Positions 1-64,000 of a stretch of 64,000 bases of DNA are shown here, in pieces. The DNA is from Oryzias latipes (taxonomy: Eukaryota; Chordata; Actinopteri; Beloniformes; Adrianichthyidae), in assembly GCF_002234675.1 (NCBI RefSeq), contig NC_019866.2, positions 15,095,261-15,159,260 of the forward strand, given 5' to 3'. Each line of letters opens with the position of its first letter. Position 1 is the first letter of the stretch. The translations under genes were made by a program, and so were the position numbers. The notes below the pieces were generated by a model, which made no database searches, had not been told where the DNA came from, and worked only from the letters and a program-made list of their open reading frames with translations.

Positions 1-1857
1 GAGCCTAGCACAGTGTGCATTTACGAGCGCAAGTTGTCACATTGATCAAAGGGACCACAAGAGAACTTGCCAAAGAGACTTTTTCATCAGGCGCTGAAAA
101 AAGATGAAGAACTTTAACATCAATCACAAGGTAAGTTTGGAGGATGTTGGGGCCGTATTTTTACATGATCCTGGCCTTTCTGTGCGCAGCTGCACGATTA
201 ACGTAAAATACTTATCGATACGAGGTAAAGTTTGTACATAAATTACCCGTTTGTCATAATTTCCAAATGCAAAACTCGATAATAATTCTGATATCCAAGT
301 TTTCAAAGATGAGGTCGAACTTGACCTTCCAAAACGGTGGAGAGCATAGAAAAGTAGATAATGATAATGGTATGGTGGCTGATAAATGTTTTAAGTCACG
401 TTATCTTATTGTTTAATTGTTTTGCTAACACATGTTTAGTGCGATCTGCATTTTCCAGTTTATGTCAGTATAAAAACTGTTGTAAATCTGTTATAGAAAG
501 TCAGGTAATCTGACTTTTTCAACATTGAGTGTGTCTAAAAATCTTGCGTTGGCATGGAATATGGAGAATCAAAGCTGCCAAATACAAATTGGAAATAAAG
601 ATTCTCATTTATAAATGACAAACAAAATAAATGCCCTGATAATCAGGCCGGCCCTGATTATCAGGAATGGGATGTGAAGGAATCAAAGAGAAGATCAGGC
701 TTAACTAAAACTTTAAACAAACCTAATAGAAAAAATTTAGCTGACAAAAAAAAAAAAAAAATCTATGAAAGAAGGAAGAAACTAAAGATGGCCTGACCAG
801 GATGTACTAAAAACTGAATCAGATGAATGCTAATTAATATAAACAGAAACAGCTGAATACCGTAATCTGTATTTAGACTTAGAGGCAGGTTATTAACTGC
901 ATCAACCCAAAGAGAGGAAACAGATGCAGAAAATCCCTGAAACATTTATTATGAGACAAAAGAAATAATTTAGTCAGTGCAGCAGTTAGACCAAGAAATA
1001 GATACAAGAGAAACATGTTTGGAACTAAAAAAAAACCACGAAGATTATTTTAAAACTAAAAACATTTGCTAATATCAGTGTAGACTAAAGAAATGTGTTA
1101 GTTATGAGCAAATTATAACACAAGGAATAAAGATACGTGTGACAAACAAATGACCTGAAAATGTAATGAAAAGCAAATTATTAGATTTACCAAGACAACT
1201 AGATAATAGATAAAAGATCTTTAGATTTAACAACTAAGATCTGATGTAACCTTTGACGTCAGGAAAAAAGAAAATAAGTTAAACCCAAAAATGTCACTAA
1301 ATACATGAAGAAACATCCATGTTTATAATTTGAACAAGAACAACTAGTTCAGTTTGATATTTTTTAAGTGTCATGCACTCGTGTGCCCAGCCCGCATGGG
1401 CTTTTATGACACTGGAAGACAGAATACAGAAAATGCCATCACATAACTAAAATACCCAAATACAAAAATCCACCCAATCAGAGCTTAACGAGAATACAAA
1501 GAGACCATTCTTATGGTCCATGCCTTTGCCAAAAAAAGTCGCCAAACAGAAAATTTTATTTTGAAAATGGCAACTTAAATTTTATCTTGAGATAACCAAA
1601 ACAAATCAAGACATTTCGTTTGTATTAATAAGTTCGTAATTTTGGTTTTTGAAGCAGTTTCTGTTACGGGAAATCAAGGTGACGCAAATGCAGGAACAAA
1701 GAAGGAAGTGAAGTGAGGAGAAGTATTTAATATAACTAAGGAATCCTGTCCATTGAAACAAGCCAAGCAAACCAGGAACATAATGAACAAACAGAAACTA
1801 CACTGCGACACAGACTGCTGAAACAGGTGATCTTAAATAATACGAGAAACCAATTAA
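1..1857. other. AT-rich intergenic DNA, no gene seen
   Basis: No open frame here resembles a protein I know; the short open frames are chance. The only structured element I noticed is the palindromic repeat at 635-665. The last 200 bases, next to the gypsy reverse-transcriptase piece, may belong to the same retroelement, but I cannot show it. Confidence 0.5.
635..665. repeat. Perfect 13-bp inverted repeat with 5-bp loop
   Basis: CCTGATAATCAGG at 635-647 and its exact reverse complement at 653-665 surround CCGGC. Each arm is itself nearly palindromic, so the stretch can form a hairpin or cruciform. No gene is adjacent. Confidence 0.7.
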
Positions 1858-2202
1858 CTAAATGCAAGCAGCTGTCAGGAATGACAGGAAAGGAGGAGGA
1901 TGATAATGTAGCTGTTTTCTGCCTGTCGGGACAGGCCACTCCAAGACAGCTTGAACTTTGGAGTCATCCATTTGGACAGCACCTGGAGTGACCACATGCC
2001 AGAGAAACTCAGTTCGCAAGGTGTGGAAATCGCACTTTTCAGCTTTACAGAAAAGCTGATTCTCCAGCAGGCGCTGAAGGATGGCTCTGACGTGCTGCAC
2101 ATGGACAACAGGGTCTGGTAAAAAAAAAAAAATGTCATCCAAATAAACAAAAACAAAGTTATTAATCATGTCCTTCAGTACATTGTTAATCAAATACTTC
2201 AT
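1858..2202 (-). pseudogene. Ty3/gypsy retrotransposon reverse-transcriptase fragment
   Basis: A 114-codon frame on the - strand carries the reverse-transcriptase signature VFVYLDDI (active-site YxDD box) near residue 20, followed by FCKAEKCDFH and VVTPGAVQMD, the usual order in vertebrate Ty3/gypsy RT. Only the catalytic core survives; the RNase H, integrase and gag parts are absent. It ends about 70 bp upstream of the leader exon of a VH pseudogene, so its insertion probably replaced that V gene's promoter. It cannot be functional. Confidence 0.85.
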
Positions 2203-2273
2203 CTTAAAAAAAACTTGATGGCTTGTCAGCCAAGTAGAAACTCCAATCAGTCATCTTCGTCATCTTCATCATC

Positions 2274-2650
2274 ATGTTCTCTGTAGTTCTGCTGCTGGTC
2301 TGGCTGCTGGATCCTGTGAGTTTGACTCAGACAAAGACACTGTTCACTGTTGTCCCACCATTAACCATTAAACTGTTTGTCCTCTTCAGGTGTAAAGTGT
2401 GAACAGCTGACACAGCCAGGCTCTGTGAGTCTGCAGCCAGGTGAGAGGCTGACCATCACCTGTCAGGTCTCTTATTCTGTGAGCAGCTACTACACAGCTT
2501 GGATCAGACAGCCTGCAGGGAAAGGATTGGAGTGGAATGAAATACACTGGAGGCTCTCACTACAAAGATTCATTGAAGAACAAGTTCAGTATGATGATGA
2601 TGTGATGTTAACCCTTGAGCTCTCTCAGATGACCCCACCCTTACATTGAT
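2274..2650 (+). pseudogene. ighv: IGHV pseudogene (truncated in FR3)
   Basis: A leader-like exon begins at ATG 2274 and ends at a GTGAGT donor (exon end 2315). The V exon starts after the acceptor CCTCTTCAG (2391-2399) and reads through FR1 with its cysteine (LTITCQV), CDR1 and FR2 ([12 protein letters not shown]). After the FR2 tryptophan the frame slips, because bases of the usual WIG motif are missing. FR3 is disrupted and the sequence leaves V homology at about 2640, before the YYCAR motif and the recombination signal. As read, the leader ends in phase 0 while the V exon needs phase 1, a possible further lesion. It lies opposite in orientation to the constant genes. Confidence 0.85.
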
Positions 2651-3955
2651 GTGTTATCCCTACCATGACAAAGGTGTATAAAGGTGGAAAGATTTCATGC
2701 AATCCATGGACACCAGTGAGGATCACAAATCATTGAAGAAAAAATGTTCAGCGCACTGTCTAGTGGGTCTAGATGACCCAACTTCCAACGTTAAAATGCC
2801 TATAGCACAAGTGTTAATTGCTCACTCGCTCACCATTGATATGGTAACCGAGCTACCCAGCCACACCATAAAGGGGCAACAAACTGGCAATGAATGCTGG
2901 GGAAGGTTCCTCTTAGGTGGAGCAGGCAGGTTGATGAGGTGAGTGCCGACAGCTGGGTCCAATCTGGGAAGCAGAGTAGAGAAGGGAGGGGGAAGGAGAG
3001 GACTCTCAGAGGCACCATGACAGAGGTGATAAAAAGATCAAAGTTAGTTTTAAAAAATTCAGCTGAATGGAAAGAGTTTCAGTTAAAGCCTTAAACATTA
3101 TTCCATTTCCAGATATGGTACCAGCAGTAAAGTTTGTCAACAGATAAACAGTTTAAGGATCTAGGACACAGAGGCACATTTACAAGACATTGTTTGGCAT
3201 AACAGAAAATGTATAAACTTTTAGCTAAGGGGACTTTTAGGTGAGCTAATAAACCTTTTGCATTTGTAACCAGCCTTTTGCCCGTTCTTGTGACAATACG
3301 AATAGGTTTTTGCAGTGGAGCCTCTGTCTTGCTCAGTGAAACAAATAACAGAAACACTTAACCCTTTTTTATTTCACTGTTCTTTGTTTTAAGTGGCAGA
3401 ATATCATATTTCATATTTCATTAATAGAATAGAATAATTAAATAATATTAATTAAAAATTTTAAAGTTTGCACTATCCTGTTGCTAAAGTTAAACATTTA
3501 TTGAGCCTTTATTCCTTCAAATTAATCTAATTTTACCTTAGAAAATTGAGAATTACTTGATCAAAACATAAATTGATCTGTTTAAATGTCCGCCATCATT
3601 TGCCTTAGTGTTTAGAGTCAATGATATCATTCTGTGAGTGAGATAAGAGGAAGGAAGAGTCAATGCAAAATTCAGATGTCTTCTAGTATTCATAGTGTCT
3701 TACTGTAAAAATTATGCCAAATAGAATCAGATGCACAGGTGATAGTATCAATTACAAGATGCAGCCTGTTCTTGCTTTGCATTTGCTGGGCAGGTAAAAT
3801 AATTTTGCTCCAAATATAAAAATGTCCTCAATTCGTGACTGAGAAGTTTATTGTGTGCTTTCTTTTGTTTCTCACCTGGTAAGAAATTGTGCTGAATAAA
3901 CAACATGGTAGAAAGTTCTCCTAACCACATTAATGTGCTGCTTGTTGTTCTGCAG
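2651..3955. other. Intergenic DNA, nothing recognised
   Basis: Moderately AT-rich sequence between two VH pseudogenes. I see no coding frame with recognisable similarity, no RSS and no tRNA-like promoter. Confidence 0.5.
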
Positions 3956-4135
3956 GTATCAGGGGTCAAACACTGACTGAATCTGAATCAGTGGTTAAAA
4001 GACCTGGAGAACCCGAGAAACTGACTTGTACATATTCAGGGTTGGATCAGACAGCCTGCAGGAAAAGGACTGGAATGGATCGCTTATATCAACTCTGGCA
4101 GCAGCGACATCTACTACTCTGAGTCAATGAAGCAG
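3956..4135 (+). pseudogene. ighv: IGHV pseudogene fragment with internal deletion
   Basis: After a plausible acceptor (TTGTTCTGCAG ending at 3955) the sequence encodes a VH framework 1 ([19 protein letters not shown]). The end of FR1, all of CDR1 and the start of FR2 are deleted; the sequence resumes out of frame with the FR2 segment for [13 protein letters not shown] and part of CDR2/FR3 before homology stops at about 4130. No leader exon, FR3 cysteine or RSS is seen. It is broken at its 3' end by a pogo-type transposon relic. Confidence 0.8.
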
Positions 4136-4139
4136 TGCA

Positions 4140-4923
4140 AGCAGTCGAAAGCAGTGCAAGCAGACACGTTAGCCCAAGCATCTACAATCCATTCACAAAT
4201 TGTGACGTAACTCGCCCTGCGCTGCCTCCCCATGCCCCCTTCTGCGTATCACTGCCGCGCTGCTCCCGTTCTTCTCGACATTTTGACTCACTGGGATGTT
4301 GAAAGTCAGCGGAGCCTTGTCCATATTGGGTATGTGGCTGGGTTGTAGGTGTTCGTCGGGGATATTTTTACACCAGTAGGAGCGGAAGATGAATAGCTTT
4401 ACATTGTTGTTGTTTATTGTAACTGGCTAGAAGTCGCTGCACCACTGTATTCCTTGCTCGGATGGAAAGCGTTTCGTGAAACAAAAGGAAAAGCTTCCTA
4501 AGCATTACTGCCCTTAGTCGAATGGTGACAGCAAAAAAGCTTCTCCAAGTTGATCGCTGATCGTTAATCCATCACTCGAGTCGCCTTTTTCCGCTGAAAC
4601 TCAGCAGCGTCATCTGGACTTGTCGGAGTTTGTTTTCCTGCTTCCTCCACTTGTGAACCATTGATTCATTCATCTTGAATTCTCTCCCAGCTGCTCCCAT
4701 GTTCCTCCTCGTAACTCATACTGTAACTTGCAGTTTAAACTGTGCTTCAGCCATGTTGTTAACAATGTTGTTCATGCCCACAGTTTCCTCCCCCGTTCTC
4801 AAGCTGTCTTCTTATACGTCATACAAGAACACATTAGGTGCACCGCCTCATAAGGTGCCCCCTACATTTTGGAGAACATTTAAAACTTTTAGGTGCATCT
4901 TACAGTCGAGAAAATACGGTACC
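4140..4923 (-). mobile_element. pogo/Tigger-like DNA transposon relic
   Basis: The - strand encodes a degenerate C-terminal transposase piece ([20 protein letters not shown], about 4250-4165) that follows the pattern seen in fish pogo/Tigger transposases. The right end, GAGAAAATACGGTA at 4908-4921, resembles the inverted-terminal-repeat end of the MITE at 14029-14588. The frame has many stops and the left terminus was not found, so this is a dead, partly deleted copy that interrupts the VH fragment to its left. Confidence 0.6.
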
Positions 4924-5089
4924 TGAACATTCTGTGAAGTAAGTGCTGAAACTTGTATCTGTTTTTTGTCTGTGCCCAAGGGATGCGGTCATATCTATCA
5001 CCAGGAACCAACTATACCAGGAATAGCTGGTCTCTTAACCTAGTGCTTTCAAAGATGGACACAGAGCCATTGTATGCCATGACTTAATT

Positions 5090-5710
5090 TACACATGTTG
5101 GGTAATAAAACCTGCTTGCCCTGTGGGGGCACTCGGAGCAGTGCAGATCAGAGCAGAAGCGGATCACGTTTTCTGCGGACGCCACTGGCTCTCCCTTTTT
5201 CAAAAGGTTTGAAACTTCATACAGACTTTTGTGATTTTTACTTTTTGATATCCTTAACCATCCGAACCTGGGAAGGTCTCACAAACTCCATGCTGGGATC
5301 TTACAGCTACAGGCCGCAGCAGGCTCATCTCCCAGAATCCGCCACACAAGCATGGAAGAATGGGGGGGGGCATGCAGGCTATGGGAGTTTGACACTTCCG
5401 ATCATTTTCCTTGCCAACGTACAGTCTTTGGCGAACAAGATGGATGACCTCATCAGCAGGCTGGCTACACACTGATACATCCAGGATTGCTCCGTTTTTT
5501 CCCTTTGTGACACATGACGAGGGACATCGAACGAGGCCAAATCTCGCTGCGCCAGTGACTGCGGGAAAACGCGTGGCGGGGGGACAGCGATTTTTGTTAA
5601 ATAGACTTGGAGATCCAAGAACACCATTATCTCTCAGTCTTGTGGAGTCAATGTGGAATATCTAACTGTTAAATTTAGGCCATTCTACCTACGAAAGGAA
5701 CCTACAGTGT
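5090..5710 (+). mobile_element. L2/CR1-type LINE endonuclease fragment
   Basis: Around 5397-5474 the frame reads IFLANVQSLANKMDDL, the standard opening of the apurinic endonuclease of fish L2/CR1-type LINE ORF2. Further on, in another frame (about 5640-5700), it reads GVNVEYLTVKFRPFYL, a conserved piece of the same domain. The two parts are separated by frameshifts and a deletion. The upstream sequence from 5090 is probably LINE 5' sequence. No reverse transcriptase is present. Confidence 0.6.
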
Positions 5711-5729
5711 AAATTTTTTTTTTTTTTTA

Positions 5730-6087
5730 TCTTATTCCGTTTGTTCCCTTTTGGGGTCACAGGGCTGCCGAAGCCTATCCCAGCGAAGGCAGGGGACACC
5801 CTGAACAGGTCGCTAGTTTTGTGCAGGGTCACAAATCACACACCCATTCACATTCATACCTATGGACAATTTAGAGTTGCCAATTAATCTACGAAGCATG
5901 TTTTAGGACAATGGGGGGAACCCTGAAACTCCAGAGAGAACACACACATGCACTGAAGGAACATGCAAACTCCACACAGAAAGGTCCCCCGTTGATGTTC
6001 TTTTTCAGATCCCCCAGCCGGGACTTGAACCAGGGACCTTCTTGCCGTGAGGCGAGAGCGCAAACCACTGCACCACCATGCAGCCCA
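5730..6087 (-). mobile_element. tRNA-derived SINE
   Basis: On the - strand the element starts near 6087 with a tRNA-like head: an A-box-like TGGTGCAGTGG, and GGTTCAAGTCC matching the pol III B-box consensus at about 6027-6017. It is followed by the body typical of a dispersed fish SINE, including a stretch resembling GGACAATTTAGAGTTGCCAATTAA on the + strand (5868-5891). A T-rich run at 5717-5728 on the + strand lies at the expected tail end. I did not find clean target-site duplications. Confidence 0.75.
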
Positions 6088-6364
6088 CGGTGCAAGTTCA
6101 ATTTCCCAAATCCATCAATGATCACCGTTAAATGGAATTTCCAGTCGAAATCTATTTAAAAGAACTTTTCAAACCTAAACTATTTAAAAAACATATTTTT
6201 TTTCTCTCATTGATGCATTTTTTCTGTCTGATGTCTTTAATCTTTTCTTTCTGTCTCTCTGCAAATCTAGATAGTCAATCATGTAAATCCAGAATCTCCT
6301 CCCCTTCTGACTGTGTGTTATAAATGATTCAGATAAGTGTTTACAGTCAGTCTCACTTTTCACC

Positions 6365-6640
6365 ATGAATGTTGCACAAAGCATTTTGATCTTGGCTCTT
6401 TTTTCAGGAGAGTAAATTCTGTATCCAGAAGATGAAAAGAAAAGGACATCTGTCCTCTAAACTGTGTTTGTTTGATAGTGGAACTGGAACCAGATTTGCA
6501 GAAAGTCTGCAGTTTTTTATCTCCAAAGATTCTTCCCAAAATGCAATTTTTTTGGTGGTTAAAAGTCTCAGAGAAGACGACGCTGCAGTTTATTATTGTA
6601 CACAAGAATCACAGTGACACTAGAAACAAGAGCGCTGTAC
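6365..6640 (+). pseudogene. ighv: VH-like pseudogene (leader joined to FR3)
   Basis: A leader-like start (ATG 6365, residues MNVAQSILILALFS) is followed almost at once by a stop. FR1, CDR1 and most of FR2 are missing. The sequence resumes as CDR2/FR3 with SLREDDAAVYYC, and the coding part ends at CACAGTG (6611-6617), an exact RSS heptamer. An ACAATAAAA-like nonamer lies about 22 bp further on, close to the 23-bp spacing of VH signals. The segment could recombine but could not encode a V domain. Confidence 0.7.
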
Positions 6641-7192
6641 AATAAAATGGCTAAAATGACAGAAATTAAGCTTCTATGTTTATATTTTAAAGATTAAAAT
6701 CAATTAACAACTTTTAAATCCAGAGTTTTTTTTAGAAAATTATTGCACACACAAATGCTATAAAGGGTTTTATTTTATTTATTTCAAATGAACTGGTTGA
6801 TGTCTTTTTATGAAAATAAAAGTTTGCTATGAAGAAATAAAATGCCTTTTTGTTTAGAGTAAGTCTATGTACAGGCAAAATGATATTTTAATGAATCATA
6901 TTTAACATTTATAAACAATGTGATCCTTTTAAAAGTATTTTGCTGTTTAGTTTTGAGGAAATTATGAGGATGAAGGTGAGGATTTTGTGTGAGGAGATTA
7001 GAAAACAACACATTTGCCTTTTTTTCATTAGATATTTGGAATCGTGACTTTTGCATGAGGAGGTCTTTGCAAAGCTCCTTCTTCATAAACAGAACAAAGA
7101 AACAAGAACAGGTTCTGACAGAAAACTGAAACACTTTTCTTCATGTTTGTAACTTTACTTTGAAAACTGAAATACAGTAACTTAAAGTAGAA

Positions 7193-7620
7193 ATGACACA
7201 AATCTGGAGTTTAGTATTTTTACTTTTCTTACACGGTGAGAACATTAAATATGTAATTAATTATTACAAATTTTCTTTATTGGATTTATGATGATTTGTT
7301 TTTCTTACAGGAGTCTTGAGTCAGATCAAACTGGATCAGAGTCCAAATGTGGTGAAAAGACGTGGAGAATCTGTGAAGATGTCATGTGTCTGTTCTGGTT
7401 TTAAAATGACAGAATACTTCATCCACTGGATCAGACAGAAACCAGGAAGAGCTCTGGAGTGGATTGGATACATGGACACAGGAAAAAACTCTCCCACATA
7501 TTCCAGCTCTTTTCAGGGTCGTTTCCTCATGACTGAAGTTGTGTCCAGCAGCTCTCAGTACCTCGAGATCAGCAGCCTGACAGCAGAAGATTCTGCTGTT
7601 TACTTCTGTGCACGACAAAG
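7193..7620 (+). CDS. ighv: Immunoglobulin heavy-chain V segment (apparently functional)
   Basis: Exon 1 (7193-7235) encodes a hydrophobic leader, [14 protein letters not shown], ends in phase 1 and is followed by a GTGAGA donor. Exon 2 starts at 7311 after TTTTTCTTACAG and is open to the recombination signal. It has the expected V-domain landmarks: FR1 cysteine (KMSCVC), the tryptophan of FR2 ([15 protein letters not shown]), FR3 ([15 protein letters not shown]) and the second cysteine. The 23-RSS at 7621-7659 has an exact heptamer and nonamer. The gene encodes the variable domain of an IgM/IgD heavy chain after V(D)J joining. It lies on the + strand, whereas JH and constant exons in this window are on the - strand, so it would have to join them by inversion or else serve another zone of the locus. 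No lesion was seen. Confidence 0.9.
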
Positions 7621-7992
7621 CACAGTGACTGAAGACAGTGAAGCAGCTGCACAAAAACCTCCACAAACAACAAACATCAGATCATAGAGTCATTTTAGTT
7701 CACTCAAGTTTGGAAAAATATGCTGATGAAAAAAAAGGAAAAACAAACATAAAAGACACTTCATAGTTCTTTTCATGCTAAATCTAATCTCTAAATGGCT
7801 CTTTATATTTTTTTGTTTAATGACAAAACAAGTATTTTTTAGGAGAGAGAAAAATATGATAATAATCAATAATGTAATTATTGATTACTGATTATAATTG
7901 ATATAAAATAAAATAAATTGTTTTTTGTTTTATTTTCATTGTTTACCTGCAGAACAAAGGTCAGACACACTAGCTACTCCCAGATGACCCTT
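7604..7992 (+). repeat. Left arm of a ~390-bp inverted repeat containing a V-segment 3' end
   Basis: From CTTCTGTGCACGACAAAG, the last V codons, through the RSS and about 330 bp of flank, this stretch is matched with few differences by the reverse complement of 8431-8820. The arm ends at ATGACCCTT. The two arms are separated by 438 bp of unrelated sequence. Confidence 0.9.
7621..7659 (+). promoter_or_regulatory. VH 23-bp recombination signal sequence
   Basis: Heptamer CACAGTG (7621-7627), a 23-bp spacer, and nonamer ACAAAAACC (7651-7659): both elements match the consensus exactly. It follows the ARQS codons of the V segment directly and is the strongest RSS in the window. Confidence 0.95.
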
Positions 7993-8430
7993 CTGCTTCA
8001 GATTAAAGCTTAAAAAATGAATTTAATTGTTCATTATCCACTTTCTCCATTCTTGATTTAATAAGTAAATACATGGATCATTATGGGAAATTGTTGTTTG
8101 GACAATAAAATCCAGCATCGCTTCATGGAGAAAAACCTTCAGTTCAAATTTTTGAACAAATGTCATCAGCCAATCAGTGCTGTCAAATGGTAGCTACCTC
8201 TTCCAGTTTCTGAAATGTTTTCATTTTTTTTATATATGTATTTAATTTTGTTTTCTGGAAATTAATTTTGTCTTCTGAAATGTTTTTTCATCTTTGATTT
8301 TTAGGTTTTGGTTTTTGAAAATGTATTAGTTTTCTAAAATGTAAAACTGCTTTTTAGCTTGTTTTTGTTTTAATTGTTGTTGTGATCTTAAAAATGTTTT
8401 TGTATTGAGATTTGTTGAATGATTTGCATG

Positions 8431-8820
8431 AAGGGTCATCCGGAAGTAGCTAGTGTGTCTGACCCTCGTTCTGCAGGTAAACAATGAAAATAAAACAAAA
8501 AACAACTTATTTTATTTGATATCAATTATGATCAGTAATCAATAATTACATTATTGATTATTATCATATTTTTTCTCTCTCCTAAAAAACACTTGTTTTG
8601 TCATTAAACAAAAAAATATAAAGAGCCATTTAGAGATTAGATTTAGCATGAAAAGAACTACTAAGTGTCTTTTATGTTTGTTTTTCCTTTTTTTTCATCA
8701 GCATATTTTTCCAAACTTGAGTGAACTGGAATGACTCTATGATCTGATGTTTGTTGTTTGTGGAGGTTTTGTGCAGCTGCTTCACTGTCTTCAGTCACTC
8801 TGCTTTGTCGTGCACAGAAG
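8431..8820 (-). repeat. Right arm of the inverted repeat; V 3' end with damaged RSS
   Basis: Read on the - strand it starts with the last codons of a V exon (FCARQS) at 8820 and continues through a copy of the RSS. The heptamer is CAGAGTG instead of CACAGTG and the nonamer is shortened. There is no V coding sequence upstream of 8820, so this is only the inverted tail of the neighbouring VH gene. Confidence 0.85.
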
Positions 8821-9058
8821 AAAAAAGACAGAATTATAATAATATTCCACATGATTAAAAATGAATATTTTCAAATGCTGTTTTAAAATAATGAACAGGT
8901 TTTTGAAGCAAAATGAAATATATTGAATAATATAATGGCTAATATAAAATCAGTGTGCAGGTTTTTCACCATTTCATGATCTTTTTATATATTTATGAGA
9001 GATTTATTGGTTGATTGTGTTTTAGCATGAGTCCATATTTATTTATTTAATTAAATAT

Positions 9059-9560
9059 TTATTTAATTATGAACAGTATAGGACTCCATACAAAACTAAG
9101 CCAACTGACAAAAATATTAGCTCTGTTTCTGGGGCTGGAAAGGCAATAACTGAAGGCTGCTATAACTATACATCTGTCGTCTTGACTCACACGACTCATG
9201 AAGAGAGGAGTATTGAGGACTTTCCACCCTTTCTTCTTAGTCCTTCTGAGTCTCGAGCACCAGAGCATGTGTGCAAGGATGCTCGGGCCAGAGCCTGTGG
9301 ATACTCTTGCCGGCCTTTCAAAGTTAATTATTGCTCGGGCAGACAGCACTGATCTGCAGACTGTCAATTTGAAAAAAAAAAATCATTTTGTGTTTGAAGA
9401 GCTCAAATCCATGAAAAAGAAGATGTGCATTTTAGAAATGAAAGTTACCAAAGTCGAAAACCGAATTGATGATTCCAAACATGAAATAACTGATTTCATT
9501 TGGAAAGATTCTCCCCAAGAGGGAACCTTCGACTCTTTGGTGTTAAAGACATAGAAAAAT
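9059..9560 (+). other. Probable LINE-derived relic with coiled-coil frame
   Basis: The stretch around 9395-9505 encodes a charged helix (FEELKSMKKKMCILEMKVTK) with heptad-like spacing, similar in style to LINE ORF1 coiled coils. It directly precedes a recognisable L1 ORF1 relic of opposite orientation. I cannot assign a family and do not regard it as a host gene. Confidence 0.3.
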
Positions 9561-9699
9561 AAGATGTGTAAAAGAAGGTTATAGAAATCTGCCAGACACT
9601 AGTTACAGTATGTTAATCAATTTTACCATATTTAATGGGAATTAAATATGTGGACTGGAGTATGGTGGACTGACATCACCTGAATTTTGAGCTTAAGTC

Positions 9700-10095
9700 A
9701 GCCAGGTGGTGACTCCTTCCTCTCCATAGAGACGACCGTCCACATAGAGCTTGTCCACGGAGATGACTGCCCGGAAACCAGCCTGGATAAACCTTCTCCG
9801 GAAAGGGAAAAAGACCTTCCGTCCACAGAGATCTGCTGCTCGCTTTGTTTAAGCTTCCTTGTGTCTCTTATAACTCAATTTACGGCCGCAAGCTCCATGA
9901 CTTGGTTTTGGCTGAATTCCAGTGCCTCCAGTAGCACCTGGAATTCTTTGTGGAGAACTTCCACTAGGAAGCAAAGCAAAGCAGCTTTTTATCTATGGAC
10001 TCCAGGCGAGTCATCCTGATGTCCGTGATTGAAGTTGGGGTGGAGGCTGCTTGTGTCTTCCCCATAACTATCCACTCGAAACACTCGTTAATGTA
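9700..10095 (-). mobile_element. L1 ORF1 relic
   Basis: This stretch aligns by eye, in the same orientation and order, with the ORF1 region of the L1 at 53098-53871: the segments CGTCCACATAGAGCTTGTC (9738-9756) and TGGCTGAATTCCAG (9909-9922) both have close counterparts there. The intervening sequence is deleted or diverged and no open frame remains. It is an old fragment of the same L1 lineage. Confidence 0.7.
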
Positions 10096-10609
10096 ACATT
10101 TGTATTCTGTCAGAGCCTCCAGACTCAATTATTTCAATGTCGTTAACAATGTTTTTCTGAAGTTGGCGGATAATGAAGCAAAATAAAATCCAGTTTTACT
10201 TGGCTACGCCAATTTGGTAGCACAGCAGTCTCTCAGCACTTTACTCACGTGACACGGACCTTCTTGACACTTTTGAGTTCAACTCATTGGCCCCAAGCAC
10301 CAGAAAAGTGACAAACCAAGAGCCTTCATCATCCACTTCACTTCATGTTTCTGCAGAGATGATGTCTGGAGGGCTGCCAAGACATCTTCATTCTTAAAGG
10401 ATCTGTAATTTATTCCTCAGTCAAGATGAACATAAATAACTTTATTTTTTACTATGGCTCAATTCTGCACTCATGGTGGTTCGACAATCTGTGCAATATG
10501 GGAAGTAACCTTAAGTTTTTACTGTTTCTTATTGCTATTATTACTGGCACATGTTCTTTATAGAAGTGTCTAAAGAGTTCTTAAAAATTATATTTGTAGC
10601 ATCACCTTT

Positions 10610-10700
10610 GGCTTCACGGAAGGGAGGGGGTTACCACTCTTGCTTTACAGCAAGAAGGCCCCTGGTTCAAGTCCCAGCTGGGGGACCTGAAACAGAACAA
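10610..10700 (+). mobile_element. tRNA-SINE head fragment
   Basis: AGGCCCCTGGTTCAAGTCCC (10656-10675) contains a good pol III B box and matches the head of the SINE at 5730-6087. Similarity fades after about 10700. Only the 5' part is present. Confidence 0.55.
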
Positions 10701-11086
10701 TGGGGTTGCACAGGTGCGTCTGTGGGACTCTCCAGGTGTTTTTACTGCTGCTTCAGATTCTGTAATGCTCCAACCTTCAGCACTGCTCAAACCAAGCAGA
10801 ACTAACACAAACAAAGGTAGTTCTCTGTGAGCCATGTTGACTGTCTGCTTAGAAGAACATTGATGCTCCTTAAATATAAATCAGACAAATCTGCTTCTTG
10901 GTATATTTTAAGTAAACTCCTCCAACATCCTGAATAAAACAAATGCAAAAAACAATAAAAAAAAAGGTAAAGTGTTCAATGGTAAGAAAAATATTAATAT
11001 TAAGGCGACCATATTAATAAAAAAAAATTCTAAAAAAATATTTTAAAAAACTGAAATTAATTAGAGATTTTATTTGACTGTCAGTC

Positions 11087-11304
11087 GAGCCGGTTTAGCT
11101 CATGCTGGTTTGCAGCATGGTCCGTGAAACCAGGGTTCGACTCCGGGCTGCTCCCTGTTCCCTTCTCTTCTTCTCTGCCGGTCCCAAGCCCGGTTGCTTT
11201 GAGAGGGTTGTGTCAGGAAGGGCATCCGGCGTAAAACATTGCCAAGTATACCTTGTGACTCATTCGCTGTGGCAACCCCTGATGGGAAAAGCCAAAAGGG
11301 AAAC
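11087..11304 (+). mobile_element. tRNA-derived SINE with perfect 15-bp TSD
   Basis: The head has an A-box-like TTTAGCTCATGCTGG and a B box GGTTCGACTCC (11140s). The body contains GTGTCAGGAAGGGCATCCGG and ends with GCCAAAAGGG, the pattern of a widespread fish tRNA-SINE. ATTTGACTGTCAGTC occurs exactly at 11072-11086 and at 11305-11319, so both ends of the insertion are defined. It is not a tRNA gene. Confidence 0.92.
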
Positions 11305-11844
11305 ATTTGACTGTCAGTCACAAGGCCAAAAAATGCAAGTTGGTGTTGAAGAAACAACACTGCTGCCCCCTGGTGTTACAGAAAGAGAAAGTACAACATC
11401 TGTTGACAATTCAGATTATTCAACATTTTGATATTTCCAACTGGATTTGGAGTTTAAAGTCAATTGTTGTTATTGTGATATTCATTTCATTTACTAATTA
11501 ACATGTTTCATTCAAATCAGCAGAAATAAACATCATTTTTTTTATTTTGTACAAACTAAAATGTGAAATTTCTTATTACAATGTATAAAAATGTGATTGT
11601 TTTTATTCTCCTGTATTTACTGTATGTTCTCAGTCCAATCTCACGTAAAAACACATTTTAAAATAAAAATCTATAAAAAATTAGGACATACATTGAGAAA
11701 TAGTCTTGTAAATCTTGGGCATGAACAGTTTTACTTGCATCATACAAAATAGCCCCAATCCATTCAGATTTTTAATCCAACAGGTTGTCTAATCTAGTGC
11801 AGCTCTTTTATTTTATATGTATTTTTGCATTAAAAATAGATTTG

Positions 11845-12010
11845 AGTGTGCTGTAGTGGTCATCACTCTCAACTCACAGGGAAATGAACCTGGTTTAAAT
11901 CCCAGCTAGAACCTTTGTGAGTAGAGTTTCTTCTCCTCGTGTCTGTGTGGGTTTTCTCCAGGAACTCATCCAATAATCCAAAAACATGCTGTATAGGTTC
12001 ATCTATATCT
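11845..12010 (+). mobile_element. Degenerate tRNA-SINE fragment
   Basis: GTAGTGGTCATCACTCTC and CTGGTTTAAATCCCAGCT (11890-11907, a B-box relic), followed by a body with GTCTGTGTGGGTTTTCTCC, mark the same SINE family as at 5730-6087, in the opposite orientation. It is diverged and partial. Confidence 0.65.
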
Positions 12011-12838
12011 CGAATTTTTCCTTAGAGTGACTGAACTGTTTCTTTTAGGATTTATTCTTATAAACTTTTTTATGTTAATCATTCAAACTTTGCTCTTTAA
12101 AAATAGACTATTCTTAAAGTGATAGTTTGGTATCTATTCAAGAACAAGCAACAATTGTTTACATGATTGGATTTTTGTGTAAAAATGTCTTCAAAATGTG
12201 TTTAAAAAATCATATTAAAAATACACAAGCATAACACAAGCAAACTAGGAAAATAATGACTTTTGGAATAAAATCTAAATTAGGTAGATACCTAAATAAA
12301 TGGTAACATGTTCACATTGTGGAGTAATCCCATATTAGATTGTTTTTTGTTTCTTGAAAGGCTAAAAAATTAAAGGAATTCATAAACGTCACTTTCATGA
12401 AATTGTAACCAGATTCAAGAACTTCATGACTTTTGTCTCCCTCTTGTGAAAATACTGAGATTTGCACTTTTGTCTGTTTCTTAAACTTTGTTTATATAAT
12501 AAAGATATGGCCTTTTAATGACTGTTAAGAATAACTGTATCATGTGTCCTCTAACATTATTGTTGTATTTTTATTTACAATAGAAAGGAAAAAAAATGTA
12601 TGAGAAAACGCTTTAAATGTTTTATTTATGAATTTATTCATTTTATTTAAACAGTGACATTGAATAGAAAATTGAGAAAAAGAGATTTAAGTAATATTGA
12701 GTCATCTTTCATCATAACAATAATGCAAAAAGAAAAATACATGTGAGATAAAATCTTTGAAACTGAATAAAAACAGGTCAAATGTCATCAAAAATCCTGA
12801 GATGCCTGCAGAAAAAGACATCTGTCTCTTTCACATCT
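12011..12838. other. 3' flank of the IgD gene, no other gene seen
   Basis: AT-rich sequence downstream (in - strand direction) of the delta membrane terminal exon. It probably contains the IgD 3' UTR and poly(A) site; I could not fix the cleavage site. Nothing coding is recognised. Confidence 0.5.
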
Positions 12839-12847
12839 TCATTTGAT
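12839..12847 (-). CDS. ighd: IgD membrane exon 2 (TM2), last coding codons
   Basis: A pyrimidine-rich acceptor ending in TTTTCAG is followed by ATC AAA TGA. Joined to TM1, which ends in phase 0 after AAG, it gives the very short cytoplasmic tail K-I-K expected for teleost membrane immunoglobulins. The mu gene has the same terminal codons at 17335-17343. Confidence 0.75.
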   Translation of the reverse strand: MK

Positions 12848-13006
12848 CTGAAAAGAAAAAAACAGATAATGTTTTGAACATCTGGAGACTGTGATGTAAA
12901 ACATGTTTCATTGTTTAATAAATGCATTAGAGTCACAAAACTTTAGAAAATAAGACGAATCACATTCATACAAGACAAGAACAGAATGACTGTTGATGAT
13001 TTTGAC

Positions 13007-13155
13007 CTTTAAAGCTGTGGTGACAGCAGAAAAGATGATGGAGATGAAGAATAAAAGGAGGAAGAAAATGGCCATGCCCCAAGCTTGCATGACTGTGTCT
13101 TGGCTCACATCAGCATGCAGGATGTCATCAAAGAAATGACAGTGTTCCACCGTGT
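13007..13155 (-). CDS. ighd: IgD membrane exon 1 (TM1)
   Basis: This exon encodes an acidic connecting peptide (DTVEHCHFFDDILHADVSQD) and a hydrophobic transmembrane helix (AIFFLLLFFISIIFSAVTTA) that anchors IgD in the B-cell membrane. The acceptor is CTTTCACAG. The donor is the GT of GTCAAAATC, weaker than usual. The exon enters in phase 1 and leaves in phase 0, which fits the two-codon TM2 exon. The transmembrane segment carries small and polar residues typical of the helix that pairs with CD79. Confidence 0.88.
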
Positions 13156-13290
13156 CTGTGAAAGAAGCAGAAGCACATCTGTTACTTCATTGTTGCTTTG
13201 ATTCTTACAGTGGAACAAAGAGATTCCACCACAAAAGTGATGTGACGGATGTAGTTTTTAATAGAGGTGAAGACAGAGCATCAGTGTGAC

Positions 13291-13578
13291 CTGTTTTGGA
13301 GACATTCACAGACAGAGTGGTGTTTCCATGTGTCACCCTGCAGGTGATGGTCACCCCGGGTAAGGAGTCAACTGGAGACAGACGGAGGAAGCTTTGGATG
13401 CTGAACTTTCCATCCGGGCCTCTGTGGGGATGACTATTATTGTAGTTCCACAGCTCTGTGCTTCCATCAGCAATCCAGGTGATGTTAATGGATGCAGGGC
13501 TGAAGCCAAAGACCAGACACACAAGTTCATTTGAACCCTGGAGCAGGACGGCTGATGGTTCACTGTGGGTCACTGAGG
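13291..13578 (-). CDS. ighd: IgD last constant domain (delta-6 in window order)
   Basis: An Ig C1-set domain with the first cysteine in [11 protein letters not shown], tryptophan in NITWIADG and second cysteine in [10 protein letters not shown]. It is present once in the window, since the upstream delta block lacks it, and it precedes the membrane exon. Its family counterpart is the last domain of teleost IgD (usually called delta-7). Acceptor TTTCCTCAG (exon start 13578), with an alternative in-frame acceptor 6 bp further on (13572). The donor is a non-ideal GTCACAC. Phase 1-1. Confidence 0.85.
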
Positions 13579-13665
13579 CTGAGGAAACAGGTCAGAATCA
13601 AATGTTTGGAGGAAACCAATGGAGCTTTTAGGAATATTGACTCTGAAAATGAACTGTAATCTCAC

Positions 13666-13983
13666 CAAAAACATCCTTTATACTGCTTTCAAATGGACTG
13701 TTGGAGGATTCATGTCTCACAACACAAGTATAAGTTGACTTCTTGTCATTAGTTTGAGACACATTCAGTCTGCTGCTCATTGAATAAGAGCTGCTGTCTG
13801 GATCCTTGAATGAAGGACTGTTAATGTAACGAGAAGATGAGAGTTTCTGACCATTCTCCTTCCAATGCACCGAGATGTTAGATGGGAAATAACCAGAAAC
13901 TAAGCAGGTTAGTGTGAGAATGTCAGACACGGAGAGTTCAGCAGCACTTGGTTCCACAATCCTCACAGTTGGAGGATTAAGGT
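13666..13983 (-). CDS. ighd: IgD constant domain delta-5 (downstream copy)
   Basis: A C1-set domain beginning [12 protein letters not shown], with cysteines in [12 protein letters not shown] and [10 protein letters not shown] and the core tryptophan in SVHWKENG. Acceptor TTTTTAG (exon start 13983), donor GTGAGA after 13666, 318 bp, phase 1-1. As far as I can see, the protein sequence equals that of the copy at 21053-21370. In family terms it corresponds to the penultimate domain of teleost IgD. Confidence 0.9.
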
Positions 13984-14028
13984 CTAAAAAGAATGAAGGA
14001 GACAAAAGTAAAAGTCCATTCTTTAATA

Positions 14029-14588
14029 CCGTATTTTCCGGACTATAAGTCGCACTTTTTTTCATAGTTTGGCAAGGGGTGCGACTTATACTCCGCAGCG
14101 ACTTATATTGGAAATAAATTGAAATAAATACATTGTTAACCCTCCTGTTATGTTCATTTGTGAGGAACAGAGATGATGTTCCTGGGTCAATTTGATGTAT
14201 GAGGTATGTTAAGTGTTAAGAGGATGTTAAGTGACTCAGAGAATCAGCAAACTTTTTTTTACAGTAAGATCTTGAAGGCTAACAACATAATATTCTATTT
14301 TCCAATGATTTCATAGATTCAGAAATGCAATAAAAGTGAAAACTGTTTCTACAAATACAGGATGAAAACAGAGTATTAGTTAGCCAATGATGCTTCATGA
14401 AAAGAATAAATAAATAAGTTTGAGAAAAAATTACTGTGAAATTATTAGATAAACAGTCTGCTATGATTGTGTCATATATGGTTGTGAAAGTTAAAATGCG
14501 ACTTATAGTCCAGTGCGACTTATCTGTGTTTTTTTCTACTTTATAATGCATTTTTGGGCTGGTGTGACTTATAGTCCGGAAAATACGG
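14029..14588. mobile_element. pogo/Tc1-type MITE with TA target duplication
   Basis: The inverted ends are CCGTATTTTCCGGACTATAA at the left and its counterpart TTATAGTCCGGAAAATACGG at the right (about 27 bp with few mismatches). TA dinucleotides flank it (14027-14028 and 14589-14590). The paralogous intron at about 21410 lacks it exactly and retains a single TA, which proves the insertion ends. It has no transposase. Terminal similarity to the relic at 4140-4923 suggests a pogo/Tigger parent. Confidence 0.93.
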
Positions 14589-14625
14589 TATTTATTGATC
14601 ATTTCCAAATCAGTTCTGTTTTTAC

Positions 14626-14910
14626 CTGAACAGAGGCTGATGTCCTTTCTGTCACGTTTATTTAGAAACCTGTCAAACACTTCACAGGTGAAGGTCTTCC
14701 CTGTTTTCCACTCTGTCTGAAGAACATCCAGTCGACTGATTACAGTCACACGTCCATTTGTATCCATGCTGATGTCTGTGCTTGATGCTGATTTGGACAC
14801 TGAGTCAGAAAACCAACTAATTTGTGGATTAAAGCCTGATGCAGAACACAGGAGTTTGTGTTGTCCTGACTCTTTACTGGAGACCTGAAGGACTTCCACT
14901 GATGGATCCA
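14626..14910 (-). CDS. ighd: IgD constant domain delta-4 (downstream copy)
   Basis: An Ig domain beginning DPSVEVLQVSSKESGQ, with cysteines in KLLCSASGFNP and FTCEVFDRF and tryptophan in QISWFSDS. Acceptor TCTAATCAG (start 14910), donor GTAAAAAC after 14626, 285 bp, phase 1-1. It differs from its twin (21451-21735) by at least one residue (SDSVSK here, SDSESK there). Confidence 0.9.
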
Positions 14911-15002
14911 CTGATTAGAATGTAGAGAAAAACACATGAAGGATTCAGTCAGTGAAGACATTTGTTAGATTTCTGCTTTTTCTAGAAAAGAACCATTCTC
15001 AC

Positions 15003-15328
15003 CAAAAACACTGATAGCTTTGGACTCAAAAGACTGGCTGGAAAAGCCTTGATGGACTTTGCAGGTGAAACTCTGGTCACTCTTCCAGTAGATGTGAGGA
15101 ACAGAGAAGCTGACACTGACTGTATGTGAGGCTGGAGCTTCAGGAAGATCAACATACTGTTTGTCAGATCAACATACTGTTTGTCAGAAATGTCAGCTCC
15201 TTTGGACTGAAGTGTGACATAGAGGTGCTGTGAGGAGAGCTGTGAAAGGTCACAGTGCAGCTTCACATCATTGTTTTCTGTCTGCAGGTCTGACAGAGAT
15301 CTCCTGATGTCCACCTGAGGAGCTGAAA
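15003..15328 (-). pseudogene. ighd: IgD delta-3 exon, frameshifted (downstream copy)
   Basis: Splice sites are intact (acceptor TTCTGCAG before 15328, donor GTGAGA after 15003), but the exon is 326 bp against 306 bp in its twin at 21828-22133. The excess is a perfect tandem duplication of GATCAACATACTGTTTGTCA (15147-15166 and 15167-15186). Twenty bases shift the frame in the middle of the domain, so the second conserved cysteine (FTCKVHQ in the twin) is lost and the exon exits in the wrong phase. Inclusion would destroy the downstream IgD reading frame; skipping it (phase 1-1 neighbours) would restore one. Confidence 0.92.
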
Positions 15329-15415
15329 CTGCAGAACCTGAAGGATGACAGCAAAAAAAACATGCTTTTTAATACTATAAACTGCAGTGTTTTGTTTTAA
15401 AGTTGATCTTCTCAC

Positions 15416-15706
15416 CTGAAATCTCTACAGTCTTCTCAGCAGAAAAGCAGTGATGCTGAACTTTACATTTCAGAAGTTTCAGGTTTTTCCAGCTGCTGGA
15501 TGGAACTGTCAGTTCACTGATTAAAGTGGTTTTGTTTGAGAATTCATTCACTCTGTCAGTGGATGGTTGTTCCCTGTCCATCAGCCAGACCAGCTTAGCA
15601 GCAACATTGTGGATGAAGCATCTAGCTTTCACATCAGAGTTGGTCATCATCACTGTCTTGAAGCTGGGAATCTCCACATGAATGGAAGGAGGATTGAATC
15701 CAAAGA
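15416..15706 (-). CDS. ighd: IgD constant domain delta-2 (downstream copy)
   Basis: An Ig domain starting FGFNPPSIHVEIPSF, with cysteines in KARCFIHNV and LLKCKVQHH and tryptophan in LVWLMDRE. Acceptor TCCTGCAG (start 15706), donor GTGAGAAG after 15416, 291 bp, phase 1-1. Identical in structure to 22223-22513. Confidence 0.9.
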
Positions 15707-15781
15707 CTGCAGGAATCAAATATCAATGACCTTCTGATAACACTGATCAAAATAGTGATTCAAGTGTTTCCTCACACTTAC

Positions 15782-16102
15782 TGTGACAAATACTTGTTGT
15801 CTTTTCATCTTTGTTCTCCTTGTGAATGAACTTGCAGGTAAAATTGGAGCCTCTTGTCCACTCTTCCATGTTTGGCTCAATCTCAGAGGTCAGACTGTAG
15901 GTCTTCTCTCCCCCCTCCACACTCTGCAGATGTCTTTCTGTGGGCTGGATCTGTGTCAGCTGCTGCTTGTTCTGCTGCCACTCCACACTCAGGTTTTTGG
16001 GAAAGTAACCGTTTAGGGTGCAGATGAGTCTGACCTGTGAGACTCCAAATTCACCTTCCCAGACAGGAAACAGGCTGATGTTTGGAGAAACAACGCGCAG
16101 CT
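15782..16102 (-). CDS. ighd: IgD constant domain delta-1 (downstream copy)
   Basis: A C1-set domain beginning ELRVVSPNISLFPVWEGE, with cysteines in RLICTLNGYFP and FTCKFIHKE and tryptophan in SVEWQQNK. Acceptor TCTATCACAG (start 16102), donor GTAAGTGTG after 15782, 321 bp, phase 1-1. In teleosts delta-1 is spliced to C-mu-1 in the IgD message. This copy lies downstream of the mu membrane exons, the usual position. Confidence 0.92.
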
Positions 16103-17000
16103 CTGTGATAGAAAAGAGATGACATGTTTTTGCATTTGTCCTTCTGAATTTCAGCACTGATTATTTAAAAGCTGATTTAAGCTCATTCATACTAACCTTC
16201 ATGTTTTAGTTTGTAGTCTCAGTTCTAATTGTCATTTTTTAGTGTTTATGTTTACGGCATAGTTGTACTTTTACACAGTTTGGTGTTGAAGAGGGTCGCA
16301 AAAACACAACTGAAAGTCAGTTTCACAGACGTTGAGCTCGACAGGACAGAGTGATCTGGTTATTCAGTTAGAGGAAGCTTTGTTCAACACCCAGCTACCA
16401 AAAAAGTCCAGAAAGACAGAAGTGAAAGGACAGAAAGAGCAGCAGAGCATGGCAGACTGCAGGTGTGAGGTGTGGTTATGCCAGGAACAGAAACAGAGAA
16501 GATGGAAATATCTCATCTTCATTTACATGAGCTTTGTCAAAGGTTTGACTTCAACCGTCAAGTAATTCTAGACTGAAAAAGTTATCGGCTGTAAAATTTG
16601 CACACTGAGTAATGGACCGCTGATTTCAGCTGTTGGGGGTTTGATGAAAACTTCAGAAAAGATAAAACATAGAATGTTACATGAAATCAACCAAACACTG
16701 ACAACATTTGTGTATAAATCTATCTACAAATGCATAAACATGAAGAACTTCACAAAAATGAAACCCCAGAAAAGGATGGAGGAGCAAATAAATTCTTATT
16801 TTCACCATTTTATTTAAATCAGGAAAAGATACAAAGACTTAAAAGTTAAAACAAAGAGTACTTACAGGATGAAATCAGTTTAATAGAAAAAAAAGAGAAA
16901 AGAAAATGGTGGAAAAAAATTGTAATGATCTTTCTGATTCTGTCAGGCTCGACGCGTGGATGCATTAGCAGGAACACAGAGGTAAGTTGAATCAAAGTTT
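16103..17000. other. Spacer upstream of delta-1, duplicated at 22910-23806
   Basis: Non-coding sequence between the mu membrane exons and delta-1. It is repeated nearly identically upstream of the other delta-1 exon. The open frames in it are short and resemble nothing known. Confidence 0.7.
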
Positions 17001-17052
<52 letters not shown>

Positions 17053-17053
17053 T
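17001..17053. repeat. TTTC microsatellite at duplication breakpoint
   Basis: A run of TTTC units (about 12). The other delta block ends in a shorter TTTC run (23807-23841), after which the sequences diverge, so the right-hand breakpoint of the duplication lies in this tract. Confidence 0.9.
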
Positions 17054-17330
17054 AATCTCAAAGCAGCGACTCGAAGCACAAAGAATACAAAACGATCCCG
17101 TGACAGACACTGGGTAGAAGGAACTTAAATACACAGCAACGATGAATAACAGGTGTGTGAACAGGTGCAATTCACAACAGAAGTAAAGGTGGAGGCAACA
17201 CAAACGGGAGAAACCGGAAGTAACCAAAATAAAGGCCCAAAAAAGCCGGAAACCCCACAACCAATCTCGAATGCGAAACAAACTAACCCACCCTGGCCCC
17301 TGAACCTCACAGATTCTTTCTTTTTTCACT
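17054..17330. other. Unique sequence, possibly retroelement-derived
   Basis: A G/A-rich stretch with GGAGAAACCGGAAGTAACC and similar motifs, unlike the surrounding AT-rich introns. It reads like a piece of an LTR-type repeat, but I found no ends or coding sequence. It abuts the mu TM2 exon. Confidence 0.3.
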
Positions 17331-17334
17331 TTTT

Positions 17335-17343
17335 TCATTTGAT
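17335..17343 (-). CDS. ighm: IgM membrane exon 2 (TM2), last coding codons
   Basis: Acceptor CTTTTTACAG followed by ATC AAA TGA. Placed after TM1 (phase 0 exit) it gives a K-I-K-like tail, the same as the delta TM2. Distance and phase fit; no transcript evidence is available. Confidence 0.65.
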   Translation of the reverse strand: MK

Positions 17344-17929
17344 CTGTAAAAAGAGGAAAAAACTTTTTTAATGATAATAATAAAAGATCTGTTCAACAAT
17401 GTTTAGCTGTGAATTTCATCTTTGTCACACATCATAATGTACTGATTAAAAAATGTCAACAAAAATGTTAAAAAATAGCATTAAAGGTTACTTTTTTCAT
17501 TAGTTACTTTGAATAAAACTATTTAAAAAAAGAGAATGATGAATAATTATATTTACAAATATTAAATCTTATCCAGATTGCATCAAATATATATGTCATT
17601 TTCATTGCTTTAAAAAGATTACAGGAAAAAAGAAAAAAAAAACATTAAAATTATATCTTTTATCAACTTTTTCATTTGACATTTTCAGCCTCAGGAATGA
17701 TGTAGACATATTTATAAAAGCTTCTGAAGGTGAAACATGATTTTTATTTTCTGATGATTTCGAGAAATTGTCAAAACAATCTCATCATGTTGAGCAAATG
17801 AATAATAAATTGTTGTAACTATAATTCACAAAATATGTATTTTCAACTTTCAGTTATGCAATACACCTTAACTCTTAAAAATATATTTTAATGCTGACTT
17901 TGTAATAATTTAACCTCTTTTAAATTTAC

Positions 17930-18075
17930 CTTTGACAATGTGGTTCCAACAGTGAACAACAAAGTCATGATGAAGAGGAAGATGAAGGTCAGGGCTGTGT
18001 TTGCCATGTGATCTTCCTCTACTTCCATCTCCTCTTTGCAGGAGCAAACAGTTTCATTCAGAAACTCTGGTGGGA
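17930..18075 (-). CDS. ighm: IgM membrane exon 1 (TM1)
   Basis: This exon encodes an acidic linker (PPEFLNETVCSCKEEMEVEE) and a transmembrane helix (ALTFIFLFIMTLLFTVGTTL), ending SK at the donor GTAAAT. It enters in phase 1 after the acceptor TTACTTTGCAG and leaves in phase 0. In teleosts this exon is spliced to an upstream C-mu exon, bypassing C-mu-4, and in medaka a membrane IgM with only two constant domains has been reported. All C-mu exons here end in phase 1, so several joins are possible. Confidence 0.9.
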
Positions 18076-18825
18076 CTGCAAAGTAACAAATCAATGAACT
18101 GTTGGGATCATCCACACTTCACAGACTGTTCCCAGTATTTCTAGAATGCTCCTTTTCTAAGTCAACACTAGAACCTGTCCTGTCCCAAAGAGCAAAGTGG
18201 CTTTAATCTGGAATGGCATCAGTTAGTGTCTCTACTGTGAATGTCCCATCATCTTCAACTGTCCTGCATGTGTTTACATGATCCTGATCAGTGTTTTCTC
18301 CTTCATTCAGTCAGCTAATGATCCTGACTTGTTATTGAGAAACGTCATTCTTGGTTTGGTTTGCATGACTTGGCTTGTTAGTCAGTAAACTCACAGAGTG
18401 AGTCTGTTCAATAACTGAGAGACCAGAGTTAGAGGATTTGTCTTGTTGGGGGTGCAAGACCCAGTAGAAGACACACAGACACACAGACACACACAAGCTT
18501 TGTTAACACTCTGCTGGAGAATAAGACAAACACAATATTGTTGTATTCAGGAAGATTGTGGTGTTCTGGAGAGTAAAGTGTGATGCTGAAAGATCAGTGT
18601 GTTCAAAATGTACACTAGTGTAACAGTGTCTCACATCACAGCACTGTGACTTCATAGAAAGTCAAACTTTTATACTTTTAACAACAACAGGAAGAGCAAA
18701 CAACAAACATGAACAGTGTTTTTTTATTTTTTTTTTAGTTTTTAATCTGCAATCAAACACAACACAATGACTCATCACAAAGTACAAACAAGAAAGAAAA
18801 CATAGACAACAACAAACAACATCTA
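18076..18825. other. Spacer between secretory and membrane mu exons
   Basis: Contains short CA-rich stretches (about 18470-18500) and presumably the secreted-form poly(A) region near 18700-18825. No other gene is seen. Confidence 0.5.
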
Positions 18826-19214
18826 CTACGCCTTGCACTTTTCAGAGATGTTCAGGTTGAGGTTGACCAGGTTGTTTTTATCAGCTGTGCTGAAACCAAT
18901 GGATCTGACAATGGATCTGGTGGAGTTGGTAATGGACTCGTGGTAAACAGCACAGCTGTACACCACACCAGACTGTTTCCACTGATCATCTGTGAGGGTT
19001 AACTGGCTGTAAACCAAGTAAGATCCTTCTTTCTCTACTGGACTGGTGGTACTGGTCTTGTACTTTGAGTCTACTACATCATCATCAACAAGCCAAGCTA
19101 CGAAAACCTCCTCAGGGAAGAAGTCTTTCACAGAGCAAGTCAGGGTCACCTCTTTGTTTTTAGCATGTTCTACAGGAGGCAACATAAACACTGAAGGACG
19201 CTGAACATGTTCGC
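18826..19214 (-). CDS. ighm: IgM C-mu-4 with secretory tail
   Basis: A C1-set domain beginning EHVQRPSVFMLPP, with cysteines in VTLTCSVKDFFP and YSCAVYHES and tryptophan in FVAWLVDD. It is followed without interruption by the secretory tail, which contains the N-glycosylation sequon N-I-S and the penultimate-region cysteine (ISEKCKA, stop at 18826). That cysteine is used for polymerisation of secreted IgM. Acceptor GGTACTTGCAG (start 19214). The tail makes this the terminal exon of secreted IgM. Confidence 0.95.
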
Positions 19215-19334
19215 CTGCAAGTACCAGAAAACAGAGGAAATAAACAACTGACTGACACAACTGTCATCATTTGTTCTGACTGTAAAGGATTCAAAATATT
19301 TGTGAATGTCAAAATGTAGAAGAAGTGATCGTAC

Positions 19335-19649
19335 TGTTTTGTCTCTTGTATTGGATCTTGAATGGGAAAAGAATGTCTTTATGTTGGACAACACAGTAGC
19401 GTTCGACTCCCTGATGCCATTCATCATATGTGATGTCAAGCACAAGCTCCTCCTTCTTTTTTAACCCTTCAGTCTTTACAGTTCCAGCCATTTCTACGTT
19501 ATCTTCATTCTCCCAAAAAATCTTTTCAAGCTGACCGTTATTTACTTGAATTTGGCATGTTATTTTTCCACTTTGCTTTACAAGAATGTCCCTGTATGTA
19601 GGGCCAATGATATTTATGTCTACAGCTGCCTGAGTACATCCTGCACTTC
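19335..19649 (-). CDS. ighm: IgM C-mu-3
   Basis: The frame opens GSAGCTQAAVDINIIGP after the acceptor TTCATTCAG and contains cysteines in KITCQIQV and ERYCVVQH and tryptophan in KIFWENED. An extra cysteine near the N-terminus could link heavy chains. Donor GTACGATC after 19335, 315 bp, phase 1-1. Its open frame lacks a methionine near its start, so simple ORF calling shows only part of it. Confidence 0.88.
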
Positions 19650-19724
19650 CTGAATGAAGGACAAATGAAAAGTTATCGATCAGAACCTAGATGTTCAATC
19701 ATTGCAGCTGGATGTTCCACTTAC

Positions 19725-20075
19725 CTCCAGAAGATTCTTCCTTGTAGGTGGCATTAGCCTTTTCCAACACGTCAGTATTGTTCACACCTTTCCCCTTGAA
19801 CACACATGTAAATGTTGCTCCAGAAGTCAGCTCAGTGGGGTTTACTGTGAGCAAACTTGCTGCAGAATACAGCTTAGCTCCATTTGTGTCATTTCTTCCC
19901 TCTGAGAAAACACTGGTCTCATCAAGGATGCTGGCTTTTTCACTGCCAACTTTCTGCCAAATGATCTCATGGGTCCTAGGAGAAAAATCTTTGGCAAAGC
20001 AGTAGAAAGAAGCCTGTTGCTTTTCCTCATCAAGGGAAAAACTTGTTGTGAGATTGGGCGACCTAAACAGCACAT
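19725..20075 (-). CDS. ighm: IgM C-mu-2
   Basis: A constant domain starting VLFRSPNLTTSFSLDEEK, with cysteines in FYCFAKDFSP and FTCVFKGKG and tryptophan in EIIWQKVG. Acceptor GTTTTTCAG (start 20075), donor GTAAGTGG after 19725, 351 bp, phase 1-1. It is separated from C-mu-1 by 3.9 kb that contains five delta exons, a highly unusual arrangement. Confidence 0.93.
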
Positions 20076-20951
20076 CTGAAAAACAAACACATACACAAAC
20101 AGATTTTTGCAGAAGCAAAGAACTTTTTTGTGCAAATATATATGCAGAACCTCAGAAAATGACAGTTTTTATAGTATTGAAGATTTTTAAAAATAATAAA
20201 AGACTTTCAGGAAATTGATAATTATGATGCTCCTTAAATAAATTTTAATATTATGATTTTGTTGTGACTTTAATGTGAGGCTTTGTAAATCATGGGAGAG
20301 CATTGATACCTACTTCTGCATATACACTGACAATGGCTGGAAAGCAAACATATATTTAAAGTCATTGTTAATAATGTTAATTAACAGCAAACAGTGAAAC
20401 AGAAACAAAGGTCACAGTTATGAGGAAGATTATTCAGAGACATAAAAACACAGAAACAAACTGCTTATCTGTGAAGGTAAATACAGACACTGAATGTCTT
20501 TTTTTTAACTCCACTGTTTTATTTAGTAAATTTGTGCAAAAGGAAATTTAAAAATTTCTTTTAGATTACTGATATTTTTTTGTAATAAAACTTAGACATT
20601 TTTTCTTTCCTTCATTAAATCTATATGATAATTTTTACATTTACAGAAAATGCCAAGGAAATTATCAAATAAGTCCTTAAAATTGGGTATATAATAAAAT
20701 ATAATAATGATACAGTAATTAAAGTTTATTAATATACAACATTATAGAAGTTAAAATGACTACTAGAGAGACTATGATCATTAATCTTTAATTATGTCTA
20801 AAACTCTATTTTACATTGAAAAATGTGTTTGATAAAAGAATATCTAAATATAAATACATCAATTACAAAAGCTTTAATTTCTTAAGGTCTAAATTATACC
20901 AAAGCAAAGAATCAAATTTAAAGTGTTGCCAAAATTTTCAGTTGTTTCTTT
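20076..20951. other. Intron sequence between delta-5' and C-mu-2, no gene seen
   Basis: Strongly AT-rich, without recognisable coding or repeat structure. Confidence 0.6.
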
Positions 20952-20983
20952 AAAATACGGTATTTATTGATCATTTCCAAATC
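20952..20983. repeat. Stray MITE end plus delta-intron piece at the duplication junction
   Basis: The stretch (key bases AAAATACGG TATTTATTGATC) matches 14580-14611, the right end of the MITE and its flank inside the delta-4/delta-5 intron. Here it directly abuts the left end of the delta block, so it marks a recombination junction that involved another, MITE-bearing delta block. Confidence 0.8.
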
Positions 20984-21052
20984 CAAAAATGTTTGGAGGA
21001 AACCAATGGAGCTTTTAGGAATATTGACTCTGAAAATGAACTGTAATCTCAC

Positions 21053-21370
21053 CAAAAACATCCTTTATACTGCTTTCAAATGGACTGTTGGAGGATTCAT
21101 GTCTCACAACACAAGTATAAGTTGACTTCTTGTCATTAGTTTGAGACACATTCAGTCTGCTGCTCATTGAATAAGAGCTGCTGTCTGGATCCTTGAATGA
21201 AGGACTGTTAATGTAACGAGAAGATGAGAGTTTCTGACCATTCTCCTTCCAATGCACCGAGATGTTAGATGGGAAATAACCAGAAACTAAGCAGGTTAGT
21301 GTGAGAATGTCAGACACGGAGAGTTCAGCAGCACTTGGTTCCACAATCCTCACAGTTGGAGGATTAAGGT
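21053..21370 (-). CDS. ighd: IgD constant domain delta-5 (upstream copy)
   Basis: Same 318-bp phase 1-1 exon as 13666-13983, with the same splice sites (acceptor TTTTTAG, donor GTGAGA). The next acceptor downstream on the - strand belongs to C-mu-2, about 1 kb away and also phase 1. A mu-delta-mu hybrid would therefore be in frame. Confidence 0.88.
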
Positions 21371-21450
21371 CTAAAAAGAATGAAGGAGACAAAAGTAAAA
21401 GTCCATTCTTTAATATTTATTGATCATTTCCAAATCAGTTCTGTTTTTAC

Positions 21451-21735
21451 CTGAACAGAGGCTGATGTCCTTTCTGTCACGTTTATTTAGAAACCTGTCA
21501 AAGACTTCACAGGTGAAGGTCTTCCCTGTTTTCCACTCTGTCTGAAGAACATCCAGTCGACTGATTACAGTCACACGTCCATTTGTATCCATGCTGATGT
21601 CTGTGCTTGATGCTGATTTGGACTCTGAGTCAGAAAACCAACTAATTTGTGGATTAAAGCCTGATGCAGAACACAGGAGTTTGTGTTGTCCTGACTCTTT
21701 ACTGGAGACCTGAAGGACTTCCACTGATGGATCCA
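21451..21735 (-). CDS. ighd: IgD constant domain delta-4 (upstream copy)
   Basis: 285-bp exon, acceptor TCTAATCAG, donor GTAAAAAC. Twin of 14626-14910, with SDSESK instead of SDSVSK. The intron to delta-5 has the empty MITE site. Confidence 0.88.
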
Positions 21736-21827
21736 CTGATTAGAATGTAGAGAAAAACACATGAAGGATTCAGTCAGTGAAGACATTTGTTAGATTTCTG
21801 CTTTTTCTAGAAAAGAACCATTCTCAC

Positions 21828-22133
21828 CAAAAACACTGATAGCTTTGGACTCAAAAGACTGGCTGGAAAAGCCTTGATGGACTTTGCAGGTGAAACTCTG
21901 GTCACTCTTCCAGTAGATGTGAGGAACAGAGAAGCTGACACTGACTGTATGTGAGGCTGGAGCTTCAGGAAGATCAACATACTGTTTGTCAGAAATGTCA
22001 GCTCCTTTGGACTGAAGTGTGACATAGAGGTGCTGTGAGGAGAGCTGTAAAAGGTCACAGTGCAGCTTCACATCATTGTTTTCTGTCTGCAGGTCTGACA
22101 GAGATCTCCTGATGTCCACCTGAGGAGCTGAAA
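21828..22133 (-). CDS. ighd: IgD constant domain delta-3 (upstream copy, intact)
   Basis: 306-bp exon with an intact frame. Cysteines lie in VKLHCDLLQL and FTCKVHQGF; the usual core tryptophan position reads YVTLQSK, so the domain lacks a canonical W there. Acceptor TTCTGCAG, donor GTGAGA. It is the reading-frame reference for the damaged downstream twin (15003-15328). Confidence 0.9.
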
Positions 22134-22222
22134 CTGCAGAACCTGAAGGATGACAGCAAAAAAAACATGCTTTTTAATACTATAAACTGCAGCGTGTTTT
22201 GTTTTAAAGTTGATCTTCTCAC

Positions 22223-22513
22223 CTGAAATCTCTACAGTCTTCTCAGCAGAAAAGCAGTGATGCTGAACTTTACATTTCAGAAGTTTCAGGTTTTTCCAGC
22301 TGCTGGATGGAACTGTCAGTTCACTGATTAAAGTGGTTTTGTTTGAGAATTCATTCACTCTGTCAGTGGATGGTTGTTCCCTGTCCATCAGCCAGACCAG
22401 CTTAGCAGCAACATTGTGGATGAAGCATCTAGCTTTCACATCAGAGTTGGTCATCATCACTGTCTTGAAGCTGGGAATCTCCACATGAATGGAAGGAGGA
22501 TTGAATCCAAAGA
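22223..22513 (-). CDS. ighd: IgD constant domain delta-2 (upstream copy)
   Basis: 291-bp exon, phase 1-1. The protein matches 15416-15706 over the full domain (core landmarks KARCFIHNV, LVWLMDRE, LLKCKVQHH), with the same acceptor and donor. Confidence 0.88.
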
Positions 22514-22588
22514 CTGCAGGAATCAAATATCAATGACCTTCTGATAACACTGATCAAAATAGTGATTCAAGTGTTTCCTCACACTTAC

Positions 22589-22909
22589 TGTGACAAATAC
22601 TTGTTGTCTTTTCATCTTTGTTCTCCTTGTGAATGAACTTGCAGGTAAAATTGGAGCCTCTTGTCCACTCTTCCATGTTTGGCTCAATCTCAGAGGTCAG
22701 ACTGTAGGTCTTCTCTCCCCCCTCCACACTCTGCAGATGTCTTTCTGTGGGCTGGATCTGTGTCAGCTGCTGTTTGTTCTGCTGCCACTCCACACTCAGG
22801 TTTTTGGGAAAGTAACCGTTCAGGGTGCAGATGAGTCTGACCTGTGAGACTCCAAATTCACCTTCCCAGACAGGAAACAGGCTGATGTTTGGAGAAACAA
22901 CGCGCAGCT
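22589..22909 (-). CDS. ighd: IgD constant domain delta-1 (upstream copy)
   Basis: 321-bp exon identical at protein level to 15782-16102. Because it is the first acceptor downstream of C-mu-1 (1.0 kb away), C-mu-1 to delta-1 splicing, the normal teleost IgD join, would reach this exon before any C-mu exon. Confidence 0.9.
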
Positions 22910-23807
22910 CTGTGATAGAAAAGAGATGACATGTTTTTGCATTTGTCCTTCTGAATTTCAGCACTGATTATTTAAAAGCTGATTTAAGCTCATTCATACT
23001 AACCTTCATGTTTTAGTTTGTAGTCTCAGTTCTAAGTGTCATTTTTTAGTGTTTATGTTTACGGCATAGTTGTACTTTTACACAGTTTGGTGTTGAAGAG
23101 GGTCGCAAAAACACAACTGAAAGTCAGTTTCACAGACGTTGAGCTCGACAGGACAGAGTGATCTGGTTATTCAGTTAGAGGAAGCTTTGTTCAACACCCA
23201 GCTCCCAAAAAAGTCCAGAAAGACAGAAGTGAAAGGACAGAAAGAGCAGCAGAGCATGGCAGACTGCAGGTGTGAGGTGTGGTTATGCCAGGAACAGAAA
23301 CAGAGAAGATGGAAATATCTCATCTTCATTTACATAAGCTTTGTCAAAGGTTTGACTTCAACCGTCAAGTAATTCTAGACTGAAAAAGTTATCGGCTGTA
23401 AAATTTGCACACTGAGTAATGGACCGCTGATTTCAGCTGTTGGGGGTTTGATGAAAACTTCAGAAAAGATAAAACATAGAATGTTACATGAAATCAACCA
23501 AACACTGACAACATTTGTGTATAAATCTATCTACAAATGCATAAACATGAAGAACTTCACAAAAATGAAACCCCAGAAAAGGATGGAGGAGCAAATAAAT
23601 TCTTATTTTCACCATTTTATTTAAATCAGGAAAAGATACAAAGACTTAAAAGTTAAAACAAAGAGTACTTACAGGATGAAATCAGTTTAATAGAAAAAAA
23701 AGAGAAAAGAAAATGGTGGAAAAAAATTGTAATGATCTTTCTGATTCTGTCAGGCTCGACGCGTGGATGCATTAGCAGGAACACAGAGGTAAGTTGAATC
23801 AAAGTTT

Positions 23808-23839
<32 letters not shown>

Positions 23840-23935
23840 TCAATATTTTGTTCATAATATTTTATAAAAATGTAAAGATTTATTAATCAAATTTTACTTA
23901 CTAAAACTACTTAATCGACTTAGAAACAAACTTAC

Positions 23936-24238
23936 CTTGCTTAGTAAAAGGAGGAGACGTTGTTCTCTCTCCTAGATGATTGGCAACACACTGGAAAGGC
24001 TTTTTGGCGTCCCAGTCCTGTCGGCTGACTTCAACCTGACTGATTCCCAAATATTTGTCATTTTTCAGTATTGAAGGGTACTGGGTGATATTTTCCAAAC
24101 TGTTGGCGCCCTGAGTCCACGAGAAAGTTAATGAAGAGGGGGTGAAATCAACGGCAAGGCAACCAAGAGTGACCGTGTCTCTACTTTGAGGGCCGCATGG
24201 CATCAGAGGAAACACGTTTGGAGCCTGAGTAGGAGTGG
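23936..24238 (-). CDS. ighm: IgM C-mu-1
   Basis: A C1-set domain opening [16 protein letters not shown], with the cysteine that can bond the light chain (PLMPC), the intradomain pair (TLGCLAVDF and PFQCVANHL) and tryptophan in LTFSWTQG. Acceptor TCTTCAG (start 24238), donor GTAAGTTTG after 23936, 303 bp, phase 1-1. It is shared by IgM and, as in other teleosts, by IgD. Only one C-mu-1 is present in the window. It lies 262 bp downstream of the nearest JH segment. Confidence 0.95.
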
Positions 24239-24499
24239 CTGAAGAAGACAAAGGAATGAAGAATTAAAACAACAAAATATACAATGGCATGCAATTTCAC
24301 CCTCCTAAAAAATCTCCAACAATTCATGACTTTTTGTATTAACACTGGTAATTCACTCTGAATGCAGATTAAAGAAACTTTTGTAACTGTTGTTTCTTAA
24401 ACTTGAAAAGAATGAAAATAATTTTAATCAAAATCTTTTAAAATTGAATTTTGATGTTAATTAATTAGACTTCTGTAATAAATGAAACACTGATCTTAC

Positions 24500-24555
24500 C
24501 TTAAGAAACAGTCACCATTGTACCTTTTCCCCAATAGTCAAAAGCTTCATAGTAA
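24500..24555 (-). pseudogene. ighj: JH1 segment with in-frame stop
   Basis: Reads YYEAFDYWGKGTMVTVS and then TAA where its neighbour JH2 has TCA, directly before the GTAAG donor. Any rearrangement to it would terminate before C-mu-1. The RSS on the + strand side has an exact heptamer (24556-24562), a 23-bp spacer and a weak nonamer TAAAAAGGC. Confidence 0.9.
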
Positions 24556-24832
24556 CACAGTGCTCAATCTGCTTGACTCTCAGAGTAAAAAGGCAACTCT
24601 ACTAATGGTGACTGCAGCATTCATCAATCATTAAAATCATATTTAAAAAAAATCTATCTCTATCTGTAAAATACATTAAAAACTTTAGTGTGTATCTTTT
24701 TAAACAGGAATTCATTTTTACATGACAATAAAAATATTCTTAAACTTTTTGAAACCAAAATTTACTAAATCAAATAAATCAGACTTTTAAAATGTAAAAT
24801 AGGGCTGGCAGCACATTTTCAAAAGATCTTAC

Positions 24833-24888
24833 CTGAAGAAACAGTCACCATTGTACCTTTTCCCCAATAGTCAAAAGCTCCGTAGTAA
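24833..24888 (-). CDS. ighj: JH2 segment
   Basis: Reads YYGAFDYWGKGTMVTVSS, with the WGxG motif and a GTAAG donor. Exact heptamer (24889-24895) and a 23-bp spacer identical to that of JH1, but the nonamer is TAAATATTT, a poor match. Duplicate of JH1 without the stop. Confidence 0.88.
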
Positions 24889-25189
24889 CACAGTGCTCAA
24901 TCTGCTTGACTCTCAGAGTAAATATTTCGATATCAATAATGGCTGAATAATTTCTTCATGTCTGAATTATCATAATTTCTAAAAATCTAAATCTAAACAA
25001 TTCAAATCAACAGTGAATTATTTTTATTTATCTAAATTAAAAGTTTTACACCAATGTAAATTATACTGAATTTGAAATCACAGTAAAGAAAGAGTTTATT
25101 CTGAAAGAAAAAACGGGTAATTTAACACAATTTGACTTTAAAATTTTAAAGTACATAATGCTTTATATTTTTAAAATAAAAAGTCTTAC

Positions 25190-25245
25190 CTGATGTCACT
25201 GTTACCACTGTTCCTTTTCCCCAATAGTCAAAAGCAACCCAGCTA
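25190..25245 (-). CDS. ighj: JH3 segment
   Basis: Reads SWVAFDYWGKGTVVTVTS. Donor GTAAG, exact heptamer CACAGTG at 25246-25252, 23-bp spacer, nonamer TAAAAACTC. Confidence 0.9.
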
Positions 25246-25500
25246 CACAGTGCTGAATCTACTGGACTCTTAGTGTAAAAACTCTTCTGACTACGATTCA
25301 TTCTTATTTTCACTGCTACTGTTTTTAAAGTAAACTTTTACACACTTTTAAAACATCACTAAAGTCCATTTATAAAAAAATGTACAGGCCAATGTATTAA
25401 AAATTATACAAGCTTTACAGCAAATCATAAAAAAGTAATTAACTTTTAGGATTTTAAATCATTCCATATCCACATTTGAAAGAAAACAGAACAATCTTAC

Positions 25501-25554
25501 CTGCAGAAACCGTCACCGTTGTTCCTCTTCCCCAATAGTCAAAAGCCCAGTTAT
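25501..25554 (-). CDS. ighj: JH4 segment
   Basis: Reads NWAFDYWGRGTTVTVSA. Donor GTAAG, heptamer CACAGTA (one change) at 25555-25561, 23-bp spacer, nonamer CAGAAAACC. Confidence 0.9.
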
Positions 25555-25841
25555 CACAGTAAAACAAGTCTGTGACTTCCCCAACAGAAAACCTCTTTGC
25601 TGTTTTATCCTGATTTTCTTTTTGGAAACTTTGATTTATAGATATTTCAAAACCAAATTAAACCTGCTAAATATTCATCTTTGAATCAGAAGAAAACTGC
25701 TCATGTCTACATATTTTTAAGTCATAAAAATATGATCTTGAAATATTAACATCCAGTGGTTTGGGGTTTGTGGAGACAAACATTTAAAACTAAAGATTTT
25801 TAAACTACTGATGTTAAATCATAAATGATTATTTGTCTTAC

Positions 25842-25892
25842 CTGAAGTGACGGTGACCACGGTGCCTTTACCCCAATAGTCAAAAGCATCGT
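25842..25892 (-). CDS. ighj: JH5 segment with degenerate heptamer
   Basis: The coding part is good (DDAFDYWGKGTVVTVTS, GTAAG donor), but the heptamer position (25893-25899) reads CATAATA. The third base of the essential CAC is changed. The nonamer GCTAAAACC is acceptable. Rearrangement is probably impaired. Confidence 0.8.
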
Positions 25893-26069
25893 CATAATAA
25901 AACAAACGATCAACTACTCCATGCTAAAACCTGTTCAGCTTTCTACAGACCCAAGACACATTATTGTCCAGGTCTGTCATTGACCAGTTTGTAGTTTAAA
26001 AATTAACTGTTTTAAAAAAAAGTCAGGTACAATTTTTCAATTTCAATTTCAAAATAAAGTTTCTTTTAC

Positions 26070-26120
26070 CTGAAGTAACTGTGACTGTTGTGCCTTTACC
26101 CCAGTAGTGAAAAGCATTGT
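26070..26120 (-). CDS. ighj: JH6 segment
   Basis: Reads NAFHYWGKGTTVTVTS. Donor GTAAAAG, exact heptamer 26121-26127, 23-bp spacer, nonamer ACAAAAACT (8 of 9). Best JH recombination signal in the cluster. Confidence 0.92.
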
Positions 26121-26405
26121 CACAGTGTAACATCCCAACATCTCTGACATACAAAAACTTCTCATGCATCAATGATACCAATATTGTCCAGAAGACATCT
26201 TTTAACAAAAATTATTTTTAAAGATTCAAAAAAAATGTTATGTGTGCTTTGACAGTTTCTATCAGACGTGGTCAGTAATACTTGAGATCTACAGGTTTTT
26301 TTAGTTTCTTTTTATTCTTGAGCCCTCTGAGTTCTAATTGTTCTAAAATACAAGGTAAAAAAAATTCACAAATTCAAAATAAGGATAAAAATCTTTGATT
26401 TTTAC

Positions 26406-26456
26406 CTGATGTTACAGTCACAGTTGTTCCTTTTCCCCAGTAGTCAAAGTAATCGT
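26406..26456 (-). CDS. ighj: JH7 segment
   Basis: Reads DYFDYWGKGTTVTVTS. Donor GTAAA, exact heptamer 26457-26463, 23-bp spacer, nonamer ACAAAAATG. Confidence 0.92.
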
Positions 26457-26642
26457 CACAGTGATGAATTTCAACAGCACTTCAGTACAAAAATGTCTCT
26501 CACACCTTTGTCATACACTTAATGATTCAGTCAGAAAAAATCAAACCTTCACCTTTGTAGTTGTAGTAAATTGAATAAACAAATACATGCATTTGTTAAT
26601 AAAGACATTTGGAAAAACTAAATATTCTAGATGATGACTTAC

Positions 26643-26690
26643 CAGAACTAATGTAACTTGTGTCCCTCAGTAGTCAATATATTATATATT
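26643..26690 (-). pseudogene. ighj: JH8 remnant
   Basis: Reads IDY, then TGA in place of the tryptophan codon, then GTQVTLVL and a GTAAG donor. No heptamer is visible next to it. A dead JH at the far end of the array. Confidence 0.7.
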
Positions 26691-27678
26691 CCATGTTCTG
26701 ATGATAAAATATTAAGTTTCTTAACATCAATGAGAGTAAAAATGTTTACTGGAAAAAATGTCCACATTTTTGTATTTAATACCCTCATCCCTTGAGAACT
26801 GTCTTTCCTGTCTCAGTTACATAAAATTAGATCTCCATGGTAACAGTTGGAGCACACTTCCTCTTTGTGGGTCTCACTGTCAACTCTACTTCCTTCAATG
26901 TGGACTCACACCAGATAGACCTGATATAGTTAATATCATGCTGTAACGTCTGTGCAGAACTATTGAGCAGAAAAATGTCCAAACTATGATATGAAGAACA
27001 GTGGGTGTTAGCCGGTCTGTCCACCCAAGACACGTCTAAGTGCTTTAGATTATTCTCAAAGAACTTTCTTACTTTCTCCAATTTTTTTTATTTGTGCAAA
27101 AATAATCCTATATTTGGCAACAAATCAAATGCCGTCAATTGTCCCAAACATATAGATCTACCCCCCTGACTGTTTTCCAGCTCTCCTTACTATAAGAGAT
27201 AATGCCCCACCAGAAATCAACGGATGACCTGGAGGCCTGAACTGTCTGATCAATTATTAATACTTTAATCTTGTTATTTTTTAGGCTTAATTATTTTTTC
27301 ACTAAAAGAGGACTGGTTGATACTTAGTGTGCCACATTGCCTTGACAAAATAGTGGCTTTACTGACTTTGTTTTGCAGCAGTGGAGGAAAATGTTATATT
27401 CTAAACATCATGAGAAGTTAAACAAAGCATCATTTCAGAGTGAATTTATCCTACTATTGCTTGTATTTTTTAGATCATTAAGCAAAAGAAACAAAGCCTA
27501 CATTCTAAATTGTTTAATTCTTCCAGTGTCACCTCTTTGTGTCTCATCTCTTCCTTTTTTCTTTCTCTTCTGCTGCATCCCAGTCTTCAAAATGATCACA
27601 TTCACCAAATAGTTTGAAGGAAACTATAAAATCCCTCATATTTTGTTTTCATGCTGTTGTGATAAACTGTGGAATAAG
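26691..27678. other. Sequence 5' of the JH array, no D segment found
   Basis: I looked for CACAGTG/CACTGTG heptamers that could flank a DH segment and saw none with a matching nonamer. There is no recognisable coding frame. A retrovirus follows at 27684. Confidence 0.5.
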
Positions 27679-27683
27679 GTATG

Positions 27684-28104
27684 TGTCAGATAAATGCATC
27701 TAAACATTAAAGAAAAACACAATTAGAAATAATAGACCACAGCAAGAATCAAGTTTCTCATGCACGAGGGAGAAGAAGCCAGTGTGACAGAAGACAACCA
27801 ACACGCTGCCTCTCCCTGTGCACCTTTTATTAAGAACACAAGAAGGAGGTAACAGTTTCAGGACAAAGAGAAAAAGTTCATTAGGGGGTGTTGTATAATG
27901 ACCCATTTGGTGGATTCTAACTTCAAACAGTATCCCTTATCAGCTCAGGACAGTGTGTCGTAAACCCCCCTCTCTTCCTTGCTGGGATGAGAAGCAGATG
28001 AACAAACACACAACTGTTTTCAGAAGAGGTAAAAAGGTCAATCTAAGTTAACATTTAAAGAAATACATTTAAACAATGATAATAATAAAACAATTTCCTT
28101 CACA
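27684..28104 (-). repeat. 3' LTR of the endogenous retrovirus
   Basis: TGTCAGATAAATGC to TTCCTTCACA on the + strand, 421 bp. AATAAA (reverse of TTTATT at 27826-27831) is the probable poly(A) signal. Compared with the other LTR it lacks about 17 bp and carries about 25 extra bases, with very few substitutions. Confidence 0.95.
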
Positions 28105-28116
28105 TACTCCCTCCTG
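28105..28116 (-). promoter_or_regulatory. Polypurine tract of the retrovirus
   Basis: On the - strand the sequence next to the 3' LTR reads AGGAGGGAGTA, the expected position and composition of a plus-strand priming tract. Confidence 0.75.
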
Positions 28117-28255
28117 TTTATCATTGATAAATGTCAAAATCTCACATCCAATATCACATCTCTTTTCAGTTTTCTGTGACATCTTCATTTTCATAACACT
28201 TTCAATTTACACTCAGATGAGAAGTTTTTTTTTTGTTTTTTTTTTTTTTTTTTTC

Positions 28256-29089
28256 TCAAGTCATTTCAATTTCAAAATCATTACAGTCATCTTGTTCTCC
28301 CTTTAATAACAAGTTGTATTCTTGACTCAGAAGAACACTCTGTACTCCACCATTCACTGCTCTGGAAATCATAGATTGAATACAAGGAAAAATGCACATA
28401 GTGAACACACAACATATGATCAGTACCATAAGAATAGGTGTCACTATTTTTAACAAAAGTTGCCACCAGGAACCAAAAGCAAACCAGGAGAAGAAATCCC
28501 AAGATTGGGGTTTCCTGTCATCCTGCATTGCCTGCTGAACCTTTTCAAGTTGATGCAATGCTTCAGTGACGCTGTGACCTTCATCGGTGTTGTCAGGAAT
28601 AATTGTACAACAGGTATCATTTAACATTTTACAAACACCTCCCTCCTGAGCAACCAATAAGTCCAAAACCAATCTGTTCTGTAGAACCATAAGTCTCATG
28701 CTTGACATTTCTTCACTATAGCCTTTAAATGCTTTAATTATAGCGTTCAAAAATAAACCTAATCGATAATCAATGGTCTCAATTCTGAGAGCGTTTTTAG
28801 CAGTTCCTACCCAGGGAAACAATGCCATAGTTACCTTTTGCCCCGTATTCCAGAGTTTATGGTCTTCAGGTACATCTGATCCCCAAATGGAATCATGTGG
28901 CTTGACATCAATAAGGTTACGTCTGTGGCGAAGGTGAGGCTCATGGACTGCAGAAACTATGAAAGTGTGATCTGTGACCTTTACGGGAGCACAAATCCCA
29001 CTCCAGTCTCTAGGCAGACTGAGGTAGAGGGCCTGCCCACATAACCAAAACATTTGATCAACCACACAAGTACCATTGTTACCTGGCAT
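28256..29089 (-). pseudogene. Retroviral env, C-terminal part of SU and TM
   Basis: The frame has a basic cleavage motif (RHRR near residue 57), a heptad-rich ectodomain, an immunosuppressive-domain-like stretch followed by CKMLNDTCC (CX6CC motif, about residues 152-160), a tryptophan-rich membrane-proximal segment and a transmembrane helix with a cytoplasmic tail. It lacks a signal peptide because it is out of frame with the upstream SU part (29089-29778). Its own ATG is internal. The envelope is of the gammaretrovirus-like type found in many fish. It is not functional as it stands. Confidence 0.85.
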
Positions 29090-29778
29090 TAAATCTGGAT
29101 TAGATTCAACACAACTTCCTCTGGGCAGGGAACTGCATAACCATGGGAAACTCTGTCATTGATTATCTGGACTGTGAAGGGAACAAGAAGTTCATGACAC
29201 ATCTTTGTCGGCAAAGTTCCTAAAAACTCTGTGCCATTGTTAGTTACGCAATGTGGAAACACAGTTCCTGGTTCCACACTAGCATATGGAGCTAATGATT
29301 TTGTCAATTTCAGTTTTTTAAACTGATACAAACTCTTGCAACTCGGTCTTACAAGAGTACCATTTGAAGTGGTGACGGCTCCAGTACTAATATACCCTCT
29401 GGTACTATATTCAATAACACAGTCGCTTTTCCACTCAGAAAATTGCTTTGCCTGCAAATTAGGATGTAGGGATGAAGCTGGAATTACAGAACAAACATAG
29501 CAATCAGATCTATTCCTTTCTTTAGCCAGTAACATAACATACCTATACCAAGAATTTGTCATATACAGGTGAGTTATGTTCATTTTTGGACTATTCAAAA
29601 CATCATGTTCATCAATACTCAGCCATCGTCGAGAAACATTTAGTCTTTCCTCGTTGGTGGTTCTTCTTGCAGGTGGATAATGATTCCAAAAGAACCAAAT
29701 CCATGTGGTTGCTCCTGTCAGGAATAGCAGGAACAGTAAACAAAATAAACTGTCTCTTAGCCCAGTTGGACACGCCAT
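29089..29778 (-). pseudogene. Retroviral env, N-terminal SU part
   Basis: 229 codons start with a hydrophobic signal-peptide-like segment (LFCLLFLLFLTGATTW) and continue with a cysteine-containing surface region having several N-x-S/T sequons. The frame ends at TAA (29089-29091) after running out of register with the downstream part; the shift lies between about 29105 and 29150. The surface protein is therefore truncated. Confidence 0.8.
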
Positions 29779-29979
29779 GGTGGATATGTACCTATCTTCG
29801 GGAGGGAGAGGTTACTAGCACATCACCTCCTCAAGTCCTCTAACAGTGTAGGATCCGTGTAGTGCAAAAGAGATCTGGTGTGCTTTCTTCCCTAAGACTA
29901 GGTGGATTCCCCTGCTTCGCTGACGTTGAGACAAGCAGCATCTATACAGCTGCCTCCCTTTGTAGTCAGACTTCCCCAC

Positions 29980-30897
29980 CTAGCAGTTGGAATTAGCCTC
30001 ACCCAGATGCTTTTTTTTGCAGTGTGATAGATGGATCCAAGACGTCCTTTCAGCAATCTTGACAGCTGTTGGTGTAGTCAGCAGGACTTGGAATGGCCCT
30101 TCCCACCGTGGGCTGGACCAACACTTCCTTTTTATGGCCTTCACAAACACCCAGTCACCAACCTACACTGGTGAAGTGTCCTGTGGAGATAAAAAGGAAT
30201 CTGGCACTTGATTTGTCCTTTGCACATCTTTAGTGGTAAACATTTTTCTCAAATAATCCACTAAATTTGCATCATCATCTGGAGAATGTTGCTGTGTAGG
30301 ATCAAGGTCTGGTAACCTATAAGAACGTCCATACAACATTTCAAAAGGCGTTAAAGGTTGACCTGCTGTGCGTGTGATACGCATGCTTAGTTGAACTAAG
30401 TCTATGCAGTCAGGCCACTGTCTGTTTGTCTCTTCCATGCATTTCTTTAACTTTGATTTGATAGTGCCATTAGTTCTCTCAACTAATCCTGCACTCTGTG
30501 GGTGATAACTACAATGTCTCTTTAAATCAATACAAAGATGTTGAGCCATTTTGTCTATCACTTGATTTACAAAATGTGTACCATTATCACTTCTTATCAC
30601 TTGTGGTATGCCAAAAGTTGGGATTATTCTTTTACAAATAGCTTTAGCTACTGTAATAGCATCTTGTGTTGCACATGGAAAAATTTCAACCCATTTGGAA
30701 AATGCATCAATAATCACTAAACAATATTTCAATCCCTTGCTTTTATTCAATTCAATAAAATCCATATGGATTGTATGGAAAGGAAAAGGTGGTTCAGGAA
30801 AATTTCCTCTCTTAGGTCTAACATTGCCTTGGGGATTATGACGCATACATGTTACACATTGTTTACAAAAAATTTTTGAATAGAGAATAAATCCATA
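29980..30897 (-). pseudogene. Retroviral integrase, core and C-terminal part
   Basis: Continues the integrase zinc-binding domain (CKQCVTC) interrupted by the insertion, then the catalytic core with the three acidic residues in HMDFIE, SDNGTHF and GLVERTNG. A TAG at 30163-30165 cuts the frame, but the same frame continues beyond it with a GPY/F-type C-terminal domain ([25 protein letters not shown]) to a stop at 29980-29982. Two lesions, the insertion and the nonsense codon, inactivate it. Confidence 0.85.
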
Positions 30898-31651
30898 AGT
30901 TCAATTCAATTCAATTCAATTTTATTTGTATAGCCCAAAATCACAACAACAGTCGTCTCGATGGGCTTCGAAGTAAAACATGAAATCAAAAGGATCACGA
31001 ATACAAAGAGTTCAATAGAAAAATACTAAAATGAACTAACAAACTGACTAAGCTATACTGGCATCCCTGCCCTTAGACCCCCCTTCGCGGTAAGGAAAAA
31101 CTCCCAAAAAAACCGGATTCCGGAAAAAACGAAGAAACCTCAGGGGTGCCCATATGAAGGAGGGATCCTCCCCCAGGACGGACAGGCGATTTACCAGAAC
31201 TCTTAGAGAAGAATTAACTTATCTAAATCTACAACTACATATATAAAAGTCCAGCAGACGAGCTTCATCCAGCCGTGGTTATCGGGACAGTCAAAGGCGC
31301 GAGTCGAGCCGGAGACAGGAACCACAGCCAGGTGTAGGAGCAGGAGCAGAGACGAGGTACTCGGTCAGGTACAGAGCAGAGACGAGCCAGAGATGAGCCA
31401 GAGGCAGGATCCACAGCCAGGTGTAGGAGCAGGAGCAAAGGCGAGGTAAACGGTCAGGAACTGGAGCACGGATGAGGCAACTGGAGTCTGGAAGCACTCC
31501 CACTCCCCAGGAGGGGAGAGGAAAAGAGGGACAATACATGAATCGCACTGCACCAAACAGAGGCATGGAGAACTAAATGATAAATTATGATCAAGAATAG
31601 AGGAGAGGAAGGGTAGAAGTAAAAAAGGAAAGAGGACAGAACCCCAGTGTA
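30898..31651 (-). mobile_element. Non-autonomous retroposon inserted in the integrase gene
   Basis: 754 bp flanked by CCATA on both sides (30893-30897, 31652-31656). Its - strand 3' end is a (TTGAA)n tail, seen on the + strand as repeated TTCAA, next to a segment common in fish repeats (TTTTATTTGTATAGCCC). It contains a roughly 95-bp internal tandem repeat at about 31310-31460 (unit with CACAGCCAGGTGTAGGAGCA). It has no coding capacity. Confidence 0.8.
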
Positions 31652-33863
31652 CCATAGTTGTATAATATTTCTCTAATAAGTTCATCATACCCCCTGTTGA
31701 GACATGGCAAGGCCCATGACTCAAAATTGCTGCCCATTTGTACATGGATTTTGGTAAAATAGGTTTACCTTCTGTGCTGACATAAAGACCTTGTTCCAAC
31801 TTTGCTCCCTTTTTCAACCATAAATCTTTTTCTTGTTTCGGTGCACTGTGTTGCATTTCCTTTAAAACATCAGCGGTTGCATCTGCAGTCACATTTGTGC
31901 ATATTTCTACATCTTTTGTTGCAGCTTGCTTTGCTGTTGCATCTGCAAAGGCATTTCCTTTAGAAATATCATCTGTTTTTCGTGTGTGTCCCTCGCATTT
32001 ACATATTGCCACTTTAGATGGTAACATTACAGCAGTCAATAATTCTTTCAGTAAGTCTACATGCGTTACTGGTTTTCCTGTTGACGTTTTAAACCCTCTG
32101 TTCTTCCACTGTTGACAAAACAAATGCACTGTAGCAAACGCATATTGGCTATCAGTATAGATCGTAACTGGCTTATCTTTAAACAGTTTGCATGCTTCAG
32201 TTAAGGCTGTCAACTCTGCTGATTGTGCTGAGTAATTTCCAGGCAGGGGTCCTGCCTTCAAAACCTTATCTTGAGTTACAACAGCAAAACCCACTTTGTT
32301 TCTGCCTGTTTCATCTTTCTTTGCTGACCCATCAACAAAAACTATTTCCCCCTCAGTTAGTGGTACATCTGATAAGTCTGGTCTCGGCTTGTAAACTAAA
32401 GTTGTTTCTTGTAAGCAATTGTGAGGTTCTCCATCTTCTGGTGTAGGCATCAGCGTAGCTGGATTCAATGTAGTACACCTTTCAACAGTCAGGTGAGGCT
32501 GTGAAACTAATGTAGCTAAACATGATAAGTGTCTTGCTGGTGATAAAAATGTCATTTTAGTTTGTAATAGTAAAACTGAAACTGCATGCGGCACATACAG
32601 AGTAAGCTTGTGGAAAAGCACTACTTCAGCTGAGCTTTCCACTGCCATTGCTGCTGCTATCACTGCTTGAACACAAGGAGGTGTTGCTCTTGCTACAGGA
32701 TCTAATTTTGAAGAATAAAATGCCACAGGTCTCTGTTTATCTCCATATTTTTGTAACAAAACAGATGTCATAAATCCATCTCTACAGTCTACAGTTTGAC
32801 TGAAAGGTTTACTGTAATCTGGAAGAGCTAACACTGTTGTTCTGGCTAATGCTTGTTTTAATTCACAAAATGCTTTTACACCTTGTTCTGTCCATTTAAT
32901 TTTATCATAAGCTGCCATAGGTGCTTCATAAATCAATTCTTGTAGTGGGGCTGCTATTTCAGCATAGTTTGGAATCCACATGCGACAGTAATTACATAAC
33001 CCTAAAAATGACATCATTTGTTTCTTTGTTAAGAGTTGTGGTGCTGATAAAATCGCCACTTTTCTGTCTTCATTTAATTTTCTACCCTGAGATGTTAAAG
33101 TATGGCCTAAATATTTAACTTGTGGGGTCCATAGCTGTAATTTATCTTTGTTTACTTTGTTTCCAGTCTCTGCCAAATAAGTCAATAAAGCTATGGTGTC
33201 TTTTTTACAAAACTCCTGTGAGGTTGATGCTATGAGAATGTCATCTACATAAGTTATGATTTGACTTTTCATAGGTGGCTCAAATCCCGCTAAACAGTTT
33301 GAAATAGCATCAGAAAAAATGGTAGGACTTTCTGCATAGCCCTGAGGTAGTCTTGTATAAGTGTACTTCTTTCCTTCAAAAGTAAATGCAAACCAATATT
33401 GACTATCTGGGTGTAAGGGGACTGAAAAAAATGCATTACTTAGATCGATTACTGAAAACCATTCTGCTCTTGGATCTAAGGTATTTAACAAAGTGTGTGG
33501 ATCTGGTACATTAGGTGCTCTTTGTACAACTGCATCATTTACTGGTCTCAGATCTTGAACCATCCTCCAAGATGTAGAAGGAGGAGCCTTTTTAACTGGG
33601 AAAATTGGTGTGTTACAAGGTGACTCTGGGCACTGTACTAACACTCCTGCTTTGTACAGTTCATCTATCACAGGCCTTATTCCCTCTTTTGCATCATCCT
33701 TTAAAGGATATTGTTTTTTCCGTGGAGTATATTCTGTCTTCCCTCTAATGACCACTGGTGGGCAACCTTTAATTAACCCTACATCTGCTGGCCCTTTAGT
33801 CCAAAGTGACTGTGGAAGATCTTTAAGAGAATCTTCCTCTTCCTCTGTCAACATAATTTTCAC
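31652..33863 (-). pseudogene. Retroviral pol: reverse transcriptase, RNase H, integrase start
   Basis: The frame contains the RT fingers/palm (LRPVND, LPQGYAESPTIF), the YVDD active site near residue 205, a connection region, RNase H with FVDGSA, IYTDSQYAF and GNAFADATAKQA, and the first histidine part of the integrase HHCC zinc finger, where the 754-bp insertion cuts it. It directly follows, in the same frame, a TGA at 33864-33866 that separates it from the protease frame. It begins with GTG, so it is not an independent gene but the continuation of pro. Codons beyond 31652 in the same frame belong to the insertion. Confidence 0.9.
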
Positions 33864-34769
33864 TCAGCTTCTTCTGTCAGTCAGATGCACATTAGCCTGT
33901 GTAATCACTACCCAGTTTAATGCAATCTTTTTAAACTTAGTTTCAGGATTGGTAGAAATCCCAGTTTCCGGATCAGTCTGCCAGTTCAAAGTATAAGTCA
34001 CTTCCTGCACATGTTCTTTCATTTCTTCACATTTTTCTCGTGAAGCTTTAGTACAAGAAATAAATGGAACTGCATCTGCCATTTGTTTCCAACTTGTCAC
34101 TCTTTCTGTATACATTAAATTTTTTGCTTCTGGTGTAACTGTCACAGTACAGAAACTAGTTTCATCTTTCCAATAAAAATCATTTATTGTACATTTTTGA
34201 AAACCTAGTTTACTCACTGCTTCATCATATCTCCTGTCAGGGCCAGGAGACTTTTTGCATCTTAACATGACATACAGATTTTCTGGAGACATAAAATCTG
34301 CATGGGGTGACACTCTGGCTTTTGCTTTTTCCATTAAGTTTTTTGCAGTCTGTCCAAGATCAGTTTTCGGTAGATCTAAAGTCCAATAATAGTATGGTTC
34401 ACCTCTGCCTTCTAGCACACAGATGTCTGTATCTGGGCAACGTCGTGCTTGCATCCCCCCTTCTCTGGTGGGGTAAATTCCTAACTTTAATCTTATCATG
34501 ACATCTCTCCCTAAAAGATTAAAAGGACAGTTTGGTGCTAAAACCACAGGAATGCTTGTTGTTTCATTAGTGTCAGGATTTTCAAAACAAACTGGTTTAC
34601 TCAAATGTTTAGTTTCAATTTGACCATCTGCAGATCTCATTTGTATTGTTTTATTTGACTTAGGAAAATCATTGTAATGACTTTTTATCACAGTTCTACA
34701 AGCCCCTGAGTCACAAAGAAAAACAAACGGTTGTCCCTGAACATAAAGAGTTATTTCTGGCTTTTCCAT
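33864..34769 (-). pseudogene. Retroviral protease and pol N-terminus
   Basis: An aspartic protease with the active site FLCDSGACRTVI near residue 20 and the downstream NLLGRDVM motif, followed by a long linker towards reverse transcriptase. Its frame is continuous with gag across one TGA (34866-34868) and 32 further codons, the layout of viruses that make Gag-Pro-Pol by stop-codon readthrough. It ends with a second in-frame TGA (33864-33866) before RT, a probable nonsense mutation. Confidence 0.85.
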
Positions 34770-34865
34770 AAGACAAACTTCAGTGAGATCTAAAAATTCA
34801 TCACAAATTGGTTGAATTTCTGGTTCAGATTCATTGTTAATCTTGACATTACTTCTACCATCTAG

Positions 34866-36380
34866 TCAATCTGATTTCTTTCTTTCGGGACAATCTCTCA
34901 ACCAATGATCTCTCTGTCCACAAATCCAACATCCATCATCAACCTGCTCTGACCCTCTGTTGCTACTTTCTCTAAACCTTCCTCTAAAACTTCCTTTAAA
35001 ATTTCCTTTTCCACGACCACGCCCTTGGCCACGTCCACGATTTCTTCCTCTGTTCATGTTCCTTCCAAAAAACACATCACTACTTTCCTCCTGCCAAAAT
35101 GTATCTACACTTTGATTTCTAACTTTCTTCTTATTCACCATCACCTTTTCTGCATGAACAGCAAAATTCATAAACTGTTGTAGTGCTCCTGTAGGTAGAT
35201 CAATGTAATGCTTCCTTATCCAGTCTGCAATCTCTGGTCTCATAGCTTGCAGTAAGGCTTGTTTCAGCTGCTGTCTATAGGCACCATCATCATTATCATC
35301 ATCTCTGAGTCCACTGTTAGCTTTAAAAACTTCTTCAAATCTGACTCTAAAATCAGACACTAACTCTCCATCTTTTTGTTTAGTTTGACCAATCTTTCCA
35401 TAGTCAGGTCTCATTGGAAAGGCTTCTCTAATTCTTTGTCCTAAAAGTGTAAGACTTTGAATTAACTCTTGACTGTTATGTGGAAGAGGTCTGGGTGGAT
35501 CGTCATCATTCATAGGATTCCAATTTCCCTTTACTTTTGCCCAGTCTGCTTTCATAGCAGTCATCCATGCTTGCTGACATTCAATGCCATTCAGATGATA
35601 AGCTCTCTGAACTTCCATCATTTGCTCATGAAAATCCTGTGGATTTTCCCTGTGAGAGATAACTCCCTCTACTGCCTTCTTAACATCCTCCACTGTCCAG
35701 GTCCTAAACACAAGAAGTGTAGGTCTCTGGCCATCTTCTCCAGCTCTAGGATTGGGCACTTCAATCATTGGAAATGTCTCAGCAAGTTCAGATGACCCTC
35801 CAGCTTCTTCCAAACCAACCCGCATAGTTTTACTCCATTCAAGTTTTTTCCCTATTCCTCTTAACGTCATTTTTTCTTTTTCTGGTTTATTTAAATCAGT
35901 CAGTGGTGGGTAAAGACCCGTCAAGGAAGGAGCAGTTGGCCCCTCATAGGGAGGGGGTGAGAAAACAGCTGGATTCTCTTCCCCCCCTTCTTCATCACGT
36001 CCCTGCTCACCCTGCAGCTCAGCTGCAGCCTGCTGCAGGGGTCTTGGTCTTATCACAACTGATTCATCATCCTCTTTTTTAGCAATCAGACATGCTTCCC
36101 TAGTTTTACTTTTCTGAATGCCATTCTTTCTTTTTGTTGCTTCATTTAACCACAGTTTAGCACAAATTAATTCTTCACTACTTTTTGTTTCTTTTTTATT
36201 TTTTATTTTGTTTTTAATTTGTAACCTTTGAACTAATTCAGTACATGCCTGTACTCCAAGATTCCCCTTAAAATTGTAGTTTTTATCCCATTTTCTCAAG
36301 AACGTAGTTGAGCCTGGATGAGCTCTTTCCATGTATTTTGAATCCCCTGTTAATTCTACTTTTCTATTTGAATTCCCCAT
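34866..36380 (-). CDS. Retroviral gag (intact frame, 504 aa)
   Basis: Starts MGNSN, giving a glycine at position 2 for myristoylation. A PPPY late-domain motif lies in the proline-rich part (about residue 145), followed by a capsid-like helical region. Near the C-terminus there is an arginine-glycine-rich stretch (RGRGQGRGRGKG) and a single CCHC zinc knuckle (CWICGQRDHWLRDC). The frame is uninterrupted to a TGA at 34866, whose 3' context is CTAG. Gag would form the particle core; with pol and env broken this copy could at most supply Gag. Confidence 0.92.
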   Translation of the reverse strand: MGNSNRKVELTGDSKYMERAHPGSTTFLRKWDKNYNFKGNLGVQACTELVQRLQIKNKIKNKKETKSSEELICAKLWLNEATKRKNGIQKSKTREACLIAKKEDDESVVIRPRPLQQAAAELQGEQGRDEEGGEENPAVFSPPPYEGPTAPSLTGLYPPLTDLNKPEKEKMTLRGIGKKLEWSKTMRVGLEEAGGSSELAETFPMIEVPNPRAGEDGQRPTLLVFRTWTVEDVKKAVEGVISHRENPQDFHEQMMEVQRAYHLNGIECQQAWMTAMKADWAKVKGNWNPMNDDDPPRPLPHNSQELIQSLTLLGQRIREAFPMRPDYGKIGQTKQKDGELVSDFRVRFEEVFKANSGLRDDDNDDGAYRQQLKQALLQAMRPEIADWIRKHYIDLPTGALQQFMNFAVHAEKVMVNKKKVRNQSVDTFWQEESSDVFFGRNMNRGRNRGRGQGRGRGKGNFKGSFRGRFRESSNRGSEQVDDGCWICGQRDHWLRDCPERKKSD

Positions 36381-37117
36381 TTGTTTTTTTTGTTTTTTTT
36401 ATTTTTTTATTATTTACGTTAGTCACAGAGTGTGATCAGAACCAACAGAGAATGCCTCTCAGGACCGAATTTCACTCCCCGTGCAACAAGCTTCTAGGTC
36501 AGACCTATTGTCTGATCCGGTCACACGTTTAGGGTCCTCCCAGGAGCAAAACACGTTTTAGACTCTGGGTTCCTTTCACCTAAAGCCAAATGAGATGAAA
36601 TCTTGTTCTATTTCAACAAGCAGCCTTGTGTTAACACCGCAAGGTTTCCAGCTGCTCACTGTTTCGAACAAGTTCACTCCTTTCACACAGGCACACACAT
36701 TCACACCAAAGAAAACTTTTTATTTTTATTTATTTTTAAATTTTAATAGGCCTTTTAGGGACTTGAACCCTCTAACGCGTTTTAGGCTGCAGGACTCGAA
36801 CCTACACCTTTATACAGAATTCTGGACTTTTCCGGGACTTTAAACCCACACGTGTTTTAGGCAACAGGACTTGAACCTGTCCCTCAGAATTCTGGGCCAC
36901 TTCGGGGACTCGAACCCCTGTAAAAGCGCTTTACTTGCCTTGTTGCTGTGGTCTGACTGGTTCACGGATAACGTCAATCCGGACCCAGGGATCAGACCAG
37001 TCGATTGGCCGGCGTAGAATTCACTACGACGGACTTTCCTCCGCAGACCTAGTCTCACGGGCTGTCGACAGACTTCAATCGGCATGGTCCTCCCCCCAAG
37101 GACGCAGATATGTTGTC
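36381..37117 (-). other. Retroviral 5' leader
   Basis: About 740 bp between PBS and gag, without open frames of note. The part at 36750-36920 consists of imperfect ~75-bp direct repeats that contain four copies of a tRNA T-arm-like motif (listed separately). Confidence 0.8.
36755..36918 (-). repeat. Leader repeats with four B-box-like motifs
   Basis: GGACTTGAACC or GGACTCGAACC occurs at 36759, 36792, 36867 and 36906 on the + strand. On the viral (-) strand these read GGTTCRAGTCC, the consensus of the tRNA T-arm and pol III B box. TTTTAGGC(TG/AA)CAGGACT and CAGAATTCTGG recur about 75 bp apart, so the block arose by tandem duplication. Confidence 0.8.
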
Positions 37118-37118
37118 A

Positions 37119-37135
37119 TCCGGCTCGAAGGACCA
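37119..37135 (-). promoter_or_regulatory. Primer-binding site, complementary to tRNA-Tyr
   Basis: TCCGGCTCGAAGGACCA on the + strand equals the 3' end of vertebrate tRNA-Tyr including CCA, five bases from the LTR edge. Identification is from memory of the tRNA-Tyr acceptor/T-arm sequence. Confidence 0.8.
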
Positions 37136-37140
37136 AAGAA

Positions 37141-37553
37141 TGTCAGATAAATGCATCTAAACATTAAAGAAAAACACAATTAGAAATAATAGACCACAGC
37201 AAGAATCAAGTTTCTCATGCACGAGGGAGAAGAAGCCAGTGTGACAGAAGACAACCAACACGCTGCTCTTCTCAAAGGTCTGCCTCTCCCTGTGCACCTT
37301 TTATTAAGAACACAAGAAGGAGGTAACAGTTTCAGGACAAAGAGAAAAAGTTCATTAGGGGGTGTTGTATAATGACCCATTTGGTGGATTCTAACTTCAA
37401 AGTGTGTCGTAAACCCCCCTCTCTTCCTTGCTGGGATGAGAAGCAGATGAACAAACACACAACTGTTTTCAGAAGAGGTAAAAAGGTCAATCTAAGTTAA
37501 CATTTAAAGAAATACATTTAAACAATGATAATAATAAAACAAATTCCTTCACA
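37141..37553 (-). repeat. 5' LTR of the endogenous retrovirus
   Basis: 413 bp, with the same TG...CA ends as the 3' LTR. It differs mainly by two indels and a few substitutions, so the insertion is fairly recent. It supplies promoter and start of transcription for the - strand provirus. Confidence 0.95.
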
Positions 37554-37558
37554 GTATG

Positions 37559-37912
37559 TCCACCTATGTTCAATGTTTCTCAATAGTTCAACCAAGTTAT
37601 TGTTGATTAAAATCTTTTATATGGTTAAAGACCCTGTATTTCTTTATTTTCCTTACTTTCTTTTCAAACATACAGTTAAAAAATACTAGAAAAAGCAGAA
37701 GGAACAATAAAAATAGGATTACACAGCAAAACAAAGAACAAACAAAACAAAAAAATAGAAATGCCTTGGGTTGCCTTGGCTCTATAGGTTTTTTTTAACA
37801 TTATCCAAGTCCTTATAATGACATTATTTTTGTTAGTCATTTTCTTTCATCTTTTTTGACCAACATCAAATGTATTTCCTCCCCTACTTTTTTCCCATTT
37901 CTGCTGTGTTGG
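37559..37912 (-). mobile_element. 3' part of an old L1-type LINE
   Basis: AT-rich sequence between the retrovirus and the Merlin transposon. Its right edge continues, after removal of Merlin and one copy of CAATTCTG, into the LINE C-terminal relic at 44920-45302. No open frame remains. The assignment rests on this continuity. Confidence 0.5.
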
Positions 37913-37920
37913 CAATTCTG

Positions 37921-38892
37921 GGTAACACTTTATAATAAGATTCCTTAACAAGCTTTGTTAACGCATTAATAAGCATTATAATAGAAATTTTAGGGTGTTA
38001 GTAAGACATTTATTAGTACAATAAGTCTAATAAGGTTTATTAAAGTACTTAGTTAACACATTTACAAGCATTATTATTAGGATGTTTTTAAGATGCTAAT
38101 GATTCATTTATTGACATTATAGATGCCTAACAAATCTGTCAGTGTTAATAAGCTTAATAACATTTATTAACAACCTTTGTTAACAAATTAAGAAGTATTA
38201 TTTTTGTTTGGGGTTCTAGTAAGACATTTATTAGCATTATAGATGTCTCATACTAACCTTAGTGTTAATATGCTTAATAGGTTTGATTAGCTAACTTCAC
38301 TTCCATTAGCTAACTTCCATTATCAATGTGCAAGATGCTAGTAAGATATTTATTAGCATTATAGATGTCTTGCAAATACCTGATAGTGTTAATAAGATTC
38401 ATTAATATCTAAAGTCAGACTATTGTCTTCAAAGTCCACATTACTAAACTGCTTAAGAGCTTAACAAACGTATTAACTAACTTTGTTAGCAGTTTATTGA
38501 ATGTTTTGCAGCACCTCAACTAAAGTGTGACCAAAGTCCACATTACTAAACTGCTTATAAGCTTAACAAACGTATTAACTAACTTTGTTAGCAGTTTATT
38601 GAATGTTTTGCAGCACCTCAACTAAAGTGTGACCAAAGTCCACATTACTAAACTGCTTATAAGCTTAACAAACGTATTAACTAACTTTGTTAGCAGTTTA
38701 TTGAATGTTTTGCAGCACCTCAACTAAAGTGTGACCAAAGTCCACATTACTAAACTGCTTATAAGCTTAACAAACGTATTAACTAACTTTGTTAGCAGTT
38801 TATTGAATGTTTTGCAGCACCTCAACTAAGGTGTCGGATGTTTTTACCACAAACAACCACAAAGCATAAAGCTTGTAAAAAGAACTTTATAA
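37921..38892 (+). repeat. Left terminal inverted repeat of Merlin
   Basis: About 970 bp matched by the reverse complement of 43944-44911, from GGTAACAC to AGCTTGTAAAAAGAACTTTA. Much of it is built from short variants of TTAATAAGCATTAT-like motifs, and its inner part holds four 102-bp tandem units (about 38430-38838). Confidence 0.93.
38430..38838. repeat. Four 102-bp tandem units in the left TIR
   Basis: Units begin with CAAAGTCCACATTACTAAAC at about 38430, 38531, 38633 and 38735 and are almost identical. The first differs slightly (CTTAAGAGC for CTTATAAGC). Mirror-image units occupy 44000-44404. Confidence 0.92.
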
Positions 38893-39052
38893 CATTAAAA
38901 CAGACTAAACATACAAAAATCTTTCTGTAAAAGAAATATAAAAATGAATTCAGTCACAATTTCAAACTACGGTAAATAAATAAGGCATCGAGAAATAAAG
39001 CCAGATTGTTTTGACAATCAATTTTTAAGTCTAACTGAAGTAAATCAGTGAA

Positions 39053-41310
39053 TCACTTGTACTTTTTTTTTATATCATGAAGTAACCTTCCAAGGATGCC
39101 ATTACTGTGTTTTTTAGCTAGCCACTCGTTCCACTCAATCACACACAGGTGCTCTTGTAAAAGGTTTTCGGTTCGATTTCCTCGAAGCCTCCATACTTTT
39201 TCTTTGTATGTCCGCCATGCCCTTTCAAGGTGTTGTGTGTGAGCACCAGTGTGTGCATCTACGTATGTCTGACTGTGATTGACAGTGTAGTGTTTGTATC
39301 CAAGTGCTTGGAGCACACGGTATGCTCGCCATTCATCACTAATGATAGTAGATCCAGGTTTTACATGGTGTGCAATTAGAGGCACAAGTTCTGTGCGACT
39401 TCTTTTTTCAACAAGTCGCAGAACTGGCTTTCCACTCCTCTGGCCACGAACTCCCAGCATGCCAAAAACCCATTTCTTCCTCTTCCATGCTCCTGACAGT
39501 CTTCCTCTTCCATACTGTTTGAATGAATAGAGAAGGAAAAAAATAATTTAAGTACGGTTTATACAAATGCCTGGCTTATGATTTTTTTAAAAAGAAAAAC
39601 AGAACATAACTAACTATTCAGGAATAAATATTGAGATATTCAGTATATGCACAGATTTACTCAATAAGGAATTGTTAGTCCTAATTTTTATTGCTCACTT
39701 ATTATTAAAAGATTAAGATAGTGTTCTGTGATCCATGGAATATGCTCAGGGGATATAAGGACACTGCTCAAATTGATCCAAATTCAACATTTTTGAAACT
39801 TTTGAAACAATATGGTAAGTTAACAAGTTTGACTGACACACACACTTAATTACACATTAAATAATGCATTGCCTTTACCTTTCTTTTATGTCTGAAGTGA
39901 CTCTCATCAATGACAACAAATTCATGTTGTCCACCAATGATTTGTCCATTTCTTAATCTCATTCGTTCCACGGCCGTTGTGCAGACCTCACGTATTTTTT
40001 TTGCCATCTTGGTGAGTGTGGCTGAACTTGCTGCGATGTCATCCTCTATCATGTCTATCTGTCGTAGACGCAAACCTTGGGAAAACCTAAGGACAGACAA
40101 AACAATTTTTCTCAACTCATGCCCCGAGTAAAGAAACACGGGATAAAATGGTATCAAATCAAGCTACAATAAATCAATAAATTCATTGAAAAAAAAAGTA
40201 ACTATGAAATTTTTACTTAATGGCCCTTGAAAGGCTCCATACTAAGCCACATCAAGATGTAATAAGGGCCAAAACCATGTGAATCCTCGAGAAGCAAATC
40301 GGATTAAAACTAAGTTTAACCTATAAAATTTCAACAAATTTAGCTCTAACCAGCATTGTGATGCTTATTTTATTATTTTACATAGCATAGGCTTAGACAA
40401 GTTTCATTTCTTGGTAAATTTGTCCAACTTTCAAAAGTAATGCACTGTCAAAGTGAAAGTAAAACAGTTAGATTTATATGTAAAATGTACTTAAATAATT
40501 TTGATCTGTCAAATAATTTAAGTTTTTATCTTTACCAGGTGCTAGTTGTGAAACAGAGATACATATGTCATCACGTTGAGCACGTCTGGAAATACGATTT
40601 TCTTTTTCCCTCCAGTTTTTGTTTTTTTATGCGGTTATACAGACTTCAGAAGTAAGTCTTCCATGAAATATGCTATGGTGGATACAAATAACCATGGTAT
40701 CTGTTGCTTTTTTTTCCTCTGAGTTTAACAACAGTGAAGCTGTACAGCTTAAACAAAATAATTGTATTTAAATTGCTATAGATTACAAGTGAGATCTAAC
40801 TGGCCGAAAGGAAAATTACAAGTACATAGCCACTAGTTGTAGGTATACAGTACCACCTTGTGAATGGTGTATATGCAGAGTAGAGAGTCACATGATAGAC
40901 TACATACCTAAATATGAACTGCATCCAGTCAAAAAGGGATATTTTAGAACGCTGGAACAGAGACTTGTATCTTATGGACTTTACACTGTTTCTTCCTCTA
41001 TGTGCGGCCCGCTGACATGTCCTGCAGAATAAAAAAATATACACAAAAAATCGGTATTCATCATAATCACATTTTTGTTAATTTGTAATAACTATAGTTC
41101 TCATTGATTGCATTTCAAGAAGAACCTAACTTACCAAGTGTAATGATCTTTGGTCTTCCATTTCTTCAACTTCATTCTCCTTAAGCAGATGCTGCATTTC
41201 ATTTTCTGCCTTAGAAGCTTGTTTTTCTGCATCCATTTAATTAGTTTAAGGGTTTTTCTTTTGGATCTGCCCTCAAAAATTAGCTTCCGTAATTTTTTTA
41301 CCAATGTCAT
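39053..41310 (-). CDS. Merlin transposase (4 exons, 319 aa)
   Basis: Exons 41310-41135, 41021-40908, 40086-39879 and 39514-39053 join in frame through GT/AG sites to 960 nt including the stop. The start (MTLVKKLRKLIFEGR) follows an A-rich context. An N-terminal zinc-ribbon-like part (CSIC, then a later cysteine and histidine) precedes the segment SLFQRSKISLFDW typical of ISXO2/IS1016-type transposases. The catalytic acids lie in FVVIDESHF (exon 3), IISDEWRAY (exon 4) and HTQHLERAWRTYK, giving D, D and E, with the family's VNHSQTYVDAHTGAHTQ block in between. The enzyme would cut and join the GGTAAC ends in the nucleus. It is transcribed divergently from the cargo gene. No lesion was seen. Confidence 0.9.
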
Positions 41311-41665
41311 TTTTTTCTTTCAAGAATTTTACAACTGATTTAAATTTTCTGGCTTCTCCCTCCAAAATGCCTGCACTTGCTGATCAAATCAACGTCAACG
41401 TATCGCCACTACCGTAAGAGCTCTAGGAAACATGCAGTGAAATTAAACTTTACTAACCTGTTGGCAGTTCACATTAACATAGTGCGCTTGCGCAATTTTC
41501 AGAGTTCTACAGTTTGGTACTCTGATCTGTATTTTTTTTAAATAACCTTTATTGAACCCTCTGATCGGTCACTGCTTTGGTAGATGTAAGGTCCTTTTGC
41601 GCATGCGCAGAGTGATAAGGTCGCCGTTAGAGTTTGGGGTGCTACATCTTCTTTAACTAGCCACC
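41311..41665. promoter_or_regulatory. Bidirectional promoter of the Merlin transposon
   Basis: 355 bp separate the two start codons. It contains the perfect palindrome TGCGCATGCGCA (41598-41609), the NRF1 consensus, and a one-mismatch version TGCGCTTGCGCA (41483-41494). There is no TATA box at a convincing distance for either gene. The right-hand gene has an ideal start context (GCCACCATG). Confidence 0.75.
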
Positions 41666-43747
41666 ATGTCTTTGCCACATGCTAAAAGCAGCAGCATAAT
41701 TAATACTCGCTCTAGAGTAAGAACGGAGTTAACCAACCCGGAACAGAAGAAAAGAAAAAGGAAGCAAATGGACCATGCTAGTAGTGAACCTGGTAAGTTA
41801 CTTAACTTTTTTTTTTCAACTCTTAGTCTTTCCCCAAGTTTCACACATTCACGTAAATTCTCAAACAAGGTCATCCTTCTAACTTCAGATGCAAAAATCA
41901 GGAGTTGCGATATCTAATTCATGCTTGAGTACTTCCGCGAAAAAAGGAAAGGAGTCCTGGCGCGTGCAGGCAACAGCTGGGGGGGGGGGGGGGGGGTCAG
42001 TCACCTCTTGCATGGAGCTTCAGAGAAGCCTCATTCGTGTATAAAAGGTTTGTTAGTTACATAGTCATTAAGTTTACTTTTTAGAGATATGATGAACTTA
42101 AAATAGTAAAATAAAGTCGTTTTTTCCACTCCTGACATTGCACCAAATTAAGAGGACTTTATTTTTCTGTCAAGTAAAAAATGTTCATAATAAATGGCTT
42201 GCTACAATCATTGATATACATTTTAAATAACAGTTTGCTATTCTTCTGACACAGATCAAGGTACAATGTCACCAACTGCACAGCTTTCATTAAAAAAACA
42301 GCAGCAAGAGATACAGCTGCTGAAGCAAAAACTGCTGAGTCAGCAGGAAGTTATTGAAGAGCTTTCAACAGAAAGAGACTTACTAAAAGAACAGCTAAGT
42401 ATGTCTAAGCAACACTTGATTGTACTGGCATTGTTGTGATTTCTCTTTGGGATAGTAAAATATTAAAAATAACAAATGTGTTCAATTGTTACATCAATAT
42501 ATTTGTTTTGCAGCACAACAGCCTCCTCAGCCATCATCAAGTGTTGTTGCACTGCGTGGGAAACGGGACAAAACACCTCACATGCAGTCAAGTTCTTCAG
42601 AGTCAAGCAGTACTTCGATATCGAGTGACTCATCATTTGATTCTTCATCTGACTATTCTTCTTCTGACGAAACTACAAAGAAGAAGAAAAGGAAGAAGAA
42701 GAACAAGAAGAAGAAAACAAAAATAATGAAAAAACACAAGAAAACAGACAGGGCTGGGGAAAAGACACACAACAAAGCTTACAGAGATGTCAAGAGAGGT
42801 AATTACAAATATTGAACTTTTTAAAAAATACAAGAAGTTTTTCGCTTCTTTGTAAAATATTTGCAATTTTCTGTTCCTTAACAGAAAGGCAACAACACAA
42901 AGTGAAATTAATTCTCTTTATTATGTATTTGATGCATAATTATGTTGGGTATGCAGACTTTAGCCCTTTTTTTAAAAGAATTAGTCATCAGTTTAACTTT
43001 AACACAAAAACCTCTGAACTTTTGCCAGCAAAAGGTTGTGGGTGTGGCCGACTTGAGTTGTGGATTACTCTTTCGTGTACATTAGGCAAAACAATGTGCA
43101 ACTTGCCATTTTAGTGGTACAAATAGTTTTGTGGCCTGGAGAAATTGGAAAATGTTCAGACATGCATCAGTTTAATAGTAAACCAAACACTTCAGGCACA
43201 TTTTGATATAACATTGAAAGAGAGTGGGAAAACCACAAAAAATTATTTTAGATAATATTTCATATTCAAGAAAAGAAAAATGTTATGATAAGTAGTCTTT
43301 GGTAGGGGGGTCTGTCTAGCTTATTTTTTAGATGATTTAGAAAAACCGGATACAAATAAAAAACAATAACAAAAGAATGAATGAATGTTTTGCATAACTA
43401 TTAAAAATTGCCTTTTTTATGTTTCAGCTCGTGATCCAGATGACATTGTGGAGAGGTACACCAAAGTTTTAAAGGCGTTTAAAAAAGGACTCACCATGTC
43501 CGGAGCTTTCCAAAAAGTGGGGGTGGACCGAAACACAATAGTCAACAACGCTCCAGTTGCAGAACTTGCCATCGCAGACCAAAACAAATTCTCAGAGCTA
43601 AAAAACTGTCACTTGCCCAATGACAAGCTGAGTGATTTCATCAAGTCTTGCATCGAAGAAATAAAAGTCAATTCAGAAATTGGAGAAAAAATCAAACAAC
43701 TAAAAGCTAATGGGCAGTTACTGCCCATAGGCAAGGGCAGGTTTTGA
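41666..43747 (+). CDS. CCDC106-like nuclear protein carried by Merlin (4 exons, 291 aa)
   Basis: Exons 41666-41792, 42255-42398, 42514-42798 and 43428-43747, all joined in phase 1 through GT/AG sites, give 876 nt with stop. Exon 1 encodes a basic nuclear signal (KKRKRKQ). Exon 2 encodes a leucine-rich coiled coil (LLKQKLLSQQEVIEELS). Exon 3 encodes a serine-rich acidic stretch followed by a lysine block (KKKKRKKKNKKKK). Exon 4 encodes a conserved helical domain (DIVERYTKVLKAFKKGLTMS, VGVDRNTIVNNAPVAELAIA) ending LLPIGKGRF. The last domain resembles vertebrate CCDC106 and many fish CCDC106-like proteins. Its role in transposition is unknown; DNA binding or recruitment of the transposase is conceivable. 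The intact frame argues for recent selection or recent insertion. Confidence 0.85.
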
Positions 43748-43943
43748 AAAGTTGTTTGTAAACATCTGTTAGTTTCGAAGAGTTCAGAAAAGGTTTAAGT
43801 TTTTCTCACTTGTTATAATGTTCTTTATTTAAAGTTTGAAAGTGATTTCATTTAGTTTATATTACAGCATGTTTGAAAATGTGTAGATTGTTTTTATTGT
43901 TACAGAATCTTTTTTTTAATATTTCAGTTGCCATGTTATATAT

Positions 43944-44911
43944 AAAGTTCTTTTTACAAGCTTTATGCTTTGTGGTTGTTTGTGGTAAAAACATCCGACA
44001 CCTTAGTTGAGGTGCTGCAAGACATTCAATAAACTGCTAACAAAGTTAGTTAATACGTTTGTTAAGCTTATAAGCAGTTTAGTAATGTGGACTTTGGTCA
44101 CACTTTAGTTGAGGTGCTGCAAAACATTCAATAAACTGCTAACAAAGTTAGTTAATACGTTTGTTAAGCTTATAAGCAGTTTAGTAATGTGGACTTTGGT
44201 CACACTTTAGTTGAGGTGCTGCAAAACATTCAATAAACTGCTAACAAAGTTAGTTAATACGTTTGTTAAGCTTATAAGCAGTTTAGTAATGTGGACTTTG
44301 GTCACACTTTAGTTGAGGTGCTGCAAAACATTCAATAAACTGCTAACAAAGTTAGTTAATACGTTTGTTAAGCTCATAAGCAGTTTAGTAATGTGGACTT
44401 TGAAGACAATAGTCTGACTTTAGATATTAATGAATCTTATTAACACTATCAGGTATTTGCAAGACATCTATAATGCTAATAAATATCTTACTAGCATCTT
44501 GCACATTGATAATGGAAGTTAGCTAATGGAAGTGAAGTTAGCTAATCAAACCTATTAAGCATATTAACACTAAGGTTAGTATGAGACATCTATAATGCTA
44601 ATAAATGTCTTACTAGAACCCCAAACAAAAATAATACTTCTTAATTTGTTAACAAAGGTTGTTAATAAATGTTATTAAGCTTATTAACACTGACAGATTT
44701 GTTAGGCATCTATAATGTCAATAAATGAATCATTAGCATCTTAAAAACATCCTAATAATAATGCTTGTAAATGTGTTAACTAAGTACTTTAATAAACCTT
44801 ATTAGACTTATTGTACTAATAAATGTCTTACTAACACCCTAAAATTTCTATTATAATGCTTATTAATGCGTTAACAAAGCTTGTTAAGGAATCTTATTAT
44901 AAAGTGTTACC
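43944..44911 (-). repeat. Right terminal inverted repeat of Merlin
   Basis: Reverse complement of 37921-38892 with few differences. Its four 102-bp units lie at about 44000-44404. The cargo gene's transcript would end in or just before it. Confidence 0.93.
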
Positions 44912-44919
44912 CAATTCTG

Positions 44920-45302
44920 TTTTGTACCATTGTCCTGTGATTGTTTTCTTGCCGGTGGCTATAGGAAATATTTGACTAAATATCTGTCATTTTTGAGTAC
45001 ATTTTCTGATATATTGCCCAGATACAGAAATAAGCATCTCTTGGTATATTGTAGCCCAGGACCTTGGTTATAATCTGGTGAATATTCTTTCAAAAGGGAC
45101 TAGCTTTGGGGCAAGACCAAAAAATATGGGAATGATCTACGTTTATGTCTCCACATTTTCTGCAACATAGCTGGGGCACCGAAGTGTGCTTCTTTGTGAT
45201 TTTTTCCAACAATCTAGTCTACGTATTTCTGATGAAGTGGATGTATTCTGTGTTTGCCAAATTTGAAGCCAGTCATCATCTGACATATTTATATCCAGTT
45301 CC
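44920..45302 (-). pseudogene. Old L1-type LINE ORF2, C-terminal relic
   Basis: The - strand reads KWERELDINMSDDDWLQIW, then RSTLRCPSYVAENV and IFFGLAPK-like remnants of the C-terminal zinc-finger region of L1-type ORF2. Stops and shifts abound. Its upstream neighbour in the same LINE lies at 54115, across the younger L1 insertion. Confidence 0.75.
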
Positions 45303-45313
45303 CTTTCCCATTT

Positions 45314-47979
45314 ATTTTATTTATTTATTTTTTTTTTTAACTTGTCCTGTCCAACAGCTAGGCAAACAGATGAGAGCTGAGGGCCTCTTGTGTTGGACAT
45401 ATTTTATTTTAACAAGAGGGGTTATTCATCTTCAGACAAACCAAAGGTATGTCTGAATAAACCCCTTTTGTAATTGAGGCCAAACTTTATTAATTTCAAT
45501 CATGTTTGAAAATCTTTGGTGTTGGACCGGACGGAAAAGGAAAGAGGGGAAGAAGAGAGAGGGACGTTAGAGAGAGGGGGGGTAGGAGGGTGATAATAGG
45601 AGGGGAAGGTGGGTAAGACCATGAAGCAGCATAGAGCAGACAGGTTTACTGGTTGTTTATCGTTACGGTACGGTTCAAATGTAGTACAAAAAGGGCGGGG
45701 CCTGTTCACACACACTCAAATATTATCAACACACCTGCTAGCCGCAAAAATGTCCACATGTCAACATGCACACAAAACAGATAGTGTTCACGAACGCATA
45801 CCTATGCCTTTAAACCAACTAGTGTGAAATCTTTCATTCATTCAATCATGCAAACTATTAGTGCAAAGGTGAGCTAACACCTGTGCTCAGGTGAGTGTTT
45901 ATGTTCTTCTAAAATGGATGGTGGAATGTGAAAAGAAGGAGGAGGAGCGCCCAGCCACCCCCACACCCATACCCCCGCCGCAGCAGCAGCGGCAGCCGGA
46001 ATTCCCCCAACGCCACACGGGAACAGGCAGGGAACAACCGCCCCCCGGGCGACCAAGACCGCCACCCAGGCCAGGGCCAGCAGGACCGCCGCGAGGCCCC
46101 CAGAGCCAGAGAGCAGGGAGGCGCAGAGGGAAAGAGAGCGCCGCCCCAGCCCAGCCAGGAAAGCAGCCCCCCGCCGCGCCGGAAGAGCCCAACGCAGGGC
46201 CCCACCGGAGAGGGACGCCCACAGCCCCAGACGAGCACCCCACCACCACCCAGGAGTTCCGGGCATCCCCCCGCCCCGACCCCAGGTACGAGCCAGGACC
46301 CCCCAAGGGAGACTCGCTCCGCACTCCAGGCAGCCACCCACCCGGCCCACGGTTGGTCCAGGTAGGAGCAAGGCAGGGGCCCGCCGCCCCCGCCCAGGAG
46401 GGGGGAACCCCGGGGAAAAAAGGGCGGCCCACAAGGGATGTTATAAATATGGCCCGACCAGGCTCGGCCATGTTGGAAGTTTGGCGGGGCCCAGCGCCCA
46501 GGGGCAAGGACCAGGACCCACCCCCCAGGGACACGAACACCCCCGGCTCAGGTGTAATATGAACCCCCCCACCGTGCGGAGAGAGCACCGCCGGGCCCAG
46601 GGAGCCGGCACCCAAGGGACACGGCCGCCATCGCCAAGGGGCCCGCACCCCCCACCAGGGAAGGGGTAGGGGACAGATGGACCCAGGTCCCACCTTCCTT
46701 GTAAAATGCGTGTGCGTGTATGGGTGTTTGAGAGGGTGTTTGTGTGCATGTGTGTGTGTTTATGTTTGAATGTATATATTGAAGGGGGAGGGGGGGGTGT
46801 ACTAAGGGGGGTGCAGTTAAAATTGGCGAGTAGGGCACTAAGGGGACATCTCCTGATTACTCACAGTGATGTCCCCTCACCCTCCACACCAAGGGGCCCT
46901 AAATGTCTAAGGTGCGGTTAAAATTGGCGGGTAGGGTGCCAGGAGGACATCTGCTGCTTGCTTGCAGTGATGTCCAAGCACCCCCCCCTACCAAGGACCC
47001 TACATGTCTAAGGTGCAAATAAAACCGAAAGAGGGGGGGCCCACTCCATACGGCAACCATAGGAGGGGGGCCACTCCCAAGTAGCCCCCCCCCAAGGCGC
47101 ATCCCAGGCTAGACCCCCCACCCCCTCACCCTAATATGAGGTTATATAAGGAAGGGGGTAAGTTGGGGACAGCTGGTAGACTGTCCCCCGGTGGTCAAAC
47201 AGCCGTCCCCCAGCCCACCCCCAGCAAAGGGGCCAGGGCCACCCAGCCCAGGGGCCCACCCCCGGAGGCGCCGACACCCCAGGCCCGGCACCACCCACCC
47301 CACACAGAGAGAGAGGAGCCAGAAAGCGTCGCCCCCCCCCGGAGCAAGCCCAGGCCCCCACCCCCAGACGCCGGCCCTAGAAGAGCTCTGTTCAGGCCTC
47401 CACGGGACCGAGGAGGCCAACCGGCCGAGGCAACCACTGATTGCCTCAGCGGAGACCCCGACCCGCTAGCCCCCCCGACCCGTACTAATAATGGGCCCCC
47501 CCTCCCCCCCAGAACGCCCCCCCACAGGACAGGGCCGACAAGCCCCCCACCCCACCCCACCCCAGACCCCGCAGCCGAAGCGGGTGACACCCAGAGCGAC
47601 CGGGGGCCCCGAGAGGGTTGTCCCGTCCCGTCCCAGAGCCAGGGAAGGGCCGATCCCAGCCCCAGGTGCAGATGGGCAGCCCATCCGGCGCCGCTGGGCC
47701 CCCCCCACCCGAGCAGGGCCCCCCGCCAACCCCCCCAGCACAGGCAAAGGGACCACCCCCCCAAGCCAAGCCAGACCACCACCCCACCCCCCCACCACGC
47801 ACCCCCACACCCAAGCCCAGAGGACCACGCAGCGCCCCAGCCCGCCCCACCCAGGCACCGGACCCGACCCCCCGACCAACGGAGCCCCCCACCGCCCCCG
47901 CCAGGCACCGGAAGCCCCGACCCCCACCCCAAACCACGGCAGAAGGGCAAGGAGCAGCGACGACCAAGCCCTCCACCCC
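45314..47979 (-). other. L1 3' UTR, strongly G-rich on the sense strand
   Basis: About 2.7 kb between the ORF2 stop and the A-rich tail. From 45930 to 47980 the sense strand is dominated by runs of 3-8 G. Long open frames on both strands here follow from the base composition and are not genes. It includes a tandem pair of ~105-bp units (46810-47012, each with GTTAAAATTGGCG and CAGTGATGTCC) and a GT-rich stretch (46710-46770). Confidence 0.8.
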
Positions 47980-49443
47980 CTAAGTCATGGAGTCAACCAC
48001 AGGAGACCAGAGAGACTGAATTCTTTCAAAGTTACTTGAGCTTTGGGCTGACATTTTTTCCAAGCTGATATGATCAAACAGCAGATTTCTGTGTTGACTT
48101 ATGTTTATATTTTTCTTGTTTTTCCAATTTATTAAAATAGTTTTTTTGGCAATACAAAGAGTTATGAAAATGATAGATGCTAATCCTTCTTCTATATCGA
48201 TGGCACTCATGTCACCAAGCACACAAAATGACGGTGAGGCAGTGATTGAAACCTTAAGCCAGACTGATAAATCGGCACATACCTGCTGCCAGAGAGCCTG
48301 GACAGGAGTGCAGAACCACAGTGCGTGCATGTAGCTGTCGGGTAGATTATTATCACAGTGCTCGCAAATGTCTGAGTTACTGAGACCCATCTTGAACATC
48401 CTCTGTCCAGTGTAGTAAATTCTGTGAAGAGTTTTGAGATGGATTAGCTGCAGATTTGGACTATTTGTCAGTTTAAAGGTGTTTAGACAAAGTTCTGACC
48501 AGAAGCTTTCATCTGTGCTGATGCTCAAATCTGCATCCCATTTTTTTGTTGGAAGGGCAATATTGTTATCTAAATTACATAAAAGTTTGTATATTTTGGA
48601 GAGAGTTCTATTCATTGAAAAATTAATCAGAGTGGTAACTACATCTGGTAGCTTTAAATCGTCGTCTTTAATTTTATACTTTTTAGTAATAATTGATTTA
48701 AGTTGCTGATATTCCAAGAAGTTATTTATTCCATGTTTGTCTTGAAGTTCCTGGGGGGTTATGAATCTTCTATCAATAATTACGTGCTCTAGTTGTTTTA
48801 TGCCCCCTGCTTGCCAAGCTGGGAAGTGAATCATTTTTTTGTTAATAAGGATGTCCGGGTTGTTCCAGATGGGTGTCATTTTGCACGGTTGAATTGATGA
48901 TTTTGATATTTTGAGAAATTCCCACCAGGCTGTTAAGGTGGCATTTATATTAATGCTTTTGAAACAATCCTGTTTTTTAACTGTTTGGCTAATAAATGGT
49001 AGCTGTGACAGGTTGATCTTTCCACATAACACCTGTTCCAAGTCTAACCATGAGTTGGTTTCTGGATTATTTTTTAACCATTTTAAGATATATTGTAATC
49101 TATTTGCAAGAAAGTATTTGTGGAAATTAGGTAGTTCTAATCCTCCACAGCTTTTTGCAGATTTTAAAGTTTTTAGACTAATTCTTGCAGGTTTGTTGTT
49201 CCATAGAAAGCTTGATATGGATGAGTCTAATGTTTTGAACCATTTTAATGGCGGTTGTGTGGGAATCATTGAGAAGAGATAATTAACTTTGGGTAAGATT
49301 TTCATTTTAACCGTGGCTACCTTGCCCATAAGGGACAGAGGCAGGTTGGTCCAGCGTGTTAGATCGTCCTGTATGCTTTTCAGTAACGGGGTGTGGTTTA
49401 GCTGCACCAGTTCTGATAGTTTGGGGGTGTTGGAAAATATAAT
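47980..49443 (-). pseudogene. L1 ORF2, C-terminal part
   Basis: Continues the reverse transcriptase thumb and C-terminal region (KLSELVQLNHTPLLKSIQDD, LPLSLMGKVATVKM, SCGGLELPNF) and ends with a CCHC-type motif (CEHCDNNLPDSYMHALWFC) typical of L1 ORF2. The frame is open to its stop at 47980. The 5' join to the RT core is broken by the insertion at 49445-50261. Confidence 0.9.
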
Positions 49444-49444
49444 C

Positions 49445-50261
49445 TGTCGCTTTGAGATTACTTTCCTTTGTTGCATGTTCAATAAAGTCGAGAAGAAGAA
49501 AACCACGGGATTCGGCCGGATTAAGTTTAACAAATTTATTCCCTAACAATATTTCTAAAAACAGAGTAAAACAAAATAAAACAGATCGATCTGGGTGTCC
49601 AAAATCAAGGCCTGCAATACGCAAGAGGTTACATTCCGAATTCACATGCAGCTTGTCTGGAGACACAGGAAAATTCCTTGAGTTCAGACAAGCATGTGGT
49701 CAGAACATCCTCCCCCGGGAGCAAGATGGCCGCCGAATCTCCGCCTCTGGTCGCTGGAGATTGGCTGACAGAGGAGCCCGCCTACTTCCTTCAGCCCATG
49801 TTAGGAGTTACAGCATTTGGTCCTAGCTTCCTGCTTCAAACGTCCAGGGGGGTTATTTCAAAGACGGACCACTGTCCGACCACCAACAGTGTCCCCATGG
49901 GGCTCCAGCACAGTCGCCCGGATCCTTCTCCGCAGGCAATCAGTCCCAACTCTTTGTCCTTTTCATGTGAGTTGACACCTTCAGGGGGTTCCCATGAATT
50001 GAATTGAATCCTGGAGACAATTTAATTCTGGTCCATGTCAGATCTACAGTTAAGGCTTCCAGATGGTCTTAGAAGATCAAAGACTGTTTTCTCCTGAAGG
50101 GGGTTGGAGGTTGGAGCTGCATTCCTGAAACCTCTTTACATATGCAATTATCAGGAAGTCCCTTTTAATTGAAATGACTGAAACCCACACACAGTAAACC
50201 AGAAAGAAAACCTTCAATGAAATAAAATGAAGATAAAAACCTAGGAGAAATGAGAACCACA
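49445..50261. mobile_element. 0.8-kb insertion in L1 ORF2, type unresolved
   Basis: It separates the RT palm (FSPEG...) from the continuation (IFSNTPKLSEL) of one ORF2. It has TG...CA ends on the + strand (TGTCGC at 49445, CCACA at 50261), as a solo LTR would, and an AATAAA at about 49482. I could not define a clean target-site duplication, so the class is open. Confidence 0.6.
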
Positions 50262-51768
50262 AAAAATAAATTCCTTCAGGGGAAAAGTAGATACCCAGAT
50301 ATTTGATATTTCCTGTTTTAACTGGAATTGTGAGTCTTTGTTCCATATTCCTGTTGAGTGGTAATAAAACAGACTTATTCCAATTAATGGAATAGTCTGA
50401 TATGGAGGAGAATTCATTTATGATCATTGCTGTTTCATTTACAGAATGTAAATTCCTTAAAAACAGTAATATGTCATCCGCATAAAGACTAATTTTATGA
50501 TGGCTGTGTTTGGTTTTTATTCCTATAATGCTCTCATTCTGTCTTATTGCTGCAGCTAAAGGCTCAATGAATATAGCAAAAAGAGAAGGAGAGAGTGGGC
50601 AGCCCTGTCTGGTTCCTCTTCCAAGAAAAAACCTGTTTGAAGTCTGTTTATTAGTTCTAACTGATGCATTGGGGTTGTGATATAATATTTTGATCCAATT
50701 GATGAATGCTACTCCAAAACCAAACTTATGGAGGGCAGCAATAAGGAACTTCCAATTAACTCTGTCAAAGGCTTTTTCAGCATCCAGCGTTAGTACCGTC
50801 ATTTCCTGGTTTTTAATGGTGGCAAAGTCTATTATATTAACTAGTCTACGAACATTATCATCCGAGTGTCTGCCTTTGATGAATCCAGTGTGGTCGAAGT
50901 GAATTATGTGAGGAGTGATTTTTTCTATTCTCTGTGCTAGTGCTTTGCAGATAATTTTTACATCTGCATTGATTAGAGAAATAGGGCGATAGCTTGAAGG
51001 ACTAGTGGGATCTTTGTCTGGTTTTAGAAGAAGAATTATGTTGGCTGAGTTCATGTTAGGTGGCATTGATTGGCTCTCATTAATAGATGTGACAGTTTTA
51101 TAAAATGTTGGTGCCAGTTGTTCCCAGAATTCTTTATAAAACTCAGCAGGAAAGCCGTCAGGCCCTGGTGCTTTACCATTGGGCATAAGTAACAGAGCTT
51201 CATGAAGTTCAGACGGCGAGAGCGGAGAATCTAAGTTTGTGATTTGATCCTCATTTAGCCTGGGTAGGTTTACATTATTAAGAAATGAGTCAATACTTTG
51301 CTCTGACGGATTGATCTGCGGTGTGTACAGGTTTTTATAAAAGTTTTCAAATGCGTTATTAATTTTGACCGGGTCATGGGTGACATTTCCTGTTTGGTCC
51401 ATAATAGAGGTTGATGATTTTTCTCTGTTAATTTTAAGCTGATTAGCCAGAAATTTGCCAGATTTATTAGAGTTTTCAAATCTTTCAAGTCGTAGCCTTT
51501 GTATTTGAAATTGTGTTTGTTTATTAATGATGTCATTTAACCGCAGCTTTAAATTTTTCAGATCTCCCAGAATGTGTTCCTGTGCAGAAGCAGCATAAGC
51601 AGTCTCCAGGGTTTTGATTTTATTTTCTAATTCTAATAAATCTGCTTTCTCTTTGCGTTTTTTGTGCGTTGAATAAGAAATGATTTTCCCTCTCATGCCT
51701 TTGCTGTTTCCCAAAGAACGCACGGTGGGATGTCTGGAGTATTGTTGAAGTCTAAGAAGGTTGCCCAC
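50262..51768 (-). pseudogene. L1 ORF2, reverse transcriptase part
   Basis: Contains the L1-type RT blocks NGKAPGPDGFPAEFYKEFW, SYRPISLINADVKI, GFIKGRHSDDNVRR, LTLDAEKAFDRVNW, GTRQGCPLSPSLFAIFIEPL and the active site SLYADDILLF. It is out of frame with the endonuclease part upstream (51693-52571): one shift lies near 51690-51770. Codons after FSPEG belong to the inserted segment. Confidence 0.92.
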
Positions 51769-52571
51769 TCTTTTTTAAAGAATTCAAGAAATTCCTGGTC
51801 CTTTAACAGAGACGTATTAAACCTCCAGGTTGTACCAGAGGGTGTGGATTTTTCCCTAGAAATGTTTACAGAGACTGGTGCATGATCACTGATAATAATT
51901 GGATGGATATTGGAGCTTTGAATATTTTTTAAAAGAGAGTTACTGATTAATAAATAGTCTAAACGGGAGTGTGAATAGTGAACTGGAGAAAAAAAGGTGA
52001 ACCCTTTAGTGCTTGGGTGACATGAGCGCCACGCGTCGCAGAGACCCAGATCATTCATGTACTGCTTTAGAATACTTGCAGATCGCCATGTACGCTGGTT
52101 TGCTGCTGTGCTGAGTCTGTCAAGTTCAGGGTCCAAAACAAGGTTGAAGTCTCCTCCTATAATGATTGTGGAGTCCGAGTGGACTGAGAGTGAGGTGAAG
52201 AATCTGTGAAAGAAGGAAGAGTCGTCAACATTAGGACCATAAATACTCACTATACAAAAGTCCTTATTCTGAATGGATATATTAATGATTACAAATCTGC
52301 CTTCTGGGTCAGTAACTGTATCCTTATGAGTAAAATTAAGATTTTTATTAATTAAAACAGCAACTCCTCGTTGTTTGGAGTTGTAACTGGCAGAGTATAT
52401 AACTGGAAATTGTAAGCAGCACATAAGGTGATTCAAAGAATTCGATAAATGGGTCTCCTGCAGTAGAGCTATATCTGCTTTTAGACCATCCAGGTGATTT
52501 AACACTTTCAGTCTCTTTGGCTCAGAGCCAAGTCCACGCACATTCCAGCTAACGATGTTAAGACTGTTCAT
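51693..52571 (-). pseudogene. L1 ORF2, endonuclease part
   Basis: An apurinic/apyrimidinic-type endonuclease domain: MNSLNIVSWNVRGLGS, LLQETHL, SIYGPNVDD, IIGGDFNLVLDPELDR, SRLDYLLIS and IISDHAPVSV, with the usual N, E, D, H catalytic residues present. It nicks the target site for retrotransposition. It runs out of frame just before the RT domain. Confidence 0.92.
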
Positions 52572-53097
52572 AACTGCTCTGACTGAAAAGGTGTAAAGCT
52601 AAGTAGTGCTTGTGTACCAGTCCGTGTGCGCGTGCCCGCATTGAGAAGCGCTGTGCGCGTGAACGTTTTCTGGCTATGTGAGCTGCGTGTCGCGTGCGTC
52701 CTATGAGAGCCTGTGTGAGGTGATTGCAGTATGTCGGCGTGTGTGTGCGGGATCGCATGTGCACGCCCGTGTGTGCGCTTGTGTGTGCGCGCGCCCGTTC
52801 CGTGCATAAATAAATACTTACCGAGGATAAGTTGCTTCCAAGTGATTTACATATAATGAGGGGGGAGAGGGGGGGGGAGAGTAAAGGAAAGAAAAAAAGA
52901 GATAGAAGGGAAAACGAAAACAACAACAAAACAACAATAGAAACATCAGTGGGACTGAGGTGACGAAGAAAAAAAAAAGACTGTTTTCCTGCGATCGAGG
53001 TGTGGATTATTGATGATCCGGTTTTCCATTCATTGAAGTAAGTTTAGCGGGTTTCTTCTGGGCAGCGCAGATGTTCTCAGCGCGGATCTGAAAGCCT
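52572..53097 (-). other. L1 inter-ORF spacer
   Basis: Unusually long spacer between ORF1 and ORF2, with an alternating GTGTGCGCG-type stretch (52615-52800) and a polypurine run on the + strand (52858-52910). No coding sequence. Confidence 0.7.
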
Positions 53098-53871
53098 TCA
53101 GCACAGCCAGGGGGTGATCTCCGGGTCCCGGAACAGCCGGCCGTCCACGTAAAGTTTGTCAACGGCCACAATCGCTCTCGAACCAGCAGCAAGATGCTTC
53201 CTCCTCAGCGGGAACAGGATCTTCCTTCTGCGGAGGATTTCTGCCGGGAACTGGTCATTCACGCTGTAATGCGTGCCTCTCAGTTCCCGTCCGCGGCCCT
53301 TCACCAACTCCTTCTGTTTGAAATGTTCGAATTTAGCCACAATAGGACGCGGGCGCTGGTGGTCGGACCTTCTTCCTCCGAGGCGGTGAACCCTGTGGAA
53401 AGAGATCTTCTGCACCTCCTCCTTGGGGAGTTTCAGGTGGACCTCTAAAAAGGATCTAACGGTGGCCTCGGGGTCTTCTCCTGCCTCCTCTGGAACCCCC
53501 GCGACCACTAGATTGTCCCTCATGCTCCTCGACTGAAGATCCAGGAGGGTTTCCTTGATGGATCGGTTCTCCTCGGAGAGACGGGCGGTGTCATTGCCCA
53601 GGGTCTTCACGGTCTCTCTGAGGGCCTGGTTCTCCGCTGCGAGCTCCCGCACCTGCTGCTGGCTGAATTCCAGAGACTCCCGCAGACCTTGAAATTCTCT
53701 ATGGAGGATCTCCAGCAAATTGAGGTGGCCATCAAAGCTGGAGAGCTTTTTATCAATCGAATCCAGGATATCGCTCATTCCGCTGCCCGGAGAGGACACA
53801 GCCCCGGGAGAGTCCTCAGGCCGTTCACGCTTGGCGGAGGGGGTGGTGGTGGCGGTTCTGGGCTTCACCAT
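53098..53871 (-). CDS. L1 ORF1 protein (257 aa, intact)
   Basis: The frame shows the three-part build of L1 ORF1p: a coiled coil (about residues 33-115, e.g. QQQVRELAAENQALRETVKT), an RRM-like core (RDNLVVAGVPEEAGEDPEAT, then FHRVHRLGG and RPIVAKF) and a C-terminal nucleic-acid-binding domain (HYSVNDQFPAEILRRRK). The protein coats the L1 RNA. It has no stop or shift, in contrast to ORF2. A diverged fragment of the same gene is at 9700-10095. Confidence 0.93.
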   Translation of the reverse strand: MVKPRTATTTPSAKRERPEDSPGAVSSPGSGMSDILDSIDKKLSSFDGHLNLLEILHREFQGLRESLEFSQQQVRELAAENQALRETVKTLGNDTARLSEENRSIKETLLDLQSRSMRDNLVVAGVPEEAGEDPEATVRSFLEVHLKLPKEEVQKISFHRVHRLGGRRSDHQRPRPIVAKFEHFKQKELVKGRGRELRGTHYSVNDQFPAEILRRRKILFPLRRKHLAAGSRAIVAVDKLYVDGRLFRDPEITPWLC

Positions 53872-54103
53872 GTTGCAGGTATTAAAACACTCGTCAATGA
53901 AATTCTCCAGGTCCTCCAGGCTGACAGAAGCTTAATACTCTTAACAGGTTATGTTAGTTAGCAGGAAATATTTTAATATGGCGGAAAAATGAAACAAGAT
54001 CGAAAATGTTTGTTCAAATGCTTACGCGCCGCCAAGTCGACTCACCACACTCGTCTCGCTGGGTCTCGCGATACTACAGCATCTCGCGATCAAAATCAAC
54101 ACT
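53872..54103 (-). promoter_or_regulatory. L1 5' UTR with two TCTCGCGAT boxes
   Basis: The element's 5' end is fixed by the target duplication at 54104. Within the first 40 bp lie TCTCGCGAT at 54064-54072 and 54082-54090 (+ strand view), close to the TCTCGCGAGA-type promoter palindrome of TATA-less genes. They probably act as the L1 promoter core. Confidence 0.6.
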
Positions 54104-54114
54104 CTTTCCCATTT

Positions 54115-54951
54115 CTTTTTAATATACATGGTGTTTTTCCCTTTTTTTTCATTTTTTATTAGATTTTTATAGAGCGTTGATATAATTCTGTGTTTTTTTG
54201 AATTGTAAGTTTCAACAATAGTTCTAGTATTTCCATCTTCATCTAAATTTGAATTATTTCTAATTTCCTTGTCAGTAATCTTTTATCTGCAAAAACCTGT
54301 AGTGGTCATGGTTAGTCAAATTCAATTTCTGTTTCAAAAGTTTCAAAATTTAAGAAATTTCCATTTTTTGTCAATTTGCAAATCACTGTTATGCCTTTTT
54401 GGTTCCATTCTATAAATTTTTTGTCATGAGAACCTGGTCTAAAGTCCTTTTCATAAGTTATCCACCAGAGAATCCTAAACCCCCTTCTCTAGTTTGTATT
54501 TTTCACAACATTGAATTACTATGTTATCGTAAATTCTGTTATCTTTCCTATTTGGCTACAATAATTATATTCAAGGCTTCTCGTCTATCACCAATAAAAC
54601 TATGAATTTTCCCGCCATGTATAAACTGCTCTACATTTTTCCATTTCGATATAAACTTGTGATCACACCAACAGATTACAGGTCTAAGCTGTGCAGCATG
54701 GAAGTACTCCCTAAGATTTGGTGGCGCTAAACCTACTTTGTCTTTACTTAATTTTAAAATATCAAATTTTATTCTTGGTCTCTGTCCATTACAAACATAT
54801 CTGTAAATAATGGTATCCTACAATCTATATTGCTTCTCTGGTATCTCAACAGGCAGGGATTGGAATAAGTATAAGAGTCGGGGCAGGACACTCATCTTCA
54901 TGGTCTCTATCCTTGAACCCATATCCAATGAAAGAACATTCCACCTGTCCA
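54115..54951 (-). pseudogene. Old L1-type LINE ORF2, middle relic
   Basis: The - strand contains NGQRPRIKFDILKLSKDKVG and APPNLREYFHAAQLRPVICW, matching the region after the RT domain of L1-type ORF2, and ends MYIKKKWER at the target duplication of the younger L1. It resumes at 45302. The frame is damaged. Confidence 0.8.
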
Positions 54952-55202
54952 GGGGCCTCATTTATAAAACTTTGCGTAGGATTTGCGTCAGAAGTGGCGT
55001 ACGGATGAAACATAGGACGTGCGTACGCACAGAAATATTCGGATTTATAAAACCGTGCGCACGCACATCCTACGCATCTTTCCCTTTATAAATCACAACC
55101 GATTCTAAATGCAGCGCAGCTTTTGCGGCTACATGACACGCCCATAGTTGCCCATAAATAGTCTGTGAAACGCCCACAAATGAATATTCATTGATTGCGA
55201 GA

Positions 55203-55615
55203 TCATGGCAAACACAGAGAGGAAATCAAAAAACGTAACTTCACTCAATGTGAAGTAGAATTTATCGTTGGCGAGGTGGAAAAGAGGAGAAAAGTGTTGT
55301 TTGGAGGGCACAGTGTGGGCATTACTAATGCCGAAAAGGCACGTGAGCAGCAAACGGTGGCAGACGCCGTAAATGCTGTGGCCTCACAACCTCGGACCGT
55401 GGCCAAAATAAAAAAGAAATGAAAGAAATGATCCGACATCAAAGTCGAGGCAAAAAAACGTCTAGCGCTGCATCGGCAGAGTGTGTCCGCCACGTGGGGG
55501 GGTGGGGGGGGGGACCGGAGCTGACCCCTCTTGATGAGAAACTGGCCGCTATTATTGGGGAATCCCTATTAAGTCCCCCTTATCGGCGTCCTCCTCCGCC
55601 TCAGTCACCTGACTG
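55203..55615 (+). pseudogene. Harbinger-associated Myb/NAIF1-like protein, broken
   Basis: Contains NFTQCEVEFIVGEVEKRRKV and ADAVNAVASQPRTVAKIKKK, the Myb/SANT-like domain of the second protein of Harbinger elements (related to NAIF1). The ATG (55205) frame shifts near 55230. A short local duplication (AAATGAAAG type) and a TGA in place of a tryptophan codon interrupt it at about 55419-55430, after which SDIKVEAKKR follows. Confidence 0.75.
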
Positions 55616-56012
55616 AGACGGAGGGGACGCCGACGCGCCAGGGTCAGGGTGACACAGGTAAGAGAAATAATTAAAATGAATGCAGTCAAGTCACATGTAT
55701 GCAGGCTACACAATTACAGATTATTAATATAGAACAATTTTATTTTAGTTGCTGGGTGTTCCAGCGGGGCCAGTGGTTACGATGCTGCAGCTGAGCAGCC
55801 GTCTGGCCCCAGCGTCTCCACGGCACGCGGCTCTCAACCCTCCAGCAGTGGACGCGTCCTCACCGATGCAGTCCTTGAAATGCAGAGGGAAGTCAGTAGT
55901 TCAATAAGAGAGGTGGCCAAGGAGTTGGGCGAAATCAAGATCGCCCTGACTGAAATAAACTGCACGATGAGGGAATTCTTAAATAAATAATATTTTCCAC
56001 ACCTCTTTTTCT

Positions 56013-56216
56013 TTACAAGCGACGCATCACTTCCAAACGCTGGCGCACAGCAGCAGCAAATGGCTCAAATGCGTGGGGATGGGGTTCAGGGTCGGGGCCA
56101 ACACAGCAATCAGCGCCAGGGGGTAGAGGCACGTTTTTAAGCTGTGCCACATTGTGTAGCACAGCACATGCCAGCACGATTTGGCACACACTGTCACTTT
56201 CACGTGTTTCTTCCAT
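56013..56216 (-). pseudogene. Harbinger transposase C-terminal remnant
   Basis: The - strand reads SVCQIVLACAVLHNVAQ, the conserved C-terminal motif of HARBI1-like nucleases, followed by a proline-rich tail. The catalytic region is absent, so the copy could only be mobilised in trans. Confidence 0.75.
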
Positions 56217-56394
56217 CTGCCGACGGTGTCGCCATTTCTCATTTCACCCGTTTTTGTGCGTACGCCTGGGTCAGAGCTTGCGTGGAGGACCGCACATTTT
56301 CCCGTCAAGTTTGCTTTTTATAAATCTCAACTATTGCGTAGAGAGTGGCGTACGCCTTCTTTTGTGCGTACGCAACGTTTATAAATGAGGCCCC

Positions 56395-57137
56395 AGATCA
56401 TTCTTCATTTCCCTATTTAGTTTAGTTTAATTGGCATCATATAGATCTTCCATTGTTCTTGTTAATGTTTCTTTTCCAATTCAGCTTGTACCTCAGTTGT
56501 ATATTACAAAATGGTGAGAAATGAAATGTTAAAACTTGTGTCTTTGCCAAATTAAGTTTATATCCAGAGCAAAAACCAAAGGCTTCCAAATGGTCAATTA
56601 GGATTGGGATTCCTGTCTCAGGCTCTTCTTGAAAACAAACTACATTGTCAGCAAAAAGTCCAATAATGTGTTCTTCTCCCCCAATTTTAACTCCTTGAGG
56701 TCTTGGTTTTCCTTGATTGCTTGTGCTAAAGGTTTGATAAATAATGCAAACAGTGTTGGGGACAGACAGCAGCCTTGTCTTGTAGATCGTTCTAAATTTA
56801 TACTTTCAGTGAGGCTGCCATTTATTTTATTCTCGCAGTGGGTTTTTGGTAAAGTGTTTTAATACATTTAACAGCCTTTGTATTGAAACCAAATTTTTCA
56901 AGGACTAAATATAAAAAAGACCAATTCACGCTATCAAATGCTTTTTCTGCATCAAGATCTATGAGGACTGCACTTGTGTTGTTTCTTTGGATATGATCAA
57001 TAACATGTACAGTTCTTCTTACACTATCTTGGGTTTGACGCCTCTTGATAAAACCTGTTTGGTCTTCATCAATGATGTCACTAATAAAGGATCATATCGT
57101 TTGGAAAGAATGGACGTATAAAGTTTATAATCTACAT
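56395..57137 (-). pseudogene. Old L1-type LINE ORF2, RT relic
   Basis: Degenerate RT region on the - strand with recognisable pieces near 56640-56560 ([19 protein letters not shown], then FGFCSGYKLNLAKTQVL) and near 56940. It continues across the MITE to 58245-58685. Confidence 0.75.
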
Positions 57138-57140
57138 TAA

Positions 57141-58241
57141 GGCTATGTTCACACTGCAGGGCTTAATGCTCAATTCCAATTTTTTGAAAAAATTTGAGTT
57201 TTTTGCAAGGCCGTTCACATTTCCAATTAAGAGCGAACTTTTGTGATCTTCTGTGTGAACGTGAAATGACCCAGAAGTGACCCACATGCGCAGAAGAGTA
57301 CTCAACGGTGAACAACGTCACTTGTTGTTTGCGGAAGTATCTAATGTTAACAATGGACGTCAACAATAGTGTTGTTTACAGCGAAGAACTTTTTGCATTA
57401 TTAAATTTATTTTCACAAAGAAGCCTGCACAATTACAATTTTCTCATTTTAAGAAGGCATTGGAGCCAGGATCGTCTGTACCCACTGTTGTGGAATGAAG
57501 ATGTGTATGTGTTGGGGCCGCGCAAGTGTGTGTAAGAGAGAGGAGAGAGCACGTGCAGCAAAGCAGGGAGTGAGGAGCGGCAGCGGAAGTGTGTTGGGTG
57601 TGCGCATTCATGTTGTGTGTTATGGAGGAAGGAGAAGTATAAAAAAGAATGCTTCCCCCAGCAGAACTTCTATGACTCTTTATTAACCCACTCTGGAGAA
57701 TCTGAGGGTCCGAACGGGGAAGTGAACCCCGAAAGAGGATCCGCCTTCGGCCTTGGAGAAGGTCTCCCCCGCGGTTCTGACCACGTTCAGAAAGGAAAAA
57801 AAGTAATTGCGGGAAAGGTTCAACACCACGCTCGGCCATTTTGCTGGAAATGTTTTCAAAAACTGCCCGGTTGGGATAAGAGCCCTCGAGTTTGGCCTGA
57901 ATAGAGCGGTCACCCCAAATATGAATCAAATTGGTGACCTCACTTCCCTTCCACTGACTGGTCTCAGTAGCATCGGCCGCCATGGTTGATTTTCATGTTC
58001 TTGTTCCCGCCTACTTCAACGAAGAATTATGACGTTTGTAGTGTATCGATGATGTACGGGTTGGATTCATGTGGCGTACGTTCAGACAGAGGATTCAGGA
58101 CCACATACCCAAGAGGCCTGGGTTGTATTTCAAAAGATCGGATCTGTGTTGTTCAGACTGTCATGAAAAGATCAGATACAGGTCGCATAGGGGCAAAAAC
58201 ATCGGAATTGGGTACTTTCAGCCTGCGATGTGAACGTAGCC
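57141..58241. mobile_element. 1.1-kb non-autonomous DNA transposon with TAA duplication
   Basis: GGCTATGTTCACACTGCAG at the left and CTGCGATGTGAACGTAGCC at the right are imperfect inverted ends, flanked by TAA (57138-57140, 58242-58244). The 3-bp TAA target fits PIF/Harbinger. The open frames inside look like nothing I know. It interrupts the RT of the old LINE. Confidence 0.8.
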
Positions 58242-58244
58242 TAA

Positions 58245-58685
58245 GAAGTGATATGGGACGGTAGTCCGAACAGGTTTGGCTATTGTTTTTTTTTTTTTAC
58301 GATCACTGTTATCACCGCTTCTTTCCATGTCGGAGGGATTTCTCCATGTTGAAGAGTATGGTTAAATGATCGTTCAAGAAGTGGTACAAGATGTTCACTA
58401 AGTGTTTTATACCATTCCGTTGGTAAGCCATCACTACCAGGAGATTTGTTAGATTGGAGTCTCCCCAGTGCTTTCTCTATTTCCAGTTTTGTGATTGGGA
58501 AAGTTAATTTTTTATTTTGTATTTCCCTAATTTTTGGCAAGTCTAGTTTTTCCAGAAATGCTTTCATTTGGTTCATATCTGCACATTTTGGTTGCTTATA
58601 CAGCTGTTTATAATCATTTATGAACTTATTTTCAAACTCCTTGGGGTCATTTATGTTCTGGTTTGTATCTGGGTCTACTATCTTG
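58245..58685 (-). pseudogene. Old L1-type LINE ORF2, N-terminal RT relic
   Basis: A clean stretch of L1-type RT N-terminus: ENKFINDYKQLYKQPKCADM, LQSNKSPGSDGLPTEWYKTL and HTLQHGEIPPTWKEAVITVI. It is the least damaged part of the old LINE. At the right it meets the CCDC106-like relic. Confidence 0.85.
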
Positions 58686-58686
58686 T

Positions 58687-58965
58687 GAACCCTGAAGAAG
58701 TCCTCCACTGTTACCAAACTCTGCTGAAGGAATTTCGACGGACAAAAAGCACGACCCTCACATGTCGCCAGTGTAATATAGACAAAAGTACAATGGATTT
58801 GACTGCAACTATTGCATAAATGATTTTGGCTGGAAAAAGTGAGGATTTCTTGTTTTCACGGTGGGTGACAAACTCATAAGCTATACAAAAGAGTGCAAAT
58901 CATTCCTGGAAAAACAAAAAACTCTGGAAGAAAAGATAAATAATGTGAAAAAATCTGTTCTTTGG
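58687..58965 (+). pseudogene. CCDC106-like terminal exon relic
   Basis: The + strand reads NPEEVLHCYQTLLKEFRRTK, then CNIDKSTMDLTATIA and, in another frame, DKLISYTKECKSFLEKQKTL and INNVKKSG. Piece by piece this parallels the last exon of the Merlin cargo gene (DPDDIVERYTKVLKAFKKGL, VDRNTIVNNAPVAELAIA, DKLSDFIKSCIEEI, IKQLKANG). It is frameshifted and truncated, and is followed by Merlin-like terminal-repeat sequence, as in the intact element. Confidence 0.7.
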
Positions 58966-59179
58966 AATGCTCCCTTTTACTGTTTTGTTGAGAACTTAAA
59001 ACAAATTTCATTGTAAAAACACTTCGTATGCTGCAGAAGTGTTTCATATTAAAGATTGTTGTTTTCACTGCTGTCTTGTTTTTCTTTAAATTTGCCACAT
59101 GTTACAAGAAGTAATTAGGCCAGAATATATTTTTACAATGCAGATACTTTACCCTTACCAACAAGTTAGCATTGTCTCA

Positions 59180-59878
59180 TTTTGAGGTCATAAGACCATG
59201 TTTGAATGTACACTGTACAGGAAGGTAATACGTGAACACACCCAGCATTTACTACAGAAGGTACCATGTAATAGAGTGGAAATAGGGCTGACTTTCTTTT
59301 ACAGTCCAGTTTCAGTGTACTTAAGGGGTAAGTACCAAGTAATATTCAAGTGAACATACCCAGCATTTACTACAGAGAGTACCATGTAATAGAGTGGAAA
59401 TAGGGCTGACTTTTTTTTTACAGTCCAGTTTCATTGTACTTAAGGGGTAGTTTTTGTGGTAAATTCATTGTAAATACCATGAAACATACGAGTTCAGACG
59501 TAAAGGTCAAGGTACTTAATTTGTACTTACCTTGTTCTTACATGTGGTAAGTACCATAAAAGACACCTTTGCACAACATGTAAATACCCAGTAAGTATAT
59601 TTTTAATACTCAGTATGTACCACATAAGTATTAACCAAATACTACCACATAAATACATAGTAAGAACCATATAAGTACAGAGTAGACACAAAAAAGTACC
59701 ATGCAAGTACCCACTAAGTTCCATAAAAAGTACCATGAAAACACACTGTAAGTACCCAGTAAATTCCATAAAAAGTAGCATGTAAATACCCTGAGAGTAC
59801 CCAGTAGTTACACAATAAGTACCATGTAAATACCACTTAAGTACACTGTAAGTACTATACTGTAAAAGAAAGCGTTAC
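59180..59878 (-). repeat. Merlin-like terminal repeat region
   Basis: Two ~117-bp tandem units (about 59232-59450, each with GAGTGGAAATAGGGCTGACTT) are followed by many variants of AAGTACCATGTAAGTACC. The outer end on the - strand reads CAGTAACGCTTTCTTTTACAG, which shares GTAAC-CTTT with the intact Merlin terminus. Part of it (59490-59725) recurs inverted at 61912-62123. Confidence 0.6.
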
Positions 59879-59889
59879 TGATAAAGGAC

Positions 59890-60316
59890 TAATGAGGAAG
59901 CTTTCTGTCAGACAAATGCATCACACTAAGAGAGCAGATGCTAAAATACCATTACAAAACAGCAAGCACAAATTTGAAGCTGCTGGTGTCTCTGGAATAC
60001 CACCAATATCAAGGTGTAGGATTCTCCAAAGGCTTGCAGTTATACATAAACCTTCTATTTCCTCCCCTAAACAACAGTCACAAGCAGAAACAGCGGCAGT
60101 GGGCCCAGATGTACATGAAGACTCAATTTCAAACAGTCCTGTTAACTGAGTGCCGTGCAACAATGTATAGTCCAGATGGATGAAGTATTGGGTGGTTGGG
60201 GGATGGCCACCATGTCCCAACAAGGCTGCAAATACAGCAAGGAGGTGGTGGAGTCATAATTTGGGCCTGTTTTGGCATGACCTTTTACAGTTATAAAACT
60301 GATTTAGTTATGTATG
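59890..60316 (+). pseudogene. Tc1/mariner transposase relic
   Basis: Pieces such as QRQWAQMYMKTQFQTVLLTE, GWLGDGHHVPTRLQIQQGGG and GVIIWACF follow the catalytic-domain order of fish Tc1-like transposases (the position of the second aspartate, then the GGGGVxxWA motif). Frames are shifted. The 3' end is cut by the ORF1-only retroposon. Confidence 0.75.
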
Positions 60317-61318
60317 GGAAATTTCCGGTTCCGGGTTACAGCACGGACGCGTGTGGCTCACGGCGGCTATACAACTATCTTCAAATGACTTAAAAAGTTG
60401 ATTTTCTCCATTGATTTTCTCACCCCTAAGAAAAACCATGACTACGAAGACCTTAAAAAGACTCTTGATGATATCCAAGCTGCGTTGAGCAGATTGAGAA
60501 CACTTGGGTTTAACGCTGCATGATTTACGTCAAACCACTCGGTCCACCGGACAGGTCCAATGTTCTGGCTATTAACACCATGAAGGACTTTGAGAAGTGT
60601 TTGATCACTGAAGTCTGAACCAACATGCAGTAATAAATCAAAGAGTCAAATCATTTCAAGAAATATGACGCCTGGATTCATCGCTTTCTCCAAAAGTCTG
60701 AAGTGACCCTGATTCTCAGCAAAGTTCTGACCTACAGACAACTTGACCTCAACTTTCTAATGATATTACTTCACTTGCTCCAAAAAATTGATTCATGATT
60801 TTTTTTCCAAATGTAACATTATTTTGCACATATTTTTAACTTTTGATACTTGGTAAAAATTTTCTATGAAATTTTTTGAAACTTTGTTATATCTTTTTTT
60901 CTGATATAGTATTATTTTTTAATATTATCAATGACTTTTTTAAGTAACATTATCTGCATATATTTTGGATAACTGATCTGCATTTGCCATGTTGATTTCT
61001 AAAAGTTATGTTTTTTACAAAATAATTTAAGCAATTAATCATTGTCATGTGTTTTATGGATACTTCAGGTTTCTTAATTTTGTCTGAGTTATGAACCGGA
61101 TAATGATAAATCATGTAATAAAATGGTTAGGTCAGAACAGGGGTGGGATTATATAAGTTTCGCTTCCTTCCACTCCCTTTCAAGCAATATTTATTAATAT
61201 GTGTAATTATCCTAAGTTTGATTAGTTATTGTATGAATGTATAACTGGTGATTGTATTGTTTTTGTGTATTATTCTTATTTGATTGCTTGAAATTTCAAA
61301 TAAAATCAAAATCAAATT
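60317..61318 (+). mobile_element. ORF1-only retroposon, internally deleted copy
   Basis: The 5' end (ATTTCCGGTTCCGGGTTA) and the long 3' region match the element at 62130-63962, but nearly all of ORF1 is missing: the sequence jumps from the first 20 codons to the last 45 (AGATTGAGAACACTTGGG). It ends in an (AAATC)n-like tail. Confidence 0.85.
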
Positions 61319-61911
61319 TCCGAGCTCAAGCATGTCCGCGCTAGCATGGCTGACCAGCAACTATCAATGACGTCATCGAGTGGGAGTAACGTCCAGATTT
61401 AAAGAAACTATTTTTCTTTAACTCTTTGTTTGATGCGCTAAATGTTGGGGTAAGGAGAAGCCAAAGGGGTAGTGGAAGAATTCGGATTGGGCCCTAAAAT
61501 ATACTCTAATGTTACTTTCACATTCGCATCACCCACCTCTCTTTTACTGCGCGACAAATTGACTACTTGCCGCCAGTCCAAAATGGTGTTCATAAGCCCC
61601 AGACACGTGTGGGAGGAGCAACTGTCAAATGTTTTCAGCCTGATCGCTATATGGAACGGTGTCTGTGTATGATTCATTCACATTGCATGAAAGACATGGA
61701 TGATATTTAGAGATCAAGTTTATTTCTTTTGAAGAGCTCTACTAAAGCGTTCGTAATCACGTCTCCATCTCTGGGTGTATGAGATCATTCAGTCTGTCCC
61801 GATACAGTGAGGTTCACTCTTGCAGGAGACTGTGTCTAAAGGACGGCCACTTCTGCTGTGTCTCTCTGTGACCCTGTTTGAAGGCTCACTGTCACGCATT
61901 AACTCAAGAGA
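61319..61911. other. Unassigned sequence
   Basis: Between the deleted retroposon and the inverted terminal-repeat copy. It contains the octamer TGACGTCA (61369-61376), a CRE-like palindrome, but no recognisable gene. Confidence 0.45.
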
Positions 61912-62129
61912 ACTTAGTGGGTACTTGCATGGTACTTTTTTGTGTCTACTCTGTACTTACATGGTACTTACCGTGTATTTATGTGGTAATATTTGGTTCA
62001 TACCTATGTGGTACATACTGGGTATTTATAATATTCTTACTGGGTATTTACATGTTGTGCAAAGGTGTCTTTTGTGGTACGTACCACATGTATGAACAAG
62101 GTAAGTACAAATAAAGTACCTTGAATTTA
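61912..62129 (+). repeat. Inverted copy of the Merlin-like terminal repeat
   Basis: ACTTAGTGGGTACTTGCATGG onward is the reverse complement of 59725 downwards. It lacks the outermost ~155 bp. After the retroposon insertion it resumes at about 63972 (CTGCACTCGTATGTTTCATA) and runs out of the window. Confidence 0.8.
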
Positions 62130-62236
62130 GGGATTTCCGGTTCCGGGGTTAAGGCAGGACGCGTGGTCGCGGCTCTCTGCGGATACTATCTTCAAATTAC
62201 TTAAGAAGTTGATTTTCTCCAAAAAGAGAGCTGACC

Positions 62237-62971
62237 ATGCCCCCGAAGAAACCCCAGGAATATGAAGAGCTCAAAAAATCTCTTGACATTATTCAAGAAA
62301 CGCTGAAAAGTTTTATGGATCAAGTGTCGGCTAAGCTAACACCGCTCTGGGATATGATGGAAGAGTTCCGAAGATTTCGGGCTCAAAACGAGCAGGGAGA
62401 AAACCGGGTCGAGATTCTGGAGAAAAGACTGGACGATGTGGAACAGCAAGTAAGGATGAATAATGTCATTCTCACTGGAGTACCAATCAAGCCTCGAGCG
62501 AAGCTGAATTCAGCAGGAGCTAGCACTGCTAATGCTAGCGCTAGCGTAGCTAGCAGTGCTAATACGGAGATCGACGCGTCGCTGGAGCAGCAAATACATT
62601 CATTTCTCACATCTAAAGGGATTTCCCTGGATCTCAATACCATCGAGACCTGCCACCTGCTCCCCAGGAGAAAGGAGACGGATAAACCAGCGATCCTCAT
62701 CAGGTTTGTGAATCACAAACACAAGCTAGCTCTGATGAATCAACGCAAAAACCTGAAAGGTTCGGCTGCTTATCTGAACGACCATCTGACAAGAAGGAAT
62801 GCTGAAATCTCAAAACATGCACGGCTTCTCAGGAAGCGTAAGCAGATTGAGAACACTTGGGTTAAAGGCTGCAGGATTTATGTCAAACCGCTCGGTCCAG
62901 AAGACCGCACCAAGGTTCTGGTCGTGAACACCATGAAGGACTTTGAGAAGTGTTTGATCACGGTCGTCTGA
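62237..62971 (+). CDS. ORF1-like RNA-binding protein of the half-L1 element (244 aa)
   Basis: A coiled coil (about residues 55-80, NRVEILEKRLDDVEQQVRMN) leads into an RRM-like core (NNVILTGVPIKP, then TCHLLPRRKETDKPAILIRF) and a C-terminal domain (YLNDHLTRRNAEISKHARLL), the plan of L1-type ORF1p. A low-complexity insert of alanine and serine (residues about 93-112) is encoded by repeated GCTAGC. It is unrelated in detail to the L1 ORF1 at 53098. The frame is fully open. Confidence 0.88.
   Translation: MPPKKPQEYEELKKSLDIIQETLKSFMDQVSAKLTPLWDMMEEFRRFRAQNEQGENRVEILEKRLDDVEQQVRMNNVILTGVPIKPRAKLNSAGASTANASASVASSANTEIDASLEQQIHSFLTSKGISLDLNTIETCHLLPRRKETDKPAILIRFVNHKHKLALMNQRKNLKGSAAYLNDHLTRRNAEISKHARLLRKRKQIENTWVKGCRIYVKPLGPEDRTKVLVVNTMKDFEKCLITVV
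62514..62565 (+). repeat. GCTAGC-rich tract inside ORF1
   Basis: GCTAGC and close variants (GCTAAT, GCTAGT) repeat about eight times in frame, coding for A, S, N and V. The palindromic hexamer makes the tract prone to hairpins and slippage. Confidence 0.8.
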
Positions 62972-63306
62972 ATCAACGTGGAGTAATAAATCAGAGCCAA
63001 ATAATTTCAAGAAATATGACACCTGGAATCTTCACTTTCTCCATAAGTCTGACGTCACCTGAATAACAGCAGAGAGTTCTGACCTGCAGACAATTTGACC
63101 TCAACTTTCACCGCAGCTGATATCAGCTGAAGAAGGATATGGACCTGAATCTAATGTCTGCAGACATAACATGGAAGAGAACTATTAACTGTTTTGAACC
63201 CAGAAGATCAGCTGTTATCAGTAAAAGAAGAAATACCAACCTTGGACAATCGACAGATTGTGGACCCTTTTAAATTTTTTTCCTTACAGCATTACCTTAT
63301 TATAAA

Positions 63307-63338
<32 letters not shown>

Positions 63339-64000
63339 TTAAAAAAGTAAAACAAATGATTAATCACTTATTGAAAATTGTTAAATTGATTGACTTTTGA
63401 TGATATTACTTCACTAGCTCCTAAAATTGATAAAATGATTCAAAAATCTTTCCTAATGTAGCATAATTTTGCACATGTTTTTAACTTTTGATACTTGATG
63501 AAATTTTGCTATGATAACTCCTGAAACAGTGTTGTGTCTATTTTACTGGTATAGTATTATGTTTTAAAGCATATGAATGACTTTTAAAAGTAACATAATT
63601 TGCATATATTTCAGATGCTGCATTTGCCATGTTGATTTCTAAAGTTATTTTTGACGTAGTACTTAAGTAATTTCATCTTTGGCACGTGCTTTATTGATAC
63701 CTTATGATTATTAATTCTGTCTGATAAAACCTAGGAACCGGATATTGATAAATCATGTAATAAAATGGTTATAGTATAACGGGGTGGGATTATATAAGTT
63801 CGCTTCTTTCCACTCCCTTTCAAGCAATTTTTATTAATTATGTCTAATTATCCTAAGTTTGATTAGTTACTGTATGAATGTATAACTGATGATTATATTG
63901 CTCTTGTGTGTATTACTCCTATTTGATTGCTTGAAATAAACCATTTCAAATCAAATCAAATCAATTTAAATCTGCACTCGTATGTTTCATAGTATTTACA

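Follow-up and report, generated by a model that had tools for sequence, protein, structure and literature searches.

A Merlin transposon of medaka carries a DDE transposase gene and a divergent CCDC106-like gene whose product is predicted to bind DNA

Introduction

Merlin elements are usually described with a single transposase related to bacterial IS1016; Harbinger elements add a helper protein, and the Harbinger partner is Myb-like. A locus of medaka (Oryzias latipes) at which a Merlin-type transposase gene and a CCDC106-like gene lie between the same inverted ends raises the question of whether the second gene is part of the transposon or a passenger. We analyzed the 64,000-nucleotide stretch of contig C8 that holds this element (the window) and surveyed the medaka genome (734 Mb in 25 contigs) for the pair.

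Results

Ends and coding content of the window element

The terminal inverted repeats (TIRs) of the element (Table 1) are identical over their outer 535 bp and differ at 2 positions (536 and 891) over the total of 971 bp, so that an earlier note on this DNA, which had called the inverted ends exact, holds for the outer part and not beyond it. A repeat finder gives 973 nt for the TIR, a chance extension of the match by the final two bases of the left duplication. The 8-bp duplication that the note had reported is present on both sides as CAATTCTG, and each TIR contains an array of 102-bp tandem units, a feature absent from that note. Ends starting with GG and target-site duplications of 8 or 9 bp were the termini looked for in a Merlin element, and both were found: GGTAAC starts the ends of all 6 elements for which these were resolved, and 6 of the 8 two-gene copies inspected at their ends are flanked by identical 8-bp duplications.

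Table 1. Features of the two-gene element in the window.
Feature	Position	Strand	Remark
Complete two-gene Merlin element	37921..44911	.	6991 bp
Left copy of 8-bp target-site duplication	37913..37920	+	CAATTCTG
Right copy of 8-bp target-site duplication	44912..44919	+	CAATTCTG
Left terminal inverted repeat	37921..38891	+	971 bp; first bases are GGTAACACTTTATAATAAG
Right terminal inverted repeat	43941..44911	-	971 bp; element closes with the complement of GGTAACACTTTATAATAAG
Tandem array within left TIR	38430..38834	+	four 102-bp units
Tandem array within right TIR	43998..44402	-	four 102-bp units
Transposase exon 1 (predicted)	41135..41310	-	spliced protein identical to P0030
Transposase exon 2 (predicted)	40908..41021	-
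Transposase exon 3 (predicted)	39879..40086	-
Transposase exon 4 (predicted)	39053..39514	-	holds most of the DDE_Tnp_IS1595 domain
Stretch between both start codons	41311..41665	.	355 bp; likely shared divergent promoter (inferred)
CCDC106-like exon 1 (predicted)	41666..41792	+	spliced protein identical to P0001
CCDC106-like exon 2	42255..42398	+	predicted long helix (coiled coil)
CCDC106-like exon 3 (predicted)	42514..42798	+	Ser-rich and Lys-rich
CCDC106-like exon 4	43428..43747	+	all-helical domain with predicted helix-turn-helix

Both four-exon genes proposed in the note were reproduced with GT/AG borders as intact frames. The 960-nt transposase frame encodes 319 aa, identical over the full length to the O. 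latipes database protein P0030, and the 876-nt CCDC106-like frame encodes 291 aa, identical over the full length to the O. latipes protein P0001; a splicing artefact is ruled out by these two identities. The transposase matches Pfam DDE_Tnp_IS1595 (73.5 bits, cut-off 27), the domain looked for in a Merlin transposase, as well as a zinc ribbon (26.1 bits, cut-off 25.3). Residues D157, D226 and E263 of P0030, with 68 and 36 residues in between, are presumably the DDE catalytic triad. The CCDC106-like protein belongs to Pfam family CCDC106 (PF15794; 155.6 bits, cut-off 30.2; profile positions 2-219 of 220).

The window has several other features on either side of the element. Minus-strand open frames at 13628-22529 resemble immunoglobulin constant domains by eye, and the element may therefore lie within or close to an immunoglobulin locus. 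Adjoining minus-strand frames at 28256-36398, ending about 1.5 kb from the left end of the element, resemble by eye the env, integrase, pol and gag genes of an endogenous retrovirus. To the right, about 2 kb at 46000-48000 have a GC content of about 0.7, flanked by stretches of 0.36 and 0.40, and LINE-like frames (47980-53931) adjoin this GC-rich segment.

Recurrence of the gene pair in the medaka genome

Searching the genome with the window transposase gave 113 matches in 41 clusters, and the window CCDC106-like protein gave 70 matches in 37 clusters; these counts are lower bounds, the second resting on matches to the window protein, with distant CCDC106 copies outside it. Within 12 kb of the 41 transposase clusters, a CCDC106-like match lies in divergent orientation at 24 and in some other orientation at 2; no such match is present at the other 15. 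Among clusters with at least 4 transposase matches the divergent partner is found within 12 kb in 19/20, the exception being C21:14.36M. Chance adjacency of the two genes is ruled out, as uniform placement would pair about 0.05 of the 41 clusters, compared with the 24 observed.

A genome search with the Pfam transposase model (PF12762), which is independent of the window protein as a starting point, yields a similar picture: a divergent CCDC106-like partner lies 2.6-7.8 kb away at 19 of 21 loci. The two loci without one are C1:21.57M and C18:22.88M; a weak 29-residue match to P0002 beside the latter transposase (L023, E 3.3e-4) was left out of the partner count. The two-gene form is the rule among loci of this model in medaka. 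The inference in the earlier note that the CCDC106-like protein is a second element-encoded factor, which would have been given up had most Merlin copies lacked the gene, is supported by this count as regards a second element-encoded gene.

Twelve CCDC106-like clusters are unpaired, one of them (C21:13.261M) close to a transposase counted as paired with a different cluster. Four of the 12 were inspected and comprise a host gene (L054, see below), a copy with element-end remnants (L056), and two fragments (L053 and L055) for which element ends were not found in about 6 kb. At C21:13252219-13261624 a family C transposase has a CCDC106-like last exon on either side, the two exons lying on opposite strands, which may reflect a composite or an adjacent insertion.

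Four diverged families and copies without genes

Both genes lie between matching GGTAAC ends and identical 8-bp duplications in 6/8 inspected copies, which fall into four diverged families: the window copy (family A), the copies on C6 and C14 (family B, ~8.84 kb), those on C10 and at C9:8.69M (family C, ~7.4 kb), and C9:22.1M (family D, 7.8 kb). The transposase matches of the family D copy shift frame, so this transposase is probably not intact while the ends are. A second family A copy (C21:13.70M; L009/L016, C21:13.69M) is 93-98% identical to the window in its aligned pieces. Its last CCDC106-like exon is interrupted by a nested insertion, with the exon parts on both sides still recognisable; the far element end of this copy was not found. 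The two-gene copy on C19 is degraded.

The last exons of family B, compared with the window proteins by genome matches, are 74-77% identical for the transposase and 62% for the CCDC106-like gene; the corresponding values for family C are 70-74% and 44-45%. Transposases of families A, B and C have the motifs SDEWRAY and HTQH(L/I)ERAW in common.

The first 400 bases of the element have at least 45 genome matches. In six regions that have ends of this kind, a search for the two genes found no coding match. The four gene-less copies checked at their ends (L011, L012, L013 and L014) are 1.6-4.1 kb long, and 3 of the 4 have an identical 8-bp duplication.

Constraint on both genes and a mirror-tree comparison

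Between the last exons of families A and B, Nei-Gojobori estimates are dS 1.14 and dN/dS 0.24 for the CCDC106-like gene and dS 1.20 and dN/dS 0.09 for the transposase; the last CCDC106-like exons of families B and D give dS 0.54 and dN/dS 0.23. These ratios support constraint on conserved stretches of both genes across families, and we take them as a sign of constraint and not as a date, since dS above 1 is near saturation and the family C pairs are saturated. A mirror-tree comparison of six transposase/CCDC106-like pairs, two of them not confirmed in DNA and family D represented by joined pieces, gives r = 0.754, a value matched or exceeded in 13/720 label permutations.

The pair in other fish

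Protein searches with the CCDC106-like protein and with its alignment returned 29 and 46 matches, the organism names shown being those of fish; 3 of the 46 lack the PF15794 label. The transposase search returned 151 matches, of which the best 120 are listed. In the goby Mugilogobius chulae, consecutive locus tags (WMY93_001884, 001885) belong to a CCDC106-like protein and a transposase, whose contigs are equal in length; another pair of matches in this species (019737, 015389) is not adjacent. In the loach Triplophysa rosa both domains occur in one gene model. These two species provide hints, drawn from protein records alone, of the pairing beyond medaka. Epinephelus coioides, Umbra pygmaea and Metynnis hypsauchen occur in both protein lists, with no adjacent locus tags among the matches listed.

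A predicted DNA-binding domain in the CCDC106-like protein

The predicted DNA-binding domain is the best conserved part across the CCDC106-like family. The CCDC106-like protein is predicted to bind DNA. In two predicted models, the CCDC106 domain aligns better with the DNA-binding domain of LEAFY than with any other chain compared. No link to LEAFY was found at the sequence level, where the profile comparison gave a probability of 0.5% and E 0.11 (LEAFY profile of 4 sequences) and a LEAFY/FLORICAULA sequence match was absent. Comparing the CCDC106 profile with PDB sequences gave 11 matches (best E 4.6e-05), and because their best stretches are all confined to profile positions 18-161 of 264 we read them as composition or coiled coil and not as the C-terminal domain. 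Among the comparison matches listed for the domain, no known transposon accessory protein appears by name, an absence that carries no weight.

A separate CCDC106 gene in medaka

A further, separate CCDC106 gene of medaka lies at C11:14.716M (L054, C11:14713500-14719500), and we take it to resemble human CCDC106. Its joined domain exons, with a splice predicted in this analysis, score 169.4 bits with PF15794. The domain is apparently split by an intron that the window gene does not have, and inspection of 6 kb at this locus revealed no recognisable element end. The CCDC106 tree is unrooted and its single host leaf sits on a long branch, so that, as far as these sequences go, single capture by the element and domestication by the host fit it alike. 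As to the suggestion in the earlier note that host CCDC106-like genes of fish may trace back to such elements, the medaka proteins P0001 and P0002 (annotated CCDC106-like) and P0009 (zinc finger CCHC domain-containing 10-like) match element copies; L054 may descend from the element, but the opposite direction fits equally.

Discussion

We favor, with somewhat more confidence than doubt, a two-gene Merlin transposon in which the CCDC106-like protein, predicted to bind DNA, likely helps its own DDE transposase move the element. The short stretch between the two genes would drive the expression of both. The CCDC106-like protein would dimerise through its long helix, reach the nucleus by way of its lysine-rich stretch, and bind repeated sites in the long ends with its helix-turn-helix domain; the transposase, with its own zinc ribbon, would bind the tips and do the cutting and joining. 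The shorter copies that have neither gene but the same kind of ends would likely have been moved in trans. Such a division of labor would resemble, by analogy, that of PIF/Harbinger.

The main rival to the helper role is that of a regulator, in which the CCDC106-like protein, by binding to the ends or to the shared promoter, would either set the transposase level or shield the element from host silencing. The divergent arrangement of the genes, 355 bp apart, and the predicted helix-turn-helix domain are consistent with this role, and the long repeated ends could serve as operator arrays. However, ends of this kind are also found on gene-less copies, an observation compatible as well with binding of the ends for movement, and the present data fit a helper too; we consider regulation possible but on the doubtful side. 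That the gene was captured from host CCDC106 and acts on the host in favor of element spread, for example on cell-cycle control via p53, appears improbable: a separate medaka CCDC106 gene exists at L054, and mammalian CCDC106 is reported, in the source extracts considered, to affect p53, but the best conserved part of the family is the predicted DNA-binding domain. A one-off capture of a passenger gene by the window element, for which nothing speaks beyond the window itself, is ruled out by the partner at 19/21 PF12762 loci and by the four diverged families, and runs further against the hints from two other fish and the excess of silent over protein-changing differences between families.

Returning to the helper reading, its widest extension is an old two-component Merlin lineage of fish, in which a DDE transposase is joined by an obligatory CCDC106-type end-binder with a LEAFY-type DNA-binding domain. 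The p53-linked CCDC106 of vertebrates would then be the domesticated second protein, sharing its fold with the plant master regulator LEAFY. We regard this extension as speculative and rather unlikely as a whole.

We recognised no description of a Merlin transposase paired with a CCDC106-like gene among the literature matches listed, with subscription papers and Repbase outside the scope of the search. Merlin, described by a single transposase, gains a branch with a second conserved gene. In medaka, some gene models annotated as CCDC106-like belong to transposons, as may hold for other fish, and CCDC106 gains a testable predicted DNA-binding domain and a possible transposon connection. The copies of several families with intact ends are material for a direct test of the second protein.

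Comparison with known systems

The medaka elements share with Merlin (IS1016/IS1595-related) the DDE_Tnp_IS1595 transposase, GG termini and 8-bp duplications, as well as internal tandem repeats, which occur in some of the families described in the extracts of a Merlin survey considered here (PMC8101967). They differ in their inverted ends of ~0.7-1 kb, compared with the 24-462 bp cited in those extracts (PMC8101967), and in the divergent second gene of the CCDC106 family; the same extracts mention one additional reading frame that the authors judged to be chance (PMC8101967). The window protein shares with CCDC106 (PF15794) nearly the whole profile, and its gene is transposon-encoded, whereas the medaka L054 gene lies outside recognisable element ends over the 6 kb inspected.

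KolobokP is likewise a DNA transposon that combines a transposase with a second protein and has long terminal repeats, but in the portion of its description used here that additional protein is a His-Me finger nuclease and the long repeats are direct, not inverted (PMC9587614). The partner in the window is CCDC106-like and not the Harbinger partner, and the transposase of PIF/Harbinger belongs to another superfamily. What the two systems share, on the extracts of the Harbinger work considered, is a pair of element-encoded proteins and gene-less copies with the same kind of ends (PMC2836001); the need for both proteins in mobilisation is Harbinger's (PMC2836001), whereas in the Merlin pair the second protein is a putative helper.
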